This document shows, in pieces, positions 1-34,360 of a DNA stretch of 34,360 nucleotides. This DNA is from Mycobacterium sp. GTDB lineage: Bacteria; Actinomycetota; Actinomycetes; Mycobacteriales; Mycobacteriaceae. The translations under genes were made by a program, and so were the position numbers. Location of the stretch: NCBI GenBank assembly GCA_025965975.1, contig JAOPVX010000080.1, positions 1 to 34,360 on the forward strand, read 5' to 3'. Position 1 is the stretch's first letter. Every line of letters begins with the position of its first letter. The notes under the pieces were generated by a model. The model was not told the origin of the DNA. It made no database searches and saw only the letters and a program-made list of their open reading frames with translations.

Positions 1-588
1 CATCAAGACGGGTAGTTGCTAAGGACAGCATGCATCGCGTCATGGTTGGCACAGTATTCCTCTGTGAACAAGAAAGACTCGTGGGTCACAAACGTTGGTT
101 GATCGTTCTCCCTTTCGTTGCTGGGGGCGGTTCCGGCTAACAGATCGGGGGGCGCGCCGCCGGCTGGCCGGGAGGGGGAACGCGTCCGGTGACGCCTCGC
201 TGTTTTGGTATTGCAGCGGCTTCTGCTTGGACGGCGGGGACGACGGGGATGTCGTGGATCGCTGTGCCCGGCAGTGGGGGTTCACCGCGACGGCGATCGG
301 CCTGCCCGGCGGATCGGGCTGCGGATTGAAAGCGTGAGCGGCCACGGCGACACCGCCCGAAAGGAGGGAGCCATGTGCGCGGCCCTTGAGGTCGCGGGTC
401 GACTGCTCCAGATGACACGGCGTCGCGGTCCCACGACACTTTGCGTAGCCGTCACCGAGCGCTGGGCCGACGAACAACGCCCGGGGTCCACTCGCGCGGC
501 CTGCGCCAAAGCACGCCTCGCGGATGTGTCGCGCAACCGCGCTGCCGGTTAGGTGGCGGGTGGGTCCCCCCAGCAGTCCGCTGGTGGA
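1..588. other. Left edge, no confident gene; possible exported-protein remnant
   Basis: No gene could be supported with confidence here. On the minus strand, around 304-372, one frame reads an Ala/Gly/Val-rich stretch followed by FNPQPDPPG, a motif I associate with small exported mycobacterial proteins. It has no clear start or full signal peptide, so it may be the remnant of such a gene. A short plus-strand frame with a strong ribosome binding site is listed separately (373-552) and overlaps it. Other open frames are GC-driven. Confidence 0.3.
373..552 (+). CDS. Small ORF of 59 residues behind a strong Shine-Dalgarno; unknown
   Basis: ATG at 373 is preceded by GAAAGGAGGGAGCC, one of the best ribosome binding sites in the window. 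The 59-residue product is Arg/Ala-rich and basic (ending near SRNRAAG), with three Cys, no hydrophobic segment and no recognised family. The Shine-Dalgarno lies inside the possible minus-strand exported-protein remnant at 304-372, so at most one of the two readings is functional. The amino acid composition is what a random GC-rich frame would give, so only the ribosome binding site supports it. Confidence 0.25.
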   Translation: MCAALEVAGRLLQMTRRRGPTTLCVAVTERWADEQRPGSTRAACAKARLADVSRNRAAG

Positions 589-837
589 TCAAAAGGGTTG
601 TCCCATGCCGGGGAAATATGGGATAACCGGATCGGCACCGACGTTATCCGGCACGAGAGGAGAGGTTCCGGTCTCGAACGGCGACGGTGCGGTCGAACCG
701 GTCCTATTAGTGACGACATTGTCCGTCGAGCTTGGCGTGGTGGCGGGAGCAGCGCTGGCGATGGGCGCGAGGCCAATCGCTCCACCGATCGCGGCTGCTG
801 CCAGCCACGGCGCAATGTACTTGATGGTTGTCTTCAT
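589..837 (-). CDS. Small exported protein, 82 residues
   Basis: The N-terminus is a clear Sec signal peptide: MKTT followed by an Ala/Ile/Gly-rich core and an ASA-A-type cleavage site near residue 30. The mature part is about 52 residues, rich in Thr, Ser, Pro and Asn, without Cys, and ends in PGMGQPF. The start is well defined: GGAGGAAAG lies just upstream of the ATG on the minus strand (about 842-850). Family function is unknown; proteins of this shape are common in mycobacteria. It stands alone, with a long gene-free stretch upstream. Confidence 0.75.
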   Translation of the reverse strand: MKTTIKYIAPWLAAAAIGGAIGLAPIASAAPATTPSSTDNVVTNRTGSTAPSPFETGTSPLVPDNVGADPVIPYFPGMGQPF

Positions 838-1480
838 GGTGCTTTCCTCCGAGTTGCTGGGTCGCCGTCGTTGGCTATGCGCTGATCATTGCTTCCCAGC
901 AAACCGCTGTCGTTCACGCTGACACCCATTTCCCCTGCTGCCAGCCGGAACCTCGCCTTCCGGCTAACCGGTGTCGGGACCGCTGACATCCATTCGACCC
1001 TGCCGCCGGCACGACTTCATCACTGGTCCGCGTGCTCGATGCGGTTTGGTATTACGGCTGGCAGGCGGGAGTGGTGTGGTCCGAATCAGCTTTGCCGCTT
1101 GGGACTCAAAGTCGTTGGGGCAGTCACCAGAAAGTGCAGTAACGCATTCTTCTTAGTCGGCGGTGTCAGGCACCGTTCCTCGGGGCGATAAGGCAAACAC
1201 AGACGCGCAGATCGTTCTTCATCACGTATATCGTGTGGTCCACGGTGGTCCCAAAGCACGCCCCATGGGTGCTCGGTTTACTTCAGTGGTCGCAGCTTCG
1301 GCCAATTGGCCGTAAACAGCGCAAAGGGCACGTTGAGCCGCCGCACGCGTGCTAACTGAACGTGGATGGTCCGCCCGCCAGTGCGTGCCCTGCAGTGACC
1401 CTGCTACAGACAATCGCGAGGCGGACACCCTGGCACTCGGTTAGGACGTATTCGGCGATCCATCCGCCAAGGAGGGCGAC
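838..1480. other. Intergenic stretch without a recognisable gene
   Basis: About 640 bases separate the minus-strand exported protein from the plus-strand OsmC gene, so they are divergently transcribed and both promoters should lie here. I see the Shine-Dalgarno of the 589-837 gene at its left edge and AAGGAGGG before the OsmC start at its right edge. The open frames show no family resemblance. Lower local GC and broken frames suggest non-coding or decayed DNA. Confidence 0.4.
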
Positions 1481-1942
1481 ATGACAACGCAGGGCGAGAC
1501 CGGCCGCGATGCGGCGTCGTCGGAGGGCACGGTGATCGTGACGGGGACAGCCGGCGGTTACACGCAGCAGATCACCGCCGGGCACCACCGGCTCGTGGCC
1601 GACGAGTCACGGCCGATCGGCGACGACATCGGGCCAACACCTTACGATCTCCTACTTGCCGCGCTCGGTGCGTGTACGTCCATGACGGTGCGGATGTATG
1701 CTGACCGCAAGCGCTGGCCGCTGGAGCGGATCCGAGTGACGCTGCGGCACTCGCGAATTCACGCAAAAGACTGCGCCGACTGCGAAACCAACAACGGTTG
1801 GATCGCGCATATCGATCGCGACGTCGAGTTGACCGGCGACCTCGACGACACCCAGCGGCAACGGTTACTGCACATCGCCGAGCGGTGCCCCGTTCATCAG
1901 ACCCTGACCTCCGAAGTCCGCATCACCACCTCCCTGTCCTGA
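1481..1942 (+). CDS. OsmC family peroxide-related protein
   Basis: A 153-residue protein of the OsmC/Ohr superfamily, which reduces organic hydroperoxides with a Cys pair in the cytoplasm. Diagnostic features are [15 protein letters not shown] (residues 51-65), placing the first catalytic Cys at 65, and ERCPVHQTL with the second Cys at 136. The GPTPYDLL form and the extra KDCADC pair (Cys98, Cys101) resemble the YhfA/OsmC-like branch more than true Ohr, so the substrate is uncertain. The start is set by AAGGAGGGCGAC before ATG. It precedes the AlsS-like gene by about 100 bases; that gene has its own promoter, so they are probably not one operon. Confidence 0.9.
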
Positions 1943-2029
1943 CGACCGGATCGTGACATGACTTCATCCATTCCAGAAGTGGAGTCTCCGGACATACCCG
2001 TGACGGCTCAGGTGTCACATCGCCGCGGC

Positions 2030-2043
2030 TAGGCTCACTTGTG
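2030..2043 (+). promoter_or_regulatory. Leaderless promoter (-10 TAGGCT) of the ThDP enzyme gene
   Basis: TAGGCT at 2030-2035 is a good mycobacterial -10 hexamer. The GTG start of the downstream gene begins at 2043, about where transcription should start, and there is no Shine-Dalgarno. This fits a leaderless mRNA. A -35 element is not obvious. The same TAGGCT-to-start arrangement is seen at 19424. Confidence 0.5.
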
Positions 2044-3704
2044 TGGGCGAACCGGGTCGCACGACCGCCGAACTGATCGTCGACTGCCTGGAGAACGAGG
2101 GCGTGACGCATGTCTTCGGCATCCCGGGCGAGGAGAACATCCGGTTGGTCGAGGCGCTGTCGAGGTCGTCGATCCGCTACGTGCTGACGCGCCACGAGCA
2201 GGGCGCCTCGTTTATGGCCGAGGTCTACGGGCGGCTGACCGGGCGCGCTGGCGTGTGCTCGGCAACGCTTGGTCCCGGCGCGATCAACCTTCTGCTGGGC
2301 GTAGCAGACGCGACCACGAATTCCACTCCGCTGCTTGCTATCTCGGCGCAGGTTGGGATGGCCCGTAGCTACAAGGAGTCGCACCAAGGCGTCGACCTTG
2401 TGTCGATGTTCGCGCCGGTGACGAAGTGGTCCGCGCTCGTTGCGACCCCCCGCTCCGTACCGGAGATGGTCCGTAGGGCCTTCAAGCTCGCACAGACCGA
2501 GCGCCCGGGAGCGGTCTATCTCGCCATACCCGAGGACGTCGAGTCCGCCGCCGCCCCGGCGGGGGCGGGCCCCTTACGCGTCAACGTCCCGCGGCCCGAC
2601 GATCCCTCAGCCGCCCAGGTGGAGCGTGCCGCAGAGATTCTGCGCTCGGCGCGCAATCCCATCCTGCTGGCCGGTCACGGCGCTGCCAGAACCGGAGCGT
2701 CTGAAGCGGTACGCCGATTCGCCGAGTCGCTCGACATCCCTGTCGCGACAACGTTTCACGGCAAGGGCGTCATGCCCGACGACCACCCGCTCGCACTCGG
2801 TGCAGTCGGTTTCATGCGCCATGACTACGTGAATTTCGGCTTCGACCAGGCCGATGTCATCGTCGCCGCCGGTTACGAGTTGCAGGAGTTCGACCCAGTC
2901 CGGATCAATCCACGCGGCGACGCGAGGATCATCCACCTCCACCGCTTTCCCGCCGAAGTGGACGCCCACTACGACGTCGCGGTCGGGTTGCACGCCGACA
3001 TCGGACGCAGCCTTGATGCGCTGGCAGCATCGGTCACTCGCGATCACCCGTCCTCCTCCGGTGGCGAACGGATCCGTGAACTGCTCTCAGGCGAGCTCGA
3101 CCGCGGACGCGCCGACGACAGGTTCCCGCTGGCGCCGGCCCGCATCGTCGCCGACACGCGAGCAGCCCTGCAGCGCAACGACATTGTCCTCGTCGATACC
3201 GGCGCACTGAAGATGTGGATGGCCAGGCTCTACCCGACGTACGAGCCGAACACCTGTCTGATCTCCAATGGACTCTCGACAATGGCCTGGACGATGCCCG
3301 GGGCGATCGCGGCCAAGATCGCCAGGCCCACCGCGAAGGTACTCGTCGCCACCGGCGACGGTGCGTTCCTGATGAACTCGCAGGAGATCGAGACCGCGCT
3401 GCGACTCGGAACATCGATGGTGATCCTCATCTGGGTGGACGACGCCTACGGACTGATCAGCTGGAAGATGGACCTCGAGATCGGCCACAACGTGGACACC
3501 CACTTCGGAAATCCTGACTTCGTCGCCTATGCCGAAAGCTTCGGCGCGACGGGCTACCGCATCTCGGCGGCCGACGAGCTGCTCCCGACCCTGCGCGAAG
3601 CGCTCCAGGACGACACCGTCAGCATCATCGCCTGCCCCGTTGACTACTCGGCCAACAGTGCTCTGATCGCCTCGCTGGGCGAGTTGGACGAGTCGTTGTC
3701 CTGA
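2043..3704 (+). CDS. AlsS-like acetolactate synthase / ThDP-dependent enzyme
   Basis: A 553-residue three-domain thiamine diphosphate enzyme. The N-terminal PYR domain begins with TAELIVDCLENEGV, GIPGEEN and the activating Glu in RHEQGA (Glu52). The central Rossmann-like domain includes the HGKGVMPDDHPL region. The C-terminal PP domain has a GDG...-type ThDP/Mg site (GDGAFLMNS, about residues 440-448) ending in WVDDAYG, with Asp where Asn is usual. Length and order match catabolic acetolactate synthase (two pyruvate to acetolactate plus CO2), but pyruvate oxidase and related decarboxylases share this build. There is no regulatory-subunit gene next to it, which fits the catabolic rather than the anabolic enzyme. 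GTG start, apparently leaderless. Confidence 0.85.
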   Translation: MGEPGRTTAELIVDCLENEGVTHVFGIPGEENIRLVEALSRSSIRYVLTRHEQGASFMAEVYGRLTGRAGVCSATLGPGAINLLLGVADATTNSTPLLAISAQVGMARSYKESHQGVDLVSMFAPVTKWSALVATPRSVPEMVRRAFKLAQTERPGAVYLAIPEDVESAAAPAGAGPLRVNVPRPDDPSAAQVERAAEILRSARNPILLAGHGAARTGASEAVRRFAESLDIPVATTFHGKGVMPDDHPLALGAVGFMRHDYVNFGFDQADVIVAAGYELQEFDPVRINPRGDARIIHLHRFPAEVDAHYDVAVGLHADIGRSLDALAASVTRDHPSSSGGERIRELLSGELDRGRADDRFPLAPARIVADTRAALQRNDIVLVDTGALKMWMARLYPTYEPNTCLISNGLSTMAWTMPGAIAAKIARPTAKVLVATGDGAFLMNSQEIETALRLGTSMVILIWVDDAYGLISWKMDLEIGHNVDTHFGNPDFVAYAESFGATGYRISAADELLPTLREALQDDTVSIIACPVDYSANSALIASLGELDESLS

Positions 3705-3755
3705 CGATTCTCGAGCGGTCGTCAGGCCGGTACCCGCAGGGTTCGCGGTGTGGGG

Positions 3756-3840
3756 CATCCCCGCCGTTGCGGCTAGGGCGATCAGACGGCTTTGCTTCAT
3801 CGCTGATCCTTTTGTGGGTGCGAGTCTCGATGGGAATCGA
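3756..3840 (-). pseudogene. Signal-peptide stub, inverted copy of 4773-4857
   Basis: Read on the minus strand this gives an upstream leader, AAAGGATCAGCG and then ATG (ending at 3800) encoding MKQSRLIALAATAG, after which the frame runs into sequence unlike an exported protein. It matches the plus-strand segment 4773-4857 (MKRSPLIVLAVTAG) at about 80 percent by eye, including the leader and Shine-Dalgarno region. It is therefore a paralogous start of a small exported-protein gene whose body is lost. It lies directly downstream of the DUF3298-like fragment, as in a former minus-strand operon. Confidence 0.55.
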
Positions 3841-3867
3841 GCAATCGTCGGGTGGCACCTGGCACAC

Positions 3868-4038
3868 CTAGGCCAGCAGCGATGCGAGTTCGGTGCGGAG
3901 CACTGAGGCTTTCTGTGGCCCGCCGTGGTGCAGAATGTCGTGGCCGAAGAAGAAGATCACCGCGTCGTCGGTGATCGCGAAATGCCGGTACGAGTGCGCG
4001 CCGAAGTCGTCAAAAGGGCCCGTCCGGACCACTTGCCG
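3868..4038 (-). pseudogene. C-terminal remnant of a DUF3298/RsiV-like protein
   Basis: The last about 57 residues of this minus-strand frame read FDDFGAHSYRHFAITDDAVI, then FFFG and a tail ending in RTELASLLA. This is typical of the end of mycobacterial exported DUF3298 (RsiV-like) proteins. Upstream of about 4038 the frame becomes Arg/Trp-rich noise and overlaps the next plus-strand gene's leader, so the N-terminal two thirds and the signal peptide are missing. I see it as a truncated, non-functional copy. Confidence 0.6.
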
Positions 4039-4117
4039 GGCTTCAAGCGAACGCGTCGCGCGACTCCGCCAAGAATCCGCCAAGGCGTTTGCCGCAGCCT
4101 TCGTCGGAGCCGGCCAC

Positions 4118-4151
4118 CACAACCGCCGAAGCCAACACAACCGCCGAAGCC
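4118..4151 (+). repeat. 18-bp-period tandem duplication
   Basis: The 16-mer CACAACCGCCGAAGCC occurs at 4118-4133 and again at 4136-4151, two bases apart. It lies in the leader of the exported protein at 4181. It is probably a slippage duplication in decayed DNA; no regulatory role is evident. Confidence 0.6.
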
Positions 4152-4180
4152 TCGTACAGTTCCTCGGAAAGGAAACCGAC

Positions 4181-4693
4181 ATGATCACGATGTCGCGACG
4201 CCAGCCGCCCTATCACGACCCCCGGACCCGTCGTCAGCACGCTCGGCTCGGACAAGGGATGACGATCACGAAGGTCGCACTGATCGCTGCGGCGACGGTC
4301 GGGGCTGCCATCGCGCTCCCATCAACCGCATACGCCGGCGTGCCCCCGTCGTTTCAGTCCCCGTCGGGAAATATCTTGTGCTGGATCGCCGACAACGCGG
4401 CGACCTGCCGGGTCATCGACCACACCTATGCGCTACCACCGGGGGGAGATTGCACGTCGCCCGGCTGGGGCAACTCGATCTTCCTCGACCAGGGCAAACC
4501 GCCCTTCCTGACGTGCGACTCGACCCCGCCCGGCACCTATAACGGCTTGCCAGCCCATACAAGGCTCGACTACGGCCAAACGCAATCCGCTGGCGTGATG
4601 ACCTGCGATAGCGAGCCCTCCGGGGTGACGTGCACCGATTCCAGCACCGGTCACTTCTTCCGCGTATCGCGGGAGTCCTACCAGTTCGGCTGA
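4181..4693 (+). CDS. Small exported Cys-containing protein
   Basis: After the first ATG (4181, with AGGAAA just upstream) come 26 charged residues and then a second ATG at 4259 that opens a classic signal peptide (TITKVALIAAATVGAAIALP, cleavage near AYA-G). The mature part is about 115 residues with six Cys spaced as disulfide pairs (ILCW, TCRV, DCTS, TCDS, TCDS, TCTD) and a SPSGNILCWI motif seen in many mycobacterial exported proteins of unknown function. The 4181 start has the better ribosome binding site; the 4259 start gives the more normal signal peptide. Function unknown. Confidence 0.75.
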   Translation: MITMSRRQPPYHDPRTRRQHARLGQGMTITKVALIAAATVGAAIALPSTAYAGVPPSFQSPSGNILCWIADNAATCRVIDHTYALPPGGDCTSPGWGNSIFLDQGKPPFLTCDSTPPGTYNGLPAHTRLDYGQTQSAGVMTCDSEPSGVTCTDSSTGHFFRVSRESYQFG

Positions 4694-4772
4694 TGACGCG
4701 GGCAGCAGATTGGCGGACTTCCGATAAGGGCGATAAGGGCAACGCCCCGAAACTCCGCCGTCACCTGGCTGC

Positions 4773-4857
4773 TCAATTCCCACTGATGCTCGCGCCCACA
4801 AGGGGATCAACGATGAAACGAAGCCCGCTGATCGTCCTGGCCGTGACGGCAGGGATC
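4773..4857 (+). repeat. Plus-strand copy of the inverted leader/signal-peptide repeat
   Basis: This segment contains a leader, AAGGGGATCAACG, and a start encoding MKRSPLIVLAVTAG. It is about 80 percent identical by eye to the reverse complement of 3756-3840. The pair flanks the DUF3298-like fragment and the exported protein at 4181, so this block of about 1 kb is bracketed by inverted paralogous sequence. Confidence 0.55.
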
Positions 4858-4923
4858 GTCGCGGCGGCGGCGGCACCGATGCGCTGCTCTACCCGGACCA
4901 GAAGTAGCGAGGTCAATTCATAA
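4813..4923 (+). pseudogene. Collapsed small exported-protein gene (signal peptide plus short tail)
   Basis: ATG at 4813 begins an intact Sec signal peptide running to about residue 22 (AAAAAP). The original frame then gives a short Arg/Ser tail and stops at 4921. In another frame the same DNA reads DALLYPDQK and a TAG at 4905, which looks like the authentic C-terminus of an exported protein. I infer an internal deletion that joined the signal peptide to the tail out of frame. A Shine-Dalgarno-like GAGG for the next gene follows at once. Confidence 0.5.
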
Positions 4924-5429
4924 GATCGCGATTCTCGCGGCGATCGCCGCTGCGACGGTCGCGGCAACCATCGCCGTCCCGGCGGCCGCGCACAGCGACC
5001 CGACATCGCCGTGCTCGGATGGCCAAGTCCAGGTGAGCAACGGCGGGGTTGAGTCGGCGTCCGGCGTCCGGGCATCGCGAGGTGCTCCTGATCTTTAGCC
5101 TGGCCCCCGGCGCCGGGCCGTGCGCACTGACCGGCTACCCGGGAGTCGACTCAGGTGCTGGTGGTCCGCTGATCCACGCCACGCGCACCCTGTCGGGGTT
5201 CATGGGTGGAGTGCGGACGGACACCCTACCCACGGTCGCGGTGTCGCCGTCGCAGCCGGCGTACGCCGTGGTTGAGGGCGTGGGCTTCGACCCGCGCGAT
5301 GTCGACCGCAGTTGCCCGACCTACACCGACCTGCGGGTAACTCCGCCGGATACCACCGACACGGTTACCGTCGAAACCCACATCGACACTTGTCAATTTC
5401 AGGTCCATCCCGTGAACTCAGAGGCTTAG
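4919..5429 (+). pseudogene. DUF4232-type exported protein, start codon lost and frameshifted
   Basis: Two frames together give one protein. The first carries a signal peptide (KIAILAAIAAATVAATIAVP, then AAAHSD) and SPCSDGQVQVSNGG. The second continues GHREVLLIFSLAPGAGPCAL, TGYPGVDSGAGGPLIHA and on to CQFQVHPVNSEA, which is a typical DUF4232 domain. Two lesions explain the break. GCGTCCG is tandemly duplicated at 5057-5063 and 5064-5070; removing one copy restores the frame exactly (ESASGHREV). The expected ATGAAGATC start is ATAAGATC at 4920-4927, as if one G were deleted. The downstream part still has an open frame from TTG at 5049, but without an export signal. Confidence 0.7.
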
Positions 5430-5432
5430 CAG

Positions 5433-5885
5433 ATGAAGACCACAGTGGTCGCTGCGGTGTGGATGGCAACGGCCGCGGCAACGATCGGTTTGGCGGGTCC
5501 CGCGCACGCCGACGGCACGCCGGTGAACCTGCCGGTGACCGATGACGTTCGCGCCCAGCTGCTCGAGGCGGGGGCCGGGCTCACCGGCCAGCCTGCCTCG
5601 CAGTACAGCGGCTTGGAGCCCGGAAAGACCTACTACGCCTACGACCCGGATAACGACACCTATTGGGCGGCAGCGGCCCTGTCCGGTCCCGAGACGTTTC
5701 AAGCCGGGGTCATGCTGCAGGACGCAAACAGCTACATGATTTTCCGCAAGACGTCGGGAGGGACATGGGTTGGGTTCCGCGATGGGTTTGGTCCCATAAG
5801 CGCAGGTGAAAAGCCCTGCCCGGTGTCAGCGTCGATTCGTGACATCTGGCAATGGCCGACGGGCAAGTGCTATCCGCCGGACTAA
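5433..5885 (+). CDS. Small exported protein, 150 residues, unknown function
   Basis: A signal peptide (MKTTVVAAVWMATAAATIGL, cleavage at AHA-D) is followed by a mature domain of about 124 residues rich in Tyr and Trp (KTYYAYDPDNDTYWAAAAL, GTWVGFRDGFG). Two Cys near the C-terminus (EKPCPVS, GKCYPPD) could form a disulfide. It starts three bases after the DUF4232 pseudogene's stop, so it was probably the second gene of that unit. I do not recognise the family. Confidence 0.8.
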   Translation: MKTTVVAAVWMATAAATIGLAGPAHADGTPVNLPVTDDVRAQLLEAGAGLTGQPASQYSGLEPGKTYYAYDPDNDTYWAAAALSGPETFQAGVMLQDANSYMIFRKTSGGTWVGFRDGFGPISAGEKPCPVSASIRDIWQWPTGKCYPPD

Positions 5886-6261
5886 ACAACTTCTCTCTGG
5901 GGTGGGATGAGTTCGACCAACTCACCGAACACCTCGAAAACGCCGTGAAGCGCGGCGAGCCACTCACCGATCTGGACTGGGCGCTGTTTTGTTTCTCACC
6001 GAAATCTCCTGGGCCAGTGATCTCGTCGGGTCGGGCGTCGATTTCTCGATCGTCAGCGGACTCACCGACGACGAGGCGATCAAGCTGCTGCGCTCCGTTC
6101 AACGCAAGAACAGCAGCAGGCGCCGCGCCGATCTTCTCTTTCCCGGCGTGCCCGCCCGGGCACAGTCGAGGAATAGCGACGCCAAAGCTCGAGGAATGGC
6201 GACGCCAAAGCGAGGAATGGAAACCCAACTCCGCGGTGACGACGGCCAGACGGCCGACTGA
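5852..6261 (+). pseudogene. Frameshifted conserved hypothetical
   Basis: One frame reads LNNFSLGWDEFDQLTEHLEN then AVKRGEPLTDLDWA. About position 5983 the protein continues in another frame as VLFLTEISWASDLVGSG, then VDFSIVSGLTDDEAIKLLRSV. The two halves form a plausible acidic, helical protein of about 110 residues split by a single-base loss in GCGCTGTTTTG. The 5' part overlaps the preceding exported-protein gene, and the apparent start at 5852 (ATG) may not be the original one. The tail runs into a direct repeat (6166-6220). Function unknown. Confidence 0.5.
6166..6220 (+). repeat. 23-bp tandem repeat, about 2.4 copies
   Basis: TCGAGGAATAGCGACGCCAAAGC at 6166-6188 is repeated at 6189-6211 with one difference, and CGAGGAATGG continues to 6220. 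It lies in the 3' end of the frameshifted gene and encodes a repeated R-G/N-x-A-x-P/A-K pattern there. Confidence 0.75.
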
Positions 6262-6283
6262 CCGCCCCGGCCTGGACTCGTAG

Positions 6284-6729
6284 CCGGTAAGCGGCTGCGG
6301 TCGGTCCAAACCAGACTTGTGATCAGCGGCGGCGCAAACGGCCACGTGTTGCTTCCCGGCACCGGCCGCCGGCAGTAAGCCCCGCGATGACGGATCGGAC
6401 AACAGGAGACCAGCCTGCGGCTGGCCGATGGCGACGCGGCGCGCCGCCGTCATCGGTAGCCCCTCACCATTTCTTGCCGTCAGCGCCCTGTCAGGGTGGG
6501 CGGCGAGGCCCCGGCCGCGTCAACCCACGCCGCTGATCACGCTCGCCCGTTCTGCGCTGCGCTGCGCCCGTGCGGCTCCGACGAATTTCGCCCACACCGG
6601 GCTCGCTGGCGCTCGCGAAGAAATTCGCCTCCAGCGCGGCGGCTCAAAGGGGTTGACCCGGCCACCCCGCCGCCCCAACGGGCGCGGCCAACCGGCAACT
6701 CCCTTCGACCAAACACAAGGCGACTCAAC
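6284..6729. other. Gene-free GC-rich stretch with an inverted repeat
   Basis: No gene with a recognisable product. The notable structure is an 8-bp perfect inverted repeat, CGAATTTC at 6582-6589 and GAAATTCG at 6620-6627, around a GC-rich loop that itself contains GCTCGCTGGCGCTCGC. It could be a hairpin in the leader of the gene at 6730 or a protein site. The block 6640-6729 is the leader of that gene. Confidence 0.35.
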
Positions 6730-7263
6730 ATGACTCAGACATTGCATGTCATCCCGGCAGCGACCGTGACCCACACCGTCGCCGTCATCTACGGCGACAT
6801 TACCTCCGACATCACCGTCCATCACGCGCGCACCAGCGACGCCCGCATCGGGCTGATCTTCGGAACCACCCTGATGAACCTCTACTCCGCATCGACGGCC
6901 CAGGGACTGCTCGAGGCGTTCGCCACCGCCCGCGCCGCGATGGCACGGGTGCCCCGCGAGATCAATGCGTCCGCCACCCCACCCTATGAGCCGTTCGCCC
7001 GCACCACCCTGGCGATCGAGTGGACACGGCGGCCCACCTACTGCGTGGTACCCCAATCCGGACCGAACAAGACGGGCACCGCGATCACGCACTGGGTCGA
7101 GGTGTACTGCGGCCCAATCACGTTTCAGATCCGCGACCAGCGCGGCCTGGCCTCCACGCTGGCGCTGCTGTCGCGCAGCCACAAGACCGCGGTCGCGGTG
7201 TTCCTCGACGGCCCGCAGCACGCCGCCGACCCCACCGCCGACGACTACCCCGGGCCGAGTTAG
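6730..7263 (+). CDS. Hypothetical protein, 177 residues
   Basis: ATG at 6730 follows AAGGCGACTCAAC, a moderate ribosome binding site. The protein begins TQTLHVIPAATVTHTVAVIY and has alternating beta-like and helical segments, an SASTAQGLLEAFATARAAM helix, a VEVYCGPITFQIRDQRGLAS strand region and an acidic-Pro C-terminus. It has no transmembrane segment and no motif I can assign. From memory, proteins like this occur on actinobacterial mobile elements; the relaxase locus 4 kb away fits that, but the link is inference. Confidence 0.65.
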   Translation: MTQTLHVIPAATVTHTVAVIYGDITSDITVHHARTSDARIGLIFGTTLMNLYSASTAQGLLEAFATARAAMARVPREINASATPPYEPFARTTLAIEWTRRPTYCVVPQSGPNKTGTAITHWVEVYCGPITFQIRDQRGLASTLALLSRSHKTAVAVFLDGPQHAADPTADDYPGPS

Positions 7264-7354
7264 CGGCCCACTCGCCGGTGCCTGGCCGCTCCAGCGATCC
7301 CGGGGCGGCCAGGCACCCAAGCACCACAACGATGCACCGAGGACACGGCGCCGA

Positions 7355-7486
7355 TGTACGGAAAGTATTCGGGGTGAGCAGCTTTCGCTGTATAACCGAG
7401 AAGTAGCTCTCGACCTGGTTGAGCCAGGACGCGTGCACCGGCAAAAGCATCTGGGCCGCGTTCGGGAACGGCGGGGTCAATCCCAC
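7355..7486 (-). pseudogene. C-terminal fragment of an IS630-type transposase
   Basis: The minus-strand frame contains LLPVHASWLNQVESYFSVIQ then RKLLTPNTF, the highly conserved end of the DDE domain of IS630-family transposases (HASWLNQxExxFSxxxRxxLxPN). The sequence before it is too short for the catalytic domain, and the frame dissolves after residue 43. No terminal inverted repeats or TA duplication were recognised. It is an old insertion-sequence scar. Confidence 0.7.
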
Positions 7487-7552
7487 GACGCGGCAGCACC
7501 ACGCGCCATCGGGTCAGCGCCAGCCGGGCTAACGACGGCCCATACTGTGACC

Positions 7553-8029
7553 GTGCGTTCGGTCAGGCTCAACCTCGCCGGGCACCCCCCCGTGCTGGCT
7601 GCCAGCGCCGCGCTTCTCCTCGTGACGCTGGTCAGCTGTTTCTCCAACCGCGGATCATCTGACGTCACCACCATCACCTTCGATGGGCAAACCCACACCA
7701 TCAGCGGAGAGGTCACCTGCAGCGCCCAACCCGACGGCAAACTGGTCATTCTCGCTGCCGACGGTGTGCAAAAAACGGTGCGGGTGTTGCTTAGGCGAGA
7801 GCACCGACTCGTCGTCGAAAAAGTTGGCCTCCGCTTCCTTGACGTTAGCGGTTTCACCGACACCTCCAGTGAGATGTGGGCGACCAAAGTCGATAACACC
7901 TACAAGATCGACGGTCGAATGCCGCCGAACACCGGGGAGATGACATCGCATCAGTTCGAGATTGAAACCACATGTCGTAATGAAGTTCCTCCCCCATACG
8001 CACCGCCACCCCCGAGGGGTGCGCCGTAG
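7553..8029 (+). CDS. LpqH (19 kDa antigen)-like lipoprotein
   Basis: GTG at 7553 opens a lipoprotein signal peptide with a hydrophobic core (LAASAALLLVTLVSC) and the acylated Cys at residue 29. The mature region carries the family pattern DVTTITFDGQTHTISGEVTC, then a DGKLVILAADG strand, FLDVSGFTDTSSEMW and FEIETTC, which pairs two Cys as in mycobacterial 19 kDa lipoproteins (PF05481). It ends in a Pro-rich tail. It should sit on the outside of the inner membrane or cell envelope; the family is known for TLR2-active surface antigens, physiological role unclear. An in-frame GTG at 7547 is an equally possible start. Confidence 0.75.
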   Translation: MRSVRLNLAGHPPVLAASAALLLVTLVSCFSNRGSSDVTTITFDGQTHTISGEVTCSAQPDGKLVILAADGVQKTVRVLLRREHRLVVEKVGLRFLDVSGFTDTSSEMWATKVDNTYKIDGRMPPNTGEMTSHQFEIETTCRNEVPPPYAPPPPRGAP

Positions 8030-8103
8030 GGACCCGGTTGCAGCCCGCATAGCTCTCGTGACGGTCGGCGTCATTGGACCGCCGCTATTCGGTGGATCGC
8101 TGG

Positions 8104-8154
8104 ATCGTTGACCGCTCAGTATCGTTGACCGCTCAGTATCGCTGACCGCTCAGT
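8104..8154 (+). repeat. Three tandem 17-bp repeats
   Basis: ATCGTTGACCGCTCAGT occurs at 8104-8120 and 8121-8137 identically, and at 8138-8154 as ATCGCTGACCGCTCAGT. The array lies 117 bases before the esterase start and 75 bases after the lipoprotein stop. Perfect helical-turn spacing is not met (17 bp), but iterated sites of this type can be regulator-binding arrays. It may equally be slippage. Confidence 0.85.
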
Positions 8155-8270
8155 CGATTCCACTGTGGACAACAGCCCACGTCTCGGTGAACGTTTGCAC
8201 ATCTCAGCAAACTCTCAGCAGGCGGGGCCGACGATGAAGGCGTGACACCTTCGACGCCGCAGGTGACCTG

Positions 8271-9689
8271 ATGCTGTGGGCAGATCGGGCAGCATCGTGG
8301 CGCCATGACATGGCGCACGTGTCGTTGATGCACGGCTGGGTTCCCACTGTTGTCCAGGTCGTCACCGCAGTGGTGCTGGTGCTGGCTGTGGGCTGGCGCA
8401 CCCGCCGATGGCGGCTGGTCGGGCTGCCGGTCATTGCCATTCTCGGCGCTGCGCTGGCAGCGGTGGTGCGCTGGTACATCGGCCGCGCAGGGTTGGCCGG
8501 TGACCCAGCGCCCGCCAGGCTGTGGATGTGGATAGCCCTGACCGGTTTGGCGGTTGGGACCGCAGTGGCGGGCTGGCGGGGATCGCGCTGGAGGCGGCGG
8601 GCTTTGTCGATATTGGCCGTGCCGTTGTCGGTGCTGTGCGCGGCGCTCTCGGTCAACCTGTGGGTGGGCTATCTGCCAACGATCGAATCCGCCTGGAATC
8701 AATTCAGCGCCGGCCCGCTGCCCGATCAAACCGACCGCGCCGCGGTCACCGCGATGCAACTGTCCGGTTCGGTGCGCGCCAAAGGCGCTGTCGTCGCGGT
8801 GAATATCAGTGCTGCGGCCTCGAAGTTCGCCCATCGTGGTGAGCTCGTGTATTTGCCGCCGGCCTGGTTCGCCACCAATCCAGCACCGCGGCTGCCGGCG
8901 GTGATGATGATTGGAGGCGAGTTCAACACACCGGCCGACTGGCTTCGAGCCGGAGACGCGATCACGGCCATCGACGCCTTCGCCGCCGCGCACGGCGGCA
9001 ACGCGCCGGTGTTCGTCTTCGTCGACTCCGGTGGCGGGTTCAACATCGACACTGAATGTGTCAACGGGGTCCGCGGCAACGCCGCCGACCATTTGACTAA
9101 AGATGTGATCCCTTTCCTGGCATCAAATTTCGGCGTCAGCTCACATGGGTCGGACTGGGGCGTCGCAGGCTTCTCCGCGGGCGGCACTTGCGCCATCGAC
9201 TTGACGGTGATGCATCCCGACCTGTTCGGCACCTTCCTTGACATCGCAGGGGACCTCAGCCCGAACTCGGGTAGCAAGGCACAGACCATCAACCGCCTAT
9301 TCGGCGGTAACTCCGCGGCATGGAGCGCGTTCGATCCGAGCACCGTGATCGACAGACACGGCCTGTATAACGGAGTCTCGGGTTCGTTCGTCGTCTCCGG
9401 GGGCCTTGTGGACCACCACGGAGCCGTCGCAGCCACCGCCAGCCCCGAGGACTCCGCCGCCAATACGCTCTGCGGATTGGGTACCGCGCGGGGTATCCAT
9501 TGCACCGTGGTCGCCGAACCGGGCAAACATGATTGGCCCTTCGCGGGCCGGGCCTTCGCCGCAGCGTTGCCATGGCTCGCGGGTCAAATCAATACACCTG
9601 GGGTGCCGCGCATTCCGCTGCCGCCACCAGCGGTGTCACCGCTGCAGTCCCCGTTGGCCAGCGCGCCGATCGCAAACCCGCACCACTGA
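8271..9689 (+). CDS. Membrane-anchored esterase, alpha/beta-hydrolase fold
   Basis: 472 residues. The N-terminal about 150 residues hold three to four transmembrane helices (VVQVVTAVVLVLAVGW, LVGLPVIAILGAALAAVV, LWMWIALTGLAVGTAVAGW, ALSILAVPLSVLCAAL). The C-terminal half is an esterase of the putative-esterase/antigen-85-like type with the nucleophile elbow GFSAGG (Ser302), an upstream VFVDSGGGFNID and a late GKHDWPFAGRAF that supplies the likely catalytic His. The domain is predicted outside the membrane and may act on lipid or acyl-sugar esters. Alternative start at ATG 8310. It converges with the deacetylase gene. Confidence 0.8.
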   Translation: MLWADRAASWRHDMAHVSLMHGWVPTVVQVVTAVVLVLAVGWRTRRWRLVGLPVIAILGAALAAVVRWYIGRAGLAGDPAPARLWMWIALTGLAVGTAVAGWRGSRWRRRALSILAVPLSVLCAALSVNLWVGYLPTIESAWNQFSAGPLPDQTDRAAVTAMQLSGSVRAKGAVVAVNISAAASKFAHRGELVYLPPAWFATNPAPRLPAVMMIGGEFNTPADWLRAGDAITAIDAFAAAHGGNAPVFVFVDSGGGFNIDTECVNGVRGNAADHLTKDVIPFLASNFGVSSHGSDWGVAGFSAGGTCAIDLTVMHPDLFGTFLDIAGDLSPNSGSKAQTINRLFGGNSAAWSAFDPSTVIDRHGLYNGVSGSFVVSGGLVDHHGAVAATASPEDSAANTLCGLGTARGIHCTVVAEPGKHDWPFAGRAFAAALPWLAGQINTPGVPRIPLPPPAVSPLQSPLASAPIANPHH

Positions 9690-9732
9690 CGATCTCTGCC
9701 ACCACGGCACGGAATGCACGCTGACGCAGGGC

Positions 9733-10641
9733 CTAGTGGGTCGGAAGGAAGACATCCTTCAGGGTGACGGTGCGCAGGCTGCGGGCCCGGATGAGATCGC
9801 GCAATTGGCCGTAGACGCGGGTGACCGGCAGATGGTTGAGGTGTCCGAGCACGATGGCCTGCCCGGTGAAGTACTGCTCGGCCATGCGGACGATGTAGTC
9901 CTCGGCGATCACCGTGGAATCCGCCAGCGACCCAGACCACATCGTCGTCGCGGTGTAGCCAAGGGAGGCCGCCACGGCATCAACGGTGGAGCTGTGATGG
10001 CCGTAGGGCGGCCGAAAGTACGGTGCAGCGTCCACACCGTAGGTCTTCTTCAAGAATGCGTCGTTGCGGGTGATCTCTTGGGCCACCCGGCTGGTCGGCA
10101 CCGTTGTCAGGTCCGGATGTGACCAGGTGTGGTTGCCCAGCTGAATCTGGCCGGAGTCGACCAGAGGTCGAAGCAACGCAAGGTTGCGGGTCCACGAGTC
10201 ATAGGTGCCGTTGACGAAATAGGTCAGCCGAACACCGGTGTCCCTGGCAAATTCGGTGTAGAGGCGCACCACGTCCGTGTTGACGCCGTCATCAAGGGTG
10301 AGCGCCATCACGTCGCCGCCACCCAGCAGCCTGGTGAGCACCCCGCCCCCGGGCAGCGCCACCCGCGCGATCGCCGGCGCCCGCAATGGTGCGCCGGCGG
10401 GGACACCGCCGCCCACCCGGGTCGCCGAGGCGGCGCCGACAGTCGTCAGGGCTCGCGCCGGTGCACCAAGCGCGCTGTGCGCCACACCCACACCCGCAAG
10501 AACTGCAGCCGAGAGCGCCCCGAAGAAACGGCGCCGATTCAGCTCGGACACGATACGGTCCGGTGTCGGCAGGCGAAAATCTGCGTCACGCTCGACCCCC
10601 GCCGAGCCCCAGCTCGCTGCGGCGTCGAGGTGTCTGTCCAC
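9733..10641 (-). CDS. Tat-exported polysaccharide deacetylase (CE4)
   Basis: A twin-arginine signal (LNRRRFFGALSAAVLAGVGV, Arg36-Arg38) is followed by a NodB/CE4 domain: TLDDG (Asp117/Asp118), metal-binding His171 and His175 in GNHTWSH, and RPPYG (Arg210 on). All catalytic landmarks are present. The family removes N- or O-acetyl groups from glycans, for example peptidoglycan N-acetylglucosamine, after folding in the cytoplasm and export. GTG at 10641 gives 30 residues before the Tat motif. GTG at 10551 (VSELNRRRFF) would be a more typical Tat start; neither has a clear Shine-Dalgarno. Confidence 0.85.
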   Translation of the reverse strand: MDRHLDAAASWGSAGVERDADFRLPTPDRIVSELNRRRFFGALSAAVLAGVGVAHSALGAPARALTTVGAASATRVGGGVPAGAPLRAPAIARVALPGGGVLTRLLGGGDVMALTLDDGVNTDVVRLYTEFARDTGVRLTYFVNGTYDSWTRNLALLRPLVDSGQIQLGNHTWSHPDLTTVPTSRVAQEITRNDAFLKKTYGVDAAPYFRPPYGHHSSTVDAVAASLGYTATTMWSGSLADSTVIAEDYIVRMAEQYFTGQAIVLGHLNHLPVTRVYGQLRDLIRARSLRTVTLKDVFLPTH

Positions 10642-11437
10642 ACGTCCGCACGACGGCCGCTACATCGCCACATCGCTTGCTGTCGCTGCACACAGCCGCA
10701 GATGATGCCACACGTAAGCGAACTGTTCCTGACCGAGCGCGTTGCCCGCCGACACGATGCGGCCCATACGACTCACAGGGAGACGACCGAAGGCGCGCCG
10801 AACTGCTCACCAAGGCCGCCCTCACCGACCGATGCGGCGCCGACCACGCCCGCCATCAGCGAACCCGCGACAAGACCGGCGCGGGCAGCGACATCTAACA
10901 GCCAGCACCGTAAGGACGCCGGGACCTCATGTATATCGTCCGGCCGGCAGCGCTCCGACACGGGTCCTGAGCAGCCAGTGGCACGCCGCCTACTGGCCCA
11001 TCAGCACGCCACCAACCCAATCCCACACACGCACACCCACCAAGCACGCCAACATCACCGCTTCAGCAGCCAACACCGCCAGCGCCACCCAAACCTTCGA
11101 CGCCCTCACCCCTCCAAACAACACCGCCGCATCGACACCCGCGACGTGCCATCACACGTCCATTCCCATCACCACTCCCCTCAACCCTAAGGTCCCCCAC
11201 ACCCCAACAACCACACCAAACACCTCACCCGTGTTCTCCACCGCCCCAACGCCATCCACAACCCCATCCCCAAAAAAGCGTCCGGCACATTGGCACAGCG
11301 GTGGAATACTGGGTTCGGGCACGCCAAGCGCACCCGCAATCCGGACGCGCCCGCCACGGCCACATGCCGTGTCGATCGCGCCCGAAACCCACACCGCCCC
11401 AACCAGATAACCCACAGAAACGATCGGGGCGCCGACA
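10642..11437. other. About 0.8 kb without a confident gene; strongly strand-asymmetric
   Basis: From about 10990 to 11430 the plus strand is C/A-rich and G-poor (runs of CAC, ACC, CCAA). This is seen in no other part of the window. Minus-strand frames here read as hydrophobic fragments (see 10990-11124) and one of 62 residues (10773-10961) that begins GTG and contains VAARAGLVAGSLMAGVVGAA, a possible signal or membrane segment. None is complete. As it sits directly before the relaxase gene it is also where an oriT would be expected, but no nic-like site was recognised. Confidence 0.35.
10990..11124 (-). pseudogene. Possible remnant of a small membrane protein
   Basis: A minus-strand frame reads VLFGGVRASKVWVALAVLAA then EAVMLACLVGVRVWDWVG and GVLMGQ, stop at 10990. 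It is a convincing transmembrane helix with flanking Trp/Arg. Upstream, in other frames, hydrophobic pieces such as FLGMGLWMALGRWRTRV occur (about 11187-11290). This suggests one decayed multi-segment membrane gene about 450 bases long. No start, ribosome binding site or family could be identified. Confidence 0.3.
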
Positions 11438-14236
11438 ATGCTGACCATCGCCCGCCTGACCAAGTACAGCATCAAGTACTACAACGACACCGCCGACGCG
11501 CCCAAACAGGCTGCCATGGACCGGCAACAGGCCAACGGCGGGCTGGCCGAGTACTACTCGGAGGGCGAAACCCGTATCCCCACTTGGCTCGTCGTCGGCG
11601 ACAAACAGCTCATCAGTCACGCGACGGGCCTCACCGACGCCGAACTCGAGGGCGGCGATGCAAACACCGATGACGTCCGATTCTGGCTCGACGACGGCCA
11701 ATCCCCCAACGGCAAAGCCAGCCGCGAGTTCACCGACAACAGCGTGCACGGTTTCGACCTGACTTTCGCTGCGCCCAAAAGCGTTTCCCTGATCCGGGCC
11801 CTCACCGACGACATTGCCGAAAAAGTCCTCGCCACCGCCCACACCCGAGCCGTTGCGGCCGCGATGGTCTACCTCCACCAACACGCCGGCTACACCCGCG
11901 TGTACAACCGGGTCACCGGTAACAGAGACCTGCACCGCCTGCCCGGCCTGGTGGCGATCGCCTACCAGCACGAAACGTCGCGATGCGGCGACCCGCACCT
12001 GCACACCCACGTGATCGTGCCCAACCGGCAGCCCCGCCACGATGGCCAACTCGTCAGCATCGATTCGAAGTCGCTGCACCACGAGGCCAAAGCCGCAGGC
12101 ATCATCTACCAAGCGACCTTGCGACATGAGCTGCACGCCGAACGCGGCTTCGAGTGGAACCCGGTCGATCCGAACACCGGCATGGCCGAAATCGCCGGTG
12201 TCGCCAAGGACACGATCAAGGCGTGGTCGCAGCGCTCCACCCGCCTGCGCGAGTGGGCCAAAAACAATCTGGTGATCGTCGACGGCGAACCCACCGCCGC
12301 GCAGCTGGCCGCCGCACAGAAAGCCACCCGACCCGCCAAACCGGAGTCGCTGGCCTGGGCGCAACTCAAGGAACACTGGCGCACCGACGCGCGCGGCCTG
12401 ACCCTGGACCGCGACGCACACTTTCAAGCACGCGCGCAGCGGCGCAGCGCACACCGCGGCGCGGCCGATGCGGCGCGCATCGCGCAGATGGCCGCGCCCA
12501 TCGACAAACCCGCGTTCACGCGCGCCGACATGGTCGAGCTCGTCGGTGCGCAGCTGCCGGTCGACGCGCCCGGCGAACCGCGCACGCGCGTCGAGCAGAT
12601 CGTCGACGAGGTCAGCCTGCGCATCAGCGCACCGCGCCAAGCACACCACCGCGAGGGGCACGAGAAATTCACCATCGACGCGATCATCGCCGAGGAGCAA
12701 CGCGTCCTCGACATGGTCGACGACGCCGACAACCGCACGCGCCTCGATGTGCGCACACAAGATCTCGGCGACCTGTCGGCCGACCAGGCGCGCGCCATCC
12801 GCAACATCGCACTGTCCCCGTATCTGGTGCAGCCGCTGGCCGCGCCCGCGGGCGCGGGTAAGACGCACTCGCTCAAGGCGCTGCGCGCCGCCGCGCACCG
12901 GGCGCGCAAGCACGTGCTGGTGCTCGCGCCGACCGGTAAGGCGGTCGATGAGGCGATGGGTGAGGGTGCCGGCGACCGCGGCCTGACCGTCGCCAAAGCC
13001 CTGATGCTGATCGGCGACAACGCGCTGACCGTCGACTCCTCGACCGTGGTCATCGTCGACGAGGCCTCCATGCTCGGCACTCCGGAGCTCAAGAAGCTGC
13101 TGTCCTGCGCAATCCTGGGTCGGGCCAAGATGGTGCTCGTCGGGGACGCCTATCAGCTCTGCCCGGTCAAGGCGCGCGGGGGGATGTTCGAGCATCTTTG
13201 CGCCGACCTGCCGTGGAGCCAGCGCCTCGGCGAGGTGTGGCGGATGAAGGATCCCGAGGAACGCGACACCTCCCTGGCGCTAAGGGCCGCGCACGGCAAC
13301 CGGCTGCGCAGCGCGGTCAAGTGGTACCAAAACAAGGACCGCCTGCACGCGGGTGATCCGATCGCGATGGCCGCCGACGCGCTGCACGCCTACCTCACCG
13401 ACCGCGCCGCCAATAAGGACGCACTGTTGATCGGTGACACCTGGGAGATCGCCGACGCGCTGAACCGTCGCCTACACGACACCCTCACCCGACCCGGGCC
13501 AACCGTGACCGCCGCGCGTGATCAAAACATCCGCGTCGGCGACATCATCATGAGCCGAAGCAACGACGTCACCATCGACGTGCGCCCCGGCCCAGGGCAC
13601 CGGAACGACCCCGTCGATCAGGTCCGCAACGGCAACCGCTGGCGGGTCGCCGCGATCGACCCGGATACCAATCGCCTTGCCGCCGAACGACTCACCGACA
13701 AGGCCCGCGCCATCTTCGAGAAGGACTATCTCACCGAGCACGTCACGCTGGGCTACGCGGCGACGGTGCATTCGGCCCAAGGTGTTACCGCCGACAGCTG
13801 CTACGCGATTCTGGGTGAGGGGGCGTCGCGGGCGATGGCCTATGTGGCGATGACGCGCGGGCGGCACAACAACGAGGCGTTTCTGTACCAAAAGTTCGGT
13901 AATGAGGCCGACCACGAGCACGCCAAACCCGTCGCGGCCCCGGCTATCCACCAACTGCGGCGCGGCAATACGCATTCAGCCGCGTACTACTTTCGGCAGA
14001 TCCTGGGCAACGACGACCGGCCCCGCACGATGCACGCCGAGGCCGAACGCACCGAGCGTGCGTTGCTTCCCGAGGTGGTCGCCGAGGTGATTCAACGCCA
14101 CGAGCAACGCCGCCGCGCGCGCCGCACCGCGTGGCAGGCGCACGTGAAGGCGGCGCAGGCGTGGCGAACCGGTCACGAACGCATGGCAGCCACGGCCGCG
14201 AGCGTCGACCTCGACGCCGGCGGGCTCGAGCTCTGA
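11438..14236 (+). CDS. MobF relaxase-helicase (TraA/TrwC type)
   Basis: 932 residues. The relaxase domain comes first: N-terminal tyrosines at 10, 14 and 15 (LTKYSIKYYNDT), PKSVSLIRAL, and the three-His metal site HLHTH at 187-191. A RecD/TraI-like helicase follows: Walker A GAGKT (472-476, Lys475), Walker B VIVDEASM (Asp541-Glu542), GDAYQL, and the C-terminal UvrD-like motif LGYAATVHSAQGVT (771-784) then AMAYVAMTRGR. It nicks oriT, stays bound to the 5' end and unwinds DNA in conjugation or mobilisation. All key residues are kept, so it looks functional. No T4SS, coupling protein or integrase is seen nearby, which suggests a mobilisable or partly lost element. Confidence 0.92.
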   Translation: MLTIARLTKYSIKYYNDTADAPKQAAMDRQQANGGLAEYYSEGETRIPTWLVVGDKQLISHATGLTDAELEGGDANTDDVRFWLDDGQSPNGKASREFTDNSVHGFDLTFAAPKSVSLIRALTDDIAEKVLATAHTRAVAAAMVYLHQHAGYTRVYNRVTGNRDLHRLPGLVAIAYQHETSRCGDPHLHTHVIVPNRQPRHDGQLVSIDSKSLHHEAKAAGIIYQATLRHELHAERGFEWNPVDPNTGMAEIAGVAKDTIKAWSQRSTRLREWAKNNLVIVDGEPTAAQLAAAQKATRPAKPESLAWAQLKEHWRTDARGLTLDRDAHFQARAQRRSAHRGAADAARIAQMAAPIDKPAFTRADMVELVGAQLPVDAPGEPRTRVEQIVDEVSLRISAPRQAHHREGHEKFTIDAIIAEEQRVLDMVDDADNRTRLDVRTQDLGDLSADQARAIRNIALSPYLVQPLAAPAGAGKTHSLKALRAAAHRARKHVLVLAPTGKAVDEAMGEGAGDRGLTVAKALMLIGDNALTVDSSTVVIVDEASMLGTPELKKLLSCAILGRAKMVLVGDAYQLCPVKARGGMFEHLCADLPWSQRLGEVWRMKDPEERDTSLALRAAHGNRLRSAVKWYQNKDRLHAGDPIAMAADALHAYLTDRAANKDALLIGDTWEIADALNRRLHDTLTRPGPTVTAARDQNIRVGDIIMSRSNDVTIDVRPGPGHRNDPVDQVRNGNRWRVAAIDPDTNRLAAERLTDKARAIFEKDYLTEHVTLGYAATVHSAQGVTADSCYAILGEGASRAMAYVAMTRGRHNNEAFLYQKFGNEADHEHAKPVAAPAIHQLRRGNTHSAAYYFRQILGNDDRPRTMHAEAERTERALLPEVVAEVIQRHEQRRRARRTAWQAHVKAAQAWRTGHERMAATAASVDLDAGGLEL

Positions 14237-14314
14237 GCTGTGAATGATTCCGGCGCTGTGGACAACCGCCCCCGACGACGACAACACGTCGCACGACTGC
14301 GATTCAATGGCGCC

Positions 14315-15001
14315 ATGACGGACGATCAACGAATCTGGCTGGAAGTGTCCTACGCCGAACAAGACGCGGCCAAAGCCGCGGGCGCACGGTGGGATCGGTC
14401 CGTACGCGCCTGGTATGCGCCGCGGCGGGGAATGACCGAACTCGACCAATGGGTAGGCCGGCCGCCACTGCCCGATGTGCTCGACGGCGAGGACCGCAGC
14501 TTCGGCGATGGGTTGTTCGTCGACCTGATCCCTGACTCGTGCTGGTTCACCAACGTCCGCAGCTGCGTGAGCCAGCGCGACTGGGATCTGCTGCGGCGCA
14601 TGGTCTATCGCCGCGCAGGAGATAGGTGTGAGGCGTGTGGGGCCGGTCGCGACCCGGATGTAAGCAAGTGGTTGGAGGCCCACGAGCGCTGGGAGTACGA
14701 CGAGGCGACGCGAGTGCAGCGCCTCAAGCGCATTGTGTGCCTGTGCAGCTTCTGCCACGAAGTCACGCATTTCGGGCTGGCGGGCATCCGTGAGCGTGAC
14801 GAGCTCGCGCTGCGGCATCTGCTGTATGTCAACGACTGGTCGGGCCGACGCGCCAGACGCCACATCGATGACGCCTTCAAGCTGTGGGAGGTGCGCTCAC
14901 GCCTGGACTGGACTCTGGAGTTGGGGATCCTGCTCAACGCGGGAATCATGGCAACGGAGCCGCCAGATCCGCATGAGCGTAGGCAAATCAGACAGTGGTA
15001 G
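14315..15001 (+). CDS. DUF5710 plus HNH-like zinc-finger protein
   Basis: 228 residues from ATG 14315; an in-frame GTG at 14240, four bases after the relaxase stop, would add 25 unlike residues. The N-terminus matches DUF5710 (YAEQDAAKAAGARWDRSVRA then WYAP), a small domain common on conjugative elements and in primase-like proteins. The second half has CEAC (Cys105, Cys108), LEAHERW (His123) and CLCSFCHEVTH (Cys144, Cys147, His148), the spacing of an HNH-type zinc-ribbon nuclease. Its position behind the relaxase points to a role in element transfer or defence. The nuclease activity is inferred only from the Cys/His pattern. Confidence 0.75.
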   Translation: MTDDQRIWLEVSYAEQDAAKAAGARWDRSVRAWYAPRRGMTELDQWVGRPPLPDVLDGEDRSFGDGLFVDLIPDSCWFTNVRSCVSQRDWDLLRRMVYRRAGDRCEACGAGRDPDVSKWLEAHERWEYDEATRVQRLKRIVCLCSFCHEVTHFGLAGIRERDELALRHLLYVNDWSGRRARRHIDDAFKLWEVRSRLDWTLELGILLNAGIMATEPPDPHERRQIRQW

Positions 15002-15261
15002 CGGCCGGTGCCCCTCGCGATGCCGCTTTACTGGTGATTCCGGCTGCAGCGGGTGTCGCCGGGGCGCGTGGTAGCAACCGAAGTTCGACTCATAGGGGCA
15101 CGAGGCTCCTAACGCGCCGTCACAACGAGCAAGCCGAGCGCGGATTCATAGCCGGTCGTTGGGCATTTGGGGCGGTAGCCTCACGGTGGGCGGAAGGCCC
15201 CGCGGTGCTGGACAGCGCCTGATCTTCATGGGCTCCGGCCGTGGCCTAGGAGAGATTTTTG

Positions 15262-15786
15262 GTGTCGCACCCCACGGCAGGTTCACCACGAGGTCACCGT
15301 TCACCGGCGGGCCAAGACGAAGCGGCTGGGCGATGCGATGCCACCGTCTGGCTGCACGGGCCTCTGGAGCGGTCGCTGACCGGAGCCGCGGGCGGACTCC
15401 CCCTCCCGCCGCTGCACCGGTGCGCGCTGAGGCCAGGACACCGCGGGCGCCATCACGCCCTCGCCGACGCCCACGGGGCGCAGCGGTACTGGTTTCACTG
15501 GGACGAGAGCGGCTTTCGTGTCGGCGCGGTGACCACTCGTCCCGGATCCGAACGTGCAGGCACGTCGATCAGGCAGCCGCGACGGCCACCACCCTCCGCC
15601 ACGTCCTCAGATTTCGACCCGCCGACTGTCCCCTGCAAAGTTCTGGCCTACCGCGGTCGCGATGAGGCGATCTTGGCCCTCGCCGCAGCCATCAAACGCC
15701 TCGGCGATGTCATCGCCGGGGTCGCTGGCCCGCCCGAGCGACCCTCTGTATTCAGTCGACACGAGGCGCGAACAGACCATGACTGA
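15262..15786 (+). CDS. Hypothetical protein, 174 residues
   Basis: GTG at 15262 has a strong ribosome binding site (AGGAGAG at 15247-15253). The first about 75 residues are low-complexity (Pro/Arg/His) and may be out of the ancestral frame. The rest reads convincingly: QRYWFHWDESGFRVGAVTTR, then after a Pro/Ser linker FDPPTVPCKVLAYRGRDEAI and an amphipathic helix LALAAAIKRLGDVIAGV. No domain was recognised. A ten-codon ATG frame (15779-15811) overlaps its stop and may be the stub of a lost next gene. Confidence 0.5.
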   Translation: MSHPTAGSPRGHRSPAGQDEAAGRCDATVWLHGPLERSLTGAAGGLPLPPLHRCALRPGHRGRHHALADAHGAQRYWFHWDESGFRVGAVTTRPGSERAGTSIRQPRRPPPSATSSDFDPPTVPCKVLAYRGRDEAILALAAAIKRLGDVIAGVAGPPERPSVFSRHEARTDHD

Positions 15787-15917
15787 CAACCAGCTCGAGT
15801 CGGCTGACTGACGCCCATCGGCGGCGCTTTAGCGCGGCCAAGTCACGTCGCGATAGCCAATCGCATTGGTTGCCGTACGTCTTCGCAGGCATCACCGATC
15901 GTGGTTATCGTGGCCTG

Positions 15918-16619
15918 GTGAAGCCGGCACGGATCCTCGGAGGGATTCTCGCCGCGGGCGGCGGGGTTGCGCTGGTCACGGCGATGACGGCGATGGAACG
16001 CATCGGCGACTGCGGGAACGGCTATGACCCGCCGTGCCCCCTGGCATTGAGAACGACTTCTTTCTGATGGCCGGGGCAGTGATTTCCATCGCGGTCGGGT
16101 CGATCATGACCTGGGGTGTAGGCCTGGCCGTAGCCGTCGTGGCCGCAGCCGTCGTTGCGCTCGGTGTACTCGCAGACCGTTCCCACCAACTTACGGACCG
16201 GGGAATTCGTCACCGCAGCAGTGTGTTTCGGTCTACTTGCTGTGGGAATCGCCATGGGGTTGGCCGCCGTCCGGGGTGCTGCGGCCAAGCGCAGGGCCGT
16301 CGAGGAGCAGATCGCCGAGGAGGCGCGGTTCAAGCAGTGGGCCACCATGGTCGCGGCCACGGTCACCGCGCTGCGAGATACCGGGACCACCGTCGACGAC
16401 AACCCACAGGCCGCGATCACCGTCCGATACACCCGGCGAGACGGAACAACGGCCGAGCTGGAGACGGTCCAGGTGGTGCCACGGTTGGAGATCCCGCGGC
16501 GCGGTGACCCCGCGACCGTCTGGTATGACTCGGTGACCGGCAAGGCGATCGCCGAGCTCGGGAGCCCGGAATCCCGCAGCGCCCCAGCGACATTGAGGGA
16601 CGCGCCGCGCATCCAGTAA
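15918..16619 (+). pseudogene. Membrane protein gene broken by two compensating indels
   Basis: The start GTG at 15918 gives KPARILGGILAAGGGVALVT, then GDCGNGYDPPCP. The protein continues in a second frame (PGIENDFFLMAGAVISIAVG, SIMTWGVGLAVAVV) and returns to the first frame at VYSQTVPTNLRTGEFVTAAV, ending in APRIQ. A C-run at 16037-16041 is one C short, and GCTCGG near 16151 has one G too many. Correcting both gives about 234 residues with three to four membrane helices and a cytoplasmic tail (RRAVEEQIAEEARFKQWATM). The frame with the shift stops at 16067. Both lesions are in homopolymers, so sequencing error cannot be excluded. Confidence 0.6.
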
Positions 16620-17008
16620 ACGGCGCAGCGGACAAGTCACCGGCTGCGATTGCACGCTGACGAGCTCAGGTCGAAATCGCCAACGCAGTTGAGCAGCCCG
16701 TAAAGCTGTGACTGGTCTCGGATTCGCCAGTGAGCACGGTTTCGGCGGTGCACGGATCAGCACCTTCATCGGAGAAGCGACACGATCGCCTCGTGAGCGC
16801 GCTCAAGCTGCCCGGTCCAGGCCAACGACCGGCGCGAACCGCCTCAGGCGGCGTCCGTGGATCGACACGCATCCCAGCAGTCCGAATACACCCGCCCCAC
16901 CGAACGTCTCCCTTGGTTACACGTCGTTTATTCCGTTGAAACACCAAGCGCGTCTACTACCAATGGACGAGGTTAATTACTGTGAAACTACTGGGAGAGG
17001 GCTGCGAC
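16620..17008. other. Upstream region of the permease gene
   Basis: Nearly 390 bases with no recognisable gene. GC falls towards 16900-17000. A TTGAAA at 16937-16942 could be a -35-like element, but no convincing -10 was found at the right distance. I looked for riboswitch-like structure and for GlnR-type paired AC boxes and saw none that I would defend. Confidence 0.35.
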
Positions 17009-18499
17009 ATGATGGCGACGACTGCGGAGCAGGACTCGGGCCTACACAGGGGCACCAACTGGTGGGGTGCCTTCGTGATCGGGCTCGCGGGTCCGATTCT
17101 GGTGACCGGGATCGCGCCCCCGGCCGTACAGGCACTCGGTGCTGGCGCGGTCCCGCTGATCGCCATCGCGACCGCGATGGGTGTGCTGCTGTGTCTGTTC
17201 GCCGCGGAACTCGCTGCGGTCATGCCGCACCGCACCGGCGGATTGCCGTCCTATACCACCGAGGCGTTCGAACCGATACACCGTGGCACCGCGACCCATC
17301 TGGGTGGAGTGTCCGCGTGGGCCTACTGGCTGGGCTGGTTTCCCGTCGCGCCCATCAACATGATCCTGGCCTCTGCTTACATCACCCAACTCTTTGGCAT
17401 CCCCGCGGGACGTGCGTTTCAGCCGTTCGGTGCGATCGGCAGTCCCGTGACGGTGTCGGTCCTGGTCATCTCGGTCATCGCGATCGTCGTCATGTACGTG
17501 CCCTCGTACTTCGGCATCAGGCTAGGGGCCGGATTCGCCACCGTCATGGGCATCGTTTCGATGGCGCCGCTGACCCTACTGATCCTGCTGCCGTTCTTCC
17601 GGCCCGGTTCGATGCACTTCAGCAACCTTGCCGGCTTCCATTTCCCGTCAGGGGTGGTCGGCAGCCCGACCCTGATCCTGGCCTGGATGTTCGTCATGAC
17701 GTGGTCCGTGCTGGCGATGGAAGCCGCCGCGTGCTACCTGGGTGAGTGCCGCAACCCGGCGCGGGACGCGAAGATCGCGATGACCGCCGAAGGCATCTAC
17801 GGATTCTTCATCTTCGTGATGACCGCGGTCGTGCTCGTTCTGGTCCTCGGCGTGGCCCAAAACGCCGACCCGCTGACGATCTTCTCCACGTTCATCACCA
17901 AGATCACCGGCTCCTCGGGCGGCTGGGTGCAGTGGGCGATCGGGCTGCCCCTCATCGTGGCGCTGCTGCTATCGGTGCTCAACGCGATCATGGGCTGCGC
18001 CCGCTCGCTGTATCAGACCGCCGAGGACGGGGTGTTGCCGCGCTGGTTCGGCCATCTGAACAAGCACGGGGTCCCCGACCGAGCAATGGCGTTCAACGTG
18101 GTGTGCTCGATCATCGTCCTGCTGTTCGGCAGCCCGCTTCGCATCTACATCATCTCCAACATCGGCTACCTGTTCGCCTGCATGATGGGGTTCTTCGCCT
18201 ACTTCGCGCACCGGCAGACCCGCCCGTCGATCGAGCGGCCATATCGTCTGCCCGGCTTCATGCGCTGGGTGGCACTGGCCGTCGGCCTGATTTGTGCGGT
18301 GCTGCTGATCTTCGGCGGGTGGAACAGCCCATCGGTCGTCGTCGGGACGTCGAGCCATGCGCTGTTCTTCGTCGGCCTGCTCGTCGTGGCGGCCTACGTT
18401 CCCCTGCACCTGTGGCGACGTGTCACCGACCGGCAAGCGCCCGGATCGCCCACACCAACGCTGGTGACCGATACCGCCGAGCCCGGGGTGGCGGTGTGA
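17009..18499 (+). CDS. APC-family amino acid/amine permease
   Basis: ATG at 17009 has GGAGAGG nine bases upstream and gives 496 residues; the GTG at 16982 would add nine. About twelve hydrophobic helices are visible. TM1 carries the APC substrate-binding signature (FVIGLAGPILVTGIAPPAVQ), and GWFPVAPINMILASAYI and AMEAAACYLGECRNPARDAK follow the family pattern. APC permeases import amino acids or polyamines with protons or by exchange. The genes downstream suggest an amine or amino acid that is later oxidised by the flavoenzyme. The next gene overlaps its stop by four bases (GTGA), so they are coupled. Confidence 0.85.
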   Translation: MMATTAEQDSGLHRGTNWWGAFVIGLAGPILVTGIAPPAVQALGAGAVPLIAIATAMGVLLCLFAAELAAVMPHRTGGLPSYTTEAFEPIHRGTATHLGGVSAWAYWLGWFPVAPINMILASAYITQLFGIPAGRAFQPFGAIGSPVTVSVLVISVIAIVVMYVPSYFGIRLGAGFATVMGIVSMAPLTLLILLPFFRPGSMHFSNLAGFHFPSGVVGSPTLILAWMFVMTWSVLAMEAAACYLGECRNPARDAKIAMTAEGIYGFFIFVMTAVVLVLVLGVAQNADPLTIFSTFITKITGSSGGWVQWAIGLPLIVALLLSVLNAIMGCARSLYQTAEDGVLPRWFGHLNKHGVPDRAMAFNVVCSIIVLLFGSPLRIYIISNIGYLFACMMGFFAYFAHRQTRPSIERPYRLPGFMRWVALAVGLICAVLLIFGGWNSPSVVVGTSSHALFFVGLLVVAAYVPLHLWRRVTDRQAPGSPTPTLVTDTAEPGVAV

Positions 18500-19005
18500 C
18501 GGCGCCGGCGCTCAAACTGTTCGGCCGGCGCCGCGGCGATCCGCCCCCGGACTCGCCACGCGACACCGTCGTGGTGCTGCGGCCGGATGAGGCCGGCTCA
18601 GAGGAGTTGCTCGCGGCCGCCCGAGCGACCGGCGGAACCATCACCGTGGTGCTGCCGCTGAAGCTGCACGGCTACGCGCTGGGCATGCCCAACCCCGGCC
18701 TGATGCCGACCGCGAAGGAACGCGCGACGGCCGAGGAGGCCATCACCACGACCGTCCGTCAGCTGCGGCGCGCGGGCGTCGATGTGGATGGTCAAATCGT
18801 GGTCACCCGCCACGCGCACCGCGCGATCGTCCGGATCGTCCGACGGCGCCGAGTCTCCCGGGTAGTGCTGGAAGAGGGCACCGCCGGGCGCCTGCGCCGT
18901 CTCGTCGAGGGCGACCTGCACCGCCAGCTGGTGCGCCGGCTCCGGCGCTCGGTCACCGTCACGACAGCGGCGCAGGCCGGCGGCCGGCAGGCCCGCCAGC
19001 CGTGA
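18496..19005 (+). CDS. USP-like small protein coupled to the permease
   Basis: 169 residues from GTG 18496, whose last bases overlap the permease stop. [20 protein letters not shown] and [20 protein letters not shown] resemble the first strand-helix of a universal-stress-protein fold; a region [20 protein letters not shown] follows. The C-terminus is very basic. The G-x2-G-x9-G-S/T nucleotide motif of classic USPs is not evident. USP-like partners of APC permeases are known, and a regulatory or nucleotide-sensing role is plausible. Assignment is by fold pattern and context only. Confidence 0.6.
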
Positions 19006-19021
19006 TATCGGTGGTGGGCCA

Positions 19022-19357
19022 ATGACCGTCGCCAAGTCCATCGCCCTGTTCGTCCTGGCCGCGGTCGCCGAGATCGGCGGCGCGTGGCTGGTCTGGCAGG
19101 GCGTCCGCGAACATCGGGGGCTCAAGTGGGTCGGCCTCGGCATCGTCGCCCTCGCCGTCTACGGGTTCGTCGCGACCCTGCAGCCCGACGCCCACTTCGG
19201 CCGGATCCTGGCGGCCTACGGCGGCGTGTTCGTCGCCGGTTCGCTGGCCTGGGGGATGGCGCTGGACGGCTTCCGCCCGGACCGCTGGGATCTGACCGGG
19301 GCGGCCATCTGCCTGGTCGGCGTCGGCCTGATCATGTACGCCCCACGGCAGGCGTGA
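19022..19357 (+). CDS. YnfA/UPF0060-family membrane protein
   Basis: 111 residues with four transmembrane helices. The family landmarks are [40 protein letters not shown] and [20 protein letters not shown], with [20 protein letters not shown] closing it. UPF0060 proteins resemble small multidrug resistance transporters but their substrates are unsettled. It sits 16 bases after the USP-like gene and is probably cotranscribed with the permease. Confidence 0.9.
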
Positions 19358-19399
19358 CCGTGGTGCGCGTGCTGCGGGGTGCAGACCCCTGCGCGTCAT

Positions 19400-19416
19400 G
19401 TCCACTGACAGTAGAC
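19400..19416 (+). promoter_or_regulatory. Palindromic operator candidate upstream of the XRE-cupin gene
   Basis: GTCCACTGACAGTAGAC is a 17-bp near-perfect palindrome: half sites GTCCACTG and CAGTAGAC differ from exact symmetry at one pair besides the central base. It ends seven bases before the -10 hexamer at 19424, so a bound protein would block the promoter. Autoregulation by the XRE-cupin protein encoded just downstream is the simplest explanation. Confidence 0.45.
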
Positions 19417-19423
19417 GCTACGG

Positions 19424-19436
19424 TAGGCTCGTCGGA
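19424..19436 (+). promoter_or_regulatory. Leaderless promoter of the XRE-cupin regulator
   Basis: TAGGCT at 19424-19429 lies six bases before the ATG at 19436, with no Shine-Dalgarno between, as at 2030. This indicates a leaderless transcript for the regulator gene, separate from the permease operon. Confidence 0.5.
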
Positions 19437-20095
19437 TGACCGACACCCAGCCGCGCGTTCACCGCGACACCGGGGACCCCGCGCCCGCCGAGCGCGAGGT
19501 CCCCTCGGGCACGCCCGCATTGCCGCCACTGGAGCTTGCGATCGCCGCCCAGGTCCGCGCCCTGCGTCGCGCCACCGGCCTGTCGGTCGCCGACATGGCG
19601 ACCCGGGCCGGCATCTCCAAGGCCATGTTCTCCAAGATCGAAAACGCCCAGACCTCCTGCAGTCTGTCCACTCTGGCGAAACTCGCGATGGCGCTCGACG
19701 TGCCGGTGACCGCGCTGTTCCGCGGCACCGACACCGCCCGCGAGGCCGTGTACACCGAGGCGGGGCACGCGTCGGTCATCGTCGGACGGGGCACTCGGGT
19801 CGGTCACCACTACGAACTCCTGGGTGCCCTGCGGGGCAGGCACAAACGACTCGAGCCGGTCCTGGTGACCCTGACCAACAAGAGCGAACCCTTCCCGCTC
19901 TTTCAGCACCCGGGCACCGAGCTGCTGTACATGCTCGAAGGCGTCATGATCTACGGGCACGGCGACAGCGAGTACACCATGCGCCCGGGCGACACGCTGC
20001 TGCTGGACGGCGAAGGCCTGCACGGCCCGCGCGACCTGGTCCGGCTGCCCATCCGATTCCTGGCGGCCACCGCATATCCCGACGCCCACGACTGA
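19436..20095 (+). CDS. XRE-family regulator with cupin sensor domain
   Basis: 219 residues. An HTH_3/XRE DNA-binding domain lies at about 36-97 (QVRALRRATGLSVADMATRA, GISKAMFSKIENAQTSCSLS). A cupin_2 domain follows at about 140-205, with the metal/ligand His-Glu-His pattern FQHPGTELLYMLEGVMIYGH (His158, Glu162) and GEGLHGP (His196). This is the build of PuuR-type regulators of amine and amino acid catabolism, where the cupin senses the substrate. It lies between the permease group and the oxidase/ligase operon, so it probably controls both. Confidence 0.9.
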   Translation: MTDTQPRVHRDTGDPAPAEREVPSGTPALPPLELAIAAQVRALRRATGLSVADMATRAGISKAMFSKIENAQTSCSLSTLAKLAMALDVPVTALFRGTDTAREAVYTEAGHASVIVGRGTRVGHHYELLGALRGRHKRLEPVLVTLTNKSEPFPLFQHPGTELLYMLEGVMIYGHGDSEYTMRPGDTLLLDGEGLHGPRDLVRLPIRFLAATAYPDAHD

Positions 20096-20240
20096 CCACC
20101 CCGCGCCGGGCGCTATCAATCACGCCGGCGCCCACCTTTGAAACGATGCCCCGCCGTAGGAAACCCCACGCAGAGCACTTTGCGGCCGTGCACAAGCCGC
20201 CCATGCTGGCTAATGACCAGTTCAGATACTATTTCTCCGC

Positions 20241-20250
20241 GACAATTGTC
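20241..20250 (+). promoter_or_regulatory. Perfect palindrome GACAATTGTC upstream of the oxidase operon
   Basis: GACAATTGTC is fully self-complementary over ten bases. It lies about 40-50 bases upstream of the probable transcription start set by the extended -10 near 20275, a normal distance for an activator site. It does not resemble the palindrome at 19400, so it may serve another protein. Confidence 0.35.
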
Positions 20251-20274
20251 AACCGGGCGGACGCGAGGCGTATC

Positions 20275-20283
20275 TGCTAGAGT
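20275..20283 (+). promoter_or_regulatory. Extended -10 promoter of the oxidase/ligase operon
   Basis: TGCTAGAGT contains the -10 hexamer TAGAGT (20278-20283) with an upstream TG, the extended -10 form. Transcription would start near 20290, leaving a leader of about 48 bases to the GTG at 20338. There is no convincing -35. A weak AAAGACG precedes the start codon. Confidence 0.4.
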
Positions 20284-20337
20284 TTCCTATCAACATACGA
20301 CGATTCTTCTAGTGAAACACAGAAAGACGGCGCAGAC

Positions 20338-21528
20338 GTGACCGAGACAGCTCGATACCTCGTGGTCGGCGGCGGCCTCGAGGGCCTCGCGATCGCCTGG
20401 TCGCTCGCCGACCGGGGCGAGACCGACATCCTGGTGGTCGAGCGCGACACCCTGTGCTCGGGCATGACCGGCAAGTCGAGTGCCGTCGTGCGCTGCCACT
20501 ACGGCACGACATCGCTCGCCGCGATGGCCTGGTACGGCATCGAGATGTTCGAGTGCGCCCCGCAATTGTTCGGCGACGACATGGGCTTTCGGCAATGCGG
20601 CTACGTGGTAGGTGTCGGCGACGCCGACGTCGACGCGTTGAAGGCCAACATCGCGATGCAACAGGAACTCGGCATCGACGTCGACTTCCTCGGAGACGAC
20701 GCGGCGGCCGACCTGTGGCCCGGCATCAACACCGACGACTTCGCCGCCTTCGCCTATGAGCCGCGCGGTGGTCGCGGCGAGGCCTACACCACCGGTATGG
20801 CCTTCGCCGCGGCCGCGCGCAGACTGGGCGTCCGCATCCGTCAGAGCACCCCGGTTGCCTCGCTGCTGGCACGCGCCGACGGATCCGTGTACGCGGTGCA
20901 ACTCGCCGACGGCTCCGAGATCCACGCCGACACCGTCATTTTGGCCACCGGACCGTGGGCGCCGGCGCTCGGCGCGACCGTCGGGGTCGACATCCCCGTC
21001 CGGGCGCAGCGCGCCCAGGTCGTCCTCGTCGATCAGGGCCGGCCGACCCCGACCGTGCCGGTGCTGTCCGATCTCGTTGGCCTGCAGTACATCTGCCGCG
21101 AACCCAATGCCGAGCTGCTGGTCGGCAACAGCGACCACTCGGCCCCGGAATTCGTCGACCCCGACGACTACCCCAACCGTGCCGACGTCTCGTCCATCGA
21201 AAGGGTGATCACCAAGCTAACCCATCGGCTACCCCAGATGCCCGATCCACGGATCACCACCACCTACGGCGGTTGCTACGACGTGACACCCGACTACAAC
21301 CCGATCATCGGGCCCGCCCCCGTGGACGGGCTCTTCCTCGCGACCGGATTCAGCGGGCACGGCTTCAAGATCTCACCGGCGGTCGGCAGACTGGTCGCCG
21401 ACCTGCTCACCGACGGCACCACCGACCTGCCCGGCGTCACGGCCGGGGACTTCCGCTACGCCCGCTTCGCCGAGGGCGACCTGCTCCGCAGTCGACACCC
21501 CTACATCGGCGCGGGGACCATGCGATGA
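20338..21528 (+). CDS. FAD-dependent amine/amino-acid oxidase (DAO, SoxB-like)
   Basis: 396 residues. The N-terminus has the FAD-binding motif YLVVGGGLEGLAIAWSLADR and then VVERDTLCSGMTGKSSAVVR CHYG in two pieces; the C-terminal FAD site is PIIGPAPVDGLFLATGFSGH. This is the DAO family (sarcosine oxidase beta, PuuB, DadA), which oxidises C-N bonds of secondary or primary amines. No folate-binding domain and no alpha, gamma or delta subunit genes are near, so it is a single-subunit enzyme. It is the first gene of the operon that continues into the GS-like ligase. The likely substrate is an N-alkyl or gamma-glutamyl amine, by context. Confidence 0.85.
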   Translation: MTETARYLVVGGGLEGLAIAWSLADRGETDILVVERDTLCSGMTGKSSAVVRCHYGTTSLAAMAWYGIEMFECAPQLFGDDMGFRQCGYVVGVGDADVDALKANIAMQQELGIDVDFLGDDAAADLWPGINTDDFAAFAYEPRGGRGEAYTTGMAFAAAARRLGVRIRQSTPVASLLARADGSVYAVQLADGSEIHADTVILATGPWAPALGATVGVDIPVRAQRAQVVLVDQGRPTPTVPVLSDLVGLQYICREPNAELLVGNSDHSAPEFVDPDDYPNRADVSSIERVITKLTHRLPQMPDPRITTTYGGCYDVTPDYNPIIGPAPVDGLFLATGFSGHGFKISPAVGRLVADLLTDGTTDLPGVTAGDFRYARFAEGDLLRSRHPYIGAGTMR

Positions 21529-21592
21529 CCACCGTCCCGCGGTCACCGACCCGAATCCCGTTGATCCGCAACCACCTTTCCAGGAGTACACC

Positions 21593-22945
21593 ATGACTGT
21601 CGACACCGCCGAACCCGCACCGGCGCACAACGATTCGGTTCAGTCCGCAAGCCTGGCCGAGCGCGCCCACGCTTCGGACACCACGTTCATCCTCGCGCTG
21701 TTCGTCACGCTGACCGGTAAACCGTGCGCCAAACTGGTGCCGGTCGAGGCAGTCGAGATGCTCGAAAACGACGGTGTCGGCTTCGCCGGGTATGCCGCAG
21801 GCGGCATGGGTCAGGTGCCCAAGGACCCCGACCTGATCGCCATCCCCGATCCCAGCTCGTTCACCCCCATCCCTTTCGTGCAACCCGGGCTGGCCATCGT
21901 GCACTGCGATCCGCACGTCGACGGCGAGCCGTGGCCGTACGCGCCGCGGCTCATCCTCAAGGAAACCCTGCGCAGGGCGGCCGATCTGGGGCTGAGCGTC
22001 GACATCGGCGCCGAAATCGAGTACTTCCTCGTCACCCGTGCCGACGACGGGACCCTCACCACCGCCGACCCGTCGGATCTCAGCGCCCAGCCCTGCTACG
22101 ACGCCCGTGACGTCACCCGGATGTATGACCACCTGACCGAGATCTCGCGAGCCATGAACACCCTGGGCTGGGGGAACTACGCCAACGACCACGAAGACGG
22201 CAACGGCCAGTTCGAGCAGAACTTCGAATACTCCGACGCGCTGACCACCGCCGACCGCGTCGTCACCGCGCGGTATCTGCTCTCCGTCCTGGCCGAACGG
22301 CGAGGCATGCGGGCCACGTTCATGCCCAAGCCGTTCGACAACCGCACCGGGACTGGCATGCACATGCACCTGTCGCTGCGTGATGACTCCGGCCCGATCT
22401 TCCCCGACGCCACCGACGACAAGGGCCTGGGACTGTCCACCCGCGCCTATGGCTTCATCGCAGGCGTCCTCGACCACGCGTGCGCCCTTCAGGCGGTGAT
22501 CGCGCCGACCGTCAACTCCTACAAACGCACCGGCGCTAGCTCCACCAGCAGCGGCGCCACCTGGGCGCCGAACGCGGTCACCTACGGTGGCAACGATCGG
22601 ACGAATTACCTGCGGGTGCCCGACCACAACCGGGTCGAGCTGCGCGGCGCCGACGGCTCGGCCAACCCCTACCTCGCGGCCGCGGCCACCGTCGCCGCCG
22701 GTCTGGACGGCATCGCCCGTCAACTCGATCCAGGCTCGCCCGGCACCAAGACCGGTAAGGCCCTGCCGATGACGCTGCTGCACGCCATCGACGCGTTCGA
22801 GACCGACGCCGTCGTCACCGCCGCGCTCGACGGGGTCGGCGCCGGCGTCGCCGCGTACTTCGCGCAGCTCAAACGCGACGAGTTCTTCGACTGGCACAAC
22901 ACGGTCTCCGCTTGGGAGATCGACCGCTATCTCACCGCATTCTGA
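21593..22945 (+). CDS. glnT: Type III glutamine synthetase-like ligase (GlnT/GmaS)
   Basis: 450 residues with good GS active-site motifs: GAEIEYFLV (Glu141, Glu143), DGNGQFEQNF (about 202-211), MPKPFDNRTGTGMHMHLSL (244-262) and APTVNSYKRTGAS. Then come TSSGATWAPN-type and NRTNYLRVPDHNRVELR segments. The 'NSYKR...SGATWAPN' pattern is that of TIGR03105/GlnT and of GmaS, gamma-glutamylmethylamide synthetase. It lacks the NLYxLP adenylylation site of ordinary GlnA. It should join glutamate to ammonia or an amine using ATP. The GlxBCD neighbours support the GmaS-like role. The ribosome binding site is CAGGAG before ATG 21593. Confidence 0.85.
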   Translation: MTVDTAEPAPAHNDSVQSASLAERAHASDTTFILALFVTLTGKPCAKLVPVEAVEMLENDGVGFAGYAAGGMGQVPKDPDLIAIPDPSSFTPIPFVQPGLAIVHCDPHVDGEPWPYAPRLILKETLRRAADLGLSVDIGAEIEYFLVTRADDGTLTTADPSDLSAQPCYDARDVTRMYDHLTEISRAMNTLGWGNYANDHEDGNGQFEQNFEYSDALTTADRVVTARYLLSVLAERRGMRATFMPKPFDNRTGTGMHMHLSLRDDSGPIFPDATDDKGLGLSTRAYGFIAGVLDHACALQAVIAPTVNSYKRTGASSTSSGATWAPNAVTYGGNDRTNYLRVPDHNRVELRGADGSANPYLAAAATVAAGLDGIARQLDPGSPGTKTGKALPMTLLHAIDAFETDAVVTAALDGVGAGVAAYFAQLKRDEFFDWHNTVSAWEIDRYLTAF

Positions 22946-22962
22946 TCAGGAGGACGCCACTC

Positions 22963-23859
22963 ATGTGCGGCATCGTCGGACTGCATCTGCGCCAGCGGGC
23001 GCTCTACCCCCGGCTCGGGGAGATGCTCACCACCATGCTCGGCGCGATGGCCGACCGCGGGCCGGACGCAGCGGGGATGGCGATCTACGGCGATCCCACC
23101 TGGTCACCCGATGGGCACGCCACTGTCACCCTGCTCGACAGCCCGTGCCCGGCAACAGAACTCGCGGACACGTTGAGCGTGGCACTCGGTGTGCCCGTCA
23201 CAGGGATCGACCAGCCACCGACCACGCTGCTGCACGCGCCGGTGCACTACGACGCCCTCACCGACGCTGCCCGCAGCGCGGCGCCGGGCGCGCGTCTCAT
23301 TGGTTTTGGCTCCGATGTGACCGTCCTCAAGGGTGTCGGTGACCCCCGCGCGCTGGCCGCCGCCTTCGGCGTGCCGAACGCGGCGGGCTGGCAGGGCGTC
23401 GGACACACCCGGATGGCGACCGAATCCGCGGTCACCGCCGAGGGGTCGCACCCGTTCTCGGTTGGGCCCGACCAGTGCCTGGTGCATAACGGCTCGTTCT
23501 CAAACCACATGACGATCCGGCACCAGTTGGAGCGCGAGGGCGTCGTCTTCGACAGCGAGAACGACACCGAGGTGGGCGCGCGCTTCGTCGCCAAGCAGCT
23601 GGCCGAGGGCGCCGGGCTGGAGAAGGCGCTGCTGAGGCTCAACGAGACCTTCGACGGCTTCTACACTCTGCTGGTATCCACGTCCGATTCGTTCGCGGTG
23701 GTCCGCGACGCCATCGGTTGCAAGCCTGCGATCATCGCCGAGACCAGCCAGTGGGTAGCCATGGCCTCGGAATACCGTGCGCTGGCTCATCTTCCGGGGA
23801 TCGGCGGCGCCCGGATGTTCGAACCCGAGCCCGAAGAGGTGTACGTATGGCACCGGTAG
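22963..23859 (+). CDS. glxB: Class II glutamine amidotransferase (GlxB/MgsA-like)
   Basis: 298 residues from ATG 22963, preceded by CAGGAGGA. The second residue is Cys (MCGIVGLHLRQR), the Ntn-type nucleophile after Met removal. The class II fold follows: GHTRMATESAVTAEGSHPFS, LVHNGSFSNHMTIR and a late DAIGCKPAI. It corresponds to the amidotransferase part of glutamate synthase as a separate subunit (GlxB in rhizobia, MgsA in methylotrophs), which strips the amide or amine nitrogen from glutamine or a gamma-glutamyl compound. It overlaps the next gene by 13 bases. Confidence 0.85.
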   Translation: MCGIVGLHLRQRALYPRLGEMLTTMLGAMADRGPDAAGMAIYGDPTWSPDGHATVTLLDSPCPATELADTLSVALGVPVTGIDQPPTTLLHAPVHYDALTDAARSAAPGARLIGFGSDVTVLKGVGDPRALAAAFGVPNAAGWQGVGHTRMATESAVTAEGSHPFSVGPDQCLVHNGSFSNHMTIRHQLEREGVVFDSENDTEVGARFVAKQLAEGAGLEKALLRLNETFDGFYTLLVSTSDSFAVVRDAIGCKPAIIAETSQWVAMASEYRALAHLPGIGGARMFEPEPEEVYVWHR

Positions 23860-24545
23860 CCACCCGCCCAGCCGTCACGGTCGACCTCGACGCGACCACC
23901 ACGCGCGCGGTGAATCAGCTGCTGGCCTCGCCCGATGCGCCCAAGGGGCTGAGGATCACCAACCCACGGGGCGCCCACGCCCTTGCCTGCGGTCTGGACG
24001 CCGACCTCGAGGTCACCATCGACGGCGACGTCGGTTACTACTGCGCGGGCATGAACCAGCACGCCACCGTCACCGTGGCAGGCAACGCCGGCGTGGGCCT
24101 CGCCGAGAACATGATGTCGGGCACTGTCTGGGTCACCGGCAACGCCTCTCAGTCGGCGGGCGCAACGGCCCACGGTGGGCTGCTGGTCATCGAAGGCAAT
24201 GCCGCCGCCCGCTGCGGCATCTCGATGAAGGGCGTCGACATCGTCGTCGGCGGTGACATCGGACATATGAGCGCCTTCATGGGCCAGGCCGGGCGTCTAC
24301 TCGTCTGCGGCAATGCCGGTGAAGCGCTGGGTGATTCACTCTACGAGGCTCGCATCTACGTCAGGGGTACGGTGGCCTCCCTGGGTGCCGACTGCGTCGA
24401 GAAGCCGATGCGCGCCGAGCACCTCGCCGAGGTGCAGGAGCTGCTCGACGCGGCAGGCATGACCGCCGCCCCGACGGAGTTCACCCGCTACGGCTCGGCC
24501 CGCACCCTCTACAACTTCCACGTCGACAACGCCGGCGCGTACTGA
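23847..24545 (+). CDS. glxC: GXGXG-domain glutamate synthase subunit (GlxC/MgsB-like)
   Basis: 232 residues from ATG 23847, which is inside the end of glxB. The right-handed beta-helix repeats of the GltB C-terminal/FwdC type are clear: VTIDGDVGYYCAGMN, VTVAGNAGVGLAENM, VWVTGNASQSAGATAHGG, LVIEGNAAARCGISMKG, IVVGGDIGHMSAFMG and LVCGNAGEALGDSLYEA. It is a structural subunit that tethers the amidotransferase and the FMN subunit. Translation is coupled to both neighbours. Confidence 0.85.
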   Translation: MAPVATRPAVTVDLDATTTRAVNQLLASPDAPKGLRITNPRGAHALACGLDADLEVTIDGDVGYYCAGMNQHATVTVAGNAGVGLAENMMSGTVWVTGNASQSAGATAHGGLLVIEGNAAARCGISMKGVDIVVGGDIGHMSAFMGQAGRLLVCGNAGEALGDSLYEARIYVRGTVASLGADCVEKPMRAEHLAEVQELLDAAGMTAAPTEFTRYGSARTLYNFHVDNAGAY

Positions 24546-24568
24546 CCGGGCACCCGAGGAGAACAACC

Positions 24569-25888
24569 GTGACCAGCACCGCACCAGGTCTGCGCGAATC
24601 AGCCACCTTCGACCGCAACGTCATCCATGAGATCCAGCGCGCCGCCGAGACCGGCATCTACGACATCCGCGGCTGGGGCGCCAAGCGCGCACTGCCCCAC
24701 TTCGACGACCTGCTGTTCCTCGGAGCGTCCATGTCACGCTATCCCCTTGAGGGCTACCGCGAACGCTGCGGCACCGACGTGGTACTCGGCGACCGGCATG
24801 CGCAGTTCCCGTTGCACCTCGACATCCCCGTCACCATCGCCGGGATGAGCTTCGGAGCGCTGTCCGCACCGGCCAAGGAGGCCCTCGGCCGTGCAGCCAG
24901 CGAAGTCGGCACCTCCACCACCACGGGCGACGGCGGCATGACGCCCGAAGAGCGCGGCCAATCCAAGAATCTGGTGTACCAATACCTTCCGTCGCGCTAC
25001 GGGATGAACCCGGACGACCTGCGCAAGGCCGACGCCATCGAGATCGTGCTCGGCCAGGGCGCCAAACCCGGCGGGGGCGGCATGCTGCTCGGGCAGAAGA
25101 TCGACGAACGCGTCGCAGCGATGCGCACCCTGCCCGAAGGGGTGGACCAGCGCAGCGCCTGCCGCCATCCCGACTGGACCGGGCCGGACGATCTCGCCAT
25201 CAAGATCGTCGAGCTACGCGAGATCACTAACTGGGAAAAACCCATCTACATCAAGGTCGGTGCCACCCGGACCTATTACGACGTCCAACTCGCCGTGAAG
25301 TGCGGTGCCGACGTGGTCGTCGTCGACGGCATGCAGGGCGGCACCGCCGCGACGCAGGACGTGTTCATCGAACACGTCGGCATTCCCACCCTCGCCGCGA
25401 TTCCGCAAGCGGTACAGGCACTGCAGGAACTCGGCATGCATCACAACGTGCAGCTGATCGTGTCCGGCGGCATCCGCACCGGCGCCGACGTCGCCAAGGC
25501 GATGGCGCTCGGGGCGGACGCCGTTGCCATCGGCACTGCCGCCCTCATCGCGCTCGGCGACAACCATCCCCGCTACGCCGCGCAGTACCGCGAACTCGGG
25601 TCAGAGGCAGGCTTCTACGATGACTTCCAAGCCGGGCGCGATCCCGCCGGTATCACCACTCAGGACCCGATGTTGGCGCAGCGGCTCGACCCGGTTGAGG
25701 GGGCGCGGCGTGTCGCGAACTATCTTCGGGTGCTCACCATGGAGGCCCAGACTCTCGCCAGGGCGTGCGGAAAGTCGCATCTGCGCAACCTCGAACCCGA
25801 AGACCTCGTGGCCCTTACCGTCGAGTCCGCCGCCATGGCTCGAGTCCCGCTGGCAGGGACCAACTGGATCCCCGGCGCGACAACGTAG
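24569..25888 (+). CDS. glxD: FMN-binding glutamate synthase subunit (GlxD/MgsC-like)
   Basis: 439 residues from GTG 24569 (GAGGAGA upstream). It is the FMN/TIM-barrel part of glutamate synthase: ITIAGMSFGALSAPAKEALG in near form, GTSTTTGDGGMTPEERGQSK, GQGAKPGGGGMLLGQKI, GGTAATQDVFIEHVG and LIVSGGIRTGADVAKAMALG. The C-terminal region reads GRDPAGITTQDPMLAQRL where GltB-type enzymes carry the Cys ligands of a 3Fe-4S cluster. Only four Cys are present in the protein and none cluster, so this subunit has no Fe-S centre. It should combine the transferred nitrogen with 2-oxoglutarate to form glutamate or an N-alkylglutamate. Confidence 0.85.
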   Translation: MTSTAPGLRESATFDRNVIHEIQRAAETGIYDIRGWGAKRALPHFDDLLFLGASMSRYPLEGYRERCGTDVVLGDRHAQFPLHLDIPVTIAGMSFGALSAPAKEALGRAASEVGTSTTTGDGGMTPEERGQSKNLVYQYLPSRYGMNPDDLRKADAIEIVLGQGAKPGGGGMLLGQKIDERVAAMRTLPEGVDQRSACRHPDWTGPDDLAIKIVELREITNWEKPIYIKVGATRTYYDVQLAVKCGADVVVVDGMQGGTAATQDVFIEHVGIPTLAAIPQAVQALQELGMHHNVQLIVSGGIRTGADVAKAMALGADAVAIGTAALIALGDNHPRYAAQYRELGSEAGFYDDFQAGRDPAGITTQDPMLAQRLDPVEGARRVANYLRVLTMEAQTLARACGKSHLRNLEPEDLVALTVESAAMARVPLAGTNWIPGATT

Positions 25889-26008
25889 ACACAGGCGGCC
25901 CGACGGGTGATGCGGCCGGACACGTCTCGTTGCGCCGCGACAGTCATTCTCAGCCCCGCCGTCTCTCTACGGCCAGGACCTGACCGAACCGCTCACGATG
26001 GCACAGGC

Positions 26009-26131
26009 ATGACTGGTGTCCGAATCATCAACCCCGGCAACGGTGTTGAGACTGCGCTGGCTGCAGAGCTGGTCACCGACGCGATGGGCGGTGCCGCGCG
26101 CACCTCGGCATTTCTGGACAGCTCGGGGTAG
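26009..26131 (+). pseudogene. Short orphan fragment, possibly transposase-derived
   Basis: A frame from ATG 26009 reads TGVRIINPGNGVETALAAEL then VTDAMGGAARTSAFLDSSG. The stretch AELVTDAM resembles the AELVTDAL segment of IS3-type integrase domains, but the match is too short to be sure. It is squeezed between the glxD 3' end and the convergent methyltransferase gene. It could be chance. Confidence 0.2.
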
Positions 26132-26144
26132 GCCCGGCAGTTGG

Positions 26145-27071
26145 CTACCTGCGGGTGGCGGTGACGTAGGTGAACGAATCGAAATCCGGCGCGTCGTCAT
26201 CGGCTGATGCCGGCGCCGTAAACCCGTTGCGGGTGAACAAGTCGGACATCTTAGTTTCCGACGACGCCCAGCCATGACCGTTCAGGTACTGCGCCACATC
26301 ATGGCGGTCGCCGGAGTACCACAGATCGGTCATCTCAACGTCGAAGCCGTGCTGTCTCCAGCTGTCAACCACTGCATGCATGCGGTCTTGCATGGCGGTC
26401 GTCACTGCGCCACCACCGCCCATGTTCTCTGCCACTAACCGGCTGCCGGAGGCGCTGAGACCGGTGATGTTGTCCAGCAGCCGATCCTGAGCCTCTGGTG
26501 GCAGAAACGCCAGTAGGCCTTCGGCGCTCCACGCCGTTGGCTGCGCCGCATCAAAATCCGCGTCGCTCAGCGCTGAGGGCCAGTCCTGGCGCAGATCGAT
26601 CGGCACCGTTCGGCGCTCAGCGGTCGGAATGGCGCCGATGTCCTGCAAGGTGCGCGTCTTGAACTCGATGACTTCGGGTTGGTCGATCTCATACACCGTC
26701 GTCCCCATCGGCCACCCCAGGCGGTACGCCCGTGCGTCGAGCCCTGCCGCCAGGATCACCGCCTGGCGTATGCCGCTGGTGGCGGCGTCGGTGAAGAAGT
26801 CGTCAATGAGCTTGGTGCGCACGGCCATCATCGCGGACATTTGCGCCATCCCCCACGCAGCGCCTCCGTCGACCTCAGCGGGATCGAGCTCACCGGTGGC
26901 CAGCCGCGTAAAGAAGTCAACGCCCACCGCGCGGACCAGCGGTTCGGCGAACGGGTCGTCGATCAGTGGGTTGGCGCCCCGACTGGCCAACGCCCGCCCG
27001 ACCGCCACCCCGGTCGCGGTCGCTCCCACGCTCGTCGTGAGGTCCCAGGTGTCGTCATCTGTTCGTGCCAT
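26145..27071 (-). CDS. SAM-dependent methyltransferase, mycobacterial LCM family
   Basis: 308 residues beginning MARTDDDTWDLTTSVGATAT, the hallmark of the large mycobacterial TIGR00027/LCM-type methyltransferase family. The SAM-binding motif is VILAAGLDARAYRL, with TVYEIDQPEVIEFKT supplying the acidic ribose-binding residue. The active side chains near WSAEGLLAFLPPEAQDRLLD follow the family. Substrate is unknown; members are paralogous and probably methylate carboxyl or phenol groups of metabolites. The start is set by GGAGAGGGCG before ATG, so upstream codons to 27191 are not part of it. Confidence 0.9.
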   Translation of the reverse strand: MARTDDDTWDLTTSVGATATGVAVGRALASRGANPLIDDPFAEPLVRAVGVDFFTRLATGELDPAEVDGGAAWGMAQMSAMMAVRTKLIDDFFTDAATSGIRQAVILAAGLDARAYRLGWPMGTTVYEIDQPEVIEFKTRTLQDIGAIPTAERRTVPIDLRQDWPSALSDADFDAAQPTAWSAEGLLAFLPPEAQDRLLDNITGLSASGSRLVAENMGGGGAVTTAMQDRMHAVVDSWRQHGFDVEMTDLWYSGDRHDVAQYLNGHGWASSETKMSDLFTRNGFTAPASADDDAPDFDSFTYVTATRR

Positions 27072-27275
27072 TTCGCCCTCTCCACGTGAACTCGTTGGGC
27101 ATAACGCCCAGACGCTGCACCCGAGCCGGACTGTACGCCGCGAAACTGATGAGACCCTGATCGCTTCGGCCGCCGACCGAATCCGTTGCAAGCGACCATC
27201 AATCGCGTAGCCACGTCCTTGCTGGCGGCGGGTCGGGGTACTGAGATCGGGTTACTGAAGCAGGGAGCGCGGCTA

Positions 27276-27380
27276 CGTACGCTGGGCTATGCGGCGACGG
27301 TGCATTCGGCGCAGGGCGTCACTGGTCCCCGAGGTGATTGGACGCCACGAGCAACCTCGCCGCGCCCCGCCACACAGTGA
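27276..27380 (+). pseudogene. Ghost of a second MobF relaxase-helicase
   Basis: CTGGGCTATGCGGCGACGGT followed by GCATTCGGCGCAGGGCGTCAC encodes LGYAATVHSAQGVT, identical to residues 771-784 of the relaxase at 11438. From 27328 another frame encodes PEVIGRHEQPRRA, matching the relaxase C-terminus near residue 887 (EVIQRHEQRRRAR). About 100 codons between these two parts are missing. Only these two islands remain, joined out of frame, so it is a deletion relic of a second copy. Confidence 0.75.
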
Positions 27381-27404
27381 TTGGGCTGGCGATCAGCAAT
27401 CGGC

Positions 27405-27701
27405 CTAGTTGCACCCGGCAGCGTTGACCCAGCGGCCGTTGTAGCTCACGCACCCGGTGACGTTCGGGGGCGGGGGTGGGTCGTACGGCATCGGCGCGTA
27501 ATAGGCCGGCGGCGGAACGTACGGCGCAACTGCGTCGGCGATGTTCGCGCAGCCACTTACGGTCACCCGTCGGCCGGCGCTTGCGCATACATCGGCGTTG
27601 GCGACCCCGGAGGCCCGAATAGTCACGATCCCCGCGGGGACAGCCGCAAGGGCGAAAACGGTCGCCGCCGCTACGGCCCACGATCGTGTCCAATGAGTCA
27701 T
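27405..27701 (-). CDS. Small exported Pro-rich protein
   Basis: 98 residues with a signal peptide (MTHWTRSWAVAAATVFALAA, cleavage near ANA-D). The mature part has four Cys in two pairs (DVCASAGRR, VSGCAN, VTGCVSYNG, AAGCN) around a Pro-rich linker (APYVPPPAYYAPMPYDPPPPP). The spaced Cys and C-terminal NGRWVNAAGCN suggest a small disulfide-bonded domain. Function unknown. Lies 48 bases downstream of the haemophore gene on the same strand and may be in its operon. Confidence 0.75.
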   Translation of the reverse strand: MTHWTRSWAVAAATVFALAAVPAGIVTIRASGVANADVCASAGRRVTVSGCANIADAVAPYVPPPAYYAPMPYDPPPPPNVTGCVSYNGRWVNAAGCN

Positions 27702-27749
27702 GTCTTTTGTCTCCTCACCGGCGGGTTGGCGTATATAGGTCGAAGGTCA

Positions 27750-28142
27750 CTATTGACCCAACATAGGGTGGTAATCGCAGCGACTCCTCAGGTCGGTGAG
27801 AGGCTGACGGATCCCGTTGATGTCGGATTCAACCTGAGGGTTGGCGGTCATGTAATTCTGGACGTCGCCGCGGATCTCCTCGTTCGGCAGCCCACGAAGG
27901 CCGGTGAAGAAGTTGTTGACATCTGGGTGGCTGAACATATAACCCGCCATCGCGGTTCCGACGGTGCCCGACGCCTGGGCGAGGTCGGCGGCCGTGCAGC
28001 CAGGAGGGGGTGGAGGTGGTGCGGCGGGCGTGGGTTCAGCAAGCGCAAGCGCGGCTGTCCCAAACAGCATCGCACCGGCCATGGCGCCAGTACCGATCAC
28101 TCCCACCAACGCGCTGCGCATCGTTCGTCCTGACAGAAACAT
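27750..28142 (-). CDS. Haemophore-related exported protein (MHB domain)
   Basis: 130 residues from ATG 28142, with AAGGGAG eight bases upstream; earlier in-frame codons lack a ribosome binding site. A signal peptide (SALVGVIGTGAMAGAMLFGT, cleavage at ALA-E) and Pro linker lead to the helical MHB domain. Its first Cys (GCTAADLAQASGTVGTAMAG) pairs with the last (RSRCDYHP). In between is YMFSHPDVNNFFTGLRGLPN. Rv0203-type proteins carry haem across the envelope. Here no MmpL3/11 partner is adjacent. The family assignment is strong; haem binding itself is not shown. Confidence 0.85.
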   Translation of the reverse strand: MFLSGRTMRSALVGVIGTGAMAGAMLFGTAALALAEPTPAAPPPPPPGCTAADLAQASGTVGTAMAGYMFSHPDVNNFFTGLRGLPNEEIRGDVQNYMTANPQVESDINGIRQPLTDLRSRCDYHPMLGQ

Positions 28143-28391
28143 GCGTTGGCTCCCTTCATCCAGTGTTTGGCCGGCTATCGACACCGCATAGCTGACCACA
28201 ACCGACGAAGAAATTGTCTCGAATGCCAATTCGAGGGCAATCCCGCGAGCCGATCTCGGATGCACCGGCGGCGCAGCGCAGACCTGATATCGGCCGACTC
28301 ATCGACCGCGGTCGTGAAACCCCTCGCGATGCCGACGTTGAATCGTTCACATTGAACGGTGGCCGAACGTCCGGTCACCCGCATCATTGCA

Positions 28392-28416
28392 CTGAGCCAA
28401 TCACTCATTGGCTCAG
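28392..28416. promoter_or_regulatory. Perfect 10-bp inverted repeat with 5-base loop
   Basis: CTGAGCCAAT (28392-28401), CACTC, ATTGGCTCAG (28407-28416) form an uninterrupted 10-bp stem. It sits 45 bases past the antiporter stop codon. On the minus strand no T-run follows; on the plus strand GATTTTC follows. It may be a terminator for minus-strand transcription without U-tract, or an operator of TetR-like symmetry. The remainder of 28143-28460 shows no gene. Confidence 0.6.
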
Positions 28417-28460
28417 CGATTTTCGAGACGCAATCGAACGGAATCTGCCGATCGAAGCGG

Positions 28461-29675
28461 TTACGACGTCTCCTTCGAGGTGTCCTTCAGTTCACCCAGC
28501 CGAATGCCCAGCGGTGCGGTAAAGCTGTGTACGACCAGGCTTACCGTGACGGTCACCACCACGGCTTGCGTAATCAGGGCACCCTGTTGGATCTCGCCCC
28601 GCTCGATCACTATCAGGCCCAGGACAAGAGTTCCGATTCCACGTGGGCCGAACCACCCCATAAACAGTGTGCTGCGCGCGGGCAGCGCGCTGCCGACCAA
28701 CGCAATGGCGACCGCCGCGACTCGCACCGCGATCACGGCGAGGACAGCGAAGACGACCACTCGCCAGCCGGCGTCACGCCAGGACGGTACGACCGCCGCG
28801 CCGCCGAACAGGGCGAACACCAGCAGTTCCAGGAGCTGACCGGCCGCGTCGGACACCTGGGTCGTCGCTACCTCGCCAGCGCTTTTCGATGATGCGATTG
28901 CGAAGCCAAGGCCAGCGGCGAAGGCGGTGACAAAGCCGCTACCGTGCAACCGCTCGCCCACTCCGAAGCAGACGATCGCAAGGGCCAAGGTCGCCAACTG
29001 CGCCCACGTGCCACTCATCCAGCCGCGGGCAGAGGACTTCGAGATCACCAGGCCGCCGAGCACACCGATCACAACACCTGCGGCCAGTGAGACAAATTCA
29101 GTACGAAACGCGAACCATGCCCAATGCCCGGCGGCGGGATGGGTCTGCTCGGAAGCCAGAGCAACAGCGCCCAGCAGCGCAGCCAATGCGAACCCGTCGT
29201 AGAAGCCGCTCTCGATCGACAGTGCGTGCCGCACACGCTCCGGGATGCGTCGGTCCTCGAGCAGGGCGTCAATCAACGCGACTTCGGTGGGCGCGACGAT
29301 GATCGCCAGACAAACCGCTTCCCAGAACGGCAGCGCTGGGAGAACCAGGACCGCGATAAGCGTGCCGAGGGCGACCGTGATGGGTATTCCGAAGCCGAGT
29401 AGGCGCAGCGATAGATGCCCTCGACGGAGGACGATACGCAGGTCAAGCGCGGAGGCCTGGTTGAACAGAATTACCGTCAGGGCCAGATTGGCGAGGACCG
29501 TGAATCCTCTTGTGTGCACATCCACCTCGACCAATCCGAGGCAGGATGGCCCGAGGACGACTCCCACAACGACAAAGATGAGCGCAGGCGCGAGGTACCA
29601 CCGCCTGACCAAGCCGGAGACCATCGCATAGCAGAGCACCAAAATGGTGAGGACGAAGGCTGTCTGGGTGTCCAC
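28461..29675 (-). CDS. CPA-type cation/proton antiporter
   Basis: 404 residues from GTG 29675, preceded by GGGAGCGG. About twelve helices cover the protein. Family marks are PALIFVVVGVVLGPSCLGLV, LTVILFNQASALDLRIVL and the core AIIVAPTEVALIDALLEDRR then ALSIESGFYDGFALAALL. In CPA1 antiporters this last site is usually ESxxNDG; here it is ESGFYDG, so the Asn of the ion-binding pair is Tyr while Asp is kept. Na+ or K+ exchange for H+ across the membrane is expected. The Asn-to-Tyr change may alter ion specificity. Confidence 0.85.
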   Translation of the reverse strand: MDTQTAFVLTILVLCYAMVSGLVRRWYLAPALIFVVVGVVLGPSCLGLVEVDVHTRGFTVLANLALTVILFNQASALDLRIVLRRGHLSLRLLGFGIPITVALGTLIAVLVLPALPFWEAVCLAIIVAPTEVALIDALLEDRRIPERVRHALSIESGFYDGFALAALLGAVALASEQTHPAAGHWAWFAFRTEFVSLAAGVVIGVLGGLVISKSSARGWMSGTWAQLATLALAIVCFGVGERLHGSGFVTAFAAGLGFAIASSKSAGEVATTQVSDAAGQLLELLVFALFGGAAVVPSWRDAGWRVVVFAVLAVIAVRVAAVAIALVGSALPARSTLFMGWFGPRGIGTLVLGLIVIERGEIQQGALITQAVVVTVTVSLVVHSFTAPLGIRLGELKDTSKETS

Positions 29676-30006
29676 TAGCCGCTCCCGCCACAGGTGCTGC
29701 GCGCTGCCGAGCAGCGCCCCGTACGCGTGCTCAATATTCGCACCCGCCACCCTGCGCGCTGTCCCTGGTCTCTGCGCGACGAAATTTGGCCGATCTCGAC
29801 TGGATTTCGACGCCACCTGGCTGGTGTAGCCCGAACGCTTACTGGCGCAGGCGATAACCACCTTGCGGCCGCTCCCAAACCGGAGCGGCGGCTGCTTATG
29901 TCGCCGAGATTATCGGGACCGAAGGAACTATCGGAATCTCCGACAATTCGTATCTGGGACTGCGAGGCGGCTTCGAATGGACAGCCGATCCGTGATGGCG
30001 TGAGAT

Positions 30007-30026
30007 ATTTGACAACGCAGTCAAAT
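30007..30026 (+). promoter_or_regulatory. Inverted repeat ATTTGAC-N6-GTCAAAT
   Basis: Two perfect 7-bp arms (30007-30013, 30020-30026) separated by AACGCA, ending 21 bases before the ATG at 30048. The size and symmetry suit a dimeric repressor. TTGACA at 30009-30014 could also be a -35 element. It survives upstream of a gene that is itself wrecked. The rest of 29676-30047 is the divergent region between the antiporter and this gene and shows no other gene. Confidence 0.4.
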
Positions 30027-30047
30027 TGAGAGAGATGTGCAGGCAAC

Positions 30048-32116
<2,069 letters not shown>

Positions 32117-32120
<4 letters not shown>

Positions 32121-32785
32121 TGCGCGCCAAGCTGGTAGCCGGTGCCATGCACGGTGTGGACGATGCCCCGTCCGAGCTTGCGGCGCAGGTAGTGCACGTA
32201 GGTGTCGATGGCTCCCGACGAATCGACGCCGTCGAATACCGCATCGAGCAGCTGACCGCGGGTGAAGACCCGACGTGGGGCGCTCATCAGAACGCCGAGC
32301 AGCGCCGCCTCACGCTCGGACAATTCGACACCGACACCGAAACCGCCGACGGTGCTGCCACTTACGGTGCGCGTCACCCGATCCAGACGGAGCCCGCCGA
32401 CGCGCAACGTCGAGCGGCCGTCGGGTCGGCGCAGCAATGCCCGCACCCGGGCTAGCAGTTCTGGTATCTCGAACGGTTTGACCAAATAGTCCTGCGCGCC
32501 GGCGTCGAGGCCCTCGACCCGATCCGCGACCGAACCCCGCGCGGTTAGCAGCAGCGCAGGCGTGACGATACCGCGGGATCGGAGCACGGCGACCAGTTCG
32601 GACCCGTCCATCACCGGCAATCCGCGATCGACGATCATGGCGTCGTAGCTGCCGGTGAGGCCGCGGTGCAGGCCTTGCTGGCCGTCGTACGCGACGTCGA
32701 CGAAATAGCCCTCGTCGGTGAGGAGCTCGGTGAGCAATGCGACGAGTGCACGGTCGTCCTCGACGATCAGCAATCGCTCGCTCAC
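32117..32785 (-). CDS. OmpR-family response regulator
   Basis: 222 residues from GTG 32785. The receiver has the acidic pocket EDD (Glu9-Asp11), phosphoacceptor Asp53 in MIVDRGLPVMDG, Thr81 and Lys103 (DYLVKPFE). The winged-helix output domain follows (LSEREAALLGVLMSAPRRVF, and IDTYVHYLRRKLGRGIVHTV with HGTGYQLG). It is first in the pair with the kinase and lies 61 bases from the divergent start at 32847, which makes control of that operon likely. Confidence 0.92.
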
Positions 32786-32846
32786 CCACCGAGCGTGCCA
32801 CGCCACTTCTTCGAGGACGCTAAGAAACCGGTGGCACCTTCGGGAC

Positions 32847-33359
32847 ATGGACTCACCTCGTCTGGGTTTCCGTCGCGCGACGGTCACCTCGTGGGCGCTG
32901 GTGGGTATCGGCATCGCCGGCGTCGCAGGCGCCTCGGCCCTTGCCTACGCGGATACCGTCAAGCCGGCGGTCGCGGACGTCCCGGCCGATGCCACGGTTC
33001 CCGAACCGGAGGTGTTGACTCCGTCCCCCGCCGAGAACCTTCCACCGGCACCGGACGTCGTGACGACGGCCGAGGGCCCACCGCCACCGCCCATCTCGGC
33101 AACGACCGCGCCACGCGCACCGGAAGACACACCGCAGACGACCGGTGAACAACCCCCGGTCACGACCTACACCCCGGTGCCTGAATACACGCCCCAGTAC
33201 ACGCCCGAACCAACTGTCGAGCAGGCCCCGCCCGTCACCCATCAAGCACCGGCAACCCAGGCCCAAGCTCCCCCGACAACCAAGGAGCGCAATCTCACCC
33301 CGACGACGGTGATGGCGCCGAACTACTCCCCACACGTGACGATTTCGCGCGGCTCGTGA
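32847..33359 (+). CDS. Exported Pro/Thr-rich protein of the ApbE operon
   Basis: 170 residues. A membrane anchor or signal (TVTSWALVGIGIAGVAGASA, about residues 12-31) is followed by an entirely low-complexity Pro/Thr/Glu/Ala mature part (YTPVPEYTPQYTPEPTVEQA), with no Cys. It has no FMN-binding domain and no S/T-x-GA-T flavinylation motif, although it lies where an FMN-binding acceptor is usual in such operons. It may be a wall-spanning linker or scaffold. The stop overlaps the ApbE start (GTGA). Confidence 0.75.
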   Translation: MDSPRLGFRRATVTSWALVGIGIAGVAGASALAYADTVKPAVADVPADATVPEPEVLTPSPAENLPPAPDVVTTAEGPPPPPISATTAPRAPEDTPQTTGEQPPVTTYTPVPEYTPQYTPEPTVEQAPPVTHQAPATQAQAPPTTKERNLTPTTVMAPNYSPHVTISRGS

Positions 33360-34306
33360 CTGTCGCCCCCGAGCAACTCACTGACTCCGGCGCGGACACT
33401 GCGACAACGCAGTGGCAGCGTTGGAGCACCACCATGCAGATCGTCGTCACCGATCCCGATTCGCTGGCCGCCGCCCGCCGGGAGGTCGACGCCGAACTCG
33501 ACACCGTCGACGCTGCCGCATCGCGATTTCGGCCCGATTCGGAGATCAACGCGCTCGCAGCGTCAGCCGGACGGCCGACTCGGGTAAGTGAGCTACTGGC
33601 GGACCTGCTCGAGGCCGCGCTCACGGCAGCCCGCCAGACCGACGGCGATGTCGATCCGACGATCGGCGCGGCAATGATCGCCCTTGGATATGACCGCGAC
33701 ATCACCACGCTCGGACACACTCACCGAGTGAGCGCGTCGATGAGCATTCCGGCGAGGTGGTCCATGATCACCCTCGAGGATCGCGTCGTGACCGCGCCGC
33801 CCGGCATTCTGCTCGACCTCGGAGCGACAGCCAAGGCGATCGCCGCGGACCGTTGCGCCCACCGCGCCTACCACGCCACCGGTAGCGGCGTGCTCATCAA
33901 CCTGGGTGGTGACATCGCCACCGCGGGACCGGCGCCCGACGGTGGCTGGCAGGTACTGGTCCACGATGACGCCGACGATCCGGCGGGTTCGGTGGCGCTT
34001 CCATCAGAGGCCGCGTTGGCCACGTCGAGCACGATTCGCCGTCGGTGGCGATGCGATGGGAACGTCGTCCACCACATCCTCGACCCGCGGACGGGGTGGT
34101 CTGCAGATCCGGTGTGGCGCACGGTAAGTGTCGCCGCCCAAACCTGCCTGGCCGCCAACACGGTCAGCACAGCTGCGATCATCCGCGGATGGCGGGCACT
34201 GGATTGGATTCGCGCACTTGGTATTCCCGCGCGACTGGTGGACAGCGAGCGCAACGTCCACACCGTCTGTGGGTGGCCTGCCGAAGGCACAGGAGCGCGG
34301 CAGTGA
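33356..34306 (+). CDS. ApbE-type FAD:protein FMN transferase
   Basis: 316 residues from GTG 33356. The family marks are MQIVVTDPDSLAAARREVDA, ASRFRPDSEINALAAS, ARQTDGDVDPTIGAAMIALG, LLDLGATAKAIAADRCAHRA, GVLINLGGDIATAGPAPDGG and VVHHILDPRTG. ApbE attaches FMN to Thr/Ser of exported or membrane proteins. Usually it has a lipoprotein or Tat signal; none is visible here, so it may act in the cytoplasm or be exported by other means. It is coupled to both neighbours by four-base overlaps. Confidence 0.88.
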   Translation: MTVAPEQLTDSGADTATTQWQRWSTTMQIVVTDPDSLAAARREVDAELDTVDAAASRFRPDSEINALAASAGRPTRVSELLADLLEAALTAARQTDGDVDPTIGAAMIALGYDRDITTLGHTHRVSASMSIPARWSMITLEDRVVTAPPGILLDLGATAKAIAADRCAHRAYHATGSGVLINLGGDIATAGPAPDGGWQVLVHDDADDPAGSVALPSEAALATSSTIRRRWRCDGNVVHHILDPRTGWSADPVWRTVSVAAQTCLAANTVSTAAIIRGWRALDWIRALGIPARLVDSERNVHTVCGWPAEGTGARQ

Positions 34307-34360
34307 TCGACCAGGCGCTGTGGGCGCTGGGCCGCGGTACCGGCATCACGGCGCTTGCCT
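34303..34360 (+). CDS. Start of a probable ferric-reductase-like membrane protein (cut by window end)
   Basis: GTG at 34303 overlaps the ApbE stop and opens VIDQALWALGRGTGITALA, the usual beginning of the ferric-reductase-like transmembrane proteins found behind ApbE in mycobacteria. Only 19 codons are in the window, so the assignment rests on those residues and on the operon. Confidence 0.5.
   Translation, partial: MIDQALWALGRGTGITALA

Follow-up and report, generated by a model that had tools for sequence, protein, structure and literature searches.

A mycobacterial gene cluster for a predicted N-methylglutamate pathway with a single-subunit FAD enzyme and an associated 37-bp element

Genes and features of the locus

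The window analyzed here (the whole 34,360-nt stretch of DNA) carries a cluster of nine genes, all on the + strand. They encode an APC permease (17010..18499; PF13520, 157 bits), a USP-like protein (18496..19005; PF00582), a YnfA/UPF0060 membrane protein (19022..19357; 149 bits), an XRE-cupin transcription regulator (19436..20095; HTH_31 and Cupin_2), a single-subunit FAD enzyme of the DAO family (20338..21528; 396 amino acids; DAO, 220 bits), a GmaS-type ligase (21593..22945; type III glutamine synthetase [GS] model TIGR03105, 606 bits against a cut-off of 470), GlxB/MgsA with a class II glutamine amidotransferase (GATase) domain (22963..23859), GlxC/MgsB with a GXGXG domain (23847..24545), and GlxD/MgsC with an FMN glutamate-synthase-like domain (Glu_synthase; 24569..25888; 312 bits). 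Start codons read from the sequence are ATG 17010 for the permease, ATG 22963 for GlxB, whose product begins MCGIVG with Cys at position 2, and ATG 23847 for GlxC. The start of the USP-like gene overlaps the stop of the permease gene. An ORF check recovered the nine same-strand reading frames of the initial annotation at or adjoining their expected positions, and profile searches agreed with the family given to each, the USP-like call being weak (21.5 bits against a cut-off of 24 bits; E value, 3.8e-4).

GlxB, GlxC, and GlxD have the three domains of MgsABC, a GATase with Cys2, GXGXG, and Glu_synthase, in the same order. The oxidase had been described as standing alone and without a folate domain, which the searches confirmed: the profile search saw no second domain in the DAO protein, and Sox/Mgd alpha, gamma, and delta genes were not seen within the island. 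In place of a canonical four-subunit MgdABCD, the island has one 396-amino-acid DAO protein, and the SoxD match of the genome lies on another contig (C444). That contig, outside the window, carries a SoxBDAG-type set, which could perform the last step of the pathway and counts against the explanation preferred below.

Ligase and oxidase families

By sequence, the ligase is of the GmaS type, a predicted gamma-glutamylmethylamide synthetase. Its closest solved structures are 7cql (375 bits) and the glutamate-methylamine ligase 9qur (351 bits). The former is listed as a type III glutamate-ammonia ligase; we take it to be RhGmaS, as its residue numbering fits the RhGmaS paper. Roles are reported for K30', A48', Y147, Q175, D177, E179, E186, N188, W300, and R312 of RhGmaS (PMC7948447). 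In the alignment, nine of these ten positions are kept, the sole change being Q175 to Ala. D199, E208, and R336 of the window ligase correspond to the catalytic D177, E186, and R312, and it has A65 (Ala48') and W324 (Trp300), the ammonium Asp (GS Asp50') and the Glu flap being absent. The methylamine pocket is complete except for Ala at 197, the position of Q175, which is not among the catalytic residues. This position is Ala in all aligned actinobacterial cluster ligases, including that of a cluster with Mgd-type genes (G193), and Gln in both aligned proteobacterial ligases. In the ligase tree, the window ligase branches apart from two GlnA-type enzymes of its own genome that retain the Asp; the fork has a support of 92/91, which falls short of the tool's star.

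The DAO protein falls below the cut-offs of both the monomeric sarcosine oxidase model TIGR01377 (102 bits versus 480) and the SoxB model TIGR01373 (140 bits versus 529). The carboxyl-binding residues of the Sox family are reported as R52/Y55/K348 (PMC12582975), and they appear as R52/Y55/K344 in 90 of 90 aligned DAO rows. PuuB and a Streptomyces MSOX-type row sit on very long branches of the DAO tree, where positions are not interpretable. We propose that the DAO protein is an N-methylglutamate (NMG) oxidase or dehydrogenase.

The cluster had initially been described as having Puu-type parts, a description that the comparisons do not support. The regulator shares 20% identity with PuuR and 44% with the XRE regulator beside an Acinetobacter gmaS-mgs cluster; PuuB has E at the R52 position and T at the K348 position; and the ligase scores 223 bits against a cut-off of 650 with the gamma-glutamylputrescine synthetase model. 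On these tests of regulator, oxidase, and ligase, a Puu/methylamine hybrid is disfavored and the core is instead assigned to a putative NMG pathway. The claim of a GmaS/Mgs-like set accompanied by a lone oxidase stands.

Conservation of the cluster and of the 37-bp element

Among 198 genomes of the genus, DAO was found in 83 and GlxD in 85; 83, including the window's genome, had both, and none had DAO only (genomes taken as they come, with shared descent uncorrected). DAO lies within 6 kb of GlxD in 85 of the 88 copies in the genus sample, a gene order far beyond chance, and GS, GlxB, GlxC, and GlxD are all present at 64 of 80 DAO loci from named genomes. One of the two GlxD-only genomes (G041) has a contig edge at the locus; the other (G193) carries MgdABC-like genes there, flanked by XRE on one side and APC-USP on the other. 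No SoxD match was found in 64 of the 85 GlxD genomes, and all 64 have DAO. Outside the genus, 20 clusters, out of 27 such genomes found, contained this DAO (7 clusters), an MSOX-type enzyme (7), MgdABC (2), or no oxidase recognized nearby (4); two oxidase kinds together were seen in 0 of the 20. At one locus (L207), the MSOX-type gene lies upstream of the ligase and not behind GlxD. At the level of sequence, then, one 396-amino-acid putative FAD oxidase replaces the four-subunit NMG dehydrogenase in the cluster, and the last-step enzyme appears to be a clear case of a replaceable part at a fixed step.

A genome-wide search for GlxD (E value, 1e-50) found none in 5 of 12 DAO genomes tested for it: Amycolatopsis jejuensis, Rhodococcus sp. 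G-MC3, and three Corynebacterium genomes, whose best full-length GS matches are 38 to 39% identical. DAO can thus function outside the NMG pathway. Like the four clusters lacking a recognized oxidase and the L207 arrangement, this weighs against the explanation preferred below. In a phylum-wide draw, DAO was matched at an E value of 1e-60 in just 4 of 296 genomes, three of them of the same genus.

Novelty had been claimed for the full combination of genes. The core, however, is not peculiar to the window, with DAO plus GlxD in 83 of 198 genus genomes; only the APC-USP-YnfA front end is uncommon. Across the 80 named loci, USP occurs at 2, APC at 1, and YnfA at 1 (L062); USP adjoins APC at L044, L153, and L212, and in G193 and G729 the MgdABC-GlxBCD clusters have an APC homolog (58% identity) next to them. 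The best NCBIfam model for the permease, the TMAO permease NF053774, gives 178 bits against a cut-off of 690, so the permease is not a member; it is likely an importer of an amine or a methylated precursor.

In relatives, HODM/dimethylamine-monooxygenase-type genes occur at 28 of 80 DAO loci and Amt at 48 of 80. HODM is a broad N-demethylase family, which makes dimethylamine itself a presumed precursor, and HODM had no match in the window's genome. DmmABC converts dimethylamine to methylamine (PMC5520151). Directly beyond the oxidase at L048 and L160 lies an S-(hydroxymethyl)mycothiol dehydrogenase (about 666 bits with TIGR03451, against a cut-off of 513), and L052 and L055 have a protein with 71% identity; formaldehyde dehydrogenase directly adjoins the oxidase in just these 4 loci. 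No aldehyde dehydrogenase was among the ten recurrent neighbor families scanned.

A 37-bp operator-like element, GTTTCCT-N23-GTGAAAC (20282..20318, + strand), ends 19 bp before the oxidase start. The consensus GTTTCAT-N23-ATGAAAC, with up to 2 mismatches, has 43 sites in 81 sequences (1.45 Mb), a count that is not independent in that the element was first spotted by eye in 13 sequences, all among the 81. The checks on it are the Markov controls (0 sites in 3 sets), the spacing controls (0 to 2 sites at eight other spacings), and the left-out window. With the pattern loosened to fit the window site, a scan of the 7.4-Mb genome gave the window site as the sole exact match and two others with 3 mismatches. 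A PWM built from 42 sites of other genomes, with the window left out, detected two weaker copies upstream of the permease gene (16906-16942 and 16952-16988, no strand assigned). They score 20.2 and 12.7 and rank second and third best in the window; over 200 Markov windows the maximum was 13.3, and a score of 12 was attained in 1 of 200.

The XRE-cupin homolog is present at 61 of 80 DAO loci, and we infer that this protein binds the 37-bp element. An element scoring 15 is missing at 18 of the 80 loci and at 2 of 20 genus loci, and the exact pattern fitted to the window site has 10 matches over 172 loci. A 14-mer search upstream of DAO gave hits in 8 of 39 sequences versus 5 in one shuffle. A possible element in Acinetobacter, judged against a GC-rich background, was discarded after a composition-matched control in which 94 of 200 shuffles were as good; neither Aminobacter nor G193 yielded one, with 38 and 127 of 200 shuffles, respectively, doing equally well. 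A crude GlnR box scan, weak in that it used one simple pattern (TNAC-N6-GNAAC), hit only positions 8746, 15985, and 21286, none in the island promoters.

Proposed pathway and comparison with known systems

We consider it likely that the cluster encodes an NMG pathway for use of monomethylamine, mainly as a nitrogen source, with a single FAD enzyme as the last step and XRE-cupin control through the operator. The permease would bring in methylamine or a methylated precursor, and the GmaS-type ligase would join methylamine to the gamma-carboxyl of glutamate in an ATP-driven reaction. GlxB-GlxC-GlxD (MgsABC) would convert gamma-glutamylmethylamide to N-methylglutamate, from which the single-subunit FAD enzyme would release glutamate and formaldehyde in place of the folate-linked MgdABCD. 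The XRE-cupin protein would regulate the cluster through the 37-bp operator. The sequence itself shows the families, catalytic residues, conserved order, oxidase replacement, and conserved element; all reactions, the substrate, and the electron acceptor are what we infer. Monomethylamine is suggested as the substrate because the neighbors in relatives are dimethylamine-monooxygenase-type genes, Amt, and mycothiol formaldehyde dehydrogenase. The initial proposal, in which a small amine is imported, gamma-glutamylated, and oxidized for its nitrogen, is thereby retained and narrowed to monomethylamine, and the cluster very probably draws nitrogen from methylamine by attaching it to glutamate.

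Growth of Mycobacterium smegmatis, a urease-positive species, bears on the choice of amine. It did not grow with methylamine as a nitrogen source, nor on urea either, and its growth on ethanolamine was GlnR dependent (PMC4222082). This favors the same chemistry with ethanolamine or another small primary amine, which would yield an N-alkylglutamate to be cleaved by the oxidase to an aldehyde, and the change of Q175 to Ala in the actinobacterial cluster ligases could admit a larger amine. We regard this as unlikely in view of the HODM/Dmm-type, Amt, and formaldehyde dehydrogenase neighbors, the lack of an aldehyde dehydrogenase among the ten neighbor families scanned, and the exchange of the oxidase for MSOX-type and MgdABC enzymes in other clusters. 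The ligase and synthase genes could also form a GS/GOGAT-like set for ordinary ammonia assimilation; the annotation names glnT and glutamate synthase and the GlnR-dependent expression in nitrogen starvation (PMC4222082) would suggest this. We regard it as very improbable, since an oxidase is part of the cluster and the ligase has neither the ammonium Asp nor the Glu-flap residue and is separated in the tree from two GlnA-type enzymes of its genome, at a fork (92/91) that did not earn the tool's star.

It is also improbable that the DAO protein acts broadly on N-methyl amino acids (e.g., sarcosine) and is a neighbor rather than the dedicated NMG enzyme, with NMG oxidized by SoxBDAG elsewhere. 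All 64 SoxD-less genomes among the 85 with GlxD have DAO, and DAO without GlxD was seen in 0 of 83 in the genus sample; these counts speak against such a role, for which the SoxBDAG set of the window's genome, the 5 of 12 DAO genomes without GlxD, and the distant MgdA-D assigned in Mycobacterium sp. 141 and 155 by McTaggart 2015 (PMC5023230) can be cited.

More broadly, we lean toward the view that a folate-free NMG pathway with a new single-subunit NMG oxidase is a widespread nitrogen-scavenging trait in mycobacteria, rhodococci, nocardiae, and some other actinobacteria. In this view, N-methyl amino acid oxidases of three kinds fill the last position, and a 37-bp operator dedicated to the pathway ties it to dimethylamine monooxygenase and transporter genes. 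A function that can be tested would then be available for a set of genes that is commonly named glutamine synthetase type III plus glutamate synthase, including in the GlnR-dependent M. smegmatis run, and that has its GlxD in 85 of 198 genus genomes. If true, it would add an enzyme type, the single-subunit NMG oxidase, and a screen based on mgdABCD would overlook methylamine users. Among the literature matches listed, as far as their available text extends, a single-subunit or monomeric NMG oxidase was not found described.

The layout resembles that of the Puu pathway (Escherichia coli puuPADRCBE) in its permease, XRE-cupin regulator, GS-like ligase, and DAO oxidase; the partners PuuC, PuuD, and PuuE are missing from the island. 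In M. smegmatis, msmeg_6259-6264, named in order Amt (ammonium transporter), glnT (glutamine synthetase type III), GATase, FwdC-FmdC, glutamate synthase, and putative oxidoreductase, were 11.7, 16.1, 10.4, 7.4, 7.0, and 5.1 times higher in the wild type than in a glnR mutant under nitrogen starvation (PMC4222082). Judged by consecutive tags and names only, this run matches Amt-GS-GlxB-GlxC-GlxD-DAO. For Mycobacterium sp. 141 and 155, an earlier study already suggested that Gma plus MgsABC serve methylamine use (PMC5023230), with the same ligase and synthase gene names and the same pathway, the likeness being one of names and not of DNA; there, distant MgdA-D are assigned to the last step, and the available part of the paper does not mention an adjacent single-subunit oxidase. 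On a plasmid of Acinetobacter sp. ANC 7454, gmaS-mgsABC has genes for an XRE regulator and for an ammonium transporter as neighbors. The mgsABC-gmaS-mgdABCD cluster on pMET1 of Aminobacter sp. NyZ550, reported as induced during growth on metformin (PMC11446756), also has a GmaS-type ligase, and its GlxB, GlxC, and GlxD are 46, 61, and 75% identical to those of the window. Whereas the NMG pathway of methylotrophs has the four-subunit MgdABCD, the window has one 396-amino-acid FAD protein without a folate domain, and it adds an APC permease and the 37-bp element.

Oxidase types linked to GlxD

Among 198 genomes of the genus, including that of the window, the single-subunit FAD oxidase (DAO; at least 50% identity) is present in 83 (87 copies) and GlxD (at least 72% identity) in 85 (88 copies), and all 83 of the DAO genomes harbor GlxD. 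DAO lies within 6 kb of 85 of the 88 GlxD copies and on the same strand in 84 of these 85 (Fisher P of ~2e-54, not corrected for shared descent). Three genomes account for the remainder: in G041 the contig stops just beyond the XRE gene; in G063 DAO and GlxD are on separate contigs; and G193 has the order APC-USP-MgdC-MgdB-MgdA-XRE-GlxD-GlxC-GlxB and a divergent GS gene, a cluster in which MgdABC-like genes are present and neither DAO nor MgdD was detected.

In a class-wide draw of 296 genomes, 33 gave a GlxD match with an E value no higher than 1e-150; 27 of the 33 are outside the genus, and the clusters of 20 of these 27 were fetched. They harbor the window-type DAO (7 clusters), an MSOX-type oxidase (7), MgdABC (2), or no recognized oxidase (4), and in none do two oxidase types occur together. 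MSOX-type denotes 45 to 57% identity to the oxidase of the Streptomyces NBC_01320 plasmid, itself nearest to MSOX and N-methyltryptophan oxidase. In most of these clusters the oxidase is situated between GlxD and XRE, in some cases accompanied by HutD or M20; L207 carries it upstream of the ligase gene, and MgdABC lies beyond XRE in L212 and L211. The strongest argument for the proposed oxidation of N-methylglutamate (NMG) by DAO is that three types of N-methyl amino acid oxidase alternate in one cluster.

Two results count against this reading. DAO was detected in only 4 of 296 genomes of a phylum-wide draw, and 5 of 12 genomes tested, chosen since their loci lacked the core, harbor DAO with no GlxD match anywhere in the genome. 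Three Corynebacterium DAO loci (L119, L120, and L121), in genomes without a GlxD match, include Dmm-type genes, Amt, and an M20 peptidase gene. An OCD-family protein is encoded near DAO in L121 (NF004848, 582 bits), with a similar open reading frame in L119, and possibly provides an alternative route to an N-methyl amino acid. In Rhodococcus/Prescottella (L131, L137, and L139), a second DAO copy, 53% identical, adjoins an M20 peptidase gene without GlxBCD alongside.

Ligase and neighboring genes

In a phmmer search of the PDB, the best match to the window ligase was 7cql (375 bits; labeled type III glutamate-ammonia ligase), which we take to be RhGmaS, followed by 9qur, a glutamate-methylamine ligase (351 bits); later entries, named glutamine synthetases, scored far lower (196 bits or less). 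In an alignment, the ligase retains 9 of 10 RhGmaS positions given in the available text of PMC7948447. Trp replaces the Glu-flap residue and Ala the GS ammonium Asp, the latter being retained in a pair of GlnA-type enzymes from this genome. The position of RhGmaS Q175 is Ala in all actinobacterial cluster ligases aligned and Gln in those of Aminobacter and Acinetobacter. Two GmaS-like paralogues in the genome (L004 and L005; contigs C31 and C424) share the broad branch of the ligase (support, 92/91) and differ from it at three pocket positions, with Thr/Ser/Asp there; perhaps they are ligases for other amines.

A named-genome scan, with the best 80 of 298 relatives kept, gave loci from Rhodococcus, Nocardia, Gordonia, Williamsia, Mycobacterium/Mycolicibacterium, Corynebacterium, Amycolatopsis, Streptomyces, and others; GS, GlxB, GlxC, and GlxD are all present in 64. 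Neighbors detected by tblastn, some by weak matches, are XRE-cupin (61 of 80 loci), Amt (48), DmmC-like (29), HODM (28; 24 with the full core), EutQ (22), and DmmA (18). M20 peptidase (50) and a HutD-family protein (21) recur near the oxidase in L062 to L141. Dmm names are based on Pfam, and HODM denotes the wider N-demethylase family; the known DmmABC product is methylamine (PMC5520151, in the portion available). GlxD is found in 50 of the 58 HODM-bearing genomes of the genus sample, and HODM had no match in the window's genome. In three loci of the genus and on one Streptomyces plasmid, the gene immediately past the oxidase encodes mycothiol formaldehyde dehydrogenase.

A 37-bp operator-like element

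With up to 2 mismatches allowed, the pattern GTTTCAT-N23-ATGAAAC has 43 matches across 81 sequences (1.45 Mb), 38 of which contain at least one, compared with 0 in three Markov controls and 0 to 2 at eight other spacings. Outside the window there are 42 sites, 40 of them upstream of a DAO or GS gene at a distance of no more than 450 bp and one inside a gene match; EutQ, Amt, or M20 often diverges from the opposite side. With a matrix from these 42 sites, the window's own site (20282-20318) ranks top in the window (35.8), followed by matches at 16906 (20.2) and 16952 (12.7), both before the APC gene; the highest score in 200 Markov windows was 13.3. A score of at least 15 is reached by a site in 62 of the 80 loci and in 18 of the 20 loci from the genus, the matrix deriving from sites within the 80. 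We infer that the XRE-cupin protein binds this element.

Genomic setting and relation to known systems

The nine open reading frames and families of the initial annotation were borne out by ORF calls and family-model searches, with revised starts for APC (17010), GlxB (22963), and GlxC (23847); the USP assignment scores under the Pfam cutoff. Contig C446, which constitutes the window, belongs to a genome of 7.4 Mb (449 contigs) with mycobacterial marks, e.g., a haem-binding MHB protein. A MobF/TrwC relaxase gene (11438-14236), with ~75% DNA identity to mycobacterial plasmids, lies 2.8 kb ahead of the island; the contig may thus belong to a plasmid or an integrative element. The right end encodes a two-component system and an ApbE-family protein (30897-32914 and 33356-34306).

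The window-type order XRE-DAO-GS-GlxBCD occurs in 4 of 20 genus loci fetched and Amt-GS-GlxBCD-DAO-XRE in 7, in L047 adjoining a leuA-type gene; the remaining loci vary. APC homologues with a USP neighbor accompany both the GS-GlxBCD-DAO cluster of L044 (85%) and MgdABC clusters (58%), which identifies the permease of the window as a partner that recurs with such clusters.

Evidence against the use of methylamine comes from Mycobacterium smegmatis, for which the accessible part of PMC4222082 reports no growth on it. A tetrameric set elsewhere in the window's genome could also share the work of the oxidase. The NMG pathway and GmaS/Mgs are already known; in the portions of the literature searched, with few subscription journals covered, no single-subunit enzyme for the NMG-oxidation step was found. 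An earlier proposal (PMC5023230, in part) assigned Gma-MgsABC to two mycobacteria, with the Mgd genes located at a distance. By gene names alone, M. smegmatis tags 6259 to 6264 fit the order Amt-GS-GlxBCD-DAO-XRE, and all six are GlnR dependent under nitrogen starvation (PMC4222082, same part).
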